Of a stretch of 64,000 nt of DNA, positions 1-64,000 are shown one piece after another. The DNA comes from a virus: IMG/VR virus record IMGVR_UViG_3300021197_000868, positions 40,931 to 104,930 of that record, one strand, 5' to 3'. How positions within the stretch are numbered: the stretch's first letter is position 1; each line of letters starts with the position of its first letter. The notes beneath the pieces are model-generated. The model searched no databases. It had not been told where the DNA came from and saw nothing but the letters and a program-made list of their open reading frames with translations. The position numbers and the translations under genes were made by a program.

Positions 1-2
1 AA

Positions 3-437
3 GCAGCCTCTTTAATGCTAAAGGGCGTAAAAGTCGGTATTGAAAGTGGTACACGTAGTATGTCAGACCCTAAACATCGTAAGCAAAGTGAAAAAGAATC
101 CGCTGGTATTATTGATGATGATGATGAAATGAACATTCTAAAGCCTCAAATGGTAAAGACTCTAAGTCGTATTGCTAACTTAGTAGATAAGGTAGCGAAA
201 GAAAAAATGTCAGGAAGAGTAGGCGCTCAAGGCTTCGGAATAGATGTAGGTGATGGTACTGAGTCACCTAGAGGCCCTACTTCTCTTACAAGTGAAGAGT
301 CACTACCTGACTGGGATATGTTGGAACGTCCTACCGAAGACCCCGAAGAAGAATACCCAGCGGCTCGTAGCAAGAGGCTAAAGCAAAAAAATAGAGAGGA
401 GTCTAACGTTTATGAAGGAGATGAGGAAAATGAGTGA
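3..437 (+). CDS. C-terminal part of a structural protein, possibly portal (partial)
   Basis: The frame is open to the left edge of the window, so this is the end of a longer gene; the ATG at 15 is probably internal. The visible 145 residues are hydrophilic and end in an acidic tail rich in Asp, Glu and Lys. No catalytic motif is visible. It lies directly before the prohead protease and capsid genes, where head-tail viruses usually place the portal gene, so portal C-terminus is an inference from position only. The end of the gene carries a ribosome-site-like AAGGAG that serves the tiny frame at 430. Confidence 0.4.
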   Translation, partial: AASLMLKGVKVGIESGTRSMSDPKHRKQSEKESAGIIDDDDEMNILKPQMVKTLSRIANLVDKVAKEKMSGRVGAQGFGIDVGDGTESPRGPTSLTSEESLPDWDMLERPTEDPEEEYPAARSKRLKQKNREESNVYEGDEENE

Positions 438-480
438 TGCCGCTTTATTAATATACCAAAAGCAGACAAGAGGTGTTTAG
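430..480 (+). CDS. Possible 16-residue leader peptide
   Basis: A 17-codon frame starts at ATG 430 with AAGGAG at 415-420, a 9-base spacing like that of other genes here. It ends at TAG 478-480, touching the GTG starts proposed for the protease. No function is recognised. It may couple translation of the portal-like gene to the protease, or may be chance: its stop sits between two candidate GTG starts (473 and 482). Confidence 0.25.
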   Translation: MSDAALLIYQKQTRGV

Positions 481-481
481 T

Positions 482-1864
482 GTGTTACTCAGAACTCGAC
501 AAGACAACCTCTCCCTTCTCAAAGGGGGTAACGACCTCGTGGTCGCAGGTTACGCTAGTGTCGAACTGGTCGACAAGCAGGGGGATTTGATTACTCGGTC
601 AGCCTTGAAGGATGCCTTCAAGAAATACATGACAGAGCCTAAATACAGAAACGTGCAACTAGCACATTCTAACATTCAGGTAGGAGAAGTCATTCCACAA
701 TACACAGACAGTGAAGGGAGGTTATGGAAAAGCGAAGTTGACGATGCAGGAATGTTCGTCGTAGTTCAACTCAGAAATGACATCGAAAAAGCACGTGAAG
801 TGTCAGCAGAGGTCAGAAAGGGGAACTTAACGGGATTCAGCATCGGAGGACAAGCATTCAAGCGAGTTCGGAAACATGATAGCAGCCACGGCAATTATCA
901 AGAAATCAGCAAACTCGAACTCCATGAAATCACTATCTGCGAAAAAGGAATAAACCCTGAAGCAACATTCAAGATATTAAAAGAAGACAAAAATAAGGAG
1001 ATGAAGAAAATGGCAGATGATGTTATGGAACAGATGAACAGCGTTCTCGAGCGCTTGGAAGGGCGACTAGACTCAATGGAGAAGGGCGAATTACCACCTG
1101 CTCTAAAAGAGGCTATGAAAGATAAGAAAGGTAAGAAAGACGATGACAAAGACGAAGATAAGTCTGAGAAAGCGTACAAAGCCGATGATGATGAGAAAGA
1201 TGAGAAGAAAGATGAGAAGAAAAAATCTGAATACTCTGACGTTATATCTGCTGAATACCTAGATTGGATGGAGAACACTCTAAAGTCTGCTGGTGTAGAT
1301 ACTACAGGTGCAAGAAACCATTTCGATGGTATCAGTAAAGCAAACCTTGGTTCTACACCTGAAGAACTATCTGACTATGATTCTCGCTTCGCAGGACAAG
1401 TTAAGGGAAGAGCACAAGAAGGTGGCTCACCATCTACTAACGCACTAAGCCGTGCTGGTCTAACTCGTGGCGGCTCAGGCTCTGTAGAAAAGAGTGATTT
1501 CATCACATCTGTAGACCCTGCTTCACTAGAATACGCATACGAAGTCTTCAAGGCTGCAAAGCAAGAAGAGCAACTACGTAAGGGTATGGAAGTCAACTTC
1601 GAGTCTCGCTTCGCTCAAGAATCCAGTATGGAAATTGAAAAAGCAAAAGCACAGGCTTTCGATGCTCGCCAACCTCTTGATGAAGTCATGAAGGCTCTTG
1701 GAACACTTAATGAAAGAATCGACAACATCGGCTCTTCTGTAGAATCTTCTACAATCGCAAAATCCGCATCCACTGATTTCGAGGTCCCTTCTACGGCTGA
1801 CCTTGGTAACATGTCATGGGATGAAGTTCACCAACTCGCTGGAGGATTATTCCGAGGCGAGTGA
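482..1864 (+). CDS. Prohead protease fused to a scaffold-like domain
   Basis: This protein of about 460 residues should process the capsid precursor and guide capsid assembly. The first 165 residues resemble the HK97/XkdF-type prohead serine protease: a GYASVELVDKQGD strand near residue 25, a likely catalytic His in LAHSN (about 62) and a likely catalytic Ser in TGFSIGG (about 120). From about residue 175 it becomes a charged, helical, Lys/Asp/Glu-rich segment followed by a helical C-terminus, like a scaffold or delta domain. GTG 482 is preferred over GTG 473 because AAGAGG at 468-473 overlaps the latter but is 8 bases from 482. The capsid gene follows after 41 bases. A strong internal start at 1010 could also release the scaffold half on its own. 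Confidence 0.85.
   Translation: MLLRTRQDNLSLLKGGNDLVVAGYASVELVDKQGDLITRSALKDAFKKYMTEPKYRNVQLAHSNIQVGEVIPQYTDSEGRLWKSEVDDAGMFVVVQLRNDIEKAREVSAEVRKGNLTGFSIGGQAFKRVRKHDSSHGNYQEISKLELHEITICEKGINPEATFKILKEDKNKEMKKMADDVMEQMNSVLERLEGRLDSMEKGELPPALKEAMKDKKGKKDDDKDEDKSEKAYKADDDEKDEKKDEKKKSEYSDVISAEYLDWMENTLKSAGVDTTGARNHFDGISKANLGSTPEELSDYDSRFAGQVKGRAQEGGSPSTNALSRAGLTRGGSGSVEKSDFITSVDPASLEYAYEVFKAAKQEEQLRKGMEVNFESRFAQESSMEIEKAKAQAFDARQPLDEVMKALGTLNERIDNIGSSVESSTIAKSASTDFEVPSTADLGNMSWDEVHQLAGGLFRGE
995..1012 (+). promoter_or_regulatory. Internal ribosome site and ATG for a separate scaffold protein
   Basis: Inside the protease gene, AATAAGGAG is followed by in-frame ATG at 1001 and 1010. The layout (AATAAGGAGATGA, then ATG) nearly matches the sites before the capsid gene at 1906 and the gene at 3120. 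Initiation at 1010 would give a 284-residue scaffold protein ending at 1864 in the same frame. Nested scaffold genes inside protease genes are known in other head-tail viruses, for example lambda Nu3 within C; that this site is used is inferred. Confidence 0.6.
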
Positions 1865-1905
1865 AACTCAATAACTAAGAAATGAAAATAAGGAGATGAA
1901 AAAAT

Positions 1906-3081
1906 ATGGCACGAAATTACGTACGAACAGTCACTGATATGGAGAGATACTACTATGGCGCAGGAAACGCTATGGGTTACTCTTACTCAGGAAGCGAGTT
2001 ATTGAAAGCAGACTCACCTATGATGTCTACAACCGCAGGAACCTACCAAGCAATCTATGGTCGCAAGGTATGGTCACAGTTGAACCAAGAGTTCAACGCA
2101 TTCTCTATCATGCCAAAGCGCCCTTGGGACCGCAGTGGATGGAGAGTTATTACTGACAAGCCTAACGCAGGAGTTGTCCACGGTGGAATTGCAGAGAACG
2201 GTACACTACCTGACACTGTAAAGCCTGTGTTCCAACATGTTGCTGCAAAGCCTAAGACAATCGCTCACTCATTCGATGTAAGCGAAGTCGCTGTATTCCT
2301 TGCTGACAAGGATGACGGTATGGGTGACATGCGCTCAGTTCTTAAAGAAGAAATGGGTAAGCACCACGCTGAAATGGTAAACAAGATGCTTCTTACTGAC
2401 TCTGAAACAGTAGCAGGTAACAACTTTGAATCACTTGACCGAATCACCGGAAACGACGGTGGCTCTTCCGGTGGACTAACATCTATGGAAACTGGCGGCT
2501 CAGCAGGTACAGACCACTGTGGCGCAACAGACCTTGACATCTACAGCATTGACCGAAGTGCAAACGCATGGTCTAACGCTGTTGTAAACTGTGGTAGCGA
2601 CAGAGCATCCGGTAACCGCCGTACTATGTCACTTGACCAACTAGATGACACATTCCAGCGAATGTGGGAACTTGGTGGTAATCCAAAGGTTATCCTAACT
2701 GGATATGACACTCTAATGAGACTACAGCAATTGCTACAGGCTCAGCAAAGGTTCATGGAAGAGAAGAGAGTTACACCTACCTACAACGGTGTTAAAGGTG
2801 TACCGGGTATTGAAGCAGGTTTCATTGTAGCAACCTACAACGGTGTCCCAATCATTCCTTCTAAGGACGTTGAAAAGGACGGCATCAGTAGAATGTACTT
2901 CCTTGACACTGACTATCTATACTTCTCTACAGCAATACCTACTCAATACTTTGAGTCAGGAATCGAGACTGGCGACCCGTTCGCAATTAACAGACTAGGA
3001 CAGGAAGGACTTTACCGTACAATGGGTGAAGTTTGGACTACCTTCTTCCGTGCTCAGGGTAGCGTAAGGGACTTGAAGTGA
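1906..3081 (+). CDS. Major capsid protein, HK97 fold
   Basis: This 391-residue protein should form the icosahedral shell. The call rests on its place directly after the protease/scaffold gene, the right length, and an HK97-like layout: a helical N-terminal arm, then a segment near residues 60-80 (SQLNQEFNAFSIMPKRPW) typical of the start of the folded core, a middle helical region, and a C-terminal stretch ending with RTMGEVWTTFFRAQGSVRDL. No separate delta domain is visible in it, consistent with a scaffold encoded upstream. The start is the ATG after AAGGAGATGAAAAAAT. Confidence 0.85.
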   Translation: MARNYVRTVTDMERYYYGAGNAMGYSYSGSELLKADSPMMSTTAGTYQAIYGRKVWSQLNQEFNAFSIMPKRPWDRSGWRVITDKPNAGVVHGGIAENGTLPDTVKPVFQHVAAKPKTIAHSFDVSEVAVFLADKDDGMGDMRSVLKEEMGKHHAEMVNKMLLTDSETVAGNNFESLDRITGNDGGSSGGLTSMETGGSAGTDHCGATDLDIYSIDRSANAWSNAVVNCGSDRASGNRRTMSLDQLDDTFQRMWELGGNPKVILTGYDTLMRLQQLLQAQQRFMEEKRVTPTYNGVKGVPGIEAGFIVATYNGVPIIPSKDVEKDGISRMYFLDTDYLYFSTAIPTQYFESGIETGDPFAINRLGQEGLYRTMGEVWTTFFRAQGSVRDLK

Positions 3082-3119
3082 TGTGGAGATTAGGAATTAA
3101 AATAAGGAGATGATGAATT

Positions 3120-3548
3120 ATGACAGCAGTATCATACACAAACAATGGATTGACGTTCGCATACGATGATGGAGACATTACTGATTTAGAAGTAGTGCTC
3201 GATTTAGATATGCGTACAGGAACACTTGTAGACGAAACAGCATGGCTTGACGGCGGTGCAGCAGCGGGCTCTTATCCGGGCGCACTTGCTGGCTTTCAAG
3301 CAAAGAACAGTAACACTACAGACGCTAATGGTAGCCTTCGTTTAGTCACGGTCAAGTACGACCTTGAAGCGGCGGCAACAGAAGCATTCACTATGAGTGG
3401 TAACATCAGTAAGATTGTAACCATCGTAGGAAACGCTTACCCTACAGCAGATAAAACATTCTCAGTTACTTTTAGCGGATTGGTTGTAACCTCTCACGCA
3501 GAAGCAGCAGCAGATAACTGTTACTTAACAATGTTAATACTTGGTTGA
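3120..3548 (+). CDS. Small head protein, possibly a capsid decoration protein
   Basis: I do not recognise this 142-residue family. It is predicted to be beta-rich and low in charge (repeated Thr, Val, Ala and Gly), has no membrane segment, and lies directly after the capsid gene. That position and type are common for decoration or head-stabilisation proteins. The start ATG has AAGGAGATGATGAATT upstream, one of the strongest ribosome sites in the window, which fits a protein needed in high copy number. Confidence 0.4.
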   Translation: MTAVSYTNNGLTFAYDDGDITDLEVVLDLDMRTGTLVDETAWLDGGAAAGSYPGALAGFQAKNSNTTDANGSLRLVTVKYDLEAAATEAFTMSGNISKIVTIVGNAYPTADKTFSVTFSGLVVTSHAEAAADNCYLTMLILG

Positions 3549-3559
3549 AGGTGCTTAAC

Positions 3560-3973
3560 GTGCCTATAATAACATATATTGGGCGTTCTCACACACGCAG
3601 AGCGACTGATGCAAAGATGAGAGATTGGGAGCAGAATAGACCAGTCGAAGTAACTTCGGCTTGGCTTGACCACTACTCCCCTCGTCTAGGAGAAACAGAC
3701 TTCAGGATAGAAGGTTGGTCGGTAGATGATGCTGAACTACGTGGTACTACCGATAAAGGTGGAGACGGAATACCTGATGAAGGATGGGCTCGCAAAGACA
3801 TAGCAAAGTGGTTAGCCACTTATGATATTAAACCAAGAGGTTATGCAACCAAAACTCAATTACTTGAGTTAGTTGAAACTGTAATGGGACCTGATGGGGT
3901 CGCTGAAACAGAAGAACTAGTAGCAGAGACTCAAGAGGCAGAAGAAGAAACTCAAGAAGGAGATGATGAATAA
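3560..3973 (+). CDS. Head protein with SAP/HeH-like motif and acidic tail
   Basis: About 137 residues. The C-terminal half holds a helix-extension-helix stretch (ARKDIAKWLATYDIKPRG, then ATKTQLLELVETVM) resembling SAP/HeH nucleic-acid-binding motifs, followed by an acidic tail of Glu and Asp. Such motifs occur in small head-completion or DNA-binding virion proteins. GTG 3560 is chosen because AAGGTG at 3548-3553 sits 6 bases before it; TTG 3545 and GTG 3551 are alternatives. The stop overlaps the next start as TAATG. Confidence 0.5.
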   Translation: MPIITYIGRSHTRRATDAKMRDWEQNRPVEVTSAWLDHYSPRLGETDFRIEGWSVDDAELRGTTDKGGDGIPDEGWARKDIAKWLATYDIKPRGYATKTQLLELVETVMGPDGVAETEELVAETQEAEEETQEGDDE

Positions 3974-4299
3974 TGGCAGTAACGATAGACCCAAGACCGA
4001 CATATTTCGGTGACAGAATGATAGTAACAGGCTCATACGCCGCTGGTGATAACGCAATTGATTTGAGTAGCGTATTAGCAAGTATTGACTTTGCAGGTGC
4101 AAACTCAAGCGGTATAATCGCATCAAGACCAATTACAGATACAGGTGGTACTGCTGACGAACAAGAAGTAGTCTTTGCACCTGATGTACGAATTGATGGT
4201 ACAACTATCCGTATTGCGGGTGGTTTGGCTGATGGCACAATCGCTAACACAAACCCTGCACAGGCTGGAACTTTTATCGCAATTGGTCGCCGCTCTTAA
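3973..4299 (+). CDS. Small structural protein of unknown function
   Basis: A 108-residue protein of predicted beta structure, rich in Gly, Thr, Ile and Asp, with no cysteines and no membrane segment. Its start overlaps the stop of the preceding gene (TAATG), so it is translationally coupled in the head operon. I recognise no family; a virion or head-completion role is inferred from position. Confidence 0.35.
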   Translation: MAVTIDPRPTYFGDRMIVTGSYAAGDNAIDLSSVLASIDFAGANSSGIIASRPITDTGGTADEQEVVFAPDVRIDGTTIRIAGGLADGTIANTNPAQAGTFIAIGRRS

Positions 4300-4310
4300 G
4301 GTGACTAATC

Positions 4311-4505
4311 ATGGCTAACTTAACACCTAAATACAAGGTAGTGGGGCCATTCTCTCCAGTAGAGTTTGCTACTCCCGCTGACTTAACAACCGCTATTGAA
4401 ACAGCAGTTGGTACAATAGGCGACGCTTCTTCTACTACCAGTTTAGTCGCATCTGACCCCATAACGGTCTTAGGTAACATTTACATTATTGTAGCCTATG
4501 TCTGA
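4311..4505 (+). CDS. Small structural protein of unknown function
   Basis: A 64-residue protein with a predicted amphipathic helix near residues 20-35 and a beta-prone hydrophobic C-terminus (VLGNIYIIVAYV). An AAGGTGACTAATC ribosome site precedes the ATG. It lies between two head-module genes. No family is recognised; it might be a minor head or joining protein. Confidence 0.35.
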   Translation: MANLTPKYKVVGPFSPVEFATPADLTTAIETAVGTIGDASSTTSLVASDPITVLGNIYIIVAYV

Positions 4506-4520
4506 GTGTGGGGGAGATGA

Positions 4521-4820
4521 ATGGGCTTAGAGATTTCAACTATTGACTTCGACGACATTAGTCGTTTTCAGAAACAGGCATTACGTTCAGATGTAAGCAT
4601 GGATTTGTCAGCGTTTGTTGACCCCGATAATCCACTGAAAGGCATTACAAATGAACAGCGTAATCGCAATAGCGAGGCTGCTGATATACTCAATATAGGT
4701 TCAGGTACAAGGTGTACGCACTGTGGTATGCTCCATTTCTTATGGCGTGAAACATGCGCTACTTGTAAGAAACCTATGGAATATAATCTTGCTACTAGGA
4801 ATGAGGAGGCTCGTGAGTAA
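4521..4820 (+). CDS. Zinc-ribbon protein in the head module
   Basis: A 99-residue protein whose C-terminal third has two CxxC pairs (RCTHCGM near residue 63 and TCATCKKP near 77), a single zinc ribbon. The N-terminal 55 residues are predicted helical and acidic. It precedes the connector gene with a TAATG overlap. Zinc-binding connector or morphogenesis proteins are found in some archaeal head-tail viruses; the exact job is unknown. Confidence 0.5.
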   Translation: MGLEISTIDFDDISRFQKQALRSDVSMDLSAFVDPDNPLKGITNEQRNRNSEAADILNIGSGTRCTHCGMLHFLWRETCATCKKPMEYNLATRNEEARE

Positions 4821-6397
4821 TGCCTTCAGTATACAGTCCGGGTGAAGGCGAAACTCGCCCTCTTAATCCCAGTGATACTGTGTACACTACTCCTCAAAAG
4901 GTGGCAGATTACCTTGGTATCGGGCCACAAGAACCAGTTGCCACATCAGCAGATTCTGTATCAGACGGTGTATTTATCACTGGTGAAGACTATCGTAGAT
5001 GCGGTACTGAAGTAGATGATACTATTCTCATCTACAGTGATGCTAACCCACTTGGTGTTGAGAAAACAGTTACTGCTATCGCTAATGGCGGGACAAGTGG
5101 GGTCAAATTAACATTCACAGGGTCTTTTACTCATGCTGACTTTGAGGCCGCTGATAACACATACGTGCAGAATCTAGCATCTTTTACTAACGCTAAAGTT
5201 GGAAGACAGCGTGGTGTTACTAAGGCTATTGTGCAAAATCGTATTCGTGAAGTACAGGATAAGATTGACAACATCACTCACAATGCTTGGCGACCTTACT
5301 TAGTGTCGGCTGAGTACATCAACTTTGATACTTACAAACCGTATCGCCGTCGATACTATACAGATTATGTTGGTACTGCTCCGCTTCTATTCCGTAATGT
5401 TCAGCAGATTCTAAGACTAGAACTATGGCAAGGTGATGACTATCGTGAGATAGGTGCTGCTGAGGCTCGTGTTGCTATACCTGATGACCCTAGAAGCGTA
5501 AGCGGGTCATTAGTATTCAGTCCGGGTAATGGTAGTGCTGCTGTATTAACAGCAGGTACTGCTACTACTCAATGGCGTGCTGACTTTGACGCTGGGACCA
5601 CTGCTCAGAATCTTGCTGATTTAATCAACAAAGAGGATAGAGTTAGTAAAGGAGCAGTTGAGTTCAGCCCTGCATTTACATTAGAAGGTAGCACTAGTAA
5701 CATAAGCGTCAATAACGAGTTCTTCGCTTCTGCTAATTCTGACTATGGGACAGGTGTCGTTAAAATAACCAGTAGAAGACCAGTCAAGGCTGGAGAAACG
5801 TGTAGCATCGTCTCTACAGACAGCACAGTGTCTATTTCGCAGACTCAAGTTAACACAGCCACTGTTAGTGGTGTTGTCTCTACTACAATCACTGTAGATT
5901 CAGCCGATGGTTTCGCTCCTGCTGGAGTCTGTAAAGATGCTAGTGGTGATGTTTTCAGGTACACTGGTACTACCGCTACAACATTTACTGGTTGTGTGAT
6001 TGTAATTGGAAGCGCTCTTAGTGATATTAGTGGTGAAATTACCCAGCATACTTTACAAGTTGACTTACAGGGCGGAAGTGCTAGTGGAGACAATGCTCGT
6101 TTGCGTGATTGGTGGATGGACTATGAAACTGGCATTATCTACTTCAACAACTCATATCCATTCTTTGAGTGGAACGCTATCAAAGTTTCTTACATCTATG
6201 GTGAGCGTTATCTTGAGAAGGCCATAGAAGAAGTTGCTACGAAGATGGTAGTAATTGACCTACTAATGTCCGATGACCGTACTGTGTTGTTACCTGAAGG
6301 GAGTAGTAATATCGACTTAACCGCTAAGGTACAGTTACTACAATCAGAAATTGATAAGATTCTTCCACGTTATCAAGAAATGGTTCTCTTTGAGTGA
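4820..6397 (+). CDS. Head-tail connector (adaptor-like) with inserted beta domains
   Basis: A 525-residue protein. The start (TPQKVADYLGIGPQ) and end (KVSYIYGERYLEKAIEEVATKMVV and onward) resemble the two halves of an HK97 gp6/SPP1 gp15-type adaptor. Between them lie long Thr/Gly/Val-rich beta segments (roughly residues 45-120 and 190-430) that look like inserted domains. Adaptors are usually 100-200 residues, so this one is strongly expanded. It likely bridges the portal and the tail-completion protein. The adaptor call is moderate and based on ends plus position. Confidence 0.55.
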   Translation: MPSVYSPGEGETRPLNPSDTVYTTPQKVADYLGIGPQEPVATSADSVSDGVFITGEDYRRCGTEVDDTILIYSDANPLGVEKTVTAIANGGTSGVKLTFTGSFTHADFEAADNTYVQNLASFTNAKVGRQRGVTKAIVQNRIREVQDKIDNITHNAWRPYLVSAEYINFDTYKPYRRRYYTDYVGTAPLLFRNVQQILRLELWQGDDYREIGAAEARVAIPDDPRSVSGSLVFSPGNGSAAVLTAGTATTQWRADFDAGTTAQNLADLINKEDRVSKGAVEFSPAFTLEGSTSNISVNNEFFASANSDYGTGVVKITSRRPVKAGETCSIVSTDSTVSISQTQVNTATVSGVVSTTITVDSADGFAPAGVCKDASGDVFRYTGTTATTFTGCVIVIGSALSDISGEITQHTLQVDLQGGSASGDNARLRDWWMDYETGIIYFNNSYPFFEWNAIKVSYIYGERYLEKAIEEVATKMVVIDLLMSDDRTVLLPEGSSNIDLTAKVQLLQSEIDKILPRYQEMVLFE

Positions 6398-6402
6398 TGT
6401 AA

Positions 6403-6747
6403 ATGCCTAAAGATGAGTTTGATGAGTTGATGGATGACCATTTCACTTATGAAATGCTAAAACCTTCTTATCAAAAAGAACTTCATCAAATAGTAACTCA
6501 GTCACCTGAGAGTTTTCGTAGAGTTGTTGAGCAACAAGAATTGGGTCTTGATGGTATAAATAAAAACGAGGCGGGTGAATATGAGCAACGTGGTAATTCT
6601 CCCGACCCCATTGTTCTTAAAGCAGCATTGGATAGGGTAGATAAGCGGATGCTTAGGGAATCACCGGCTTTGATAACTCACAAATTAAAGTTCATGGGTG
6701 GGAATCTAGTACCGGATAAGAAAGCGTACGAGAGGGAGGTCAGGTAA
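6403..6747 (+). CDS. Small helical protein of unknown function in the connector region
   Basis: A 114-residue, strongly charged and mostly helical protein with no cysteines. It lies 5 bases after the connector and overlaps the next gene's start (TAATG). Connector-region genes of this size often encode head-closure or tail-completion proteins, but no family is recognised. Confidence 0.35.
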   Translation: MPKDEFDELMDDHFTYEMLKPSYQKELHQIVTQSPESFRRVVEQQELGLDGINKNEAGEYEQRGNSPDPIVLKAALDRVDKRMLRESPALITHKLKFMGGNLVPDKKAYEREVR

Positions 6748-7193
6748 TGGTAGCAACATGGACTGAATCTATCGACGTTATCCTAGATGTATTAGGTGAT
6801 TGGAATCGTGCCAATACGTCTAACATTAAACCCATAATAGCAGACATCGCTACTACTTCTCCTGAGCGTGGTAAGCGCATAGATATGAAAAAGTCCGACT
6901 ACATTCTATGCTATGAGACGGCGCACAATGAAGAAGCACCTGAATTACTCTATGATTTCGTGACAACACGTGTAAACATCACAGTTGATTTACGAACTAC
7001 CAAATCTCGAAAGCACATGCAAGCGATGGAAAACGAGGTACGTCGCCTCATTCATACAAAGCGCAAAGGTGATGGTACATCCTTTGACCGCCTTGTTTTC
7101 AAGACTCGTACGGACCTTTCAGACCGTACAAAACATCTTTTTCGCAAGACCTTCCAAATAGAAGTAGTTATCTTTGCGGAGTTAGTGCCATAA
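6747..7193 (+). CDS. Tail-completion / tail-terminator-like protein
   Basis: A 148-residue alpha/beta protein. It begins with a helix (ESIDVILDVLGDW), then beta strands (DYILCYETAHNEE, TRVNITVDLRTTKSR), a helix (HMQAMENEVRRLIH) and a final strand (FQIEVVIFAELV). Its size, fold pattern and position just before the tail tube gene match lambda gpU/HK97 gp10-type tail terminators, which cap the tail tube. The call rests on synteny and predicted fold, not on a sequence motif. Confidence 0.5.
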   Translation: MVATWTESIDVILDVLGDWNRANTSNIKPIIADIATTSPERGKRIDMKKSDYILCYETAHNEEAPELLYDFVTTRVNITVDLRTTKSRKHMQAMENEVRRLIHTKRKGDGTSFDRLVFKTRTDLSDRTKHLFRKTFQIEVVIFAELVP

Positions 7194-7203
7194 GGTGAGC
7201 CGA

Positions 7204-9171
7204 ATGCCGTCAACAGTCTATAAGGGAGATTTAACCGAGATTTCTTTCGGTCACGAAACATCATTACAACTAACACATCACTATGATGCTAGTAATTCTT
7301 TTACATATGAACATGAGGCTACTGACGCTGCTGCTGGAACCAGCACAATACGCTTGGCCGGTGGTGCTTCTGATACTCCTGTTGAAAGCGGCGTACTTCA
7401 ACTACCACGTGGTATGTTGGTTGGTGCAAAATTAAGCATCATAGGAGCAACTAACTTCGCATCAGATGATGCTACGTCAACTGGTAAGGTCTTTACTGTA
7501 GTGCAACATCACACTGGGACTGGTGGGAGTGCTGTTGAAACTGACTTTGTAGTCACTCCTGCTCTTTCCACAGGCACAGGTATTCTTAGTAGTGCAGGTG
7601 GAGCCCTCCACTTCCACGCTTTTACTCTACCATCTGTTGATGTAGGTATGGGTTATCATGATACTCCTAACGCTTCTAGTGAGTCAGTGCTTACTGACCA
7701 GTTTGTCGGCCTAGCAGCCACAGTTACACTCCCTGAGACGAAAGTTGACCTGAAGCGATACCATGTCGTGGGGCTCGGTAGAGATGTCGCTGTACAAGTA
7801 CCGGGTCGTTTCGTCAATGAAGGGGGGTCTTTTGAAGTCAATATGCACAATCCTCGTTGGTTGTATTACTGTCTTGGTATGGAAGCGATTGACGTTGGTA
7901 CAACATACGATTCTCTTTGTGATACAAATAACGATTTCAAATTAAACGGCTCTACGAAGGTTGGAGCGTCAACAATCATTTATGATGGTACAAACGCTCC
8001 TCCTAACTTTGGCTCCGCTGGTAGTGACCCAGTTGTAGCAGGTGATTATGTTATCATCAAAGATACTACTGCTGCTGATGTAATCACATACGATGCACCT
8101 GATAGCGGGAATAAGTTTGGTGCTGTTAGTAACCCGGAGACTACATACTTTGATACAACAGAAACTAGTGAAATCCGCCGTATTGTAGCAATTACAGCAA
8201 CACATATTTTCCTAGATGATGGATTATTATTCCCACATGATGATGACAAAGACATCAAGTTCGCTAGATTCACTAGTGGTTCTACTCTAGGTAGTCCTAA
8301 CCGTGCTTCAAGCGGTACTCTAACCAATGGTGTTACACGCCTTCTATATTCTCGCAGTAGCGTACCTTCTTTCGCTATGGAAGTTAGCATTCGTCGTCGT
8401 GATAGTGACGGCTCTGTAGACAATGTGGCTGACGGTGGTGCTACAGATACAAAGCAACTAACACGTGTATTCCGTGGATGTAAGGTAAAGGACTTCAGCC
8501 TAACTGCTGATACCGATGCTGCATTAAGACTAACAGTAAACTTTGATTCTGCTCTATGTTATACTGACACAGGTCGTCTTGAAGATGTCTCAACTAAAGG
8601 TGACAGATACAATGCTCACCGTATGTTTGAAGACACCGCTAATACAGACGCTAAGCGTAAAGAGTCCGGTATTGAAAAGGGCACACAAAAACCATACATG
8701 TTCTACAACGGTACAATTGATGTTGCTGGAGTAAGAGTAGGTCAAGTAGTATCTTTCACTTTGAACGGCTCTACTGGAGTACAACAGTTTTACACAATCA
8801 ACGGTGCTCCTACTACAGATGCTGCTACTGACCAAGTACCATTCGCAGGTGCTCGTAACGCTTCTATTGCAGTTGAAGGTAAGACTGAATACAGTATGGA
8901 TATGGAAATTATAGTAGACGACCCTATCTTTTACCATAAAATGCGTAGAGGAGTAGACCACGATGCCACTAGTGCTAACATGATTAGACTATCATTTACT
9001 AAAGCAGGTACTGCTAGTACACGTGAACGCATTGACATTCTACTCGATGATTACGTTATTATAGAAGCCCCACTTCCTATTCCTGAAGATAAAGGCCCTA
9101 TCCGTGCCCCTTTGAAGATTATGCCTAAAGCCATCCGTGTGATTTCAAGAGACACGCTATTCCATTGTTGA
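7204..9171 (+). CDS. Major tail (tube) protein
   Basis: About 655 residues and beta-rich. ATG 7204 is chosen because AAGGTGA lies 5 bases upstream; GTG 7195 overlaps that site. Features include FEVNMHNPRWLYYCLG near residue 210 and a C-terminal part (AGVRVGQVVSFTLNGSTG, then EYSMDMEIIVDDPIFYHKM) resembling the tube-domain strands and loop of siphovirus tail tube proteins. It is long for a tube protein (usually 150-400), so extra surface domains are likely. The position between the tail terminator and the assembly chaperone supports the call. Confidence 0.6.
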   Translation: MPSTVYKGDLTEISFGHETSLQLTHHYDASNSFTYEHEATDAAAGTSTIRLAGGASDTPVESGVLQLPRGMLVGAKLSIIGATNFASDDATSTGKVFTVVQHHTGTGGSAVETDFVVTPALSTGTGILSSAGGALHFHAFTLPSVDVGMGYHDTPNASSESVLTDQFVGLAATVTLPETKVDLKRYHVVGLGRDVAVQVPGRFVNEGGSFEVNMHNPRWLYYCLGMEAIDVGTTYDSLCDTNNDFKLNGSTKVGASTIIYDGTNAPPNFGSAGSDPVVAGDYVIIKDTTAADVITYDAPDSGNKFGAVSNPETTYFDTTETSEIRRIVAITATHIFLDDGLLFPHDDDKDIKFARFTSGSTLGSPNRASSGTLTNGVTRLLYSRSSVPSFAMEVSIRRRDSDGSVDNVADGGATDTKQLTRVFRGCKVKDFSLTADTDAALRLTVNFDSALCYTDTGRLEDVSTKGDRYNAHRMFEDTANTDAKRKESGIEKGTQKPYMFYNGTIDVAGVRVGQVVSFTLNGSTGVQQFYTINGAPTTDAATDQVPFAGARNASIAVEGKTEYSMDMEIIVDDPIFYHKMRRGVDHDATSANMIRLSFTKAGTASTRERIDILLDDYVIIEAPLPIPEDKGPIRAPLKIMPKAIRVISRDTLFHC

Positions 9172-9182
9172 GGTGAATAAAA

Positions 9183-9677
9183 ATGCCAAGTCCATCAGAA
9201 TGTGTAACTAAATACCGTCGTTTATCTAACGAAGACTTTGCTATTTGGTATGGGAATACTTTAGGAGTGGATGCAGAAGTCAGCGCTCTTTTAGCGCAGC
9301 ATCGTACACGTAAGAGCATTCAGATAGCGATAGATGCTTTAGTACCTGCTCCTGTAGTAGAGGTTGAATCTGTAGAAGACATCCCTAATTCACAAGACTT
9401 CCCTTCTGATTTATCATACGATGCTATGTCGTTAAATGAACTCCGAGAGGAGTGTAAAAACCGTGAATTACCTGTTTCCGGTACAAAGGCTCAGTTGAGC
9501 CTACGCTTGAAGCGTGACGATGAAGGTATATCCGAGTCCCTGACTGAAACTGAAGCCCCCGAGGAATCGGCTGCTGAAGTTGAGTCGGACACCCCCGCTG
9601 AAGAAGCGGCTGTGACCATAGGTGAGACAAATGCCGACAATATCGAACAAGAATCTATTACTGAGACAGAAGAATGA
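9183..9677 (+). CDS. SAP-domain protein with acidic tail in the tail module
   Basis: A 164-residue protein. Residues about 80-110 form a SAP motif (MSLNELREECKNRELPVSG, then KAQLSLRLKR), a helix-extension-helix that usually binds DNA. The last 55 residues are an acidic Glu/Thr/Ala-rich tail. A GAGGTGAATAAAA site precedes the ATG. It overlaps the start of the next gene by 47 bases in another frame. Why a DNA-binding-type motif sits between tube and chaperone genes is unclear. Confidence 0.55.
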   Translation: MPSPSECVTKYRRLSNEDFAIWYGNTLGVDAEVSALLAQHRTRKSIQIAIDALVPAPVVEVESVEDIPNSQDFPSDLSYDAMSLNELREECKNRELPVSGTKAQLSLRLKRDDEGISESLTETEAPEESAAEVESDTPAEEAAVTIGETNADNIEQESITETEE

Positions 9678-9990
9678 GCAAAGACACGAAATACCTGTAG
9701 ACGATGATGAAATCATGGTTGTCTACGTTAGGGATATTTCCTTCTTTGATGTTCAGAAATCTGCTCAAGAATTACTCACAATCGGTAAAGATGGCGGAAT
9801 GTCTCTCGACCTAGAATCATATTGGAAGTACGCTTTTACTAATTGGATAGTCCGTACTGAACCTGAACTTTCTACTTCTGAATTACTAGACTTAAAAGGT
9901 CACATTGGTCAGCGCATAGCCGCTATTCTACCTAGCCCTGAGACAGTAGGTAAAATGTTACAGGGAGATTTTACGAAAGGCGACGCTTAG
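9631..9990 (+). CDS. Tail assembly chaperone, G-like
   Basis: A 119-residue protein between the tube protein and the tape measure gene, the classic position of the tail assembly chaperone. ATG 9631 has AGGTGA at 9620-9625, like the site before 7204, so it starts inside the upstream gene in a different frame. The protein begins with basic residues, then DDDEIMVVYVRDISFFD, and ends in a helical domain. It is followed by a -1-frame open region whose coding-like sequence begins before any start codon, implying a G/GT pair made by ribosomal frameshift. Confidence 0.6.
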   Translation: MPTISNKNLLLRQKNEQRHEIPVDDDEIMVVYVRDISFFDVQKSAQELLTIGKDGGMSLDLESYWKYAFTNWIVRTEPELSTSELLDLKGHIGQRIAAILPSPETVGKMLQGDFTKGDA

Positions 9991-10268
9991 AGATTGAGAG
10001 TTTTCTCACTCGTAAGTTAGTCGCCACACCTGAAGACATAGAAATGCAATTAGAATTATGGGCTTACGTAGTAGCAACACATTACAGCATATCACTAAAA
10101 GAGGTACATGAAATGACTCCAGCGACATTCCAACAATCTCTCTCATGGGCGCTTGCTGGTAGGAATCAACAGGAAAAGCAAAAGAAGCGGCAGCGCCAAG
10201 AGTCAAAAAGCGGGGGTCGTGAAACAGTGTCATTAGATTACGACTGGCTCGATTTGGAGGACTTTTGA
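9954..10268 (+). CDS. T-like extension of the tail chaperone (via -1 frameshift)
   Basis: This frame is open from 9954 and reaches the tape measure start at 10268. The first ATG is at 10044, but the residues before it (LEIESFLTRKLVATPEDIEM) look like genuine protein and run straight into ELWAYVVATHYSISL. No ATG, GTG or TTG lies in this stretch, so it is best read as a -1 frameshift continuation of the gene at 9631-9990. The C-terminus is rich in Lys, Arg and Gln and then acidic. The predicted fusion is about 212 residues. Confidence 0.6.
   Translation, partial: NVTGRFYERRRLEIESFLTRKLVATPEDIEMQLELWAYVVATHYSISLKEVHEMTPATFQQSLSWALAGRNQQEKQKKRQRQESKSGGRETVSLDYDWLDLEDF
9964..9975 (+). other. Candidate -1 frameshift site
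   Basis: In the 9631 frame the codons read GGA GAT TTT ACG. The four T at 9969-9972 allow tRNA-Phe to slip back one base; GGA preceded by G at 9963 is a second possible slip. After the slip the frame reads on to 10268. The site lies 16 bases before the TAG at 9988, a usual arrangement for tail-chaperone frameshifts. It is not a canonical XXXYYYZ heptamer. Confidence 0.45.
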
Positions 10269-11413
10269 TGGTAGCACTAGCAGGTTTAACTACGGCTATG
10301 AGCGGATTAAGTTCTGCTGCTAGTGGGCTCAGTGGTATCTTTAGTAGTCTAGGCGGTCTACTCAGTAGCATTGGAAGTGCTATAATGAGTGCTTTTGGTA
10401 CTGCGATGGATTTTCTAAAAGAGAAGTTCCAAGCAATAAAGGACTGGTGGAATGACAATATACAGCCTATTTTCGATGAGTTTTGGGAGTATGTAGGTCC
10501 CACGATAATGGCAATATGGGAGTCGTTTAGTGCTTTGGGGACAGGTGCTATTGACTTAGTAGTAGGGGCATTCGACCTACTAGTAGCGGGTGCTGAATTA
10601 GCATGGGGAGGTTTAACCTCGGCTATGTCATTTATGTGGGATGGCTTTGTAATGCCTATTTTTGAAATGTTTTCTGCACTCTTTAGCGGAGTTATTGCTC
10701 TTGCTACTGGAGATTGGGCAGGGTTTATTGATGCTGCTAAAGACTATTGGAATGATGGTGTTGTACCCCTTGTTGACTATTTTATAACCCCATTCTTAAT
10801 TGGATTAGACGCTATTGGGACTGCATGGGATTTCTTAGTAGACCTTATGATGTCAGGATGGGACTTAGTAATGGGAGTCTTCGACTTCACTTGGAAGGAC
10901 CTTTTACCTGATTGGAGTTGGAGTGATATTATTCCGGGCGCTTTAAGCGATTTCTTTTCACTAGATAATCTAAGTAATGTTTTTGACAGTCTTGCATCTA
11001 CGTTTGACGCAGTAGTAGAGCCAATTGTTAATGCTATAAATGATTATATTATTGACACTATCAATGACGTAACAGGATATGAATTACCCGTTATAGGTGA
11101 AAGTCTTAGGAGTATGACTGGTGTAGATAAAATACCTCAACTTGCTGAAGGTGGAATTGCTAGTGGGCCTATGAGTGGTTACCCTGCTGTGTTACACGGT
11201 ACTGAAGCAGTAGTGCCTCTATCAGGTGGTCGCTCTATCCCTGTGGAAATGAAAGGCGGCGGTGGGAAAGGTAACACCTTCAATATCACTATCAATCCAA
11301 GTGGTATTACAGACCGCACTGACAAGCGTGAACTCGCTCGCACTATGGGTAACATGATTCAACAAGAAATATCACGTGCTATAGGTGGCACTACTATGAG
11401 AGGGAGGATGTAA
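10268..11413 (+). CDS. Tape measure protein (short)
   Basis: A 381-residue protein that should set tail length. It has an N-terminal Ser/Gly/Leu/Ala-rich helical stretch, then long hydrophobic, Trp-rich helices, and a C-terminus typical of tape measure proteins: IPQLAEGGIASGPMSGYPAV then HGTEAVVPL. ATG 10268 overlaps the preceding TGA (TGATG), with GGAGGA upstream; TTG 10265 is not preferred. At about 0.15 nm per residue, the known scaling for such proteins, it predicts a tail near 55-60 nm, short for a non-contractile tail. Confidence 0.8.
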   Translation: MVALAGLTTAMSGLSSAASGLSGIFSSLGGLLSSIGSAIMSAFGTAMDFLKEKFQAIKDWWNDNIQPIFDEFWEYVGPTIMAIWESFSALGTGAIDLVVGAFDLLVAGAELAWGGLTSAMSFMWDGFVMPIFEMFSALFSGVIALATGDWAGFIDAAKDYWNDGVVPLVDYFITPFLIGLDAIGTAWDFLVDLMMSGWDLVMGVFDFTWKDLLPDWSWSDIIPGALSDFFSLDNLSNVFDSLASTFDAVVEPIVNAINDYIIDTINDVTGYELPVIGESLRSMTGVDKIPQLAEGGIASGPMSGYPAVLHGTEAVVPLSGGRSIPVEMKGGGGKGNTFNITINPSGITDRTDKRELARTMGNMIQQEISRAIGGTTMRGRM

Positions 11414-11415
11414 TC

Positions 11416-12645
11416 ATGGGTGATGGATATGGCTCTCCGATTAGGTTGCACTTTGAAGACCCTGAAAGAATGGCGGAAGCCGGTTACGAAGATGGTATGG
11501 AATTACAGGCTTTGAGTATAGCCCTGTCTGTAGAAAGAAAGGTAGGTGGTATGAGTCTACCTTATTTTGGAGGTCAACGTCTAGGGATAGATATGAATCG
11601 CTCTAACTCTACTATCATCATTGAAGGGATTTTTACAGATGATGGCTTAGGTAGAAGAGGAATATCTGCTAAGTCTGCATCAGCAGTAATAGATTTTGGG
11701 TTCAGGATGCAAGATGCTAGAGTAGTAGGTACTATTCCAAATATATCCCAAGGACACTTAAGTGCTTTAGCAAATGGCGATGGTAACGCTTCAGCCCAAC
11801 ACGGATTTTTGAAATTAAAAGGACAAGATGGGACTACACACACTATATCATTTCAAAGAGATACCGGGGGTTCAGTAGGGTACGTAAGTGCTCAAACTGT
11901 TAGAGTTAAAAATCTCACTGGCGCTGGCACATACATTACCCCTGCTCAATTGGCTACTGCTGTAGCGAGTGCTATAGCGGCTATCAGTGGTAGCCCCTTT
12001 ACAACTTCTGTATCTGCTTCAGATGCTCCTAATGGTGGAGATGCTAAACTTACAATTACGCAAAGCACTTCCGGCTCTATGATAGCGGAGTCTTCTGTTA
12101 AGTTTGAAAACAATGGTAATATAGAACCTTATAATGAACTTTTCAAAGGTGGTAGAAATGCTTCTAATACTGGAGGTAAGTCTGCCGGTGACAAAGTGCA
12201 GGACTTGTATGGTATACTTCACAATACAGGTAGAGGCGGCGTTGCGTCAGGTATTATGAGGGGTGTTGTTGGTGCAGTTTCTAACACTTTAGCAGTCATA
12301 GCAACTGCGGGGGCTGCATTAGAGCAAGGTATGTTAAGTTCAGCGTTAAGGGAGGATATTTTAGGTGATTATCCTATAGGTATTCAGATTCCATATAACT
12401 CTATGATAACAGCACCCGATGGTAATAAATACGCTGCTAGAAACTTCTTAGTTCCTACTGGAACTGTGGGTATTAATGATAAGATGTCACACACTAACGA
12501 TAATGCGGCTGGTGTAGATTTTAAAGAGTCTGATAAAACAACTGGAATTAAGGGCGCTGTGCAAAAGTTTGATGTTTCTTACAGTGCTGCTGAAGAGCAC
12601 TACACTTATCAGATGGTCTTTGTACCAATAGACTTCCTAGGTTGA
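11416..12645 (+). CDS. Distal-tail-like / baseplate protein
   Basis: A 409-residue protein directly after the tape measure gene, where distal tail proteins are encoded. The N-terminal 110 residues resemble a short ring-forming beta domain (RLGIDMNRSNSTIIIEGIF). Residues 125-240 are a Thr/Ser/Gly-rich insert, and the C-terminal part contains hydrophobic helices (GVVGAVSNTLAVIATAGAAL) and a final strand (YTYQMVFVPIDFLG). It likely closes the tail tube and anchors the giant protein downstream. The call is from position and predicted fold. Confidence 0.45.
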   Translation: MGDGYGSPIRLHFEDPERMAEAGYEDGMELQALSIALSVERKVGGMSLPYFGGQRLGIDMNRSNSTIIIEGIFTDDGLGRRGISAKSASAVIDFGFRMQDARVVGTIPNISQGHLSALANGDGNASAQHGFLKLKGQDGTTHTISFQRDTGGSVGYVSAQTVRVKNLTGAGTYITPAQLATAVASAIAAISGSPFTTSVSASDAPNGGDAKLTITQSTSGSMIAESSVKFENNGNIEPYNELFKGGRNASNTGGKSAGDKVQDLYGILHNTGRGGVASGIMRGVVGAVSNTLAVIATAGAALEQGMLSSALREDILGDYPIGIQIPYNSMITAPDGNKYAARNFLVPTGTVGINDKMSHTNDNAAGVDFKESDKTTGIKGAVQKFDVSYSAAEEHYTYQMVFVPIDFLG

Positions 12646-12654
12646 GGTGAAATA

Positions 12655-15600
12655 ATGCCAATAATGTTACAATCCAACCACGCACTTTTCTTTGATGGTG
12701 TAAGCGACGGTGTCATTATCCCTCAAGGTGTATTTAGTAAACTAGGTAGAGATAACTCAGATGGTGAAAGAAACGCCTCTGACATAATAAGTGAATCTTC
12801 TCAAGGCGCTAGAGTAAACAGCGTAATTAGTGACGCATTAGGTAAAGAAATAGCAATAGAAGCATGGGTTACTCCTGACTGCGGTGGTGTGATACTTCAG
12901 AAGTCATCTCAATTTTGTTTGAAACTAGGTAATGTAGATACACCCGGACCGGCATCTTTTGAGGTTAATCTTCAAACTGATAATGGTTTTAGAAAAGTCA
13001 TAATTTCCACAGCAAGAGAAATCTCAAACGGTTATAATGGTACTGTATATCCTAGTACAACTAACAATGGGTTTGAAGACTCTTTCAACCGCTTCGTAGG
13101 CTCTAAGGATGATGCTACTAATCTAAATATCAACCAAAGACCACTAATTCATATTGTTGCTAGTATGAGTAAAGGTGTAGTTAGTCTTCACATCAATGGT
13201 GAGTTAATGGCTGAAGAGACAGTAGGTAGATGCTTTTTACCTGAGTCTGATGACCACGTCTACATAGGTGGAACAGGCGGTGAGTTTCGTGGAGTTATTG
13301 AGAGCGTTCACATAAGTTCTGTATTTTCAAATGAAATGACAACTCGTAACGCAGCCTTAGTTAACAACAATACTCTAGCGTTGTTTAGATTTGAAGAGCC
13401 AATAGAGCCAATAGAAGGAATATACGACATCTCTTCTATCTCTTCTGCTAGTAATTTATCAGCGATAAATGTTAGTACAAGTGATGCTGCTTTATTAGCG
13501 TCTAAACTAACTGGTAAAACTATAACCAGTGGTACAATAGATTTTACAGCCACTCCTTACTCTTCAGGTAACTACAGTGTAGTTGATTACAAAACTGTAC
13601 CCGGTACAAAAAACATCCGTGCTATACCTCATGTCCCATACAATCTTCTAATCAATCCCGGCTCTATAAATCGTGACACTCAAAAGCCAAATCAATCTCC
13701 ACCTGAGCGTGTACGTTTACACAATATAAATGTCAGCACTGGGGCTATACTAGTAAGTAGTATTCACTTAGATTTTGACGGCTCTACTAATGGAGACGGG
13801 CTTAGACCAGTATTACATTCTCGTAGTAGTGGTACTGGTGATGATTACTTTGTAGTGGTTAGCGCCGACCTTTTACTAGACAATGGGTCAGGTAAGCCAT
13901 ATCAACCACCTCACTTAGCATCTCAACTTATTGATAGAACAGGTCAAATGGTGCTTGACGAAGGTCACTTTGAGCAACACGGTATTGTTTTCTCTAGTAG
14001 AATGGCTACGACTACTAACGATACCAATAACCCCTTTGCTGTTACATGGCCTACTACATTAGACGAATCATTTCAGATAGGACACTCAGGTAGACACATA
14101 CTCAATCATGTTACAGGTCATCATTATCTCAGGAATATGCCGAGAGCGAGTGAAGAAAACTTAGACCAGCAATTTGGAAATGCTGATATTGTTGAGTTGA
14201 TATATGACGGAGCGGCGCAGGGTATAGAGAAGCAGTTTCCTATCAATAGTAAAATAGATTATTATCGAGATATTGCTCAAAGTAGAATAGTAGATATTAC
14301 TTCATCTAGCACTGTCTCAGATTCGGTAGACAATGGATTAGCAGACCCTTCTAGGAAATTGATAGCAATCGGTGGTGAAAGTTTTAACCCAATGCCATTC
14401 GCTTTGAAAGGCCCCTTACCACTAAGTATAGATGATGCAGATGATAACATACGTAAACATCATCTTAGACCATCTAAGACTAGTAGAGTTGCTATTTTAG
14501 AAGTTGATTTATCATCATACAATTTAGCATCATATGTTGAAATACATTACAATGCGATTGATTTTACTGGTGTCAGCATGGGTAAAACCACACCAATGTT
14601 AATGGTCGAAAAAACTGTTCCTGCCTCTAACCACTTACTTACAGGGACTACATACGTAATAGATGCCATTGAAGCATCTTTGGCTAGTGGTAAGACTCTA
14701 CATGCACCGGGTGGTATCATTGAGATTTCTGCTCCTGTTCAAGGTGATTTAGCAACAGCGTCATTCACTCATTCTTTGGTTGGGGATAACAGTGAAGGTT
14801 TTGAAAGTGACTCAGAACTAGATGAAAGATACACTCCTCAAAACTATACAACGATGACTACTGAACCAAGAAGACCTCCTCAAAATATAGCAGCATCACA
14901 TACCTCTAAAGAAAGTCACGAATCTGTTTTCCATCATTTGATTATAGAGGCTAATAACGCAGGTAAGTTTAGCACATCACCAAGACCTTCAGCATCAACT
15001 AGTTCGGGTGCTGCTGGTGAGTTTGATATAGCGGTAGCAGCATCTGCTGGACCTGTACATGAAATGTTCGACATAATAGACAATCACGCTACTACGACTC
15101 CGGGTGTACAACAACGCATTTACGTGCAACCATCTGACCGTAGTAGAACTGCTCAATTGAGACATGTAAAAGCAGTAGCAGATAACGGAAATGATTCTCA
15201 CTTTGCTAGTATAATGTACTTAATGACTAGAGGAAAACTACGTAGCGTTATTGAAGAAGAAGGAGAAGATGGCGCAGAGAGGTTTACTACGGTAAAATGT
15301 GTCGGTATAAATGCAGCAATTATCAACAGAAACGTAGACGAAATAGGTTCAGGGAGCCCTGATTCACACGTAGTCAAGGAGATAGACCCTAACGCCCCAG
15401 TAGTGACTGTCACACTAGGAGGAGTAGGGCAAGGAGCGTATGATACAAACCCATCATTCGACCCAAGCACACTATCGAGGTTGCCTTATAACACAAGGTT
15501 TGGATTTTCTTGTCACGCTGTATCTGTCCGTACAGACCGTGACACTACCGCCGCTGACCGTATTCAGTTCATTGAAGTGCGTGCTCTAAACAACGGCGCT

Positions 15601-18600
15601 GATGATTTGAAATCATGGGGTACATATCCGTTCCCTAAGAAAGGGCGCTTATTTTTGAGAAGTGGGGCTAGTGCTGAGTATAGTAATAAGAACGGCGTGG
15701 CATTCTTCTTTGAAGATTCTGATGTTGGTAGTGGTAGATTCGTACTAAGTGACGGGTCAGAGGTCGCTAATTTCTATGAGTGGGTTGGGAGTACAGGACT
15801 CAGTTCAACAGCAGGGGCCGTTAGTAGTAATAGTATAGTTAATGCTTCTATTGGTGAAGTAATACTCGGTGATGGTAATTTTTATGTAGAGAACGCTACT
15901 GCCGATGGCTCTACTGTTAACGATAGAATGTTTCAGTCAATGGACACCGTTACTCACGATTATCAGTTAGGTACTCAGTTCGCAAGTACACGTGCTCTAG
16001 TAGAAATACCTCTATTTAATCAGCAATTCTTCAAAGATATACCTAATGGGATATTACCGGGACCTGATAACTCTTTGAAGTTACATCTTGACCCTACAAT
16101 GACAGCACATACTTGGAATCCTTCACCTGTAGGAAGGCGCTATCAGGAAGTTTCACCCGGTGACCGTAGCGCACATTCCGCTTATGCTTATTCTCTATCA
16201 CAGAATAATCATACTCGTAGTGCAAGTATTCAAGGAGAGGCACTTCTCGATACTAGTCCAACTCCTGATGTTTACAAACTCTATGTTAGTAATCCTGAGA
16301 TATTCCCCGCTGCTGACATAGGTAGTTCAGGTAAGTCTTACTTCTACGTGGATGAAGTACAGCGACATCAAAGGGCATTCTTACCGAATGGTGAGTGGAT
16401 TATTTACAATAATGACCCTTCTAGTGATGGTTTCATACAGTTTGAAGATGCTCTTTATGCTCATTCTGAGAAGTTCTTGGAGACACATGAGGCAGGTATG
16501 CAACTACTAGTAGGAGGAGGTTATCAAAGTGAAAGTTTAATTCCTCTAGTTGGTAGTTTCTTGAACCCGTCTTCTTCTATAGAAAGAAGAAGTGAATACT
16601 ATCATGACTCTGCTAGTGTTAAAACTCAAGGTGGGAATGTAGACTATGGTCTACGTCAATATGTAAGTGCTGTTGAGTTTAAGGCGGGACCTACTACTAA
16701 CCCCCATGCTGCTCGCATACAGTCGGGTAGAGCCCGAGGTCAAATCATAGGTGTAGAGCCTATTATGAATGGGACCACTTTCACTGGTCTAGTAGTGTTA
16801 AGTCTATCAGACGAAGATATTGTTTCATTCCCTAACATTCAACCTAACATTGATAGTAATGGTAACATAGTTTACGAAACTGGAGATTATCATTATCTAT
16901 TAGAAATAAAGTCACCTAATGGTGACACTAGAAGATTTATTTATTGGGGTGATGCTACTGCTACGTTTGCACATTTAAGCAGCACGCCTACTAGTCCTAA
17001 TGACTTTAGAAGTTCGATTATAGTTGAGGATATTTTCAACAAAGGTAGTACACTACCTGATTATTATAATAAAACTCATGCTAGTTACATATTAGACCAA
17101 GAGGCTTTGTTAGTGAAAAGAGGTTTTATGTTTGGCTTTGACCATGATAAGGATAGTTCAGCACTAGAAAAAACACTCAATATCAGTGACACTTTCAGAC
17201 CTCCTACTGCACGCCATCCTTGGACTATTAAAGCATCACCTACTGTCACTACTACTGCTTTGACTACTACAAACACTACTAGTGAGCGATTACTACAAGC
17301 AGATACCAATAGCCTAAATGTTCAGAAAGATGACTATGTGTATGCTGAAATAGAAACCATATCAGGCTCTACTATTGACAGCGTTAAGTTTCTAGGTAAA
17401 GTCACTGTTATTGCTGATGGTCATGCTCAAGGTACACCTTCGTCTGATACAGTCCTAACTTTAGATGGTAGTATGACTAGCGCAGTAGCGACTGCGGTGA
17501 ACAGCGCTCTAGGAGATGCTGCTAAAAAGGTGTATCTTAGAGTTGGTTGTCATGACATCATGAGGAATGATGATGAGGCTATCCTGAATAGAACATGGGT
17601 ATTCCCGTATGCTCCCGGTGGCTTCCGTAAAGGAGACACTATATGGGCTAACATGACGTATAATAATCCTCACGCAGTAGAGGGATTATTTGCTAAGAGT
17701 CGTGGTGTGTTCAATGAAGCATTAGTTTGGAAGGGTTTCAATGGTGGATTAGGTACAATGCAAGATGAGGCTCGTGATAGTATTCCACTTGAGAACTTCT
17801 TGATTGGTAATACATGTAGAGAAACTGCTGAAAATTATCTCCAGCACGTAAACAAGACCATAGAAGAAAATTACATAAATCTACTGGGAGATAATCCAAA
17901 TGCTCCTATTGTTGCTTATCTCGACCCTACTTTGAAAGGTGATAATCATGCTCGTGTTTTGCTTTATGATTGCGCTCATGACCGTGAGTTTATTGCATTC
18001 CAAGACTTACAGATGCAAGTTCAAACTAGCCCAAAGGTAGCAGAAATTGGCTTCCAAAGACATACTACTGGTTACAATCTTGCTACAGGTGGTGACCAAA
18101 TTGATTTGGTTACTCACAACATAAAGTATAACGGTGGTAGTCAAAACGCCTTTATGACTCAAATTGATGTCGCTAATGGTTTCCCAAGTCAAAATAAGTA
18201 TGTTAGACCCACTATGCGTTCAAGATTTATGGAGAGCGCTTACGCTCATGATATTGCTAATAATTATTCAGCATCGAGTATGCAGTCACCTGTTTCAGGA
18301 ATAGTTACTTCTTTAGTTACCTTTTATCCAAACGGCGCTGGAGCAAACGGTAAAGAAGGAGGTACTGGTTATTCACCAGCATCAGGTTTAGCGACCACTA
18401 CTACTGGAAGTGGTTCAGGATTGACTGTTAATATCACATCGGCTGGAGGCGGCGGTACTAACCAAGGTATTTTACAGATTCCTGTTATCAATGCCGCTGG
18501 AACAGGTTACGCTCATGATGATGTAATTACAGTTACTCAATCAGGAGCATCGGGTGGTAAGTATCGTGTGAGAATATCCCCCGCAGGGATTCCAACAAAT

Positions 18601-21600
18601 CTCACCGCTTCTAACAGATTAACTCAATATGGAAAAGGACATGGTCACTTTGTACACACAGGTTATCATACAGGTGGCTCATTTTCTGAAAGGGCTATAG
18701 GGGACAGTATTTTACCTAGAACTCAAGATGCAGTTGTATTACCTTATTGGGCTAATGAATTACATAAATACAGTCGCAAAACGAGGTCTAGCCTAGATGA
18801 CTTTGTTACTAAATTGACAATTCATCGTGAGGCGAAAACAGGAGCATCTATACGTGACCCTTCTACATTGTTTGATACTCCTGATGGTACAAGAGTCATT
18901 CCAGCATTCTTAGCCTTACGTGGTATACGCTCTAGTAGTCTCGACTTGTCAAACATGCGTGAGAATAGACTTCAACATCTAAAGCATTGGACTGACATGG
19001 ACTTCACTAGAAGGTTAACAATAGACTGTGGTCAAGTAGGAACACGTGACGGTGTTACTGACGTAGAGGCTGCTGCTCGTGAAGTTGTTAGAATTATTAA
19101 CCAAGCAGGTGCTAAGAATGCTAGAACTAATAGCGTAAATGATGAAACAGGGTCTGCTCACGACCCCGCAGTTTGGTGGGATGTAGATAAGGCACTCGAT
19201 ACACAAGATAGTGGTAGCCACATGGGTTATCTTAGAGCACATTTAGGTAGGGTAGTGCAAGATATTAATGGTAATCAGGGTTATTCTATAATTATACATA
19301 GCACTGTACCGGGTGCTACTGGTCGTAATTTCTGCGTGTGGTTGGACAACGCTCGTGGTCAAAGTACATATCAACCTGAGTTCCTTATTGGACATGGAGG
19401 GAGATTCAGAACATTTTGGTGTCAACCTGAAGAGATTAGTGGTGAAAACATGCACCCCGCTCCGATGCCGCTAAATAAGCACGGAAGACCATTTGCTCCT
19501 ATTACAAGTTTACGTCAGTATACTTTACCCGATGAAACAGGAACACAGATAAAATCTTCTAATGACTTTGCTCAGCGTGGTGATGAAGAATCAGACCCTA
19601 TAAACAGGGCCATTTCTATGACAACGGGCTCAGGTCAATCCCATAATACGGTTAACACTGAATCACTTGAAGTAGAAGGCTACGCTACTAGTTTTACAGA
19701 AGGGCTAAGAGTAGGCACACAAGCAGTTGCTAGAGTAAACTTAGGAGGATTAGTCGCTGCTGGTGTACCCGGTTTCGCTCCTGATGCTGGTACTTGGGGA
19801 TTCGGGCGCAAGAGTGATAAAAGATTCACAAAAAAATACGGCGATATTGCTAAGACACAATCATCGGCTACATTACCTACTAGATATAGTAACTACATAC
19901 CATCTAATCAAGTGACTCACGACTCTATAGGTAACACACCTTTGTATGGATTTGAGTTTAAAGACCATTTAGGGAATAGACATGGTATTCGTATAGTGTA
20001 CCGTTCAATAGATGAGGCATTTACTCTTGATGAGACTCAACTTCCTGACACCTTAGAAGATGAGATTATAATTTACATAGATGACCGTGATGTAGGGCAG
20101 GGTGGATTCACAATAGGTCACCATATGCACGGATTAGGCGACGCTACTGGTCGATTTGACCCTAACCCCTCAAATGCTGATTTGATAGGTTGGCGTGGTA
20201 ATAGGTGGAATGGCATTCCATCTGTTAACGCTGCTTATGATGTTGATGTTCACTATTCTAGTAATACTATTAGAGTTCAAATGAGAGCACCTTACGACTC
20301 ATGCCCTCATCCTGATGTTCTAGGTTATATGGGATTCCCATTGAAAAACGGGCTTATACAAATCTCTGACCCGTTTAATCATGCTGACGCTAAGGGTACT
20401 TTCGGTCATGTGTATTCCTATACGCATCGTGACGTGGTATCAGGTATACACTATTTCTATGGAGTACAAGGAGATGATTTTAACGCATCACAAGGTCAGG
20501 CTGCTGGTGTTTCTACTGTAGTTACCACTCCAACTGATTTTGGTAATAGTGCTACTAGCGTTTACATTAGAGGTTTAATTTCATCTTGTTTGAACTGGAC
20601 TACTCTACTGACTGATGAAGTTCTCGCTGCTGCTATCACAGCAACTATCAACTTGTCTAATCCAAACGTTCAGGAGGGTACACCATTTGACTGTAGAGAG
20701 TTCTTTGCCGCTGATGGTAGAACATTGGGCGAATGGGGGGTAGAGTCAGATGCTATACGTATTCGTGCATTTAACACCAATAGAAATATACGGCCTATTT
20801 CTAATTTCTTTACAGCAAGTATTCATAGAGACATGTCTATTCAAGCAGCACATATCGAGCATGGTGACATTGAGAAAGTAGAACATGATGGGACTTTAGG
20901 TAGTAGCAACCGCTCTGCTACTGACGCACAAATTGATGCTGGTTTAAGAGCGGAATGCGGCTACATACCACATACAATTATTCAAATTATCAGTAAAGGT
21001 AGAGGTTCTAACGCAAACACTACTACTCCTATATTAGTAGATTCTAGTAACGAAGCAGTAAATACTGATACTTGGAGTAAGAATCTTAACGGTGCTAGGT
21101 TTACTGCTTATTCCGGTGACCATATACTTCCTATGGTTAATAACCCAACTCTTGAGATTAATGAAATTACTGCTACTGATGTAATCCTTGATAGCGGTAA
21201 TGAACTATGGCACTTCGTGCGCCCTGCTGGTGCTGAAGGTGCTGCTGTTACAGATGGCGGTGGAGCCTCTATAACTAAATTAGCCTCATTTGGTAGTAAA
21301 TCATTATTTTCTTATAGACAAGATACAGCATTTGTTACTAGTGAAAATGGTGCAAACTCGCAGACTAAATTGGATATTATTACTAAGAGTGATGATTTTG
21401 GTACAGTAGGGTCAGGAGCAGCAGATGTTGCTCAACGCTTTGCTGACCATAGATGCTTTACTACTGCGGGTGTTCGTGTGCTAGGTAGCCTACACTCAAC
21501 ACCGCAAGTATTCTTCCGTGGTGGTAGAGATAGTAGTGACCATTGGGTTCCACTATTCTTTGGTGGTGGTTTTAGTGGGGTTACCATTGACGTTAATGAC

Positions 21601-24600
21601 GGGACCAAGAATGACTACAGTGATAAATATACACACGCATATGCAAATGGCCCCAACGGTGTTGCTGGTATACAAAACGCAAATGAGACACTGTCATCGT
21701 TTTCTTTACTAGACTGTAACGCTATCTTGGCCTTCTTCCCCGGTACTGCTTTATTAAACCAGCATCGAGGTAGTCTCAATCCACCCTTCTTTAACAAAGA
21801 CAACGTGCTTAGCCCTGATTTGAAAGCAGGGAGTCAGGGAGTAAATGATAAACATCCCACTGGTACTGTGTATAGTAGTGGTGTTCATCTTCAAGTTCCT
21901 TCTCCATTAGTTCTACGTTTCGCTCATCCAACTGCTCGTTACAGCGACCATGTAACGGCCACTGAAAACAAAACCACCTACTTAATTTATGGACCCGGTC
22001 AAGCATTCCCATATACTCAAGAAGTTTCTACTCCTGTAAATACGTTTGAGCCTCATCCGGGTAGAGCAATAACAGTAGGAAATGGATGGTCTGCTGTGCC
22101 TTACACTAGTGGTAATGCTTCCTTTATGCCTAACCATATCGCTAATCATGATGGTTTTTATTTCCCTGAAAGTTCAACCTATCAATTAGGAAAACATCGC
22201 TTCCATTGGCGGCAAACCCTAAACTGGGAACCGCCTCAAGGTAGGCCAAATGTAGCAATTCTAAAGCAAAGACCTGAATCAGGTCGTATGTATGGTGAAA
22301 TGTTTAACTTAGGTGTAACTAACTTAACCGATACTGAAGTTCACGAATATAGAAAGGCTCACCCTATGAGACATGCTGTGTTTATGGGAGGCTCTATGGC
22401 GAGCAACTCAGAGTGGTGTTTCCATATGGATGGTGGGTATCATCCCGGTGGTACTTGGTTAGATAATCAGATTACTTTCAACCCACCTCATCCTAGTAAT
22501 AATAGCAGGGTCGCCAAACTCTCCGGGAATGAATTACACCCTACTGCATTCCGTGTCGCTGGTCCTTTAACGACTAAAGTTCTCTACGGTGCTTCAGGCG
22601 GTGCTTTTGAGGCTCAAACTTTAACGACATCAGATGTTAACATGGAATACATAGTAGTAGATGGCACTAGATGTCAAAATGGTGAAGAGTTAGCCTGTGT
22701 ATTAGGTGCTGCTATAAACACGTTCCCCGGGGGTGGAGCACTCAAATCTATGGGTGGTACATTCATGCCGAGTATGGGTAATGCTATGCGTCAAGACCGT
22801 TATGGTTGGAGAGAGATAGATGACTCTAAGATTGTGTCTTATCAAAACTCAAACAATGACTTACATGATTGCTTTATAGTCTTGAACATGGGTACTACTG
22901 AAAGCGATGCAAGAAACATACCTGAAACGGGTTGGTTGCGTACCAGCAACAGTTTTGCTACAGGTTTAGTAGCGCAAAATACTCCAGCATTTGCTCCTTA
23001 TCACTCTAGGATTGTATACCTAAACGGCTCAGACTACTATGTTAAGTTCTTCATAGGGCGTAATAGAATAACTGGTAATCTTAGATTTGAAACATCAGCA
23101 ACTTGGGATAACAAATTAGACAGCGCTACTCTAACTTATCCTACTATCAACACTGCTAACGTTGATAAAATATATGTATGGACTAAGGCGGGTGTACACA
23201 CTGTAGGTCTAGACGAAAGTACCACTGAACGTTTAGCGTACAACAGAGTACACTTTAGCGGTTTAGTAGATGCAATTGACAGAACTAAACCGATTGGTGC
23301 TGTAGGCTGGTCCGGCAATCGTTATTCTTATCTCAATACTTTATCAGTAGGAAATGGAATTGCAGCGGGTCTTGGTGCTTGGCATTCTTCATTAGGCTTC
23401 TCACCTTATGGTAACAGCATAGGTTGCGCTAATGCTTTCGGTCATATACCAGTCATAGCACCTATGCCAAATAGTCCTGAAAGTAGCCCACCTAACGACG
23501 GTAGTAGTGCTCTTGCTAATTTCCCTAATGAAGACAATCCTGATGGACCTCATGATGAAGCACAAATGGATTCTGCCGTTACTGGTAGTTACACATTCCA
23601 AAATGTTGAAACTAGTGTTTATCATAACACTCCTATACTTACAAATCAACTTGACTTACAAAAGGAGTTGACACATAAACAAGGTATTTATTCACGTGCT
23701 CTATTAGTCGTAGCACATGAATCAGAATTAGCACTGATAGCCAAGACAGACCGTAACGGTCACAAAAGTTGCGGAGACTGGATATTTTTAGGTAGGGCTG
23801 CGGATTTTACTAAAGCAGGTACAACTAGATGGGATGACCGAATACATGGACAGGATAGGTTCTACGCCCCTGCAAATGCTGGACCTAACGTTGAGGCTTT
23901 GATTAGAGATGGTACGGTCTTCCCTACTATAGCAGACTATACAGCATCTAATGCTTTAGATGGTAGTCCATTCAATGCTGCTATAACTTTACATTCGACT
24001 CTTACTGCTGATACCCAATTAGAAAATGCTGAACCTTGCCTAAGTAAAACTGGTGACTTATTCTTAGATGTTGATAAAAGCATAGGCTCGCACTTTTCAG
24101 CAAGTGCTGGTGCTCAAAGAAATGTATCTGATGGTTTTTACAATTCTGCTTCAGTCGCTCCTTCTTCTTTATTCGGTGGGACTAAACAGAAAAATACATT
24201 TTGGATTGGTGATGTTAATGGCTACGCTATGTATGACCGCTCTCCCGCTGACAACTTTAACATTGAACATATAGTTTGGAAGAGAATGGACGGTGGTAGT
24301 CTATCCATGCCAGCCGTTAATGCTCGTGGACTCGGTGCTATTCCTTTTATCAATCGTGTTAGCGGCATTAACATAGGAGGTACTGGTGAATTAGCAGATA
24401 CTCGTGCTGCTGGTACTGAACGCACTATAGGAGAAAAAATATATGGTAACGTTAGATTCTCGTTTGAGACTACAAACAGCGCCATGTTACCTATATTACA
24501 AGCACAAGAACTATCACATCCTCAACTGGCTAGTAAACACCCTATAGCGCTTCAAAATGTGCTAGATATTCCTAATGAAGAATTACAGTTTGAAGATATG

Positions 24601-27600
24601 AATGTAGTTGATGATACAGGTCAAACACACGTGTTGAGCGGCGGCTCTCCTCTCGGTGTAATTATCCGTGCGTTTAGACCGACTGGAGAGAGGCTTGTTA
24701 GTGGTCTTGCACCAGCAACTGCTAACTCATCATTATCTCCTAACTTAATCATTCAATTACCTGACCCTGATTCTATACCCGGAAATATACTAGTACGTAG
24801 TGGATTTGATAAATTACAAGCATATCAAAATGAAACTATGGGTGACGGTGGTATGATACATCCTGACCTCGGGCACTCACACATAGGTCATTTGTTTGAT
24901 AACGTAGTAAAGGGACCTAGATTAGCCCCTACGATGAATGAGTCAGGTTGGGAACACGTAAGTGAAGGTAAGCCTCCCCCTCGTGAAGATGCTGACTTCG
25001 TAGATAGAGATTTCACTTATCCTGATAGCACTAAGGAGTCATGGCGCTCAGCAACTAATGATAACACATTAGCATCTTCTTATGAATTACATGACCGTAC
25101 GCTCTTTTTCCATGTTACTAAAATGGGACATAGCCATACAGAAAGATTCCCTAATTCTTACACTCACGCTAACGGTATACAAAATCAATCGCTTACAGTT
25201 TCAAATTATGCAAGCGGTACATTAACTGCATCGGCTACTATAACGGCGACTATCTTTGATGCTGATTTTGCTACAAAAGAGCGTAGTGACAATAGGCGCT
25301 TCTTACGCCTTGCTACTACTACAGATAGTGTAGTGTTATCTTACACTGGTATTAGCGGTGCTACGTTCACAGGAGTAGTTGGGGATATTGACTTTGACCA
25401 GTTCATAGCAGATAACCTAGGTACATCAACTATCACCATATCACCATCTTACTACATACCAGCAGGTAGCACTCGTTTCTTCGCAGCACGTAGACTTCGT
25501 GACCACGCTGAAGTTAGCGGTAACAGTCCTGATATGGCTCATACTGAATATATTAGTGGTAATCAAAATACTTTAATTATCAACAGATACAATAAACCAC
25601 AGTTAACACCTATGCCAATGCCTCGCATGGGGCATCATTTCGTAAATGCTTCCATGCCAATGCTACCGGGACATTGGGCTCATCCCGCTTATCAAGGTCT
25701 ATACAGTAAGCACGAAATTGAAACAAGGGCTAGTTTACAAAATCCTGATTTAATAAAACTTTTAGATAATGTGAACCCTACAACTACTACACTAGGAACA
25801 TCAATTACAGATTACTTACATCCACTTAGTCCGCAACTAAGAATTAGTAGTTTAACCCCTACACCTAGTGGACCTAGTGACATACATGGTGGAGCATTCA
25901 CATTAATGTTTGAAACTAAAGTGCGTTATGACGGCTATGGTATACTAGCATCCAAAGGAACTGCTGGTGATATGAATAAACTAGGAGGGCATTCTATAAT
26001 ACTTGAAGCAGGTGCTAACTACACCCAAGATGGTCACTTCCCTGACCCTGCTGAAGTAGGCGCTTATCAGATTGTTATACAGCCTAACCTGAGAAAGCAT
26101 CAAATTACAGGTTTCCATCATAATCATAGCACTGCAACTGCTTTACCTAATGGTACTGCACGTGAACTGACAGGTCAGCAGGTTAATCTTGTAGTCGGTA
26201 TAAAATATGATAGTGAGAGAGGTGGCTCTCCTATTGGTGGGGTGACTCTTATCCTCGCTGAAGCCACTCTTGCTGACGTAAGGGGCTGTGAGATTTTCAT
26301 TAATGAAATAATGTTAGACTATGACCCTGACCACGGAAGTCAGTTTACCAATACACCACCAATGCTGCTTTATAATGCACTTGGTGTACAGGGTAGCGAA
26401 TCCCCTACGTTTACTCGCAGAAGTTTACCATATACTGTGGGTATGTTCGCTAATGCTACACCGGGGTATACATCCAACATACCTTGGTGGAGTATAATTC
26501 ACAAAGTAGGACCTGATGATAGCACTTCTAATGGTTTTACGCATCTAGCGTTATATCGCTTAGATAACTATTACGAGTTCTGTAGGCCCTCTCATGGATG
26601 TATAGGTGCTCAATTAACACTTGCTGGTTATCCTTCTATTAGTCCTGATATATACTCACAAACTTTTGAAAACATATCTTTAGTAGCAGTCGCTAGAGTC
26701 ACAGGAATTAGTTCAGGTAACTATGTAGATGTTGATGATGCTTCATTCTTCCCCGAAGTACCTTACTATAATCAGAAACTGATATACACTGACGCTAATG
26801 GAATAGTTCAAACATTATCATACACTAAACGCTCAGGTCATACTTACTCTAGTGCTACTATGAATAGACCTACTCGATTCATAACAGCAGAAACCACCAT
26901 GCCTCCAATTAATGCTATACTTAGATTATCATTACCTTACTCTACTAAGTTTGCTTCTGAACTATTTAAAGACAATAAATCTAGTGTCTTAATGCAAAAC
27001 CTAGACCAATTACGAAAAGGAACTAGAGACACTAACGCTCTTTACACGCCTGACGCTTTCCTATCTATGTGGCATCCTAATTTGGGTAGACCTCATACAT
27101 TCTACTCCGATGGTAGTAGAACATGGGGTAATGCTACTTCTGATAGAGCAGTCAATAAAGCAGCATACAATAGTATGCCTGAGCACTTTGAAACCATACA
27201 CTATCATAGTGTAAACTATGCTGCTAGTTTAGGTCCTTTCAATCTTGACTTCAAGACACCTAAGCCCCCTACTAAAATTAGTCAAGTTACTACTGGTGCT
27301 ACTACTAACACTCTAACATTTAACACGGATATTCGGGCTCAGTTTGACGCTGGTGACTATATCTTTGCTGATGGTAAGGTTATAGGTAAAGTTGCTAGTG
27401 AGGCATTCTCTAATCCAACAACCACTATTACCTTCTCAGAGAATCTATTCTATACACCAGCAACTGGCTCAACTGTATTCAAAGATGCAGACGGTAGTGT
27501 AGATACCGCTGCTAATATACACGCTATGACGGGCTACGAGGCACAAGGTAGCGCTACAGTCATGCTGAGTCATTACTGGCCTTGTGGTAGTAGGGGTGGG

Positions 27601-29718
27601 CCTCTAGTAAGCAACTTAGAAGGCTATAGTGCTTGGTCTGCCGCTTGGCATATACCACGTAACCTAAGTGCAGCCGGTGGTAAGCACTGGAAAGATGCTG
27701 ATGATGACGGTAATTACTCTGTAAGTAGCGGTCTTGCTATTGCTTCTAGTCTTGTATCTACACGCTCTTATCCGTTTGGCTATCGCTTTGGTCTACGCCA
27801 ACCGTGGAACAGACCCCAATGGGGTCATTATGGTATGCGTGCATTCACGGAAGCCGCAACACATAGTGGTGCTAGTAACTTCACAGTTGGTTACAAAGCA
27901 GGTCCTTTGACCGAGTATGAGTCACAAACTTGGGCTTCCAGCGATTCAAGTCTTAGTAGTGTCACATTACCAACAACCTATGTTGGTATTATGGAGAGAC
28001 AAACTAATTTCAGCGGTATGCTTGGTCCTGACAAAGCAGAATGGCAAGTGCGTTACAGTGATGGTCAACGTATGACTCGCTCCTTTGGTTGCCCCGTTCG
28101 TATCATTCGTAACGCTTCAACCGCTCCTCGTGATTGGTGGGGCGACCATGCTGGTTTAGGAGTTAGTACAGTGGAAGGGGCTGTTGGATATTACTTAGTA
28201 GATTGGTGGGGTAACACTCGTGGTGAAGATGTAAGGAGAGCGCCAGTACGAGGCTTTGGTATCAAACCTGCTTGGGACGCTGGCGACGCTTACGAATATG
28301 ACCGTACTAACAATCGTACACCTTACGCTAGACTGTACAACAATGGCTCACCTATTGTCAACCTCAAAGGTATAATTGACAGTAGTGGTGATGTTCTAGG
28401 CTCTCCTTCAGCAGTAATACCACGTTTCGGTGGTAGATTGAATAACACTAACAGTGGTAACAGCGACATCTTGGTTGATGTATTTGCTCCTACAAACGCT
28501 ATGCGAGTAGGTGACATGGGTGGAGGACGTGGTATTAGATACCCAACTCAATTCAATGAGGATATACTAGTTGAATTAAGCGATGTCTATGAGGGTTCAG
28601 GGGTTGTATTATCTCATCATACTGCTGAGCCTACATTTAGTCAAGGTTACATGCGCCCAAGGAATGACACCTTACAATCCGATGAATTAGAACGTGGGAT
28701 AAGTGCTAGATTAGATGTAGCAGAGGATGGTTTATTGAAACCCGAAGCAGCGGTTAGTGAACGTGTTGAGAGTATTAGTGGGACATCTGTTTACACAGAA
28801 CCTATTTCACGCTCAAGCCCAAGGATAGGTATTGATGGTGAAAACATAGAGTCTCGCTCCACAGGTGTAAGCAACGACATGGTAGCAATCAATACTGAGG
28901 CTCATAGTCTACACTCAGATACAGGTGTAGGACAAAGAGTTGTACTCCAAGGTGGTATGCAGTCCGGCTCTCAGACATTAGCAGATTATGATTTAACCTC
29001 TCTATCATTTGCTGCTCAACCTCATGGTGGTGTAATGCGTTTCAGTCACACTAGTAATATCAAGGCACTAGGCGGTACTTACATTCTTGAGTCTCACTCT
29101 TTCGTTAACCCATTCGATGATACTGGATGGGGTAGGGGTAGTACATCAACTACTAGCAATCCTTACCAAACTAGTGGAAGCGTCTCTAATCCACATAATT
29201 TAGTGGATTCAACGGTACGCTTTATGGTAAGACCTGTAAGGTTACTTGATAATAAACACATTGAAGTCTTTAGGTCAGATAGAAATGTAGCAGGTAGCAC
29301 TCCTCAAGACGGTAATACGTACTACTCAGCCACATCAGGTGGTAAGTATGGGTTATTTGTTTACGAGTCTACTGGCGCTGCTGCTACTTCTTACATGCGT
29401 GCTAGTTTACCTAATGCAAATGCCCCTTACCAACCAGTGTATCTCATGGAGAGTAGTAGCGATACAGTACCTGTATCTAAGGGGCCTAAATTACCCGGTG
29501 CAGGAATGGCTACATTCGATAAAGATACATTAAAGTCCACTGTAACTAGACTTATAATAACTGAAAATACACTACAACATTATAGAAGTGATGCTCTTCG
29601 ACGTACTGGAAGCGGTAAAGATTTCTCGATAAAGCCCCGATTCAGTCAATCTTTACACTCAAAAGGACATAAAAAGGATGTAACCTATAGTACATCAGAC
29701 CACAGTGGTGATGCTTGA
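12655..29718 (+). CDS. Giant tail protein, 5,687 residues, probable host-recognition fibre
   Basis: A single uninterrupted 17-kb gene, over a quarter of the window. Residues about 60-225 look like a LamG/concanavalin-type jelly roll (KEIAIEAWVTPDCGG, then MSKGVVSLHINGELMAE and HVYIGGTGGEF). A second jelly-roll-like region is near 4410-4560 (GGAFTLMFETKVRYDGYG). A Gly-rich segment near 1880-1970 (EGGTGYSPASGL) resembles beta repeats of tail fibres. The rest is a non-repetitive beta-rich chain with many His, Tyr and Asn and no obvious transmembrane segment. Its place between the distal-tail-like and hub-like genes suggests a tail-tip or side fibre that binds host surface glycans. Start: GAGGTGAAATA before ATG 12655; the stop overlaps the next ATG. 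Confidence 0.7.
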   Translation: MPIMLQSNHALFFDGVSDGVIIPQGVFSKLGRDNSDGERNASDIISESSQGARVNSVISDALGKEIAIEAWVTPDCGGVILQKSSQFCLKLGNVDTPGPASFEVNLQTDNGFRKVIISTAREISNGYNGTVYPSTTNNGFEDSFNRFVGSKDDATNLNINQRPLIHIVASMSKGVVSLHINGELMAEETVGRCFLPESDDHVYIGGTGGEFRGVIESVHISSVFSNEMTTRNAALVNNNTLALFRFEEPIEPIEGIYDISSISSASNLSAINVSTSDAALLASKLTGKTITSGTIDFTATPYSSGNYSVVDYKTVPGTKNIRAIPHVPYNLLINPGSINRDTQKPNQSPPERVRLHNINVSTGAILVSSIHLDFDGSTNGDGLRPVLHSRSSGTGDDYFVVVSADLLLDNGSGKPYQPPHLASQLIDRTGQMVLDEGHFEQHGIVFSSRMATTTNDTNNPFAVTWPTTLDESFQIGHSGRHILNHVTGHHYLRNMPRASEENLDQQFGNADIVELIYDGAAQGIEKQFPINSKIDYYRDIAQSRIVDITSSSTVSDSVDNGLADPSRKLIAIGGESFNPMPFALKGPLPLSIDDADDNIRKHHLRPSKTSRVAILEVDLSSYNLASYVEIHYNAIDFTGVSMGKTTPMLMVEKTVPASNHLLTGTTYVIDAIEASLASGKTLHAPGGIIEISAPVQGDLATASFTHSLVGDNSEGFESDSELDERYTPQNYTTMTTEPRRPPQNIAASHTSKESHESVFHHLIIEANNAGKFSTSPRPSASTSSGAAGEFDIAVAASAGPVHEMFDIIDNHATTTPGVQQRIYVQPSDRSRTAQLRHVKAVADNGNDSHFASIMYLMTRGKLRSVIEEEGEDGAERFTTVKCVGINAAIINRNVDEIGSGSPDSHVVKEIDPNAPVVTVTLGGVGQGAYDTNPSFDPSTLSRLPYNTRFGFSCHAVSVRTDRDTTAADRIQFIEVRALNNGADDLKSWGTYPFPKKGRLFLRSGASAEYSNKNGVAFFFEDSDVGSGRFVLSDGSEVANFYEWVGSTGLSSTAGAVSSNSIVNASIGEVILGDGNFYVENATADGSTVNDRMFQSMDTVTHDYQLGTQFASTRALVEIPLFNQQFFKDIPNGILPGPDNSLKLHLDPTMTAHTWNPSPVGRRYQEVSPGDRSAHSAYAYSLSQNNHTRSASIQGEALLDTSPTPDVYKLYVSNPEIFPAADIGSSGKSYFYVDEVQRHQRAFLPNGEWIIYNNDPSSDGFIQFEDALYAHSEKFLETHEAGMQLLVGGGYQSESLIPLVGSFLNPSSSIERRSEYYHDSASVKTQGGNVDYGLRQYVSAVEFKAGPTTNPHAARIQSGRARGQIIGVEPIMNGTTFTGLVVLSLSDEDIVSFPNIQPNIDSNGNIVYETGDYHYLLEIKSPNGDTRRFIYWGDATATFAHLSSTPTSPNDFRSSIIVEDIFNKGSTLPDYYNKTHASYILDQEALLVKRGFMFGFDHDKDSSALEKTLNISDTFRPPTARHPWTIKASPTVTTTALTTTNTTSERLLQADTNSLNVQKDDYVYAEIETISGSTIDSVKFLGKVTVIADGHAQGTPSSDTVLTLDGSMTSAVATAVNSALGDAAKKVYLRVGCHDIMRNDDEAILNRTWVFPYAPGGFRKGDTIWANMTYNNPHAVEGLFAKSRGVFNEALVWKGFNGGLGTMQDEARDSIPLENFLIGNTCRETAENYLQHVNKTIEENYINLLGDNPNAPIVAYLDPTLKGDNHARVLLYDCAHDREFIAFQDLQMQVQTSPKVAEIGFQRHTTGYNLATGGDQIDLVTHNIKYNGGSQNAFMTQIDVANGFPSQNKYVRPTMRSRFMESAYAHDIANNYSASSMQSPVSGIVTSLVTFYPNGAGANGKEGGTGYSPASGLATTTTGSGSGLTVNITSAGGGGTNQGILQIPVINAAGTGYAHDDVITVTQSGASGGKYRVRISPAGIPTNLTASNRLTQYGKGHGHFVHTGYHTGGSFSERAIGDSILPRTQDAVVLPYWANELHKYSRKTRSSLDDFVTKLTIHREAKTGASIRDPSTLFDTPDGTRVIPAFLALRGIRSSSLDLSNMRENRLQHLKHWTDMDFTRRLTIDCGQVGTRDGVTDVEAAAREVVRIINQAGAKNARTNSVNDETGSAHDPAVWWDVDKALDTQDSGSHMGYLRAHLGRVVQDINGNQGYSIIIHSTVPGATGRNFCVWLDNARGQSTYQPEFLIGHGGRFRTFWCQPEEISGENMHPAPMPLNKHGRPFAPITSLRQYTLPDETGTQIKSSNDFAQRGDEESDPINRAISMTTGSGQSHNTVNTESLEVEGYATSFTEGLRVGTQAVARVNLGGLVAAGVPGFAPDAGTWGFGRKSDKRFTKKYGDIAKTQSSATLPTRYSNYIPSNQVTHDSIGNTPLYGFEFKDHLGNRHGIRIVYRSIDEAFTLDETQLPDTLEDEIIIYIDDRDVGQGGFTIGHHMHGLGDATGRFDPNPSNADLIGWRGNRWNGIPSVNAAYDVDVHYSSNTIRVQMRAPYDSCPHPDVLGYMGFPLKNGLIQISDPFNHADAKGTFGHVYSYTHRDVVSGIHYFYGVQGDDFNASQGQAAGVSTVVTTPTDFGNSATSVYIRGLISSCLNWTTLLTDEVLAAAITATINLSNPNVQEGTPFDCREFFAADGRTLGEWGVESDAIRIRAFNTNRNIRPISNFFTASIHRDMSIQAAHIEHGDIEKVEHDGTLGSSNRSATDAQIDAGLRAECGYIPHTIIQIISKGRGSNANTTTPILVDSSNEAVNTDTWSKNLNGARFTAYSGDHILPMVNNPTLEINEITATDVILDSGNELWHFVRPAGAEGAAVTDGGGASITKLASFGSKSLFSYRQDTAFVTSENGANSQTKLDIITKSDDFGTVGSGAADVAQRFADHRCFTTAGVRVLGSLHSTPQVFFRGGRDSSDHWVPLFFGGGFSGVTIDVNDGTKNDYSDKYTHAYANGPNGVAGIQNANETLSSFSLLDCNAILAFFPGTALLNQHRGSLNPPFFNKDNVLSPDLKAGSQGVNDKHPTGTVYSSGVHLQVPSPLVLRFAHPTARYSDHVTATENKTTYLIYGPGQAFPYTQEVSTPVNTFEPHPGRAITVGNGWSAVPYTSGNASFMPNHIANHDGFYFPESSTYQLGKHRFHWRQTLNWEPPQGRPNVAILKQRPESGRMYGEMFNLGVTNLTDTEVHEYRKAHPMRHAVFMGGSMASNSEWCFHMDGGYHPGGTWLDNQITFNPPHPSNNSRVAKLSGNELHPTAFRVAGPLTTKVLYGASGGAFEAQTLTTSDVNMEYIVVDGTRCQNGEELACVLGAAINTFPGGGALKSMGGTFMPSMGNAMRQDRYGWREIDDSKIVSYQNSNNDLHDCFIVLNMGTTESDARNIPETGWLRTSNSFATGLVAQNTPAFAPYHSRIVYLNGSDYYVKFFIGRNRITGNLRFETSATWDNKLDSATLTYPTINTANVDKIYVWTKAGVHTVGLDESTTERLAYNRVHFSGLVDAIDRTKPIGAVGWSGNRYSYLNTLSVGNGIAAGLGAWHSSLGFSPYGNSIGCANAFGHIPVIAPMPNSPESSPPNDGSSALANFPNEDNPDGPHDEAQMDSAVTGSYTFQNVETSVYHNTPILTNQLDLQKELTHKQGIYSRALLVVAHESELALIAKTDRNGHKSCGDWIFLGRAADFTKAGTTRWDDRIHGQDRFYAPANAGPNVEALIRDGTVFPTIADYTASNALDGSPFNAAITLHSTLTADTQLENAEPCLSKTGDLFLDVDKSIGSHFSASAGAQRNVSDGFYNSASVAPSSLFGGTKQKNTFWIGDVNGYAMYDRSPADNFNIEHIVWKRMDGGSLSMPAVNARGLGAIPFINRVSGINIGGTGELADTRAAGTERTIGEKIYGNVRFSFETTNSAMLPILQAQELSHPQLASKHPIALQNVLDIPNEELQFEDMNVVDDTGQTHVLSGGSPLGVIIRAFRPTGERLVSGLAPATANSSLSPNLIIQLPDPDSIPGNILVRSGFDKLQAYQNETMGDGGMIHPDLGHSHIGHLFDNVVKGPRLAPTMNESGWEHVSEGKPPPREDADFVDRDFTYPDSTKESWRSATNDNTLASSYELHDRTLFFHVTKMGHSHTERFPNSYTHANGIQNQSLTVSNYASGTLTASATITATIFDADFATKERSDNRRFLRLATTTDSVVLSYTGISGATFTGVVGDIDFDQFIADNLGTSTITISPSYYIPAGSTRFFAARRLRDHAEVSGNSPDMAHTEYISGNQNTLIINRYNKPQLTPMPMPRMGHHFVNASMPMLPGHWAHPAYQGLYSKHEIETRASLQNPDLIKLLDNVNPTTTTLGTSITDYLHPLSPQLRISSLTPTPSGPSDIHGGAFTLMFETKVRYDGYGILASKGTAGDMNKLGGHSIILEAGANYTQDGHFPDPAEVGAYQIVIQPNLRKHQITGFHHNHSTATALPNGTARELTGQQVNLVVGIKYDSERGGSPIGGVTLILAEATLADVRGCEIFINEIMLDYDPDHGSQFTNTPPMLLYNALGVQGSESPTFTRRSLPYTVGMFANATPGYTSNIPWWSIIHKVGPDDSTSNGFTHLALYRLDNYYEFCRPSHGCIGAQLTLAGYPSISPDIYSQTFENISLVAVARVTGISSGNYVDVDDASFFPEVPYYNQKLIYTDANGIVQTLSYTKRSGHTYSSATMNRPTRFITAETTMPPINAILRLSLPYSTKFASELFKDNKSSVLMQNLDQLRKGTRDTNALYTPDAFLSMWHPNLGRPHTFYSDGSRTWGNATSDRAVNKAAYNSMPEHFETIHYHSVNYAASLGPFNLDFKTPKPPTKISQVTTGATTNTLTFNTDIRAQFDAGDYIFADGKVIGKVASEAFSNPTTTITFSENLFYTPATGSTVFKDADGSVDTAANIHAMTGYEAQGSATVMLSHYWPCGSRGGPLVSNLEGYSAWSAAWHIPRNLSAAGGKHWKDADDDGNYSVSSGLAIASSLVSTRSYPFGYRFGLRQPWNRPQWGHYGMRAFTEAATHSGASNFTVGYKAGPLTEYESQTWASSDSSLSSVTLPTTYVGIMERQTNFSGMLGPDKAEWQVRYSDGQRMTRSFGCPVRIIRNASTAPRDWWGDHAGLGVSTVEGAVGYYLVDWWGNTRGEDVRRAPVRGFGIKPAWDAGDAYEYDRTNNRTPYARLYNNGSPIVNLKGIIDSSGDVLGSPSAVIPRFGGRLNNTNSGNSDILVDVFAPTNAMRVGDMGGGRGIRYPTQFNEDILVELSDVYEGSGVVLSHHTAEPTFSQGYMRPRNDTLQSDELERGISARLDVAEDGLLKPEAAVSERVESISGTSVYTEPISRSSPRIGIDGENIESRSTGVSNDMVAINTEAHSLHSDTGVGQRVVLQGGMQSGSQTLADYDLTSLSFAAQPHGGVMRFSHTSNIKALGGTYILESHSFVNPFDDTGWGRGSTSTTSNPYQTSGSVSNPHNLVDSTVRFMVRPVRLLDNKHIEVFRSDRNVAGSTPQDGNTYYSATSGGKYGLFVYESTGAAATSYMRASLPNANAPYQPVYLMESSSDTVPVSKGPKLPGAGMATFDKDTLKSTVTRLIITENTLQHYRSDALRRTGSGKDFSIKPRFSQSLHSKGHKKDVTYSTSDHSGDA

Positions 29719-31133
29719 TGCCTTACTTAGCACAGCAACGTACGACGGGTGACACCAATGTTGTCATGAAGCAAGCACGTAAACCAGTATTTGTCGATAA
29801 CGCACTTCACTTAGGTGAAATAACTAAACAGGGTTCTAGTAAGTCTAAAGTTACACTAAGGAAGCGCAACACAACATCTTACGCAATCGCATCTACTCAC
29901 TCTTATGATATTGACGAGCGTGAAGATAGTATTGTTTTGACTCACACACCTACAGCAGGGCACGATTCTACTTCTGCGATATATTACATGAACTCTAAAT
30001 TAGAAGGAAACGATGCTGCTTCAAATACTCCGCCTTTATTGTATGCTATAGATAGGCAAACTGAAAGACTAGCGCTAGGTTCTACTTCCAGTGGAAGTAA
30101 AGGTACAGTTTTCGCTGTACGTAACATGAAGGGTAGCACTCTTGAAGAGTTAGGATTCGATTCTAAGCGGGCATACGCTGCTCAACCTATTGATGTTGGT
30201 CTACGTACTACCGACATGGCTATTAGATTAGGTAATGAAGTAGCAGGTGACTTAACTTCAATTAATACTGCTTTACCAATCTCACCATCTAATTCTAGTA
30301 ATGACCGTAGAAGTTTTACCACAAAGTTCGTAGCCGCAGATTTCTATGGTGTTAACTTAATTACTGCTTTAAGATTCTTAGGAAGGCACGATAATTACAT
30401 AACTTACTTTGAGAGGTTTGGTAGTCTGCTCTATGTACCGTTTAATTTTGCTGAAGCAGGTCGTTTTGTAAATAGTTCAATGCGAACAGGTACAGCATCT
30501 TCTAACCCTGTAGATAACACTAGTAATCGAATTATAGTGCAGGGTAAGGCATTAGCCGTCAATGAAAAAGCACGTGCTGAAGTTAATGACGGTGAGCGTC
30601 AAAGTGGTCTTGGTGCTGAGGTTATACAAGAGCCGCTAGTAGTTGAAGATTTTACTGTAGGTAGTAATCAACAGGCTAGAATGGTGGGTAATAGTATACT
30701 AAAAGCAAATAACCTATTGAAAGGTAGTCAAAATAGTAACGGTCATCCTTCTTCGTGGGATTTAAGGCCCGGTAAAATTATTGAATACGATGGAGTAAGG
30801 CGCATTTTGGTTGAGGTTAAACATAATCTAGTGAATAACACTGCTGACCTTGTCTTCTTGACTTTAGATACAGGTATTGAGGGCGTATTACTAGGTATAT
30901 CCGAAGGCGTTCAAAGCATAGGTAGTAATCCAAACACAGTTGAGCAGATAACTGAAACTAACTTTTCATTATTTGGGGAGATTAAAATTGTTACAATTCC
31001 AATTATTACAATTCAGGGACATGGAGATTCAGGCTTTGTTATAGGAAGGGCCATGAGTAGGGGTACTCTCGGTGCTACTAGTAGCCAAGAAACCATAGGT
31101 GGAAGTAAAAATACCCCAGTTAGGAGTGAGTAG
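29718..31133 (+). CDS. Tail hub-like protein
   Basis: A 471-residue protein starting at an ATG that overlaps the previous stop (TGATG). The C-terminal half (SNRIIVQGKALAVNEKARAE, then GNSILKANNLLKGSQ and PGKIIEYDGVRRILVEVKHN) resembles the late domain of gpD/gp27-type hub proteins, where a long helix is followed by a beta barrel. It would join the tail tube to the fibres. Length and position fit, but similarity is by pattern only. Confidence 0.5.
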   Translation: MPYLAQQRTTGDTNVVMKQARKPVFVDNALHLGEITKQGSSKSKVTLRKRNTTSYAIASTHSYDIDEREDSIVLTHTPTAGHDSTSAIYYMNSKLEGNDAASNTPPLLYAIDRQTERLALGSTSSGSKGTVFAVRNMKGSTLEELGFDSKRAYAAQPIDVGLRTTDMAIRLGNEVAGDLTSINTALPISPSNSSNDRRSFTTKFVAADFYGVNLITALRFLGRHDNYITYFERFGSLLYVPFNFAEAGRFVNSSMRTGTASSNPVDNTSNRIIVQGKALAVNEKARAEVNDGERQSGLGAEVIQEPLVVEDFTVGSNQQARMVGNSILKANNLLKGSQNSNGHPSSWDLRPGKIIEYDGVRRILVEVKHNLVNNTADLVFLTLDTGIEGVLLGISEGVQSIGSNPNTVEQITETNFSLFGEIKIVTIPIITIQGHGDSGFVIGRAMSRGTLGATSSQETIGGSKNTPVRSE

Positions 31134-31134
31134 A

Positions 31135-31479
31135 ATGCCGATAAGTGACCACATAAAAAGAACTCTATTAGATACAATTGTTAGTAATATCAATGAAATG
31201 GTAATTGGTTTCGATGGAACACCGTCTACAGGTTCGGATGGTTCTGCTGGTAGACCAGCCTTGACTATCAATCCTACAGTGAGAATAATAGACGATAGCA
31301 CTATCTTAGTCGAAGGGTTCATACCTGCGACTGAGTCGTTTACTGATACAATTAAAGAGGTCTACATACAGTTCAGGGGCACATCGTCATTCACACCAGT
31401 GGCTAGACACACTATACTACCAATCAACAAAACCACTAAAAATGAAGTGAGAATCCAAGTTTTAATTGAGGTGAAGTAA
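31135..31479 (+). CDS. Small tail-tip protein of unknown function
   Basis: A 114-residue protein of predicted beta structure (DDSTILVEGFIPATESFTD, then EVYIQFRGTSSFTPVARHTI). GGAGTGAG precedes ATG 31135, so the in-frame GTG at 31099, inside the previous gene, is not needed. It lies between the hub-like gene and the tail fibre, where baseplate or fibre-attachment proteins usually sit. Confidence 0.4.
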   Translation: MPISDHIKRTLLDTIVSNINEMVIGFDGTPSTGSDGSAGRPALTINPTVRIIDDSTILVEGFIPATESFTDTIKEVYIQFRGTSSFTPVARHTILPINKTTKNEVRIQVLIEVK

Positions 31480-34400
31480 TGAGTACAAATAATCCATTAT
31501 CAGGACATACAGATGGCACTAACGACGGACTAAAAGATGGCGACCATATTCTCTCTCCATCTCTGACTAACTTATACGAAGGTGTACATGGAAATGGTAT
31601 ATTGTTACCCAATGATACAGCCTACGGTGATAGCGATAGAAACGACCCGCCTGATTTACCCGGTGCTATAAGTGCAGGTTCAGCGGCTAATCAGTTCATA
31701 GTCAAGGCTTGTAATGTCATACTAGACGGAGTTGTTTATGCTATAGGTGGTGGGAGTAATATCACCGTTACTTTAACAAAAACTACTACTGAGAAGATAG
31801 GTACTTTCGTAGAGATAGATAGTGGTAAAGAGTGTATTTTCGTAGTTGTCGCTACTGCTGAAGGACTGAAGGTTACTCAAACAACACCAATTACTACAGC
31901 ATCGGGGGCATATCCTACAATCGCTGGTGGTGCTACTTCTTATCTAAAGACTGGTGGTGGTGCTGGGGCAAATCGTCAATCAATAGTATTAGGTACAATA
32001 CGTGCTACTAATAGCGGGGGTACTACTGCTGGTAACCTTAACATTCAAGCGTTATCTGAGTACAATGATAAGCGTGTGTTCGTCAGACCTTCTCCTCTTT
32101 ACTTATCCCCAGTCACTACTGGTGCTGTAGGTGCTACTGCTGAACTTGATGACCACACTGCTTTGGCTCAGATTCATGGCACTGGTCAACATGGTGCTTT
32201 AGGCGCTAACGGTGTTATATGGCAGTCCTATGGAAGTCAACTCGGTAGCACTACTGCTGGTGATAACGATAAAGATGTAGTCTACTATAGTGGTACACAC
32301 GCCGCTCGTTTCACTCGCTCATTATTTGACCGTGTATTAACAAGTACAGCGACCAGTCTTACGCTCACATCAACAGATGCTAACATACTCATACTCACAC
32401 CCGGAGGTAATGCTAATATCATAACAAATGGTACATTCCCTGCTGGTTATGTAATACATATTAGAAATCTACACACTTCAAATTATGTAAGGTTCGCTCT
32501 TACATCTTCTTCGAGTAGTACAATGGTTACTTATTATGAAATAGCGGCTGCTACTTGTGCTAGTTTTGTATGTACTGTGAGCCATGCTGATTACCCAACC
32601 TTTAGTCTATTGATGGATGATACCATAGACACCCCTCAACTAGCCGCTAACGCTGTCACACTCGATAAGATGGCTGGTATAGTAAGAGGTAAAATCATAG
32701 TCGGAGATGCAAGCGGTGACCCTTCATATCTTGCGGCTGGTGCTAACGGTAAACTACTCGTCGCTGATGCAAACGGTGACCCTTCTTGGACTACTGTAAG
32801 TGGTGATGTTACCATAAGTGCTGGTGCTGTAACCATAGGTAACGATAAGATTGACAGTCAGCACTATGTTGATGGTTCAATTGATACAGCACATGTTGGT
32901 GATGACCAAATAACCTATGCTAAGATACAGGATGTATCAGCGACAGACCGCATACTCGGTAGAGATTCTGCAAGTGCTGGTGTTATTGAAGAAATCACCC
33001 CTGCTAATGTACGCACTATGCTGAATGTTGCTGATGGTGCTACTGCCTATAATGACGCAGCAGCAATAGCCGCCGTTGAAGGTGAGTCTACACTGGTGTT
33101 ACAATCAGGAGTTACAGTCGGTACTGATTTAAAATTATCCACATCTTCTGATGATGCTATTATAGAGAATGTAACCAGCGATAAAGATATTATTTTCAAA
33201 GCAAATGATTCAGATGGTGGCGGTGCAGGTCAAGAAATAATGAGAATTGATGGTTCTACTTCAAGAGTAGGTATTGGAACTGCTTCACCAACTACTGCAT
33301 TGGAAGTTAGCGGAGATACGACAATATCAAGAAGTGCTGATTTAGGACAAACAAGAACATTAAGTATTGAAGGAGCAAGAAACGCTACGGGTACGGATTA
33401 TGCAAGAATTGATTTAGAAAATTATGATTCTAATTCCGGTAGTCCGGCTACTTATGTCGGTGCAAGAATTAGTGCAGTTAATGATGCAGATGGAGTTGAT
33501 GATGGGAGTTTAGTATTATCTACTGCTAATGCTGGAACATTAGCAGAAAGAATGAGAATTGATGATGAAGGGAATGTTGGTATTGGTACTGATACCCCAA
33601 CTGCTAAATTACATGTTAAAGGTACAGATGCGGTTTTAACTATTGAGGACACATCAATAGGCATTGCGGCACTTACTAATGCAATGTCGGGAATAAATGT
33701 AGTAAGCGCAGGTATGAATGCAGGCTCTTCTAAGTTTGGAAGCGCAGTTAAGTTTCTATCCACTGACCCTCAACTTACAACCGAGAATCCTAAGTTTTTA
33801 GCGGCATTAATTCCAAGAGCAACAGAAACCTATGACCATGATATAGATGGTGGAATGGCATTAGACTTCGCAATAACTGATAATGCACAAGGGGCGACTA
33901 ATGTCCCTGTTGTAAAAATGACAATTGACCATACAGGTTTTGTTGGAATTGGTACAGATAGCCCCGATGCTAATTTACATGTAGTTGGTGCTGGTTCGGG
34001 CGACCATCTTATTTTAGAAGGAACTTTAGGTAGTGCTGCTACTTCTGCGCCTAATATGGTATTGTTTAGAAATGGTGATGATGCAGCCGCAGATATTGAC
34101 GATAATGATTTAATAGGTCAAATTGTTTTTAGAGGCGAAAATGATGCTAGTACACCCCAAGAAGTAGATTATGCTACAATTGAAGGAGGTATGGATGATA
34201 CATCAGATGGTAGTGAAGATGGTCATATAACCTTTAATTTAATTGAAGCAGGAAATCTTACAGAGTTTATGAGACTTAGAGCCGCTACAAGAGATGTAGT
34301 AGTTAATGATATATCAGACGATATTGATTTTAGAGTTGAAGGTAGCAATAATGCTAACTTATTATTTACTGACGCTTCTGAAGATAAAGTTAGTATTGGT

Positions 34401-35078
34401 ACTGGTACAGTAGATGCTAATGCGCTATTGACAGTTGAAGGTGCAATATCATTAGATGAAATAAGTGCGCCGACAAATACTGCTAATAGAGGACAATTAT
34501 ACACTAATGCAGATAATGAATTACATATGATTGCGGGTAATGGAACTGACTATAAGTTCTTAAAAACAGGACTACATTCTATTTACATCCCTGCTTCTGC
34601 CATGTACCCTAATACAACAAATGGATGTTCAGCATTAACTCAAGTTGAATTGTCTAATGGGCCTGAAATAAAAGTATTAGATTTTGATACTGCTTCTGAT
34701 GAGTTCTGCCAATTTACTATTTCATTCCCTAAGTCTTGGAATGAAGGAACATTAACTTATGAAGTTTATTGGATGGGTGGAAATACACATACTGGTGATG
34801 TTGTTTGGCAATTAAAGGGAGTTTGTTTTGACGATAGCGACCCCGTTGATACTACATTTGGAAGTCCTGCAAATACTACAGCAAAGGCTCATAGTGGGAC
34901 TACTAATGATATTAACAGGTCTGTAAGTGCTTCTGCTTGTACGGTAAAGAATGCTACTACGGATTCAATTACCTTTTTCCAACTTAATAGAGATATTTCT
35001 GCTGATAGTTATAACACCGATGCTAGATTATTAGGAATGAAGATATTCTATACAATTGATGCGGGGAATGATGAATGA
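31479..35078 (+). CDS. Tail fibre with VGIGT repeats
   Basis: A 1,199-residue fibre. The first 230 residues are an attachment-like domain and the middle holds short direct repeats (GDASGDPS and DANGDPSW near residue 415). The second half carries four copies of a motif seen in many virus tail fibres: VGIGTASPTTALEVSG near 596, VGIGTDTPTAKLHVKG near 697, VGIGTDSPDANLHVVG near 820 and VSIGTGTVDANALLTVEG near 969. The last 170 residues (from about LHSIYIPASAMYP) form a separate beta domain that may bind host glycans. No C-terminal S74 chaperone is present. From about 33,130 on, Arg is almost always AGA, whereas CGT and CGC are common before, suggesting a swapped tip. Confidence 0.8.
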   Translation: MSTNNPLSGHTDGTNDGLKDGDHILSPSLTNLYEGVHGNGILLPNDTAYGDSDRNDPPDLPGAISAGSAANQFIVKACNVILDGVVYAIGGGSNITVTLTKTTTEKIGTFVEIDSGKECIFVVVATAEGLKVTQTTPITTASGAYPTIAGGATSYLKTGGGAGANRQSIVLGTIRATNSGGTTAGNLNIQALSEYNDKRVFVRPSPLYLSPVTTGAVGATAELDDHTALAQIHGTGQHGALGANGVIWQSYGSQLGSTTAGDNDKDVVYYSGTHAARFTRSLFDRVLTSTATSLTLTSTDANILILTPGGNANIITNGTFPAGYVIHIRNLHTSNYVRFALTSSSSSTMVTYYEIAAATCASFVCTVSHADYPTFSLLMDDTIDTPQLAANAVTLDKMAGIVRGKIIVGDASGDPSYLAAGANGKLLVADANGDPSWTTVSGDVTISAGAVTIGNDKIDSQHYVDGSIDTAHVGDDQITYAKIQDVSATDRILGRDSASAGVIEEITPANVRTMLNVADGATAYNDAAAIAAVEGESTLVLQSGVTVGTDLKLSTSSDDAIIENVTSDKDIIFKANDSDGGGAGQEIMRIDGSTSRVGIGTASPTTALEVSGDTTISRSADLGQTRTLSIEGARNATGTDYARIDLENYDSNSGSPATYVGARISAVNDADGVDDGSLVLSTANAGTLAERMRIDDEGNVGIGTDTPTAKLHVKGTDAVLTIEDTSIGIAALTNAMSGINVVSAGMNAGSSKFGSAVKFLSTDPQLTTENPKFLAALIPRATETYDHDIDGGMALDFAITDNAQGATNVPVVKMTIDHTGFVGIGTDSPDANLHVVGAGSGDHLILEGTLGSAATSAPNMVLFRNGDDAAADIDDNDLIGQIVFRGENDASTPQEVDYATIEGGMDDTSDGSEDGHITFNLIEAGNLTEFMRLRAATRDVVVNDISDDIDFRVEGSNNANLLFTDASEDKVSIGTGTVDANALLTVEGAISLDEISAPTNTANRGQLYTNADNELHMIAGNGTDYKFLKTGLHSIYIPASAMYPNTTNGCSALTQVELSNGPEIKVLDFDTASDEFCQFTISFPKSWNEGTLTYEVYWMGGNTHTGDVVWQLKGVCFDDSDPVDTTFGSPANTTAKAHSGTTNDINRSVSASACTVKNATTDSITFFQLNRDISADSYNTDARLLGMKIFYTIDAGNDE

Positions 35079-35518
35079 GTTTTGGTTATGTTGTTTGTGG
35101 ATTTGGTTCACATCCATCAAGAGGAACGCCTTTGGCGGCTTCAATCATTGAAGACGGCTCTGCGCCTTTAATTGATTTAGTAGAACATGCCGATGTTGCG
35201 GGTAGTGGGGTTTTTACTACGGGTGCTGGTGGAATCCCAATATGGGATGTTTCAGTAGTCGCTACGGGCGGTACTGGTAGTTATACCTATACTTGGCAAC
35301 ATGCAGAAGTTCGTGATGTTACTAATTCATTCAGCGTTGGTTCTGCTGGAACAACAAATGCGGCTAGATACAATACTTTGGCTATTGCTGGAACAATTCC
35401 GGGAAGTGCTTCAGACCCACCAAATGACGCTCTTTACGAACTTACATGTACGGTAGATGACGGCGTTGATACCGCACAAGCAACTATCCAATGTGCGGTA
35501 GTTGCTATCCCACTATGA
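35075..35518 (+). CDS. Ig-like-domain protein at the end of the structural operon
   Basis: A 147-residue protein whose ATG overlaps the fibre stop (ATGA). Residues 50-145 resemble an Ig/PKD-type beta sandwich (PIWDVSVVATGGTGSYTYTW, and then YELTCTVDDGVDTAQATIQC). Such domains decorate capsids or fibres and bind surface carbohydrates weakly. Its base usage matches the second half of the tail fibre, so the two may have moved together. Its 3' end overlaps the convergent gene on the other strand by 6 bases. Confidence 0.55.
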   Translation: MSFGYVVCGFGSHPSRGTPLAASIIEDGSAPLIDLVEHADVAGSGVFTTGAGGIPIWDVSVVATGGTGSYTYTWQHAEVRDVTNSFSVGSAGTTNAARYNTLAIAGTIPGSASDPPNDALYELTCTVDDGVDTAQATIQCAVVAIPL

Positions 35519-35683
35519 TTGAGTGAACACGCTATCCTGCCACATATGACCGCACTCTTTGCAGCACCATAGGCTCAGGCGCTCCTTGTCACCATCAAGG
35601 AAGCGTGCCTGTAGCCGCCTAGGTATATGCTCGTGACCGCATCTGCGACACTTGACTTTCATCTTGTCTAGTAGTCTACCCAT
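35513..35683 (-). CDS. 56-residue zinc-ribbon protein
   Basis: The frame runs from ATG 35683 to TAG 35513-35515. It has CRRC near residue 12 and CCKEC near 40, a four-cysteine zinc ribbon, with basic residues around it. Its start overlaps the chaperonin stop (GAGTGATGG), and GGTGAG lies just upstream, so it is coupled to that gene. Function unknown; it may bind nucleic acid or protein. It is the last gene of the - strand operon and overlaps the end of the + strand operon. Confidence 0.7.
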   Translation of the reverse strand: MGRLLDKMKVKCRRCGHEHIPRRLQARFLDGDKERLSLWCCKECGHMWQDSVFTQS

Positions 35684-37158
35684 CACTCACCACGTCTACC
35701 GATGATGTCATCTATTCTGAGTATAGCAGTAGTGACTTCGGTTGCACTAGTGATAGCACTTTGAATCAATGACATTGGCTCATAGACTTGAGCGTCATCC
35801 ATGTCTTTAATCCCGCCTGTCTCTATATCAGGACCGAATGGTAGACCTGAGTGCCTCATGGCTAGAACAGTGTCTAGTGCATCGTGACCTGCGTTTTCAG
35901 CGATAGTACCCGGAATAGATTCAAGCGCATCAGCGAATGCCTCTATAGCCATTTGAGCACGTCCACCTACTTCATTAGCGTTAGCACGCAGATGAGATGC
36001 TAGAGCGACATATGTAGCGCCTCCACCGTAGCAGATAGCGTCACCGTTAGCCACTAGTGAGACGACACCCAAAGCGTCATCGAACCCACGTTGAACTTCA
36101 TCGAGTGTAGACTGTGTAGCACCGAATAGAACTAGAGTAGCCTCACTAGATGCTAGGTCACTGCTCACGAATAGATAGTCTACGTCATTGTAACGACGAC
36201 GCTCTATTACTGCTGCGCTTACTTCCATATCTGATTCAGGTATATGGTATGGCTTTACACCAAACTCATTACCTAGCCTCTTCATAGTGCTTTCAGGTAC
36301 TCTTCTCACTACGAAGATATTGCGCTTTCGTAGATACTGTACTACTGTATCATGTACACCATCACGCACTATCACGACATTAGCACCGCTGTCTACGATG
36401 TGTTTTGCTGAGTCAAGCAATTGCTCACGACCAACATTTTTCAGTGTACTATATGAGGCAGCATCAACTTGAACCTGAACATTACCATCTTGCTTCTGCT
36501 CCTCAAGACCGTTATTGATTAGAAGAACACAAGTGCTATCGCCTTTGAAATCTCCATCGTTTGTAGTTACATCTTTGTTTAGAACTACACCGTTGAATAG
36601 ATAAGAGTCAGCCAATGCACCACCGGGTGCTGCTAGAACACGAACGTCTGAAGCGTCACCTACTGCATTGATTGTATCGACACATAGTTGAGCGACCTTT
36701 TGGTCTGAAGTTTCTAAAGACTTACCAGTGATAGCGGTCTTAGCGATAGATTGTAACTGTCTCTCACCTTCAACTGCAAGACTAGGTAGGAATGCCTGTA
36801 CCATGTCTCTTGCTTTACTGTAGCCTTTGTTTACTACATTAGGATGAAGACCCTTGTCAAACAATGTCTCAGCGTTACTTAGTAACTGACCTGCTATGAC
36901 TACGCTACTTGTAGTACCGTCGTAACAGTTAGTCTCCTGAACCTTAGACACTTCTACTATCATCTTAGCAGCAGGGTGGGCACTATCTAACTCACGTAGG
37001 ATAGTAGCGCCATCGTTTGTTACTATGACGTTACCACCACCGTCGACCATCATCTTGTCCATACCCATAGGCCCTAGTGTAGTACGAACTGTACTCACAA
37101 TCCGCTTCACTGCTTCTATGTTCATCCTTTGTGCATTGTGGTTTTTATTTTCACTCAT
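35683..37158 (-). CDS. Group II chaperonin (thermosome subunit)
   Basis: A 491-residue ATP-dependent folding chaperone. Motifs: LGPMGMDKM (28-36), [15 protein letters not shown] (43-57), DGTT (80-83), the apical domain with its helical protrusion segment near 225-240, and the GGGAT motif near 375. Archaeal subunits are usually about 540 residues; here the N-terminal arm is shortened and starts close to the first motif. The canonical GDGTT reads YDGTT, and the usual Glu after GGGAT is not evident. The ATPase Asp residues in NDGAT and in FDDALGVV remain. It may form rings alone or mix with host subunits to fold virion proteins. Its ATG overlaps the exonuclease stop. Confidence 0.93.
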
Positions 37159-37760
37159 TTCCAGTTCACCTCTATTTCTACAACTGCCCCATCTTCCAAG
37201 GAGCGACTCTTAATCACTCCATTTTCACGGCCATATTCGTATAGGTCGTAGGTCAATTGTGAATCTTTCAGACAGTATTCTGCTACCTCTAAGTAGCGCC
37301 CTGCTCTCCATGCTTCAGGGGCATCGTGGCTTGACATGCTCTTACCGACATCCAGTGTATTACGGGCCAGTAGTTCTAGGCTCGTAGCGATGTTTTTACC
37401 ACCGGCTTTGTTTACAAGTAATTTAGTATCAATTACATTTTCTGCTTTATTCATTAAGTCTCCAGCAGTCCAGCAGTCTAGTGCTGCATTAAGAACAGGA
37501 AGGTCGAACTTCTTGATGTTGTGACCTAGGATGACACCACCTCCGTCTATGTGCTTCTGTAAGTGGTCACCTAGTATACGTGGGTGTAAGTCATGGACTT
37601 CAGCCCCAACCATCTCGATGTCTTCTTTACTAAACACATGACCGTTTTCACCATCCCATGTTGCTACCACTGTAGGTTCAAAGAGAGAGTGTTTATCCCA
37701 CCCTCCTATCTCATACGAATAGTTACCAGTCTCAATATCCAATGCCATTACTTTACTCAT
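37155..37760 (-). CDS. DEDDy 3'-5' exonuclease, DnaQ/PolB-exo-like
   Basis: A 201-residue RNase H-fold exonuclease with all three motifs: LDIETG (D8, E10), [10 protein letters not shown] (N81, D86) and EYCLKDSQ (Y162, D166). It is close to the minimal domain size, with no extra domain. It could proofread for the family B polymerase or trim recombination ends. Coupled by 4-base overlaps to the P-loop ATPase before it and the chaperonin after it. Confidence 0.85.
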
Positions 37761-39163
37761 GCTTCAGCCTCCTTTAGTCTGATGTAAACAACAGCACCGT
37801 CCTTTGCTGCGTTGAACATATATGCCGCCCAATCGTTAAACTTCTTGAACCCTGTGGCTTTGGTGATGTGATGATTCTGACAATACTGTTGGATGACTGC
37901 CGCCTTCTTACGCCAGCCGTCACCACGCTTGTCTAGTTCTACAGATGACACTGAGTTGAACGCTGCCAACCAGTCCTTCCTGTGTACTTCCTTCTCCATC
38001 TTCTTAGCACCGACTTCTACTTCTCCTTCTAACCATTGGATTAGATTCTTGAATAAGTCGTATAGAATATCCTTAGCCATGTCAAGATGCTCACCAGTAA
38101 CTACCCACGTGTCATCCATCATCGCTATGTGTGTAGCGAGGATAACTGAGTAGTTCTCCATAGCAGGTACGAACGATGCAACAACATCAGCGATAGCGAA
38201 GTTAAGGTCTTTCAGTAACCCATAGAAGTCTTCTACCACGTCGTATGTAGCGGCGTAGAATGATTCATCGACAGTGAACATTTCATGCTTGATTGATTGT
38301 ACTAATTTTTCTTGCTCAGAGCGAGAATACTCACCCCATTCAGTAAAAGTAGTTTCAGTTAGATTCAGAACACGGTCACGTAGGCGCTTCTCTAATCCAG
38401 TAAAGTAAGCGACGATGTCATCGTATGATACGTCACCACCAGTACCTTTAGTGAACGCCCGGTTCATACGTATCTGAGAAACCTCTTGTCTTCTGTCCAT
38501 GTCCCAGTGCGACCAGTATAGCAGGACACGCTGGAAGATACCCTTAGTTAGAACGTACTCCTTAACCCCCTTCGGTGGGTAGGTAGTAATCCATAACGAG
38601 GCTAGTGACTCAGTCTCTATCCTCCTACCACTCAAGTGCTTTACTAGCACGTTGCTATTACTGCCAATTGGGTTACAGGCTGACTGTAGATAGAGTACAG
38701 TCTCTTGACTGTGCTTACCCGGATTGAGAATGATAGAGCCTTCATCGAAGTTCAGCGCTTTCTGCCCACCTAGCATACCGTCTGTCTGTACCTGTACCTG
38801 TTCCTTCTTACCGTCTTCATTAACACGGACTTCGGAAGTTACACCACCCACTAGACCAGCATCTGACCCAGTAGTATATGCGTCACTATCTAAACCGCAA
38901 TCCTTCAGTACGTCACCTACGAACTCCCAAGCAATTGACTTACCAGTCCTAGAAGGTTGAATCCAAAAACAATGTACACGTGGGTCAAGGTGAGTTGAAT
39001 CCCACGGTATACGCACATAGGGCGCTGCTACCTGTCCTTGTATAAAGAAGAATGATAGCATCGCTGGTATGTCATTGTCTATACTTACTCTACCGAACTC
39101 CTCCACGTAACCCTTGAAGAAGTCGAACTTGTTGACCACTTGGTATTCTGTTGCTTTGCGCAT
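37757..39163 (-). CDS. P-loop ATPase, candidate replicative helicase
   Basis: A 468-residue protein with a Walker A-like QPSRTGKS (69-76) and a Walker B-like ALNFDEGS (136-143). The first Gly of the P-loop is replaced by Gln. The C-terminal region is helical and charged. This is the only obvious helicase candidate in the replication half visible here, so a primase-helicase or MCM-like role is plausible, but I cannot assign a family. It sits at the start of its operon, 74 bases after a promoter-like element. Confidence 0.5.
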   Translation of the reverse strand: MRKATEYQVVNKFDFFKGYVEEFGRVSIDNDIPAMLSFFFIQGQVAAPYVRIPWDSTHLDPRVHCFWIQPSRTGKSIAWEFVGDVLKDCGLDSDAYTTGSDAGLVGGVTSEVRVNEDGKKEQVQVQTDGMLGGQKALNFDEGSIILNPGKHSQETVLYLQSACNPIGSNSNVLVKHLSGRRIETESLASLWITTYPPKGVKEYVLTKGIFQRVLLYWSHWDMDRRQEVSQIRMNRAFTKGTGGDVSYDDIVAYFTGLEKRLRDRVLNLTETTFTEWGEYSRSEQEKLVQSIKHEMFTVDESFYAATYDVVEDFYGLLKDLNFAIADVVASFVPAMENYSVILATHIAMMDDTWVVTGEHLDMAKDILYDLFKNLIQWLEGEVEVGAKKMEKEVHRKDWLAAFNSVSSVELDKRGDGWRKKAAVIQQYCQNHHITKATGFKKFNDWAAYMFNAAKDGAVVYIRLKEAEA

Positions 39164-39295
39164 ATTCTACCTGACTGGCTACCTATACTTAAACTAAACT
39201 AAAGGCTATACAACCTATACATCATACAACACCGATGCTGCTTTAAGTAGTCTCCGAGGGTACTACTTTTCCAGTAGGAGATTTTGTGTAATTAT
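39164..39295. other. Intergenic control region with inverted repeat
   Basis: No gene seen. It contains the promoter-like element at 39237-39251 and a perfect 7-base inverted repeat AAGTAGT/ACTACTT (39245-39251 and 39262-39268, 10-base loop) followed by TTTT on the + strand. The repeat overlaps the promoter, so it could be an operator for the P-loop ATPase gene; a weak terminator is the alternative. Confidence 0.5.
39237..39251 (-). promoter_or_regulatory. Promoter-like element before the P-loop ATPase gene
   Basis: Minus-strand core ACTACTTAAAGCAGCATC, matching five other sites in this half. CTTAAAG would be the TATA box and the bases before it the BRE. It lies 74 bases upstream of the start, further than the other copies, leaving room for a 5' leader. 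Confidence 0.6.
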
Positions 39296-39994
39296 TTACC
39301 GTTTCACCGTTCTTTGGATATGAACAGCCTCTTCACTGGTGAGAACATTGACTATCATCTGCCTTCGTTGTTCTCCTAATCCCTTGACTTGCTTCAATGA
39401 ATCAGGGAACATCATCTCCTCTATGTTACCACACTTCTCTAGTAGGCGGTCTACTAAGTCAGGGCCTATACCGGGTATAGCCAGTAGGACATCCTTACGA
39501 ACATCGTTAGTAGACACTCTCCTTACAGCCTTAGCACCGTGGCTACTGGCTGGCTTGTGTAACTTGTCATGTAGTTTAGTTACGAACAGCGCAGCCTCAC
39601 TGACGTTAGGAGTATAGAATACCTGACAGTCGAAGTCAGCCATGATGCGAGCGATAGTACCAGTAAGTTCACTCTGTACTCTAGTGTGAGTTAGACGCTT
39701 GCCGTTATTCTTAGCAACGGCTACGTGCTTCGCTACGCTCCCATGTACGAGCAGGAAGAATCTTTCATAGTTAGCATCCATGTTCTCTAACTGTCTCCAA
39801 AGATGACCGCTATGGCTTGATTGGAATAGGTCGCTAATACTCTTGGCTTCTACACATGCAGCCCCAAGTAAGTAGTCACCTACTACTAGAGCCTGTCTAG
39901 CAACAGAGAGTCCTGACTTCTGTGCCTTTCTTAGGATAGATTCGCATAAGGGTCCACGTTCGTTACTGTCTATTATTAGGTCAGGTTTCATCAT
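39296..39994 (-). CDS. XPF/ERCC4-family structure-specific nuclease
   Basis: A 232-residue nuclease with the ERCC4 pattern: DSNER near residue 9, GDYLLG (39-44) and VEAKSISDL (48-56), where the strict family has GDY and ERK. The C-terminus has tandem helix-hairpin-helix motifs (LAIPGIGPDLVDRLLEK, QVKGLGEQRRQMI; 170-215). Like archaeal Hef/XPF C-termini, it should cut branched or forked DNA during replication or repair. Coupled to the small zinc protein upstream. Confidence 0.88.
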   Translation of the reverse strand: MMKPDLIIDSNERGPLCESILRKAQKSGLSVARQALVVGDYLLGAACVEAKSISDLFQSSHSGHLWRQLENMDANYERFFLLVHGSVAKHVAVAKNNGKRLTHTRVQSELTGTIARIMADFDCQVFYTPNVSEAALFVTKLHDKLHKPASSHGAKAVRRVSTNDVRKDVLLAIPGIGPDLVDRLLEKCGNIEEMMFPDSLKQVKGLGEQRRQMIVNVLTSEEAVHIQRTVKR

Positions 39995-40233
39995 TTTTCC
40001 TCCTTTGGTTTGTGGGCGATACAGAACTTATGTCCTACCACCCTCCATCTAGCGCATCTATTACCCTTCATTCGATTTCCACGGCTTGATTTACTTATAC
40101 CTTCACACTGCCATTCAGGAGGAGGATGCGCTGTAGAGCACTTGTAGCATTTAGGAAGAAAGCCCTCAATTTTAAGATTACTCGGTCTAACAACTATCAG
40201 TGCCTCGCAGAAATGACATTTTAGTCTAGGCAC
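39991..40233 (-). CDS. Zinc-binding protein, 80 residues
   Basis: Two zinc-type cysteine groups: CHFC with CYKC (residues 6-32), then C at 43, GNRC near 59 and KFCIAH near 70. Start is GTG 40233, overlapping the primase stop (TAGTG), with GGAGATGG upstream. Its place between primase and ERCC4 nuclease suggests a replication or repair accessory, but no family is recognised. Confidence 0.6.
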   Translation of the reverse strand: MPRLKCHFCEALIVVRPSNLKIEGFLPKCYKCSTAHPPPEWQCEGISKSSRGNRMKGNRCARWRVVGHKFCIAHKPKEEK

Positions 40234-41342
40234 TATTCCATCTCCTGTATACTACCATCGTAATATCTACAGCGTCCAGTACATAGTCCATCGTACTCTA
40301 ACTTACCACATGAGGAGGCTGAGTACCCCTTGTTAGACCCACTACCTATTACTATGCTTTCAACATGTCCCTTCGTAATATCTGCATTGTAGTCAACCCA
40401 GTTCTGCTTTTCTATAATATCACATATGCGATTGACATGTTCAATCTTAGTTTCTGCATCTACCGCTTCAGGTGAAAAGAACCATCTGAAACGGGCTGCT
40501 AAGTATGCCGCTAAGTGGAAGCGTGCTTTGTGAATAGGATTACCATGACCTAACGCTGACTGCGCTAGGCATGGTAGGACAACTATGTCATCAAGAGTAA
40601 CATCAGGTAGGTAGTCTACCTTCTCCACTTTACGTTTGAATGAGTTTCTTCGCTTAGGGAGTTCTATAGACGCAGCCACTGAACCATGTTCTATGTAACC
40701 AGTTCTTGCTTCTTGTGATAATTCCATTAGTCCATCGTGTGTTAATTCTAAGACTTCTTTACTCATCAATGGTATGCTCCAGCATCCTCTTCTAGCATTG
40801 TAGGAATTAGGAATACGAATCATACCGCTAGTATCGAATGCTACAGCAGGGTCATTACAACCAAGGTCTAACTTCTTGTGCCATTGAGTCATCAAGTTAC
40901 GACCACCCTCTTTGATACGCCGAACTTCTTGAGGGGTAGAGGGCATGTATGATTCTGATAGAGGAATCCAAAAATGGAATCCACCACCACTAAACCAAAT
41001 GAAGTGTCTAATGTCTTCACTTAATAGATACCGATGTAGCCTTTTAACCTGCTCGTGCATATATGAGAACTCTACATCAGCACCACGTTGCTTGAAATCC
41101 TTACAGTCGAAGTCCATGATGAAGTGATGTATGACTGGTGTATCATAATCAACACGGTGATTTCTAGGGGGCTTAGTAGCACGATAACCATAGGCTGTGA
41201 AGTAAGCGTTACCACTCCCGTTCTTACCCTTCCAGTAACGCTCTAACTCAGTCCAACTTCTTACTATGAAGCGACCACCCTGTGCCCCATTGGAGCCTAT
41301 TTCTAACACTTCACGTGGGAAGTCTAGGCGCACGAATGACAT
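40233..41342 (-). CDS. Archaeo-eukaryotic primase with PriL-like Fe-S domain
   Basis: A 369-residue primase joining both subunit functions. Catalytic part: MDFDCKDF (Asp 77 and 79), SGGGFHFWIPL (118-128), D170 and RIPNSYN (176-182), the AEP metal, phosphate and nucleotide motifs. The C-terminal part resembles the PriL 4Fe-4S domain: PCLAQSALGHGN with C258, ARFHLAAYLA, then C345, C354 and C358 (SSCGKLEYDGLCTGRC). Cellular archaea split these into PriS and PriL. It should make primers for the PolB polymerase and may extend them. Confidence 0.88.
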   Translation of the reverse strand: MSFVRLDFPREVLEIGSNGAQGGRFIVRSWTELERYWKGKNGSGNAYFTAYGYRATKPPRNHRVDYDTPVIHHFIMDFDCKDFKQRGADVEFSYMHEQVKRLHRYLLSEDIRHFIWFSGGGFHFWIPLSESYMPSTPQEVRRIKEGGRNLMTQWHKKLDLGCNDPAVAFDTSGMIRIPNSYNARRGCWSIPLMSKEVLELTHDGLMELSQEARTGYIEHGSVAASIELPKRRNSFKRKVEKVDYLPDVTLDDIVVLPCLAQSALGHGNPIHKARFHLAAYLAARFRWFFSPEAVDAETKIEHVNRICDIIEKQNWVDYNADITKGHVESIVIGSGSNKGYSASSCGKLEYDGLCTGRCRYYDGSIQEME

Positions 41343-41346
41343 ACTA

Positions 41347-41631
41347 TCACGCTGGTAATTCTTTGAGCACTAGTTTCACTATTTCATCAACTGTGTTATC
41401 GACTAAGAGTGATGTATGGATGGTAACTTCTAAGTCCCAAACATTCTTTGATGGAACACTCTTTTCCAAATCAAACCACTCATCTAGTGTCATTTGTTTG
41501 GCCGATATAGCATGTACCACTATGTCATCTTCGGGTAACCCATATCTAAATCTCATAGTATCATCAGGTCTAGTCCACTTTACTGTCTGCTCTACTTCAT
41601 CTAACTTAATTCGTAAATCTTCTCTTTTCAT
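41347..41631 (-). CDS. Small protein of unknown function
   Basis: 94 residues from ATG 41631, chosen because GGAGTGAG lies 4 bases before it; an upstream in-frame ATG at 41673 would overlap the nuclease gene. The protein is alpha/beta, with a charged N-terminal helix and a C-terminal helix (TVDEIVKLVLKEL), and no cysteines. It lies between a RecB-like nuclease and the primase. No family is recognised. Confidence 0.4.
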   Translation of the reverse strand: MKREDLRIKLDEVEQTVKWTRPDDTMRFRYGLPEDDIVVHAISAKQMTLDEWFDLEKSVPSKNVWDLEVTIHTSLLVDNTVDEIVKLVLKELPA

Positions 41632-41636
41632 ATTAC

Positions 41637-42596
41637 TCACTCCATAACATAGTCGCCCATCCATGCGGGGCACTTCTCCATAAAATCACACCAACCGCAT
41701 AGCACGCCTTTTTTAGCGGGGAAGTCTCTTGTTAAATGAGCATCCACAATAGCCGTAAGACGTTTCTCAATGGTCTTAGGTGCATAGCGACCACCGGGGC
41801 CGTTGACTGGTTCGTAATCCCATACAGGTCCATCTCCTCCATTGATACCACCACCGGGGAATTGCCATCCCCATCCTACCACTGGTAGGTATTCCATATG
41901 AGGGCTATGCTCTAGCATCATACGATAGAATTGCATTTCTGCTCGCATCTGTGATGGTTTGTATTTAGTCCACTTACCAGTCTTTAATTCCATTAGGATG
42001 ATGCCTTGTTTATCATCATCCAAGAACATACGGTCAATGAATCCCTTCATGTGTATAGGAACTTCTGTACCATCGGTAGCAGTAACTATACGAGTGGCGT
42101 GAATCTCAGCCTCATTACCTACTGGGAACCAGTCTTTAATCTCATCACGCTCGCAGTTACACAACCTTTCAAACTGCCATTTCACGTAGAGTCTAAGTTG
42201 CTCAGGCTCACCGTAAATGTAAGGTTCAGGAGGGCGTGGTAATGTATCAACACATAGACTGTGTGCTTTATCTTTCTGCCCTGCTTCTATCAAGTCATAG
42301 ACATCATTAACCACATCAGCCATAGCCTTCCACCAATACTCAACAGCGTCGTGAACATTAGACCCTCGGATATGATAGTCTTGCTCCTCACCACGTAAAC
42401 CAAGAATGCTTGAAAAGTAATACTGTTGAGGGCAGGTGTTGAACGTACCTGATGATGACTTGGTAACTCTTAGAATCTTATCCATCATATCAGGGTCCCA
42501 AGCATAGGTGCTCTTGTCATAAGATTTGAGTAGAACTTTGTGCTCGTAAGCATCACGCTCATTGTTACCACCTTCAGGGTTAGGATTGTACCTCAT
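41637..42596 (-). CDS. RecB/Cas4-like PD-(D/E)XK nuclease with Fe-S cysteines
   Basis: A 319-residue exonuclease-type protein. C55 (NTCPQQYYF) and three C-terminal cysteines C300, C303 and C309 (CGWCDFMEKC) form the Cas4/AddB-type 4Fe-4S pattern. The core has RGSNVHDAVE (77-86), GFIDRM (D188), MELKTGK (E203, K205) and QMRAEMQFY. It should resect DNA ends with the Sak4-like ATPase. No cas1/cas2 or repeats are nearby, so a CRISPR adaptation role is unlikely. Confidence 0.88.
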   Translation of the reverse strand: MRYNPNPEGGNNERDAYEHKVLLKSYDKSTYAWDPDMMDKILRVTKSSSGTFNTCPQQYYFSSILGLRGEEQDYHIRGSNVHDAVEYWWKAMADVVNDVYDLIEAGQKDKAHSLCVDTLPRPPEPYIYGEPEQLRLYVKWQFERLCNCERDEIKDWFPVGNEAEIHATRIVTATDGTEVPIHMKGFIDRMFLDDDKQGIILMELKTGKWTKYKPSQMRAEMQFYRMMLEHSPHMEYLPVVGWGWQFPGGGINGGDGPVWDYEPVNGPGGRYAPKTIEKRLTAIVDAHLTRDFPAKKGVLCGWCDFMEKCPAWMGDYVME

Positions 42597-42829
42597 TCTT
42601 CCTCATCTCCTAATTTCTCTAGTCTACTTCTGCGAGGGAATACCGCTTTAGGAGTAGGTGAATCTATACTGTAGAACACGTCCCATCCCCTAGTAACATT
42701 CCTAAGTAAGTCACCACTTACTACACCCGCTACTCCATGAACGTCTATCGCTTGATACCATATCATACTAGTTGGTATCTTTTCTATGTCTATGTGCTTG
42801 TGTGGGCCTATGTGTAATCTGTATTTCAT
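42593..42829 (-). CDS. Small protein of unknown function
   Basis: A 78-residue protein with an alpha/beta N-terminus (MKYRLHIGPHKHIDIEKI), a Gly/Val-rich middle and a basic then acidic tail. It overlaps the nuclease start by 4 bases and the tiny gene before it by one base (TAATG). No family or catalytic motif is recognised. Confidence 0.35.
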   Translation of the reverse strand: MKYRLHIGPHKHIDIEKIPTSMIWYQAIDVHGVAGVVSGDLLRNVTRGWDVFYSIDSPTPKAVFPRRSRLEKLGDEEE

Positions 42830-42882
42830 TATTCATCACTCCATATATCGTAATACATAACTAAATCATCTCCATCTCTCAT
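42829..42882 (-). CDS. 17-residue peptide gene
   Basis: ATG 42882 overlaps the previous stop (ATGA) and TAA 42829-42831 overlaps the next start (TAATG). An 18-codon frame fits exactly between its neighbours with both coupling overlaps, which is unlikely if the frame is not translated. The peptide (MRDGDDLVMYYDIWSDE) is acidic and aromatic. It may be a real microprotein or only a relay that carries ribosomes to the next gene. Confidence 0.45.
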   Translation of the reverse strand: MRDGDDLVMYYDIWSDE

Positions 42883-43142
42883 GCTTGACCACCGCCGTGT
42901 CTTGCGCAGTAATAGGGCTTAACATTATTAGCCTCAAGTCTGCAATCAGACCCATCCTTGTTTCCATGTCTACAAGGGACTCTTGAGAACTTTTTCTTTA
43001 CTGATGAGGGAGTGTGTTTTTTACATACGAGTAGGTTCCCTCTATCTGTATCTATACTTCTATATTCTCCGTGTTCTAGTTCACCGTAGAAGAAAATAGT
43101 TTCACTACAGTAAGCACAATCTAAAAAGAAATCTCTACTCAT
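42879..43142 (-). CDS. Zinc-finger protein, 87 residues
   Basis: Start at ATG 43142, overlapping the preceding stop, with GGAGATG upstream; longer starts reach into the neighbour. It has CAYC near residue 9 with CKKH near 40, then CRHGNKDGSDC near 57 and CARH near 80, so two zinc sites. It may bind nucleic acid; no family is recognised. Confidence 0.6.
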   Translation of the reverse strand: MSRDFFLDCAYCSETIFFYGELEHGEYRSIDTDRGNLLVCKKHTPSSVKKKFSRVPCRHGNKDGSDCRLEANNVKPYYCARHGGGQA

Positions 43143-43321
43143 TCTACCATCTCCAGTAATTTCTCGGTGTATACCGCCGCATCCATCAACTCTTCTTGTA
43201 GATGTACAAGCCATTCACGCATGGATAGAATCTCTTCCTCCATAGTCACGCCATACTTTTTCTTTCCTACATCAGACCTAGCCTTAATTTTCTTGCATAC
43301 ATTATCTTCTATTTTACTCAT
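43139..43321 (-). CDS. Small all-alpha protein, MazG-like / NTP pyrophosphohydrolase-like
   Basis: A 60-residue helical protein with DVGKKKYGVTMEEE, then WLVHLQEELMDAAVYTEKL. The pattern of a KYG motif followed by W..H..EELMDA..Y is common in small virus proteins related to MazG/dUTPase-type all-alpha NTP pyrophosphohydrolases, whose EE and D side chains bind Mg. The domain is minimal, so it may dimerise. A role in nucleotide pool control next to the polymerase is plausible. Confidence 0.5.
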   Translation of the reverse strand: MSKIEDNVCKKIKARSDVGKKKYGVTMEEEILSMREWLVHLQEELMDAAVYTEKLLEMVE

Positions 43322-43325
43322 GTTA

Positions 43326-45701
43326 TCACCAATATGTTTTAGGGACTATATCCCCCGCTGCCGCTTCTATAGACCACCCTACACTTTCGTATAAGCGCAT
43401 TAGTTTACGCTTCACGAAGGTATCTAGTATCTTATCCCAGTCGACTATGAAATTATCTAATTCTTCTATGTCTCTAAACGCTACATATTTTACAGGGAGA
43501 CTCTCACCATTTAGTTTGTAATAGTCAGGAGTGCCTTCTTTGACTCCCTTGACGTAAGTCCATGTCACGCTGTCTCCTTCTCTCCACTTCTCACCATCGC
43601 AGTGTTGATTGTAATACAAAGCAGCCCTTGCGCCATTGGTAGGCTTAGAATACTTATCAGGTGCTTTTGTTAATCTGTTAGAGGACACTACATGACTCAT
43701 AGGTATATCACCACTCTTAACAGAGAGCGATATGGTTCTCAGGGTTTCAGTAACCTCTTCCTCTTCTGCGCCATGTCCTATTAGTTTCATGGCTGTCTCT
43801 TGAATCTGTTTAGTAATAGGCGCTGAACTAGATGCTTTCATCTCATAACCTGAAACTTTCAATTGCCCCGCTTCACTAGGAGGCCAAGTCTTGTAACCAA
43901 AGTATCTATTCTTGACAGACGCAGTAGTCCAGTAATCGAAATATGTTTCTAACTCTACATCCATATGCGAAAGGTCTAGTTTAGTTCGGGCTGTCTCGGT
44001 AAGATGTTCAGCGAGAGCCTTAGCCTCATCGAATGGAACTTGAATGAATGCTGAATCTGTGTGACCGAATAGTGACTTGTAACCCATCTCTTCGCTTTCA
44101 GACAATAGATGCCTGATAGACTCACGAGCCCTGAAAGTGATAGCAGATGCTATGTCATTATCAATCCACATACCCTGTATCTCTTTCATACCAGTCATAC
44201 CGTAAAGAGCGTTCACAGCAACCTTCGCTGCCATTTGAAGCATGTTGTAACCAAGGCGCTCCTCCTCTGTCTTAGACTCACGCATGAGGCGTTTGTACTC
44301 CTTACGTAACTCTAGCATTTCTTCTACGATAGACGGTAGTAAACCCTTCTTTGTTTGGTCCCAGTGTGTACCGTTACCTAGGCTCTTAATACCCGGCCCC
44401 GGCCCATCACGCTTAGATTCGTAAGAGAGATTGTCGGAGAGAATGATGTTAGGATATAGCGAGGCGTAGTCTACTAGAGCCACGCCTCTATGACGACCCA
44501 TAATTGGGTCAGGAATGTAAGCAGCCTCTAAGTCTTCTCTCGAAGTTTTACGAGAACTAGGGGCCTTCTCTTCTGTGCGCCTACCTACTAGACCACGGAA
44601 GTAACGTGTAACCTTGTGAGTGCTCCCCCACGATACACCTGCTAATTGCTGCATAGCCACGAAGAAATCAATAGCATTTAGTCGCTCACTGATGCTGCTT
44701 AATAAGGTGGTGTCCCGTAGACAGTAATCCACGAAATCATCATAGTATTCTTCCCACCCATTGAAGACAGTCATACCTTCTACTTCATCAGTTAGTTTGG
44801 AACCTAGTTCCAGTAAACCGGCAATCGTGTTTAGTTTACGATTAGGTAGTTGTCCACGGCCTGACTTCTGCCATAGAGTTTCAAAGCCACTACCGCTTTC
44901 CCATCTAGCGGCTGAGTCCCAACATATCCTACCTCTAATCGGTTGTTGAGTTTCTTTGTAACCGTTCTCTTTGAAGGGTTTTATCGCTGTATTGATTGGT
45001 GATAGCCTGTTAGGGTCTTTGAGTCTCTTCATTAAGTGTGGTAAATCAGCCCACATGAGAGCGTGCGCTACTAGAATATCAGGGTCACATGCTTCCATGT
45101 GCTGAAGGAATCCTTCGTGCATAGCCGCTTCGCTACCATACTCATGTAGCATGTAGCCTCCCTCTCGCTCAATGAAGTTAACACTCATCGTCTTCACTTC
45201 AGGCTTCCAAGCGAATACCATAGGTACATCAGCATGTGAATCTACTACCGCCATAACAGTAGTGAATGGATTATTCTTATCGGTATTCCATTCAAGGTCA
45301 AAGTACCATACTCTAGGGTGAAACACTGGTAACTTATCGGGGTACTTATCTAATAGGATTTGGTCAAGGTAATGTAAGTCTGCTTCATAAGTAGGGAGGA
45401 TTGCTTTAACTTCCCATAACTCATTAGGTTTGTCTACCTCTAACTTGATTAGTGCTATTCCATCACGGCCTCTAGCCTTACACTTAGGATGGAGTGTGGC
45501 TGCCGGATGACGGTTACTCAACCTATCGAGTTTCCACTGAGGGAGATTAGAAGGAATCCAGCAGAAGGGGCGAACATAACCCTCATCGTCAGGGTGTATG
45601 GTAGTGACATCTAACTTACCATCCTTATCTCTAGTTCTAAGGTATAGTGAGGGCGCTCCAAAAGAGTCTGACCATTCAGGGTAATACCAGTCTACTATCA
45701 T
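43326..45701 (-). CDS. polB: Family B DNA polymerase
   Basis: A 791-residue replicative polymerase. Exonuclease motifs: FDLEW (134-138), WADLPHL with D219, and DYCLRD (Y326, D330). Polymerase motifs: A as DYASLYPNII (411-420), B as KVAVNALYG (493-501), C as FGHTDSAF (545-552), and a later KVSGYEMKAS. Motif C has His in place of the first Asp of the usual DTD; the essential second Asp is kept. ATG 45701 is preferred; GTG 45713 overlaps the clamp gene. It should work with the clamp, loader and primase encoded nearby. Confidence 0.95.
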   Translation of the reverse strand: MIVDWYYPEWSDSFGAPSLYLRTRDKDGKLDVTTIHPDDEGYVRPFCWIPSNLPQWKLDRLSNRHPAATLHPKCKARGRDGIALIKLEVDKPNELWEVKAILPTYEADLHYLDQILLDKYPDKLPVFHPRVWYFDLEWNTDKNNPFTTVMAVVDSHADVPMVFAWKPEVKTMSVNFIEREGGYMLHEYGSEAAMHEGFLQHMEACDPDILVAHALMWADLPHLMKRLKDPNRLSPINTAIKPFKENGYKETQQPIRGRICWDSAARWESGSGFETLWQKSGRGQLPNRKLNTIAGLLELGSKLTDEVEGMTVFNGWEEYYDDFVDYCLRDTTLLSSISERLNAIDFFVAMQQLAGVSWGSTHKVTRYFRGLVGRRTEEKAPSSRKTSREDLEAAYIPDPIMGRHRGVALVDYASLYPNIILSDNLSYESKRDGPGPGIKSLGNGTHWDQTKKGLLPSIVEEMLELRKEYKRLMRESKTEEERLGYNMLQMAAKVAVNALYGMTGMKEIQGMWIDNDIASAITFRARESIRHLLSESEEMGYKSLFGHTDSAFIQVPFDEAKALAEHLTETARTKLDLSHMDVELETYFDYWTTASVKNRYFGYKTWPPSEAGQLKVSGYEMKASSSAPITKQIQETAMKLIGHGAEEEEVTETLRTISLSVKSGDIPMSHVVSSNRLTKAPDKYSKPTNGARAALYYNQHCDGEKWREGDSVTWTYVKGVKEGTPDYYKLNGESLPVKYVAFRDIEELDNFIVDWDKILDTFVKRKLMRLYESVGWSIEAAAGDIVPKTYW

Positions 45702-45705
45702 ACGC

Positions 45706-46461
45706 TCACGCACGCTGGTCTACTACTACAAGCAGGTCTTCACCTTGCTCGACTACAAAGACTGTGTTACTACCCATGTGAACTTCAGCAGGGCCTTCCT
45801 TCAACAAACCTATACTCTCCATCAACCAAGCACCGTAAGTAGATTCTATAGGTGCATTAGGCCCAACAGGGTCAGTTAGGGTCACCGTATTGAATAGCCT
45901 AGCCTCATGTTTCTTACCTGCTGTAATACAAAGTTCAGACTCACCAGCATTCACTATCACTCTAAAGACAGGGCTGGCATTTAGAATACCCCTCATCTTT
46001 GAAACTGTTAGTAAGTCGGTGACGTTTACAGTACCACCTGCTTCTAAATCAAATGTATGCCACTTAGTCCACTGAGAATCTATTGATGTTTCTATTATCT
46101 TCTCAATCAAAGGAACTTTACTGTAACTAACTACTGCTGTGCTAGTAGGGAATTGAACCTTAGTAGTACCTGCATTGATGTAAAGGGTCTTACCAGTACC
46201 TAACTGCTTGATGGTGACATTGTCACCCTTAGCAGACTTGAGGAACTTGCATATCTTTTCTAATTCAGTGAAGTCTATAGTACCCGACTTCTTGACTTCA
46301 CCTTCTACCTGCTCTACTTTGTGAAAGTAGTGAGACATGAAAGCAACAGTAGAGGACATCTTACCATCGAGAGCAAAGGTAACCTTCAGGTCACCTACAT
46401 TCTTACCGAATGAAGATAGGAAAGATAACGCTTGCTTGCGTTTCATTACAACTTCGGACAT
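45706..46461 (-). CDS. PCNA-like sliding clamp
   Basis: A 251-residue protein of the length of archaeal PCNA (about 245-250). It shows the pattern of a two-domain clamp: an N-terminal half ending in a strand, a loop, then a second half with the C-terminal strand VHMGSNTVFVVEQGEDLLVV. Strict PCNA motifs are weak, so it is divergent. It sits directly before the polymerase gene and shares the half with an RFC-like loader, which supports the call. ATG 46461 overlaps the preceding stop (TGATG). It would tether the polymerase to DNA. Confidence 0.7.
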   Translation of the reverse strand: MSEVVMKRKQALSFLSSFGKNVGDLKVTFALDGKMSSTVAFMSHYFHKVEQVEGEVKKSGTIDFTELEKICKFLKSAKGDNVTIKQLGTGKTLYINAGTTKVQFPTSTAVVSYSKVPLIEKIIETSIDSQWTKWHTFDLEAGGTVNVTDLLTVSKMRGILNASPVFRVIVNAGESELCITAGKKHEARLFNTVTLTDPVGPNAPIESTYGAWLMESIGLLKEGPAEVHMGSNTVFVVEQGEDLLVVVDQRA

Positions 46462-46694
46462 CAAATCATACCCCTGTATTTTCTAGGCTTAGAGCCCATA
46501 CCTATCTTCTCTGTAACTTCATGTATGTCCTCATCAAAGTCGATTGGTAACTTACTTTGTGAAGGCGTAGTGATGTCACCAAACTCACCAAGAGTAGACT
46601 GACGTAGCACATGCTTACCACAATGAGGGCATAATCTGTTCGACTGAACAGGAGGCTTATGCTCCATAACTTTCTTCCAAAACTTCCATTTCAT
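46461..46694 (-). CDS. Small zinc-binding protein
   Basis: A 77-residue protein with one CPHCGKH pair near residue 22, basic N- and C-terminal ends and an acidic middle. ATG 46694 is chosen because AGGTGA lies 5 bases upstream. It is the first gene after the structured intergenic region and is coupled to the clamp gene. With a single CxxC pair it may bind zinc as a dimer. Function unknown. Confidence 0.45.
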   Translation of the reverse strand: MKWKFWKKVMEHKPPVQSNRLCPHCGKHVLRQSTLGEFGDITTPSQSKLPIDFDEDIHEVTEKIGMGSKPRKYRGMI

Positions 46695-46703
46695 AATAAT
46701 CAC

Positions 46704-46845
46704 CTAACACAAGGAGGGAGAACGGTTAGAGGCAACAAAAAACCCCTTTACACGGAAAACTACAGTAGTTGGACGGGGGTCTATCTACTGAGGAAACACA
46801 CCAAGCATAACCGTTTTTATTTGTGCAAACTCCCATGTGAATAAA
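46704..46845. other. Structured intergenic region with nested inverted repeats
   Basis: No gene seen. AACGGTTA (46721-46728) and TAACCGTT (46808-46815) are perfect inverses. Inside lie CCCC (46743-46746) against GGGG (46775-46779) and AACTAC-A-GTAGTT (46758-46770). On the - strand the CCCC/GGGG hairpin is followed by six T (46742-46737), like a terminator for the Sak4-like gene. The region sits upstream of the clamp-polymerase operon. Terminator plus promoter, a replication origin, or a small RNA are all possible. Confidence 0.45.
46737..46779 (-). terminator. Candidate terminator after the Sak4-like gene
   Basis: Minus strand: a run of C, a 6-base inverted repeat with a one-base loop, GGGG, then TTTTTT. 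It lies 67 bases downstream of the stop of the ATPase gene. Archaeal termination depends mainly on T-runs, so the T6 may suffice. Its use is not proven by sequence alone. Confidence 0.4.
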
Positions 46846-47847
46846 TCAGAGTGTGCCATCATATAGTTCGGGTAATCCAAACCATTGTGGCTCCTGTCCT
46901 GCCTCCGTAATTAGAGTAGTTCTTTTCTGACCTTGTAGTCTAGCATTGGTCTTACTCTTTTCAAATGTAACTTGGTACTCACTTCTTATCACTTCACCAG
47001 TGTCGTCATCTAAAGTGTCCTTACGGTCACAGATTAGTATCTGATAGACAAAGTTGTTACTAGCCTTTTCCCAGTCAGGTCGCCACGTAGGGTTAGAGTC
47101 CTCAGACTTACCCCACGAATAGTTAGTCAACCTCAGGTGAGTCTCCCAAAAGACACGTACACCTGATTTGACTAGTCCTCTACATAGACCAGTCAACTGA
47201 TGGAAACGAGTCTTACGAATAGCCCAGTCCCATTGATGACCTACCTTCTTGTTCCAGTCAGCAGCCTCGATGCCATCCTTAGCGATGTTCAAGTCCACGA
47301 TACGCATACAGTTTACACATACGCTGTCCCATAAGTCTACGCCTGTCACTAAGAATCCCCATAGTCTAGTACCCTCATACTCAGGGTCACGTTGTTTATG
47401 AGCGATGTCATTAGCGAACTGTGTAATCGACATTACTCTGTCATGAGTAGCCGGGTAGTCGTATGCTGTACGGTCACCTTTGGACATAACCCAAGGTTCC
47501 CAACATTTGATACCATCTTCTTCACGGTGGAATGCTGACTTGTTAGCAGCGCCTCCACCTTCAAAATCCATAATCCATAGTTCCATCTCTAAGTCCTTCT
47601 CAGTACGTTCAGGCATAGCCTTCCACTTCCTGTAAGCGTCAGTAACAATAGCAGTCTTGCTAGTGTTATCGTGACCAGCGATACCCATGAATAGGTGAGT
47701 CTGTGGTGCATTGTCCATCATCTGTAGTTCCTTCTGTAGCATAGCGAAAGGGTCACTAGAAGTGCTCTTGTTAGCAGGAGTTTCTGCAACAACAACCTCT
47801 TCTTCTTCTTTCTCCTCAGCCTCTTTTGTCTTACCAAATCCTGCCAT
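46846..47847 (-). CDS. Sak4/RecA-like ATPase with variant P-loop
   Basis: A 333-residue RecA-fold ATPase. Walker A reads GHDNTSKT (58-65), with Ser where the usual Gly stands; Walker B is LWIMDFEGG (90-98). The first 45 residues are an acidic, probably disordered tail. Length and order resemble Sak4-type single-strand annealing or recombination proteins common in viruses ('AAA_24'). It is next to an RPA-like candidate and shares the operon with the clamp loader, supporting a recombination or replication role. Confidence 0.7.
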   Translation of the reverse strand: MAGFGKTKEAEEKEEEEVVVAETPANKSTSSDPFAMLQKELQMMDNAPQTHLFMGIAGHDNTSKTAIVTDAYRKWKAMPERTEKDLEMELWIMDFEGGGAANKSAFHREEDGIKCWEPWVMSKGDRTAYDYPATHDRVMSITQFANDIAHKQRDPEYEGTRLWGFLVTGVDLWDSVCVNCMRIVDLNIAKDGIEAADWNKKVGHQWDWAIRKTRFHQLTGLCRGLVKSGVRVFWETHLRLTNYSWGKSEDSNPTWRPDWEKASNNFVYQILICDRKDTLDDDTGEVIRSEYQVTFEKSKTNARLQGQKRTTLITEAGQEPQWFGLPELYDGTL

Positions 47848-47858
47848 TCATAACCACC

Positions 47859-49184
47859 TCATTCAAACTGGCCTCTACCAGTTTCTCCGCCTGTTGCTCT
47901 TCTGCGAATACGCCTTGAATCAGCATACACACCCATGATTTTCAAGTTAGGAATGTCTCTACCATCTTTACGCTTGACTGCAATACGACCACACACAAGT
48001 ACGGTAGAACGCTCAGCATACGGGACTTCTTCGTCTCCTTGGTAAGCAACAAAGGGACTAGTTAAGTCATTACATGCGCTTCCAATCCACCCCATCACTT
48101 CACGCCCGTCACTGTTACCATGAAGGCTTTGAAGTTCAGTAGATGTTAGGCTCAAAGAGTAGGTACGGCCATTCTCATCGTAATCACTATCACGTGCTTC
48201 AGATGACAACCTGTTGATTGTACCCTTGGTAAATACTACCGGCCCCGATTTACCCTGTTCACCATTGATAGTGAAAGAGCGACTACCTGATTCAAAAGCC
48301 TCAGTTAAGTCTTCAAGTGGGGTATAGTAACCATGAAGTTCTGTGTCTACCCACATTCTCATTGGGTTTAGAAGAGGGCGAACCTCCTCAGATACGAAGT
48401 CCTCAGTGTATTCGATACTATCTTTTATACCGAGTGATGTACCAAGTACATCTTTGAATCCTTCAGGAGCCTTATCATTAGGCGGTCTTGCTTCTAGTCT
48501 GCAAGATTTACCAATGCGTACTTCCATGTTAGCACTCTCACCTTGACAGTCTAATCTCCATAGTTGAATAGCATTGTCATTAGTGAACTCTTCTTCGGGA
48601 GCACCCAAGAAGAAATAGTTACGACCCATCATACTCATGGCCTTTGGTCTACCGGCCTTAGTGAGTAATACAATACGCTCACCGTCTGATATGAAAGAGT
48701 GGTCAGGGACTTCATCTGTAGAGAACTCACTGCGCTTCTCACCGTTAGAAGTGTTTAGCATCCACACGCCTTCACCTTTGGTATAGTGACCTACAAAACC
48801 ACTTCCAACTGCTGCGCCGGAATCAAGAGTAAAGTCACGCTTTGCTCTCTTCACTAGGTTAGTACGACGGTCACGTGAGTTAGGCTCTACTCCTACGAAC
48901 ATACCTACGAATGGAATGCCACCGTAGTTACCGCTACCTGAACTTTCGTTACGGGTTTCGATGAGCATTTGCTCGGCCCAGTCTGTAAGTAAGTCTTCAT
49001 CCTCATTGGCAGGGTTCTCACATAGATACTCCTTCCCTATGTAGGCTAAGAATTGCTTCTCTACTTCTACTAAATCTTTCTTAGTTCTCTCAGCGTACTT
49101 GGTTAGTCTTTCAACCACACCTGCTGGTAGTCCTATTGTGCTTGCTTCTACTGTATCTTCCATACTTTCATATTCTTCACTCAT
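47859..49184 (-). CDS. Candidate RPA-like single-strand DNA-binding protein
   Basis: A 441-residue protein without catalytic motifs. After an N-terminal helical segment (residues 15-85), it has successive beta-rich regions near 90-230 and 265-430 that could be OB folds, and an Arg-rich C-terminus. Neighbouring Sak4-like ATPase and RFC genes favour ssDNA binding; the call is inferred from context. ATG 49184 is preferred because AGGAGGTTGA lies upstream. Confidence 0.4.
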   Translation of the reverse strand: MSEEYESMEDTVEASTIGLPAGVVERLTKYAERTKKDLVEVEKQFLAYIGKEYLCENPANEDEDLLTDWAEQMLIETRNESSGSGNYGGIPFVGMFVGVEPNSRDRRTNLVKRAKRDFTLDSGAAVGSGFVGHYTKGEGVWMLNTSNGEKRSEFSTDEVPDHSFISDGERIVLLTKAGRPKAMSMMGRNYFFLGAPEEEFTNDNAIQLWRLDCQGESANMEVRIGKSCRLEARPPNDKAPEGFKDVLGTSLGIKDSIEYTEDFVSEEVRPLLNPMRMWVDTELHGYYTPLEDLTEAFESGSRSFTINGEQGKSGPVVFTKGTINRLSSEARDSDYDENGRTYSLSLTSTELQSLHGNSDGREVMGWIGSACNDLTSPFVAYQGDEEVPYAERSTVLVCGRIAVKRKDGRDIPNLKIMGVYADSRRIRRRATGGETGRGQFE

Positions 49185-50088
49185 TGTGTTCAACCTCCTT
49201 CTTCAGTCGAGCCACTAGGCAGTCGACGAAGGAATAGGAACCGATAGGCCACTCGTACATGTGTGGAACCATCTCACCTAACACGGCCATTACCGTGAAG
49301 GTTGTATCTGAATCCATCTCAATAAAAGATGTTAAGTTGTTGTGGAATGAACGCATGACCTGAGTAATAGTATGTCCTCGGTCTAGCATTCTATAGAGGG
49401 ATGAACGCATGTCAAGCCATTGACTTCCCATAGCAGCCAGTGCTGCTGCTGATGCGTTGTTCTCTTCTGTCTTCAATTCGGTTATAGCCTCAGAAGATTC
49501 TGCTTGCATCCATTTACTGACTGCTGAGCGCATGTCGCCGCCTGTATGGTAAATGAGATACATGGCTGCATCTTCACCTAAGTCTCTGAGTTGCAGTAAT
49601 CTCTCAGCGCCTTCTTCAGGTGTGATGGGTTTGAACTCATAGCATTCGCATCTGCTCTTGATAGCAGGGCGAATCTTGCTCACGTCATTAGCAGTGAGAA
49701 TGAACAGACAATTGTCTGCATTGAGTTCAATGATTTGTCTTGCTGCATCTTGAGCAGCAGGGGTAAGACCATCTGCCTCGTCTAACACAATGACTCTTCT
49801 AGGAGCGCCTACTGCTTTGACACTGCTCCACTGTTTCAAGTCATTCCTTACGAAGTCAATACCCCTGTCATCACTAGCATTTGTGATGACGTAGTTGATA
49901 GGGTCATAGAAGTCTCCTAAGACGGAGCGTGCTATGACTCTAGCAGCACTGGTCTTACCTGTACCCGGTGGACCGTACAAGAGAATAGCGTTAGGCCACT
50001 CTTCTTTATCTTCCCAAGAACGAGCATCACTAATGAAGTGAATCTGACCTGCTAGGTCATCTAATGTCATTGGTTCAAACTCCATCAT
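49177..50088 (-). CDS. RFC-like clamp loader subunit
   Basis: A 303-residue AAA+ ATPase with GPPGTGKT (39-46), VLDEADG (101-107), the SRC motif (145-147) with the arginine finger, and a C-terminal helical domain. This matches the replication factor C small subunit, somewhat shorter than the usual 320-340 residues. No large subunit is seen in the window, so it may form a homo-oligomer or use the host RFC-L. It should load the clamp for PolB. A promoter-like element lies 25 bases upstream. Confidence 0.93.
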   Translation of the reverse strand: MMEFEPMTLDDLAGQIHFISDARSWEDKEEWPNAILLYGPPGTGKTSAARVIARSVLGDFYDPINYVITNASDDRGIDFVRNDLKQWSSVKAVGAPRRVIVLDEADGLTPAAQDAARQIIELNADNCLFILTANDVSKIRPAIKSRCECYEFKPITPEEGAERLLQLRDLGEDAAMYLIYHTGGDMRSAVSKWMQAESSEAITELKTEENNASAAALAAMGSQWLDMRSSLYRMLDRGHTITQVMRSFHNNLTSFIEMDSDTTFTVMAVLGEMVPHMYEWPIGSYSFVDCLVARLKKEVEHNE

Positions 50089-50542
50089 CGTCGCCTCCTC
50101 TATCTTCTAATCCTGCTTTAAGTAGTGATGCGCTGTATGCCTCGATTTCAGCATCAAATGCTGAAGCCCATTCAGTGAAAGTTTCAAAGTCTTTTGGAGG
50201 AGGATTATCATATACCCAACAGAACATGTGTAGTCCTTCTTGGTCTGCAAAGAGGGGGCGCAGTGACATCTTTGAATTGTCTGACATCAGAATGTAAGCC
50301 ATCCATCTTTGTACTTCATTCTTGGAAGTGTATCGCTCTTTCACTTCAAGACCTGCTACTGATAGAGCGTCTTCTACAGTGGTGTGTGCTTGTAGTGAAG
50401 GCATCTGAGTCCACCTAACACTAGGCTTGACCCTGAAACCTGCTGGTCTGTCGCTGGCTTTTGTTACACTGACATTGAATGTGACTCCACCTAGAATGTA
50501 ACCTATACCTAGCCATGTCTCTCGCTCATCATTCTGTATCAT
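50075..50542 (-). CDS. Protein of unknown function
   Basis: A 155-residue alpha/beta protein with a C-terminal acidic tail (DRGGDDDGV). No motif is recognised. It overlaps the RFC gene by 14 bases and the gene before it by 14 bases, so it belongs to the same operon. The promoter-like element at 50113 lies inside its 3' end. Confidence 0.3.
   Translation of the reverse strand: MIQNDERETWLGIGYILGGVTFNVSVTKASDRPAGFRVKPSVRWTQMPSLQAHTTVEDALSVAGLEVKERYTSKNEVQRWMAYILMSDNSKMSLRPLFADQEGLHMFCWVYDNPPPKDFETFTEWASAFDAEIEAYSASLLKAGLEDRGGDDDGV
50113..50128 (-). promoter_or_regulatory. Promoter-like element before the RFC gene
   Basis: Minus-strand core TCACTACTTAAAGCAG, matching the repeated element. It lies 25 bases before the RFC start, inside the upstream gene. 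There is no adjacent palindrome. It would allow clamp-loader transcription separate from the upstream genes. Confidence 0.55.
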
Positions 50543-51806
50543 TACTCATCCCCCTTTCTATTAACTCAGTGACTTGAACTATGTCACCTATACCTAAGTT
50601 AGGTCGGTAACCAATGTATATTCCTTGATTGATATAACCATCCTCACCTACTTGTACGGCTGCTACTTCTATGACATTCAGTTCACCCTTACGTCCGAAT
50701 ACACCACCATCTTCACGGTGTGGTTTTTCAGGTATGGGTATCTTAGCCACTGTTACTAACTCATCTAGTCCATCAAGAGCAGCGAGAGTCCAGTGACTAT
50801 CATCAATCTCATGCAAGCATAGGTTCACACGTGACCTGTGTGGGTACATCACGTAGCCCATTACTTCATCAGGTTCGTATATACTACTACCTTCTATCAG
50901 TCTTACAGCCTGTACGTCAGGAGAGTTTAGTCTTACGTTCACCTGAAACCATGCACCTTCTTTTTCAAGGGGGATGACTTCAGTCTCAACACTAAACGTA
51001 TGGCGGCGCTCATCGAAACTTCTGTACACACCCTCATAAATATCAATGCCTACATCTCCTACCGCCTCTATTATCACGCCAGTGCCAGCCCTACATTTTC
51101 TATATTCATCAGTCACTAACTCACCGTTACGATGTCTTACCTTACCAGCGTAGTGATAGTGTAAGTCTCCATTAGGGATGACTACTGCATAGTATTCTCC
51201 TTGTGGTGGACTTAGTTTAGACCAACGTCTCCATCGAGCAGGAGCAGGGAATAACCTTGGGTGTCTCCACCATTCCTTTAGCACGTGGATAGATTCAGGG
51301 TCATCATACATCTTAGCGAGTGTCTCCTGATTTGTGTTCTGTCTAACTATCTTCGGTGGTATCTCAAAGGAGGCAGCCATCTTACCAAAGAAAGACCGCT
51401 TGCTTATTGGTGGTTTACCACTGAGGAGATAACGCCAAACTAACCTAGCCTCAATCTCATTGAACTGTTGTGCTATCTGCGAGAAGGACATATCTTCAAA
51501 CGGTAAGTCTAGTACCTTCTGACATGTCATGTCTTTTGATGCTGCTTTATTACTCTCGGATGCGAGGGCATACCATACCTCCTCATGTGGTAGCATGTTA
51601 TCAACCACGTCGAAGTAAAGTTCCATCTCCTTTGCTATCTTGCTAACAGCATTGTGTCTTTCAACTCTAGCCTTTGTAGGGAAGAAGAACTCATAGAAGT
51701 ACAAAGCCTCATCCTTATCGGTGAGCCAACCTCTAAGTTGGTTCCCAGTGAGTTTGTCACCTAGTCTTAGATGCTCGTGCATGGTTGCTAGTTTAGCGAA
51801 CCTCAT
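50529..51806 (-). CDS. Protein of unknown function, weak resemblance to DNA ligase architecture
   Basis: A 425-residue protein. The first 140 residues are helical, like the N-terminal domain of ATP-dependent DNA ligases, and a C-terminal beta segment (GYRPNLGIGDIVQVTEL) resembles an OB fold. However the KxDG nucleotidyl lysine motif is not present, so no ligase activity can be claimed. ATG 51806 follows GGAGGTGAGAGG, the best ribosome site in this stretch. It may be a degenerate ligase-like or another replication protein. Confidence 0.35.
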   Translation of the reverse strand: MRFAKLATMHEHLRLGDKLTGNQLRGWLTDKDEALYFYEFFFPTKARVERHNAVSKIAKEMELYFDVVDNMLPHEEVWYALASESNKAASKDMTCQKVLDLPFEDMSFSQIAQQFNEIEARLVWRYLLSGKPPISKRSFFGKMAASFEIPPKIVRQNTNQETLAKMYDDPESIHVLKEWWRHPRLFPAPARWRRWSKLSPPQGEYYAVVIPNGDLHYHYAGKVRHRNGELVTDEYRKCRAGTGVIIEAVGDVGIDIYEGVYRSFDERRHTFSVETEVIPLEKEGAWFQVNVRLNSPDVQAVRLIEGSSIYEPDEVMGYVMYPHRSRVNLCLHEIDDSHWTLAALDGLDELVTVAKIPIPEKPHREDGGVFGRKGELNVIEVAAVQVGEDGYINQGIYIGYRPNLGIGDIVQVTELIERGMSNDTE

Positions 51807-51994
51807 CCTCTCACCTCCAAACAAGCAGGGCATACTGGTAGTGATTTGATGAACTCCTTGTCATTCATCTTACTGTTAGGCCAACTGGTATTAGTTGACA
51901 CTGAGTCGCACAGGTTACCTGTGCTAGTTATGAAGATGTGTATTACCTTAGGAGTCTTCCTCTTATCCCAGTCAGCCCATTCTACATCGCTCAT
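51803..51994 (-). CDS. Small protein with CPAC motif
   Basis: A 63-residue protein with CPAC near its C-terminus (PVCPACLEVRG), one possible zinc half-site, and a central beta segment (KVIHIFITSTGNLCDS). Both ends overlap neighbours by 4 bases, supporting translation. Function unknown. Confidence 0.4.
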   Translation of the reverse strand: MSDVEWADWDKRKTPKVIHIFITSTGNLCDSVSTNTSWPNSKMNDKEFIKSLPVCPACLEVRG

Positions 51995-52206
51995 TCAATC
52001 CCCTCCTTTCTAATGAAGTCATGTAGTCTCTTTCCTAAATCATTGAAGTCGTCACACTCATCACGCATGGTGATTAGTGCTTCACGCAATCGCTTAACTT
52101 CTGCGAGCAGGTCATTGTGTTCATTCACAACATCTTTCCAATCATGGTGATTCATCTTATACCAATCGTCAATCGTTAGTCCTTCGTATTTCTCTGTGTC
52201 AATCAT
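51991..52206 (-). CDS. Coiled-coil protein, paralogue 1 of three
   Basis: A 71-residue protein starting MIDTEKYEG with a coiled coil around NDLLAEVKRLREALIT. It is the last of three tandem genes sharing an MI[DN]TD/E start and an AEVKRLRE-type helix. Probably arose by tandem duplication. No enzymatic motif; may form a complex with its neighbours. Confidence 0.55.
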   Translation of the reverse strand: MIDTEKYEGLTIDDWYKMNHHDWKDVVNEHNDLLAEVKRLREALITMRDECDDFNDLGKRLHDFIRKEGIE

Positions 52207-52523
52207 TCTTTCACCAACCTATTCAATTCCTTGATGTTATTCTCAAATGTGTATGAATCATTGTTCACCCACAACTCAGCCTCAAACAGTTTTGCTTTCA
52301 GTCGCTTGACTTCTGCTCGCTCATCTATGAGTGCTTGAAGGAGAAGTGGTGCGTCTTCTATGAGTCGTGCGTCTGCCTTGTGATTACCCAACTTAGCCTT
52401 ATTACAAGCCATCCAGTATGGGATATGCCAACCATATTCACCATTATCTTCAGGCTCTCCTTGTCCTACCACTTGCCAAATCTCAACAGGTGTGTGTCCT
52501 TCGTATTCGTCTGTGTCAATCAT
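52203..52523 (-). CDS. Coiled-coil protein, paralogue 2 of three
   Basis: A 106-residue protein starting MIDTDEYEGHTP, with an inserted segment near residues 20-50, then ERAEVKRLKAKLFEAELW as coiled coil. It shares both start and helix with the flanking genes and overlaps each by 4 bases. Function unknown. Confidence 0.55.
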   Translation of the reverse strand: MIDTDEYEGHTPVEIWQVVGQGEPEDNGEYGWHIPYWMACNKAKLGNHKADARLIEDAPLLLQALIDERAEVKRLKAKLFEAELWVNNDSYTFENNIKELNRLVKE

Positions 52524-52720
52524 TCAACCAACTCCATTAGTGCATCTATGATATACTTCCCTCTAATGTCAGCATGGATATTTTCTGCAAGTGACTTGAT
52601 ACCTTCACGTAACCTCTTAACTTCTGCAAGTAGGTTGTCTGCTACATCAAAGTCAATATAGCCTAATTTATTGAATAGTCCCGCTTCTCTTCTTCTTTCT
52701 TCTTTGTCTGTGTTAATCAT
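52520..52720 (-). CDS. Coiled-coil protein, paralogue 3 of three
   Basis: A 66-residue protein from ATG 52720, starting MINTDKEERRR, with ADNLLAEVKRLREGIKS as the coiled coil, almost the same string as paralogue 1. The ATG overlaps the TFB-like gene's stop (ATGA). Longer in-frame starts lie inside that gene and are rejected. Confidence 0.55.
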   Translation of the reverse strand: MINTDKEERRREAGLFNKLGYIDFDVADNLLAEVKRLREGIKSLAENIHADIRGKYIIDALMELVE

Positions 52721-53055
52721 ACATATTCCTCTATTAGTTCTTTGAAAGCATTCTGCCATACACTAGGTCTTGGTTGAGTACCTACACCAAACAACTCCAG
52801 TGTTAGGTTTCTCATTTTGATAGCACTGACTTTCATACCGTTGCGCTTTGCTGCTAGGTAGATACAGTCAACCATCAAACCATGTGGGCTACGTGAAGCA
52901 GTCCACATAGGTGAACGTTCTACTTTCATCTGTAGTATCTTCGCTGAAGCGAACTGCTCTACAGTCAGACCTATGCTGGTCGCTAACTCAAGAGCCCTAT
53001 CATCTCTACCGTGTGCATCATAAGCACGCCTTAGTGCATCTGCTTTCTCACTCAT
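52717..53055 (-). CDS. TFB-like single cyclin-fold protein
   Basis: A 112-residue helical protein. Its second half (SPHGLMVDCIYLAAKRNGMK, then PRPSVWQNAFKELIEE) resembles the C-terminal cyclin repeat of archaeal transcription factor B, where a helix-turn-helix recognises the BRE next to the TATA box. The N-terminal zinc ribbon and the other cyclin repeat are missing. It could redirect or block host transcription, or guide it to the repeated virus promoters. The match is by pattern, so moderate. Confidence 0.55.
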   Translation of the reverse strand: MSEKADALRRAYDAHGRDDRALELATSIGLTVEQFASAKILQMKVERSPMWTASRSPHGLMVDCIYLAAKRNGMKVSAIKMRNLTLELFGVGTQPRPSVWQNAFKELIEEYV

Positions 53056-53057
53056 AG

Positions 53058-53609
53058 TCAGTCCTCATCTCTCTTTGTGTAGACATCAACAAGACCGTTA
53101 GTAACTCTTAGTGCTTTGATTAGTGCCTTATTCTCACGCTCTAGTTGAGCACTGTATTCTTCTAGTGCTAATATCTTGATACGTGCTTTGCTTAACTCAT
53201 CTTTACACACACCTAATTTAGCCAAGGTGTTGTCTTCTTCCCTTGGGTCCTTCGGGAAGTACGGGTTGTCTTCCGTCATCATTTCGTAGGGGCTTGTTGC
53301 CTTTGCCCAATTGGATGACCAAGTCAACCTTGCTTCCGGCTGTTGTCTTCTATCATCTTTGTTACCAGTGCCTTTTCTAAACTCATTACCAAAGGGAGGG
53401 CCAGTACCACTATGTCTCTTGGCTATGTCTACACCTCTCCTACGGAGTTTAGTGCATCTCATACTAACTGAAGCCGAAGAGCGTTTCAGTTGAGTAGCAA
53501 TATCTATGTTGCTAACTCCATCACGCCTCATCTGTATCAGTTTCTGTTCATCTAGTTCAGTCCACTTTCCTTTGTGTGTCTTGCCTTTTTTCATATTCTT
53601 TTTCTTCAT
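53058..53609 (-). CDS. Myb/SANT-like HTH protein with coiled coil
   Basis: A 183-residue protein. Residues 12-60 form a Myb-like helix-turn-helix (KWTELDEQKLIQMRRDG, then SNIDIATQL and SVSMRCTKLRRRG). A basic linker follows, then a PEARLTWS string also found in the gene at 56358, and a C-terminal coiled coil (residues 130-165). Likely a DNA-binding regulator that dimerises. Directly upstream of the TFB-like gene in the same operon. Confidence 0.6.
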   Translation of the reverse strand: MKKKNMKKGKTHKGKWTELDEQKLIQMRRDGVSNIDIATQLKRSSASVSMRCTKLRRRGVDIAKRHSGTGPPFGNEFRKGTGNKDDRRQQPEARLTWSSNWAKATSPYEMMTEDNPYFPKDPREEDNTLAKLGVCKDELSKARIKILALEEYSAQLERENKALIKALRVTNGLVDVYTKRDED

Positions 53610-54190
53610 GATTCATTCACCTCAATTCTTTCTTTCACTTCAGCACTGATTGCGCTCACGTCCATGTGGGCAGTGCTGAGTGGAATGGCTTGCATCTTGA
53701 GCAGGGTATCTCCTGCTCGTGTGGACATTGTATGTCCTAGTATTTCTTCGAGTGCTTCATTCAAAGCGGCCTCGTGTTTAGTGTCATCTTCTACTGTATC
53801 ATCAGTGATGATAGCAGCGATGTCTTTCAGTGCCTTCTTTACTACAGGGCTCATGACATCAGCATCAGCATCTGTAGGTACGAAGTTACGTATAGCCATC
53901 CTAAGAAGACGGCGCATGATTCTCTTCATTGGTAACTTACGTGGGATGCGCTGCTCAACTGCTGCACATCTACGGTAACCATTACCGTGTGTCTTACCAC
54001 CAGTGTGAGGCTCAGGTACTAACATAACTGTAGAGCCAGTTAGCATGTCTGTCACCATCACCTGTGGGTTGGAGTAGTAGTCCTCATCCTTGTGGTGTGA
54101 GTTCTTCTCACGCTTCTCTATCTGAGACGCTACCACCTTGAGGGCCTTGGCAGTACCATCAGTCCATTCCATCTCTGCTACTTGTTTCAT
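53606..54190 (-). CDS. Protein of unknown function, first in its operon
   Basis: A 194-residue, mostly helical protein. The N-terminal third is hydrophilic (EKREKNSHHKDEDYYSN), the middle basic (RRCAAVEQRIPRKLPMKRIM), the C-terminus helical and acidic. A vague ParB-like string near residue 75 is too weak to use. ATG 54190 is chosen; TTG 54193 is possible. Two promoter-like elements precede it, so it is the first gene of the transcription-factor operon. Confidence 0.35.
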   Translation of the reverse strand: MKQVAEMEWTDGTAKALKVVASQIEKREKNSHHKDEDYYSNPQVMVTDMLTGSTVMLVPEPHTGGKTHGNGYRRCAAVEQRIPRKLPMKRIMRRLLRMAIRNFVPTDADADVMSPVVKKALKDIAAIITDDTVEDDTKHEAALNEALEEILGHTMSTRAGDTLLKMQAIPLSTAHMDVSAISAEVKERIEVNES

Positions 54191-54209
54191 CAATACCCCT
54201 CTTCTAATT

Positions 54210-54229
54210 CTGCTTTAAGTAGTGAACTA
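54210..54229 (-). promoter_or_regulatory. Promoter-like element before the 53606-54190 gene
   Basis: Minus-strand TAGTTCACTACTTAAAGCAG, matching the repeated element with an imperfect palindrome. It ends about 17-20 bases before ATG 54190, suggesting a very short or absent leader. Confidence 0.6.
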
Positions 54230-54251
54230 GCAGTCTCCTTGTTTTCAAAAC

Positions 54252-54267
54252 GATGCTGCTTTATAGG
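54252..54267 (-). promoter_or_regulatory. Second promoter-like site
   Basis: Minus-strand CCTATAAAGCAGCATC. It shares AAAGCAGCATCG with the copy at 39237 but has the stronger TATA string CTATAAAG. It may be an alternative promoter for the same operon. Confidence 0.45.
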
Positions 54268-54312
54268 CAAGCGAGAGAGTGGGCGATTTATCTGACACAC
54301 CATCATCTGTAT

Positions 54313-54645
54313 TCACTCCTCCTGTGTATCTATTCTACAGTAGTAGTCTCTACCTTCTGTGATTAACACGCCATCCCAGTTCTCTATACCTAACCTAGGC
54401 GCTGCCTTTCTAACATACCAATTCCTTACTGCTGCTGGTGTAACCTGTATTATTACACCAGTCATGTATCTCTGTCTTTGCTGACGATTGGGATTACCAA
54501 ACTCAGTTCCAACTGTCAAGATGTGATAGTTCTTCGCTACCTCTTCTTCTATAGATTTAGATATGAATGCTTGAGGCTCATGCTCATCAATAAACATTTG
54601 AATAGCAGACTTCACTGATGGATAATGCCACGGTCTTTTAGCCAT
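54313..54645 (-). CDS. Protein of unknown function
   Basis: A 110-residue alpha/beta protein with a basic middle (NRQQRQRYMTGV) and a possible helix-turn-helix near VTPAAVRNWYVRKAAPRL. Its stop leads into the promoter-rich intergenic region. DNA binding is possible but not shown. Confidence 0.35.
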   Translation of the reverse strand: MAKRPWHYPSVKSAIQMFIDEHEPQAFISKSIEEEVAKNYHILTVGTEFGNPNRQQRQRYMTGVIIQVTPAAVRNWYVRKAAPRLGIENWDGVLITEGRDYYCRIDTQEE

Positions 54646-54915
54646 TCACTCACCTTCCTTTCTAGTGCGCTGTTCTTCGATAGCCTCGCACTCTTCGATA
54701 GCCTCTAGTAAACGTGGTAACATTTCCTTTGCTTGTTGTAGTGTAAGTCTAGCACCATGTCTTGTGTGTTGATTGGCTCCATCCTTTGTCTTGATGATTC
54801 GCAGGTCTATCCATGTCTTACCATAGTAGTCTATGTGCGCTAGGCGTACATCACCAGCACCATCTTTCCACTTGCCTTCCATGCTCGCAGTCCTCCATAC
54901 AGATACTTCACTCAT
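54646..54915 (-). CDS. PC4/YdbC-like protein (tentative)
   Basis: An 89-residue protein. The order of strands and helix (DVRLAHIDYYGKTWIDLRII, then HGARLTLQQAKEMLPRLLEA) resembles PC4-type single-strand DNA-binding coactivators such as YdbC, which have a strand-rich part, a 'G..LT..qa..LL' turn and a long helix. It may bind ssDNA or act in transcription. The match is short. Confidence 0.4.
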   Translation of the reverse strand: MSEVSVWRTASMEGKWKDGAGDVRLAHIDYYGKTWIDLRIIKTKDGANQHTRHGARLTLQQAKEMLPRLLEAIEECEAIEEQRTRKEGE

Positions 54916-54916
54916 A

Positions 54917-55081
54917 TTATTTCCACCTCTTCAAACTAACATAGCAATCATGACATAACTTATGTACAGGGTGTAGTGGTTCTTCTCTACGACACGTAGT
55001 ACATCTAGGCTGTAAGTCTTTGAATATGGGATGCCTCTCAGTGGCATGACTCTTCTTCTTCTTTCGACTAAAGATACCCAT
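54917..55081 (-). CDS. 54-residue zinc-ribbon protein
   Basis: The frame runs from ATG 55081 to TAA 54917-54919. It has a basic N-terminus (RKKKKSHATER) and two CxxC pairs: CTTC near residue 27 and CHDC near 43. It fits between the stop at 55084 and the start at 54915, with AGAGGTGG for the next gene inside its end. Probably a small nucleic-acid-binding protein. Confidence 0.6.
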   Translation of the reverse strand: MGIFSRKKKKSHATERHPIFKDLQPRCTTCRREEPLHPVHKLCHDCYVSLKRWK

Positions 55082-55083
55082 AC

Positions 55084-55350
55084 TCAATCCCCATCGAGCC
55101 AGTTAGCATGTCCGTCTCTATATCTTTGGTAGGCTTCATCATCTGCATCAGCCTTCATCTTCTCATGGTCTACCCATTCAAAAACATCCTTTGCTATTCT
55201 CTCGACTTCCTCTTCGATGAAATCTTTAGCGTCATAAGGACTGTTGACTAAGTCCTCAAACATGTGTTTCAATTCTTCAGCACTCATGTGGTCAGTCAGT
55301 AAATCAGATACGGACTTGTACCCACAGAACTCTAGTATATCTTCTATCAT
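55084..55350 (-). CDS. Acidic helical protein of unknown function
   Basis: An 88-residue protein, mostly helical and strongly acidic (net negative, with runs such as EEEVER and DADDEA). No motif seen. It overlaps the previous gene by 4 bases. Small acidic virus proteins can mimic DNA and block host defence enzymes, but nothing specific supports that here. Confidence 0.35.
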   Translation of the reverse strand: MIEDILEFCGYKSVSDLLTDHMSAEELKHMFEDLVNSPYDAKDFIEEEVERIAKDVFEWVDHEKMKADADDEAYQRYRDGHANWLDGD

Positions 55351-56048
55351 TCCTCTTCACCTATCTGTTCCCTACAATAAGTTCCCCACATCCAAGGCGG
55401 TACTTTGACACCAGTCTCAGGGCAAGTGCTACCAACAAGGACACCTAGTTCACCAGCGTCAGCCATCTCAAACATCTGCTGTCTAGTGAGAGCAACCATG
55501 AAGTAAGAGCCAGTCCAATAGCGCATGAATAAATCATCACCTGCTAACAGGTTGTAGTCATCAGGATTCATTATGAGTTCTTTATCATCACCGTAGTAGG
55601 CTTTGACACCCCAGTCCTCTATAGTAGAAGTCTCACCGTTGTCTAGTAGTATCTCTCGGTCACCCATGTAAGTAGGCTTAGCATCCTCAAGTGGTAGGTC
55701 TGCTAGTCTAGTTCCATCCTCAGTAGTCCAAGAAGCAGCCACTGCTTGACGCTCTTGCATCTCCTGCCTGAAAGCATCCTCGGCTGTAATCGCTGGTGAT
55801 GTAACCATGACATCATCATCAATCATATCTATGTTCACAGTAGCAAACAGTTTGGCTATTCTGTCATGGTGGTGTGTGGAGTCAGGGTGGTCTACTCTAT
55901 GTTCTAATTGTAGAGTAGTGTCGTCTACCTTACGATAGCGACAGCCAGTTCCATCAGGTCGCCACACTGCCTTAGCAGCCATTTGATTAAAATGTTCTAG
56001 CGCCCATACTTTCAGTTCAGGTGTAAAGTCTTCGTTGTTTATATCCAT
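55347..56048 (-). CDS. Protein of unknown function
   Basis: A 233-residue acidic alpha/beta protein with a His cluster (STHHHDR) near residue 60 and conserved-looking segments MGDREILLDNGETSTIEDWG and MRYWTGSYFMVALTR. No known family. It overlaps both neighbours in the operon. Confidence 0.3.
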   Translation of the reverse strand: MDINNEDFTPELKVWALEHFNQMAAKAVWRPDGTGCRYRKVDDTTLQLEHRVDHPDSTHHHDRIAKLFATVNIDMIDDDVMVTSPAITAEDAFRQEMQERQAVAASWTTEDGTRLADLPLEDAKPTYMGDREILLDNGETSTIEDWGVKAYYGDDKELIMNPDDYNLLAGDDLFMRYWTGSYFMVALTRQQMFEMADAGELGVLVGSTCPETGVKVPPWMWGTYCREQIGEEE

Positions 56049-56371
56049 TGGTTCATCACTTCCGTTTTTTCTAGTTCATACAACATCATAGTGTTACAGC
56101 ATTTACCTACAAGGTAGTAGTGCTCCTCCATGATGATGAGAATTGAATCAGTATCAGCAAGGGCAGCAGAACAGATGGGGCATTTATCAATGAACCCATC
56201 TGTTCCACATAGCACTGCTGTGACCTGCTCATGTCCATACCCGCTGGGCAGGTGTAATTGAACATGTCGCAGGTCTACAGAGTGACCATTCGATAGAGTC
56301 CATACTCCATCCTTGCTGATGTTTTCTGCCTTCAAGTCCTCAGTGACAGTGTCTTCATCACTGTCCTTCAT
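56039..56371 (-). CDS. Protein with zinc-type cysteines, unknown function
   Basis: A 110-residue protein from ATG 56371, which overlaps the previous gene by 14 bases. It has CPIC near residue 65 and CC near 91, possibly one zinc site. The start is acidic and the end contains hydrophobic strands (SILIIMEEHYYLVG). No family recognised. Confidence 0.4.
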   Translation of the reverse strand: MKDSDEDTVTEDLKAENISKDGVWTLSNGHSVDLRHVQLHLPSGYGHEQVTAVLCGTDGFIDKCPICSAALADTDSILIIMEEHYYLVGKCCNTMMLYELEKTEVMNQWI

Positions 56372-57905
56372 CGGACTTAACCTCCTTCTTAGGTGCATCC
56401 TTGATAGTGAACGAAGGTAGTTTAGTGAAGTTCGCCTTGTGTTCTGCTATTACTACAGGAGCAGCATTACGATACATGAGCATGAAGTCTTCAGGACTCA
56501 TGTAGTCTTCAGGGTCAACAGTGCCTTTCATGACCAAGTGCTGTGTGTAGTCGATGCTTCGTATACTCCACGATGAGTTGGTTTCACTCTTGTCGAAACC
56601 TTCATGCTCTCTGTGTGCAAAGTGTCCACCGTTTTCTAAGTGAGCAGTCATGATAGACTCAGCCATCGCTTCTGCTTGTGCCTTTGTAGAGAACCTTAGA
56701 TTTCTCAAGATTGTACTGGCACTCCAGTCGTCATTCTCCTTACGCCCCAACACATAGTCCTTGATTTCCTTAGTTGGTTTCCATACAAAGTTCGCTATCT
56801 CATGACCATGTGACATACGAGAGTTGGTTTTAGTATACTTCCAACCATTCGCTATCTCTCCTTCCTTGCGCTTCTTGCTGTTAGTCTGCTTTACGTGAGC
56901 AGTCATCTCAGAAAGCCAGCCCCAGTCAGACCACCAGTGTGTAGCATTCTTACCACGACCTTCCTTCATGACGATGTTGTCATTACGTTTGAGCATACGA
57001 AGTAGGCTAGGTTTGATTGCATCTATTACTTCAGACTCAGGTATAGCAGCAGACATACTACGCTGTACCTCAGACCAAAGAACTACATTAGAGTGGTGTA
57101 TTCCGACGTGACCATTCCATTGGTTATTATTCCAACCACTTTGAACAGAACCCTTACCGTATGCTGTAGCAAAACCATCATCATCACGAACAAGAGCCCA
57201 TCCAGTTGTTGTTGGGGAGTCGTGGTGAGCACAGGTCTTGTCTTGGTCATCCTTCCACTTACATTCACCTTTTGTATTGCTTCTCTTTTGGATTATATTT
57301 TCACCTTGTTTGAAAGTGTAGTCACTATCATACATCTCATCAAGGAGTGTGAGTAGTGGCTTGAAGAAGGGAGTGTCGATTACAGTATTCATACTCACGC
57401 TAAGATGGTGGCATGCTCTCTTGACTCTGAACGTAGTACAAGCACGAGCAGGGTGGTCTTCCGCTATCTCATTGTTATCTAACCACTCACTCAGTGTACA
57501 GTTACTACCCCAAGTTGAAGTATTGAAGGTAAGATGTCTAGTGTCTGTATTGAAGTTTGGACTGCCTACGGTGAACTCAGTAGCATTTACTTCATCATGT
57601 CCACATGATGGCGTGTTAGGCTTAGGGACTGTCCCATACGCTACCTTCCGTGTCATCAGAACTGCTGCTGCTCTAGTGTGTTGGTTGACTAAGTCTGACC
57701 AAGTCAACCTTGCTTCAGGCCCTGCTTTCATGAGAGAGTACGCAACTGCTGCGTCCATAGGCCAGCACTTCTTGATTGCTTTCTTAGTTCTCCCAACCGC
57801 ATGGTCTACGATTATCGGTTCTTCGCTAAAGTCTAGGTTGTTTTCAACCACTCCAGCCTTTTCATATCTGTTCCAACTTTGCCAGCCTTTCCATTCTCCA
57901 CTCAT
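56358..57905 (-). CDS. 515-residue protein of unknown function
   Basis: A large Trp-, Asn- and His-rich protein with several cysteines (CGHDE, SNCTLSEW, ACHHLS, GECKWK, KTCAHHD), some of which could bind metal. It carries PEARLTWSDL near residue 62; the same PEARLTWS string and a 21-base identical DNA stretch occur in the Myb-like gene at 53058. No catalytic motif or family is recognised. It lies in the same operon as the gene starting at 58432. Confidence 0.3.
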   Translation of the reverse strand: MSGEWKGWQSWNRYEKAGVVENNLDFSEEPIIVDHAVGRTKKAIKKCWPMDAAVAYSLMKAGPEARLTWSDLVNQHTRAAAVLMTRKVAYGTVPKPNTPSCGHDEVNATEFTVGSPNFNTDTRHLTFNTSTWGSNCTLSEWLDNNEIAEDHPARACTTFRVKRACHHLSVSMNTVIDTPFFKPLLTLLDEMYDSDYTFKQGENIIQKRSNTKGECKWKDDQDKTCAHHDSPTTTGWALVRDDDGFATAYGKGSVQSGWNNNQWNGHVGIHHSNVVLWSEVQRSMSAAIPESEVIDAIKPSLLRMLKRNDNIVMKEGRGKNATHWWSDWGWLSEMTAHVKQTNSKKRKEGEIANGWKYTKTNSRMSHGHEIANFVWKPTKEIKDYVLGRKENDDWSASTILRNLRFSTKAQAEAMAESIMTAHLENGGHFAHREHEGFDKSETNSSWSIRSIDYTQHLVMKGTVDPEDYMSPEDFMLMYRNAAPVVIAEHKANFTKLPSFTIKDAPKKEVKSDEGQ

Positions 57906-58432
57906 ACTATCATCTCCTTTGTTATATCACATGTCGACCATGCACTCTTCGTATCTGATAGATTATTGTAACTCCACTTTGGTGCTGTTACAGTACCGAA
58001 GTCACCCTCCTCTACATTTACTATTAGTGACCAGTCACCCTTGACTGGTCTGTAGTAGTCAGACAAGTATATTTGCTTTTGACGCTTATCTGCCGTGAAC
58101 TCAGGGCGCATCCTAAGTACAACTATCTCAGCATCAGGGTAGTTGGTGTTCGCCCATTGCATTACGTCTCCTCGTGGTGCTGTCAAAGGCTGTACCATAG
58201 TACCATCTCTGTGCCTATAGGTGCTCCCAGTGTACTCATAAGTATCATTACGAAACTGTACAAGTGCCTGTATACTTCCATCGGGCAAACGAGCACCATA
58301 GAAAGGGTTCTCTGTATCTCTCATTCCATTTCTGTCGCTATTGTTATTACCTATACACTTTGACTGGTAGCCAAAGCGTAGAACTAGGTCTACCCATTCT
58401 GCATCTGTTATTGTTTTTGTTTTCTTATCCAT
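57902..58432 (-). CDS. Protein of unknown function, first in its operon
   Basis: A 176-residue alpha/beta protein (QALVQFRNDTYEYTGSTYRH near residue 58, DAEIVVLRMRPEF near 103). ATG 58432 is preferred to the in-frame GTG at 58441. It begins right after a promoter-like element, so any leader is very short. No motif recognised. Confidence 0.3.
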   Translation of the reverse strand: MDKKTKTITDAEWVDLVLRFGYQSKCIGNNNSDRNGMRDTENPFYGARLPDGSIQALVQFRNDTYEYTGSTYRHRDGTMVQPLTAPRGDVMQWANTNYPDAEIVVLRMRPEFTADKRQKQIYLSDYYRPVKGDWSLIVNVEEGDFGTVTAPKWSYNNLSDTKSAWSTCDITKEMIV

Positions 58433-58459
58433 TGTTTTCACTGTCCTCTTCTTTTGATT

Positions 58460-58481
58460 CTGCTTTAAGTAGTGAACTACT
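58460..58481 (-). promoter_or_regulatory. Promoter-like element with perfect palindrome
   Basis: Minus-strand ACTACTTAAAGCAG preceded by AGTAGTTC, making a perfect AGTAGT-TC-ACTACT palindrome (58468-58481) next to the TATA-like box. The same 35 bases, including the end of the upstream gene, recur at 62440-62474. The element is about 30 bases before ATG 58432. Confidence 0.65.
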
Positions 58482-58950
58482 CAGTCTCCTCTTCTAAAGT
58501 ATGTGCTTCACCTGCTGTGAGTGTGAGTAAACCACTCTGCTTAGCGAACTCAAGTAAGACAAGTATAGCAGGGTTGTGTTCTGCAAAAGCACCTGCCTCT
58601 AGTGACCCATCGCCTGTAAGTAAACCTGCTAGATTCATTGTGTCCATGTCTAGTATAGCACCTTCAGGGTGGTTCAGTTCTTCTCCTAGTATCAGGAGTT
58701 GAGTCTTATCTTCATCTTCAAAGTAGTGGCGTACTTCTGCCTCTACATATAGTAAGTTACCACTAGCAGGGCTCACTACTGTGGGCTCTTGCTCAAGTAA
58801 CCAGTCAGTAAGTTTAGGTGGCGCTTGTAGTTCTAGTGCCAACCCATACTTTCTGTTTACTTGTGTGCTACCTATACCTTGAACATGTATTCGATTAGTG
58901 TCGAACTCACATCTCACTTGTATTCTTTCCTTTCCATATTGCTCTGTCAT
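58477..58950 (-). CDS. Protein of unknown function
   Basis: A 157-residue protein, beta-rich at first (QVRCEFDTNRIHVQGIGSTQ) and helical towards the end, finishing in EEETE. The 62456 gene also ends in EEETE, with the same DNA continuing into the promoter. No family recognised. It has its own promoter-like element 43 bases upstream. Confidence 0.3.
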   Translation of the reverse strand: MTEQYGKERIQVRCEFDTNRIHVQGIGSTQVNRKYGLALELQAPPKLTDWLLEQEPTVVSPASGNLLYVEAEVRHYFEDEDKTQLLILGEELNHPEGAILDMDTMNLAGLLTGDGSLEAGAFAEHNPAILVLLEFAKQSGLLTLTAGEAHTLEEETE

Positions 58951-58992
58951 ATTTCATCATCTCTTTTGTTTTGTTATCCTCTCTTTCTGATT

Positions 58993-59011
58993 CTGCTTTA
59001 AGTAGTGAACT
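58993..59011 (-). promoter_or_regulatory. Promoter-like element before the 58477 gene
   Basis: Minus-strand AGTTCACTACTTAAAGCAG, 43 bases before ATG 58950; the palindrome is incomplete (AGAGT in place of AGTAGT). It lies just after the stop of the phosphatase-like gene. Confidence 0.6.
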
Positions 59012-59012
59012 C

Positions 59013-60113
59013 TCAGTCATAGTCTCCTCTCATGAAGTTCTCTAGTGTAGTACCTTCTAGTCCACCCTTCGGTATCTTAGGGTACTTGGGATTGCCATTC
59101 TTCTTCTTCTTACCTTTGCGCTTGTCCTTACCCTTGGGTAGAGTAGCCTTACGCTCACAAGATATACACTTACAAGTGTCAGCATTGATTGACTCAGGTA
59201 TGTAGTATCGCTTACACTTCTTACACTGTATGTTACCATCCTTGTTAGTCTTGGCATCATCTATGTAACACGACTTGCATTCACGATTCTCAGTTATACT
59301 CAGTCTAGTAAACGACCCACTACAAGTAGGGCACTCTTGATTCACTTCATAGAGTACCTCAAGTGCTGCTACTCTCTCAGGGTTGCCACACTTACAGTCT
59401 CCCTTGTCATCATCGTGAACCCAAGATATGTCACCACATTCATGACACCCTAGTAGTCTGAAGTCCTTTGGTATCTTCAACTCATCCACTGTATCTTCTT
59501 CTTCAGCCCAGTATGTAGAGGGAGTGGGTTCATCATCGAAAGATATTGACTTCTTCTTAGGGGCAGCGAACAGTCGCTCACCTACAGGTATGTCACAACA
59601 CTCAGCCACATACACTTGCTGTGCATAAGTCTCAACAGCATGAGTACAGTATGATGCACGAACCCATTTGATGATAGAGGCTGCATCAGGTTTGACAACA
59701 GCACCCATCAAGTGAGCAAGGATAGCCAACTGAACACCAGTACGACCATGACCACCTACACACTGTGTAGATACAGTCTTGATACCGAGTCGCTTGAAGT
59801 CATCGACTAGAGTGAGCCACCACTGACGACCTACGTCTTGAGGTATGTCAAAGTCAGGCCAGTCCATACTGATGAAGTGTATGTCATTACCTATGTGCTC
59901 AGCGCAACGGAAACCTTTGGGAACTACAGTAGGATTACGCCCATCCATAACTTGAGCAGGGCCCATAGCAACATCAGGGGCAGGTGACATAAGATGCCAA
60001 CCACCATTACGAGTATGCCCACCAGCATGTACACTGATACCATCTACTTCAAACACAACAGGGTTACCTGTGTGACATCCACTCTTACTTACTGCTCCAT
60101 TCATCCAGTTCAT
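59013..60113 (-). CDS. Tyrosine-phosphatase-signature protein fused to zinc ribbons
   Basis: A 366-residue protein. Residues 80-145 have a cysteine-phosphatase pattern: a WPD acid loop (MDWPDFDIP, 84-91), then QCVGGHGRTG with C118 and R124 in the CX5R loop. This fits dual-specificity or tyrosine phosphatases acting on phosphoproteins, although some family members act on RNA or lipids. The C-terminal 150 residues contain three zinc-ribbon pairs (C223/226 with C240/242; C261/264 with C279/282; C297/300 with C316/319) and a Lys/Gly-rich tail. It directly follows a gene resembling PEP-synthase phosphohistidine domains and may act with it. Confidence 0.7.
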   Translation of the reverse strand: MNWMNGAVSKSGCHTGNPVVFEVDGISVHAGGHTRNGGWHLMSPAPDVAMGPAQVMDGRNPTVVPKGFRCAEHIGNDIHFISMDWPDFDIPQDVGRQWWLTLVDDFKRLGIKTVSTQCVGGHGRTGVQLAILAHLMGAVVKPDAASIIKWVRASYCTHAVETYAQQVYVAECCDIPVGERLFAAPKKKSISFDDEPTPSTYWAEEEDTVDELKIPKDFRLLGCHECGDISWVHDDDKGDCKCGNPERVAALEVLYEVNQECPTCSGSFTRLSITENRECKSCYIDDAKTNKDGNIQCKKCKRYYIPESINADTCKCISCERKATLPKGKDKRKGKKKKNGNPKYPKIPKGGLEGTTLENFMRGDYD

Positions 60114-62398
60114 TGTGACCCCTCCTTTGTTTCTTTACCAGTGAGAGCACTGATGAAGCCCTCCTTGTCCTCTTGTTTAGCGAGATACTTATTGAGTACA
60201 CCAACCATATCAGAGTAGTCTAGGTCATTCATATCCAGTGCTGAGTACAACTTCTTGAACTCAAGTGGAGTAGGCATGAACTCCTTCGCTTTGATGAGTG
60301 CTATCTGTTGCTTGACTGATGCTCTAGTCTCTACTACATCACCAACCAACCACACATCTAACTTGGTAGGGGTGAGCATGATTGTCTCAGCACCGTCAAA
60401 GATACCAGCATGTGTCTCTTCAGGAACTTCTGAAGCAGGGGCATTAGCGGCCCATGACTTGAAGGTAGCACAAGTACCACAAGTTTCTACACCACACATG
60501 ATGAAGTTCTTGTTGTTAGGTGAGTTGAACGAGCCTTTCTCTCCATGTCTGAAACCAGCGGGCATAGTTTGAGCAGCCTCCTTGATTACATCAGGTACAT
60601 TCTTACTGTATGCTATAGGATTCTTACGCCACCAAGCAGGAGTCTTCTTCATTACGAAGTCAAGTATCTCATCCCAGTCATTCTGAGGGGAGTCCGCTGC
60701 CTCTCTTTCATCATTACCAAGTATCATTTCTGAAGCCATAGCATACACTGCTGACATGTTCTTGAAGTCAGAGCGTAGATTGAAACCAGCAGTACCTGCA
60801 TCAAGAGCACGCCCACTCAACCACTTGTTGAACAGTTGACCATTGTTGTGTACTGCATTCTCAGCAGTGTTTGCTGCTTGAACTACTAGGTCGAAGTCCT
60901 CTTGAGTAGGGTCGTCCATGAAGTTAGATATTGCTAAGGCAAGGGTCGCTCCCTTCTGCATAGAAGTACCCCATGCTACACCACCGAAAGACTTCGACCA
61001 GTCTTTGTTGAAGTTCTTTGCTAAGTAGGACATCATCTTAGCCATCTGCCTATAGGTAGGAGCGATATGTCCTACAGCAGCATAGTAGTGAGCACGAGTT
61101 GAGTCTAGGTGTGGAGTGTCATTGATTTTCTTCCATACATCTGAGCCAACACATGAAGTCATGGTAGCAAAGAGAGGAGCGCCGGCATTAGTCTTGAGTG
61201 ACTGAGCGTGTCTCATTTCACCAAGACCTAGAGCCATCATTGACTTAGGTAACCAGCCAGCAAACACACCAGCAAGATAAGCAGTGTGCTTGACATCACC
61301 GTAAGGTACACTGACATACTGGTGGAAGAAGGTGGATAGCCAACCATGTTGCTTAGCCCAGTACATGTTAGCATCATTCAAGCCACGCTTGAAGTCATCA
61401 GCAAAGGCATATGGTTTGTATGGCTTAGGAGTAAACTGATGCTCATTGTCAAGTACAGCCCAACCCATAGCGGGTTCGACCCAACGGTCACCGACATTGA
61501 CTGATTCAGTGATAACATAAGGTACACCAACACCACGACAGTGAGCATAGATGTGAGAGAGGCGAGAGCCATTTGGTTCCACTACCATGAACCCATCAGG
61601 ACACTTCTCTTTGGTGATGTTCTCCTCAAGCCATGCGACTTCTTCAAGTCCACTCATGACGATGAACTCCTTGATAACTACTTCACCTTGCTGAACCATG
61701 CCGATAACATCAACACCTTCAGGTGGAGGAGCAACTTGTGTGTGCTCAGGACAACCACGTATTTGTGTAAGGTAGCCCTCTTTAGCCTTGTGTATATCCA
61801 AGACTCTTCTTTCACTCTCAAGTTCGCCAGTGTCGAACACGAACTCAAGTTCATGCACCATTGGGTCAAGTCCCAAAGCAACCATAGCGATGTTGTCACT
61901 ATGACTTGCCTTACGTAAAGGCATGGATAACTGTAGTCCACTACCGGCAGTTACACCATCATGGTCAGGGCCAAAGGTAGCATAACCTATGAAGTCGTCA
62001 TGACTCAAGGCGACTACTGCACTGTTGTTGGCAGGTACGAAAGGCATCAGCATGAGACAACCATTGGGGTCTTCCTTCAGCATGATGTCACGTAGTCTTA
62101 CAAACTCAGCCCTGAGTTGCTGTACATTGTTACATCTGATTGACTCAAGTACACCATGTCTAGGTGTCTCAGGACAAGTCCTCAAGAAAGCAGGGTAGCC
62201 TGTTATCTCACCAGCCGACTCAGCATGTAGTACTACATCTTGTAGTAACAAGGGTATACTCTGTGGTACATCCCAGTCTTGTGGTATACTGAAAGACTTG
62301 TACGCCTTAGTATATCTAAACAGGGCTGCTGCCTTCTGAGACTGTACTTGTGCCAGTCTATCTTTATCATTCAGTTCTTCTAGTGTTAGTTTCTTCAT
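60110..62398 (-). CDS. PEP-synthase-like swivel-domain protein with long unknown C-terminus
   Basis: A 762-residue protein. Residues 268-310 look like the phosphohistidine swivel domain of PEP synthase, PPDK and rifampin phosphotransferase: PNGSRLSHIYAHCRGVGVPYV (276-296, split here as PNGSRLSHIY and AHCRGVGVPYV), with H282 as the likely phosphoacceptor. Residues 70-190 resemble part of the ATP-grasp half (LRTCPETPRHGVLES; LMLMPFVPANNSAVV). A PEP-binding TIM barrel is not seen. The C-terminal 450 residues are unknown, with CGVETCGTC near 645. It might phosphorylate a small molecule or protein; the downstream gene carries a phosphatase signature. Confidence 0.5.
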   Translation of the reverse strand: MKKLTLEELNDKDRLAQVQSQKAAALFRYTKAYKSFSIPQDWDVPQSIPLLLQDVVLHAESAGEITGYPAFLRTCPETPRHGVLESIRCNNVQQLRAEFVRLRDIMLKEDPNGCLMLMPFVPANNSAVVALSHDDFIGYATFGPDHDGVTAGSGLQLSMPLRKASHSDNIAMVALGLDPMVHELEFVFDTGELESERRVLDIHKAKEGYLTQIRGCPEHTQVAPPPEGVDVIGMVQQGEVVIKEFIVMSGLEEVAWLEENITKEKCPDGFMVVEPNGSRLSHIYAHCRGVGVPYVITESVNVGDRWVEPAMGWAVLDNEHQFTPKPYKPYAFADDFKRGLNDANMYWAKQHGWLSTFFHQYVSVPYGDVKHTAYLAGVFAGWLPKSMMALGLGEMRHAQSLKTNAGAPLFATMTSCVGSDVWKKINDTPHLDSTRAHYYAAVGHIAPTYRQMAKMMSYLAKNFNKDWSKSFGGVAWGTSMQKGATLALAISNFMDDPTQEDFDLVVQAANTAENAVHNNGQLFNKWLSGRALDAGTAGFNLRSDFKNMSAVYAMASEMILGNDEREAADSPQNDWDEILDFVMKKTPAWWRKNPIAYSKNVPDVIKEAAQTMPAGFRHGEKGSFNSPNNKNFIMCGVETCGTCATFKSWAANAPASEVPEETHAGIFDGAETIMLTPTKLDVWLVGDVVETRASVKQQIALIKAKEFMPTPLEFKKLYSALDMNDLDYSDMVGVLNKYLAKQEDKEGFISALTGKETKEGSQ

Positions 62399-62438
62399 TT
62401 GTCATTCCTCTGTTTTTTGCTGTCTCTATTTTCTGATG

Positions 62439-62460
62439 TTGCTTTAAGTAGTGAACTACT
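62439..62460 (-). promoter_or_regulatory. Promoter-like element with perfect palindrome
   Basis: Minus-strand AGTAGTTCACTACTTAAAGC, 42 bases before ATG 62398. The 35 bases at 62440-62474 are identical to 58461-58495, covering the upstream gene's stop, the palindrome (62447-62460) and the TATA-like box. Confidence 0.65.
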
Positions 62461-62929
62461 CAGTCTCCTCTTCTTGATTATAATTTAGTACCTTGTTGAC
62501 CCATGACCCATCATCTATAGCCTCGTCTGATGAAACCTGAACGTACATTCGTAGGGTTAGTGGAGGGTGTTTAGCACCCTCTACCATCTTCCGATACTTG
62601 TTGAGTCTTCTTTGCGTCTTCTGTCCGTAAGACCATGTGTAACCGTAGCCACCTACAATCCATATCATCTCATCGTTGGATAGGTCAGTTGCTTTAGTCT
62701 TCTTAGTCTTGGTAAACAAAGCACCTACCTGACAGTTATGGATGTCACGAGTCAACATTCTATCTATGTCTTTGCGAAAGTCAGCAGTGTATAGATTTGA
62801 AAGGTCACAGTTGTCTAAGAACTTAGTAAGTGACTCCTCATTTATCTTGCCAGTAAGAAGTATACTATTCTCATGTTTCTCTATAGATACGGTACTATCG
62901 TTGTCGTCGTTGTCTTCTCTCACAGTCAC
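62456..62929 (-). CDS. Protein of unknown function
   Basis: A 157-residue protein from GTG 62929, chosen because GGAGGTGA sits 4 bases before it and GTGA overlaps the previous stop. It starts acidic (REDNDDNDS), has an alpha/beta middle (ENSILLTGKINEESLTKFL) and ends EEETE like the gene at 58477. No family recognised. Confidence 0.35.
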   Translation of the reverse strand: MTVREDNDDNDSTVSIEKHENSILLTGKINEESLTKFLDNCDLSNLYTADFRKDIDRMLTRDIHNCQVGALFTKTKKTKATDLSNDEMIWIVGGYGYTWSYGQKTQRRLNKYRKMVEGAKHPPLTLRMYVQVSSDEAIDDGSWVNKVLNYNQEEETE

Positions 62930-63432
62930 GCCGTCACCTCCACGCCTTGCCACCAGTCGGGAGTAGGTGTGCCCTTCTCCCACTTGGCGAACTGCTTGCT
63001 GTGGTAGTAGGCTCGGTAAGCCTTGACAGGATTGTCGTCTTTGTATTCGTCAGGCATAGCCTGAGCAGGTGGAGTAAGATGTCCGAAAGGTATCAGTCCT
63101 GATAACCGAACCATGTCTAGGATTGGTTGCTGGCAAGCGTGCTCTTTTTTGAACCGCATCTGATATTCACGACACAAAGCAGTACCATGTACTAACAACC
63201 AGTGGAAGTTACCGAAGTTAGTAGATGCCCACACTGTACATGGATGATGCTTGTAGCCTCCTTTGTAAGGAGTCCCTGACTTAGTGAGTGGCATTTGTTT
63301 ATCAGTAGCACCGTGAGTACGTAGGGCTGATGCTAACATCTGTGCTGCTTCGACACACATCTTAGGAACATGCTTGTCGCAGTGCATCTGTGCTGCTTTC
63401 CAAGGGTCTGTATGTAGATAAAAGATATTCAT
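62926..63432 (-). CDS. Conserved virus protein, function uncertain
   Basis: A 168-residue protein starting MNIFYLHTDPWKAAQMHCDK. The pattern 'DTDP..AA..HCDKH..KM..E.AQML' followed by 'HPC..W...' (HHPCTVWASTNFGNFHWLL) and 'EY..R..K.HA' is familiar from proteins of many marine phages, where the function is not settled; some are labelled DNA glycosylase. The conserved His, Cys, Asp and Trp suggest an enzyme or metal site. I make no firm functional call. Confidence 0.5.
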   Translation of the reverse strand: MNIFYLHTDPWKAAQMHCDKHVPKMCVEAAQMLASALRTHGATDKQMPLTKSGTPYKGGYKHHPCTVWASTNFGNFHWLLVHGTALCREYQMRFKKEHACQQPILDMVRLSGLIPFGHLTPPAQAMPDEYKDDNPVKAYRAYYHSKQFAKWEKGTPTPDWWQGVEVTA

Positions 63433-63566
63433 TAGAAAACCTCCCTATGTCCACACTTGCTGCATTGTAGTATGCCTTTCTTAGTAGCAGGGTAGTAAGC
63501 CCCTTTCTTATTCACTTCATACTTAGCGAGTATTAGTTCGCCGTCTTTACATGCTATACATTTCAT
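63432..63566 (-). CDS. 44-residue zinc-ribbon protein
   Basis: The frame runs from ATG 63566 (overlapping the previous stop as ATGA) to TAA 63432-63434 (overlapping the next start as TAATG). It has CIAC near residue 3 and CSKC near 35, a zinc ribbon with a Lys-rich loop. Exact fit between its neighbours supports it. Function unknown. Confidence 0.65.
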   Translation of the reverse strand: MKCIACKDGELILAKYEVNKKGAYYPATKKGILQCSKCGHREVF

Positions 63567-63847
63567 TCTTCTTCCTCTCCTTCTCTAAACTCAGCCCAGT
63601 AGTCATCAGCAAAAGCAGCCATTCTTGTGTAAGTATCATTCATTGTTAAACCACATACCACACAAGTCCTACTCATCACCATCTCTCCGTAGTGAGAGTA
63701 TACGGTAGGCTGGTTGTCTTGCCATTGATGGTCACCAACCTTACAGATTCTCTCACTATACTGGTTTGACTTGAACTCCTCATACCGTTTCATTCTAGCC
63801 TGTAAGTCATTCAGTTCTTGTCTTAGTGATTCTCTAGTTACTGTCAT
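63563..63847 (-). CDS. Small zinc-binding protein
   Basis: 94 residues from ATG 63847, 7 bases after GGAGG; ATG 63853 is too close to that site. An N-terminal coiled coil (RQELNDLQARMKRYEEFK) is followed by C near 35 and CVVC near 62, a possible zinc site with a His (GDHQW). The end is acidic. Function unknown. Confidence 0.5.
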   Translation of the reverse strand: MTVTRESLRQELNDLQARMKRYEEFKSNQYSERICKVGDHQWQDNQPTVYSHYGEMVMSRTCVVCGLTMNDTYTRMAAFADDYWAEFREGEEEE

Positions 63848-63849
63848 CT

Positions 63850-64000
63850 TCATTCCTCCTTTGGTTTATACATAGCACCCATAGTCTCTTTCAACTCAAT
63901 ACGCATTTCATGTACTAAACTAGGTAGTCCTGATGCTTGGCCGTTGGCCCACTTAGTAACGAAGTCCAGTATAGCCATTCGATGTGATTTGTCAAAGTTG
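63850..64000 (-). CDS. C-terminal end of a gene cut by the window edge (partial)
   Basis: The frame is open to the right edge and ends at TGA 63850-63852, overlapping the next gene's start. The visible 49 residues (AILDFVTKWANGQASG and onward) are helical and end KPKEE. The stop and the GGAGGA ribosome site of the next gene overlap in the same way as elsewhere. No family can be named from this fragment. Confidence 0.6.
   Translation of the reverse strand, partial: NFDKSHRMAILDFVTKWANGQASGLPSLVHEMRIELKETMGAMYKPKEE

Follow-up and report, generated by a model that had tools for sequence, protein, structure and literature searches.

A putative phosphotransfer module in an archaeal virus and its counterparts in bacterial phages

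A conserved gene pair and its predicted phosphatase

The window analysed here, a stretch of 64,000 nucleotides, covers positions 40931-104930 of a 104,930-base virus record from IMG/VR. By our reading of the translations, it would encode a thermosome-like chaperonin, a family B DNA polymerase, a sliding clamp and a clamp loader, and the nearest relatives of its major capsid protein are those of the haloarchaeal tailed viruses HVTV-1 and HCTV-1 (32-34% over 99%). The magroviruses, a marine archaeal virus group, are placed near the Druskaviridae by the ICTV profile (PMC10768690). Both the chaperonin and replication genes and the capsid similarity appear to fit this group, and we infer an archaeal host.

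Two neighbouring genes on the minus strand, P0001 and P0002, are the subject of this study (Table 1). Their positions and their overlap of four bases are as given in the initial annotation; within the overlap, ATGA, the stop of one gene shares its letters with the start of the other. The same overlap recurs in most of the relatives' gene pairs, and homologues of P0001 and P0002 are neighbours in every relative locus that we found. Both genes are under purifying selection, the pairwise dN/dS against relatives being 0.10-0.33, a range that reads as purifying with inexact values, since the synonymous distances to some relatives are near saturation. This range, together with the adjacency at all loci found, argues for a pairing beyond chance. 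A 157-aa protein is encoded next to the pair in 22/22 sampled archaeal-virus loci; it had no match in Pfam, PHROGs, NCBIfam or PADLOC, and the bacterial-phage blocks described below hold no counterpart, with zero profile matches to phage neighbours.

Table 1. Features of the locus, in window coordinates
Feature	Position	Strand	Basis
P0002, 762 aa	60110..62398	-	open reading frame; compact ATP-grasp, phosphohistidine swivel and HYP domains fused in one chain (predicted)
ATP-grasp domain (predicted), residues 1-222	61733..62398	-	PDB fold matches; residue counts in 28 homologues
Phosphohistidine swivel-like domain, residues 226-318	61445..61723	-	H282, PF00391, secondary structure
C-terminal region holding the HYP domain, residues 319-762	60113..61444	-	profile-profile match, invariant residues
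P0001, 366 aa	59013..60113	-	PTP-superfamily phosphatase (predicted), PTP2 type (P-loop CVGGHGRT), C-terminal zinc-ribbon region
PTP signature loop C118-X5-R124	59742..59762	-	invariant in 24 homologues
Cysteine-pair region, up to three zinc ribbons (C223 to C319)	59157..59447	-	sequence; partly conserved
ATGA overlap of P0002 and P0001, shared stop/start that couples both genes	60110..60113	-	sequence
157-aa protein, family unassigned, next gene downstream of P0001	58477..58950	-	

P0001 is a member of the PTP superfamily, for which phosphatase activity is predicted. It contains the WPD loop (DWPD, D84-D87) and the CX5R signature (C118-VGGHG-R124) that had been recognised before. C118, R124, P86, D87, Q165 and Q166 are invariant among 24 relatives and W85 nearly so; the C-X5-R loop, the WPD-type general-acid aspartate and the Q-loop are all features in common with PTPs and dual-specificity phosphatases (PF00102, PTP-SAK). 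The Pfam model Y_phosphatase (PF00102) meets P0001 itself at E=0.0028, under Pfam's cut-off, and is matched by 20/24 homologues (best 2e-5). At the profile level, P0001 matches solved PTPs in the PDB (E=0.004) and a cluster of phage PTPs (P=1.4e-22). Its P-loop is of the type of the phage family that we call PTP2 (GC[I/V/L]GGHGRT in nearly all members), unlike that of phage PTP1, which mostly reads GCMGG[W/I]GRT. In contrast to PTPs in general, P0001 has a Gln and not a His before the catalytic Cys, the P-loop GGHGRT, a conserved N-terminal region and a zinc-ribbon tail, and it belongs to a virus-specific subfamily tied to the HYP family introduced below.

The initial annotation had also listed three zinc-ribbon pairs. 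Six cysteine pairs (223/226, 240/242, 261/264, 279/282, 297/300 and 316/319) could indeed form three predicted ribbons, and two P0001 homologues match Zn_ribbon_Elf1; these cysteines are real, but distant relatives keep them only in part.

Domain make-up of P0002

The AlphaFold (AF2) model of P0002, built from 22 homologues, reaches a pLDDT of 83 and a pTM of 0.79, and its top PDB folds are synapsin, Ddl, RimK and LysX (E 4e-4 to 4e-3, prob 1.00). The best multi-domain fold match is rifampin phosphotransferase (RPH; 5hv1 and 5fbs, E~9e-4), in an alignment that spans ~790 columns and whose domains fail to superpose as one body (rmsd ~25). Among the 28 homologues counted, K22, R73, R80, E185, Q212 and R214 are invariant wherever they are covered, and D147 and E183 are near-invariant. 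The partial ATP-grasp-like half described earlier does match the ATP-grasp fold, but we read the N-terminus of P0002 as a compact ATP-grasp in which the catalytic positions appear to be kept, which is the better description.

The swivel-like motif noted in the same protein, LSHIYAHCRGVGVP, is present as well. S281 and H282 occur in 27/27 relatives that cover them, and a predicted helix starts with H282 (codon 61553-61555). The Pfam swivel model PEP-utilizers (PF00391) gave a weak match in 6/22 P0002 relatives (best E=0.0097) and none in P0002 itself. A search of the PDB with the P0002 sequence returned no meaningful match, a search of viral predicted structures returned generic ATP-grasp matches with none at E<=0.001, and single-sequence searches of viral contigs with the upstream proteins returned no match, so that alignment queries were required.

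ATP-grasp followed by a phosphohistidine swivel is also the domain order of PPDK (pyruvate phosphate dikinase) and PEP synthase. The dikinases of bacterial phages are true sequence homologues of PPDK: the one tested aligns to PPDK residues ~14-530, i.e. ATP-grasp and swivel, with E~1e-120, and ends before the PEP barrel. Four that we scanned match PF01326 (E~1e-40 to 1e-50) and PF00391 (E 1e-15 to 1e-25), and all four, as well as P0002, were found without the C-terminal PEP/pyruvate TIM barrel of PPDK and PEP synthase. P0002 is itself too divergent for detection by sequence, and its swivel with a phosphorylatable His has weaker support than that of the phage dikinases. Its predicted assignment as a dikinase draws on the fold, the pattern of residues and the gene fusion, because residues 1-325 scored no better than shuffled sequences in a profile search against phage dikinases; in hhalign, the swivel motif alone was aligned (P~0.005). 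By inspection, residue order and motif context parallel the phage PPDK alignment, in an alignment that is itself not significant, through the pairs QKA/GGKG, FLR/SVR, HDGVTAG/GEDVVAG, ELEF/DVEF, TQIR/LQTR and LSH/TSH.

Proteins with ATP-grasp and swivel domains are not confined to PEP metabolism. RPH combines both without a PEP barrel and phosphorylates a non-PEP substrate. Its swivel lies at the C-terminus, behind a rifampin-binding domain, whereas in P0002 the swivel directly follows the ATP-grasp; the rifampin-binding domain is missing, HYP is present instead and follows the swivel, and a PTP is the partner.

What follows the swivel in P0002 had not been described: the upstream protein was taken for a swivel enzyme, which holds for its swivel and ATP-grasp, but some 440 C-terminal residues form a further domain. 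By its sequence, this region is homologous to the uncharacterised phage family phrog_20946, here named HYP. In hhalign, it matched HYP with prob 97.5 and P=5.2e-12 when 67 phage sequences were used, and with prob 96.5 and P=8.6e-10 when five were used. P0002 carries GEMRHA, FGGVAWG and HNNGQLFNKW, and shares GEMRH, FGG.AWG and HNNG..FNK with phage HYP; the family features E-x-R-H/Y, GG..W and HN.G are conserved in 28 homologues. A putative H/C metal site in the region is formed by H618, C635, C640 and C643.

The P0002 C-terminus is predicted to be all-helical, and so is phage HYP (~340 aa), in a confident model with a pLDDT of 93.6 and a pTM of 0.88. In the PDB, no fold matched this model (best E=1.4, prob 0.04), and HYP had no consistent Pfam match, no NCBIfam family and no sequence match in the PDB; the model thus suggests a fold not seen before. 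Its polar residues that are invariant or nearly so (E107, R109, H110, W183, D205, H212, N213, N219, K220 and Q238 in DLP5-like numbering) look like an active site.

Recurrence of the gene set in other viruses

Is the association of these domains confined to archaeal viruses? A tblastn search with P0001 first led to phages of Vibrio, Stenotrophomonas, Rhizobium and Rhodobacter, and in 5/5 phages examined a gene labelled 'pyruvate phosphate dikinase' is found immediately upstream. Searching 2.9 million viral contigs for HYP yielded 80 phage loci; besides the phages of these four hosts, many uncultured phages have the gene set. Dikinase, PTP1, HYP and PTP2 were all present in 58/58 HYP loci with enough flank, which are not 58 independent events, as many of the 80 phage loci come from related viruses. 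In the INPHARED collection, 41 phage records contain HYP. Among ~85,000 prokaryote genomes scanned, no more than 7 HYP loci turned up, every one with the same block, and we read these as proviruses or virus contigs. A PADLOC scan of every module component found no defence-system match. The 'thymidylate synthase' label of phrog_17568 was rejected, the family members being PTPs, as was the 'pyruvate decarboxylase' label of a 284-aa neighbour, which Pfam and NCBIfam did not support.

Independent support comes from the recurrence of the parts in archaeal viruses and in the Manatee Spring phages, a third lineage. In bacterial phages HYP is free-standing; in both of the other lineages it is fused to the dikinase-like part. 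The Manatee Spring phages have a PTP after the fusion, and the archaeal virus retains a phosphatase of the PTP2 type. A profile comparison of all conserved neighbours in the archaeal-virus and phage blocks found only PTP and HYP in common, so that the unit consists of these parts and does not reflect general synteny. The domain make-up, the conserved residues, the fusion as against separate genes and the fixed gene set are direct observations. One phage of 595 kb encodes two HYP-domain proteins, and no PPDK_N or Y_phosphatase domain was detected in its genome, which suggests that HYP can function independently of the rest of the module.

The initial annotation knew of no described viral pair of this kind. 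In open-access text, we likewise found no work that links phage PPDK with the phosphatase or recognises HYP as the third component of one unit, and an open-access magrovirus paper made no mention of P0001 and P0002; the 'PPDK' and the 'tyrosine phosphatase' have, however, been published as separate genes in papers on Vibrio and Stenotrophomonas phages.

A proposed phosphotransfer reaction and its alternatives

In PPDK and RPH, the ATP-grasp phosphorylates the swivel histidine, which then travels to another site; for PPDK, this is the domain that follows the swivel. HYP occupies this very position of the PEP/pyruvate barrel, fused in P0002 and as a separate gene in the phages, and in the simplest interpretation, by analogy, HYP would hold the acceptor. 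We lean towards the view that a phosphotransfer module is widespread among viruses and that P0002 and P0001 represent its form in archaeal viruses. Judging from fold and conserved residues, the ATP-grasp would split ATP and phosphorylate His282, the swivel would carry the phosphate to a substrate on HYP, and the P0001 phosphatase would dephosphorylate the product or an intermediate, thereby resetting or completing the reaction. Catalysis, the order of transfer and the coupling of the phosphatase are what we infer in this scheme.

The interpretation of the initial annotation, a coupled system that adds and removes phosphate, is thus partly supported. The phosphatase and the swivel/ATP-grasp protein are adjacent in all relatives, the catalytic Cys, Arg and His are conserved, the profile and structure searches returned a PTP-superfamily protein beside ATP-grasp and RPH folds, and neither fold nor catalytic residues spoke against the pair.

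What might the module act on? One possible, though unlikely, answer is viral DNA: the dikinase would phosphorylate a modified base or nucleotide, HYP would process it and the PTP would dephosphorylate it, yielding restriction-resistant DNA. Indeed, the DNA of the module-bearing phage DLP5 was cut by 4/36 enzymes (PMC5834331) and that of DLP3, likewise module-bearing, by 0/15 (PMC7326821), and the genes near the phage block include those for terminase, DNA polymerase I and portal. However, restriction resistance is shared by many S. maltophilia phages, DLP4 included; sugar-modifying genes occur in both DLP5 (PIG-L/WecE-type) and DLP3 (a glycosyltransferase); and neither ThyA nor ThyX was found in this virus record. 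Moreover, the genome of Vibrio phage VHS1 has HYP, and its DNA appears to be cleavable by XbaI and EcoRI, which fail on DLP3, because the VHS1 clone PH102 starts exactly at an XbaI site and stops exactly at an EcoRI site (two further EcoRI sites lie inside the PH102 record). The evidence for DNA modification is therefore mixed.

Somewhat less probable still is a kinase/phosphatase pair for host takeover whose targets are proteins or polymers of the host or the virus, with HYP as a targeting domain and not an acceptor site. In plants, glucan water dikinase and the SEX4/LSF2 phosphatases, a dikinase and PTP-superfamily enzymes, work on one target, an arrangement to which the viral pair bears a likeness by analogy only. 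The zinc ribbons of P0001 could aim the phosphatase, and GWD1_pHisD gave a sub-threshold match in one phage dikinase (E=0.06). Yet the viral module adds HYP, no glucan-binding or other carbohydrate-binding domain was detected in it, and the invariant polar residues of HYP (E, R, H, W, D, H, N, K, Q) appear enzyme-like and exceed what docking would need.

We consider it improbable that the N-terminal part of P0002 is dead and either senses nucleotides or scaffolds HYP, while the PTP has an unrelated target. Its ATP-grasp is far smaller than that of PPDK and has diverged beyond sequence detection, but dead domains usually lose catalytic residues first, and here the six invariant ATP-grasp residues and H282 are kept in every covering homologue; even the Manatee Spring protein, at ~26% identity to P0002, retains K, R, E, Q, R and H.

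Very improbable is an auxiliary metabolic gene that would support host energy metabolism by converting pyruvate and PEP into each other, as published for Vibrio phages, with annotation and docking for phage J26 (PMC12038007): the likeness of phage dikinases to PPDK, which would favour this reading, ends at residue ~530, consistent with the full overlap reported for J26 over residues 1-527 only, no PEP/pyruvate barrel was found in the four phage dikinases scanned or in P0002, and the constant association with HYP and PTPs would be left unexplained, so that our comparisons do not support the published readings of 'PPDK' as PEP metabolism.

In summary, we favour a viral phosphotransfer module over these alternatives. 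More tentatively, we suggest a previously unrecognised phosphotransfer system that may be confined to viruses and conserved across bacterial and archaeal tailed viruses, and that may consist of a swivel-histidine dikinase, an acceptor domain with a new all-helical enzyme fold and a dedicated PTP; its phosphorylated product may be a metabolite, a nucleotide or a modified macromolecule. HYP offers a confident model with clear active-site-like residues for a family without a known fold, and the module can be tested directly in the Vibrio and Stenotrophomonas phages that are in culture. Since the testable phage loci keep the set without exception and archaeal viruses carry it in fused form, its job probably matters to infection. 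If our reading is true, the standing annotation of phage 'PPDK' as a carbon-metabolism gene would be corrected, and three separately annotated proteins would be united as one virus-specific enzyme system.

Annotations in and beside the bacterial-phage module

Phage genes of family phrog_17568 carry the PHROGs label 'thymidylate synthase', also in RefSeq phage records, and the family matches PTP-superfamily phosphatases; this name is likely a propagated annotation error. The phage module is followed by the cluster of the phrog_25950 gene in 62 of the 80 loci, and that gene's 'pyruvate decarboxylase' annotation was unsupported by Pfam or NCBIfam.

Proteins with the HYP domain (phrog_20946) in a 595-kb phage

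Across the entire LR756511.1 record, neither PPDK_N nor Y_phosphatase was matched. The N-termini of both HYP-domain proteins and of their neighbours (e.g. MKTFAEWIVEK) may resemble T4-type capsid-targeting leaders.

Further genes of the archaeal virus

The 5687-codon frame is of a size uncommon among tailed viruses, and the 168-aa protein matched phrog_624 ('DNA binding protein') with E=5e-58. The 157-aa gene lies directly 3' of the PTP-superfamily phosphatase (PTP) gene in all 22 archaeal-virus loci, and the conservation of the three additional downstream genes in 16-18 of these 22 suggests a longer operon.

Coordinates of the features
Position	Feature	Remark
window 12655-29718	one open frame	5687 codons
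window 55347-56048, 56039-56398, 56358-57905	downstream genes	unknown
window 58477-58950	157-aa protein	unknown family; directly after PTP
window 62926-63432	168-aa protein	phrog_624
L007:7782-8252, L007:9307-10095	phrog_17568 examples	DLP5
L008:9394-10248	phrog_25950 gene	'pyruvate decarboxylase' in Vibrio phages
L141:7386-12397	two tandem large proteins, HYP domain in each	LR756511.1, uncultured phage
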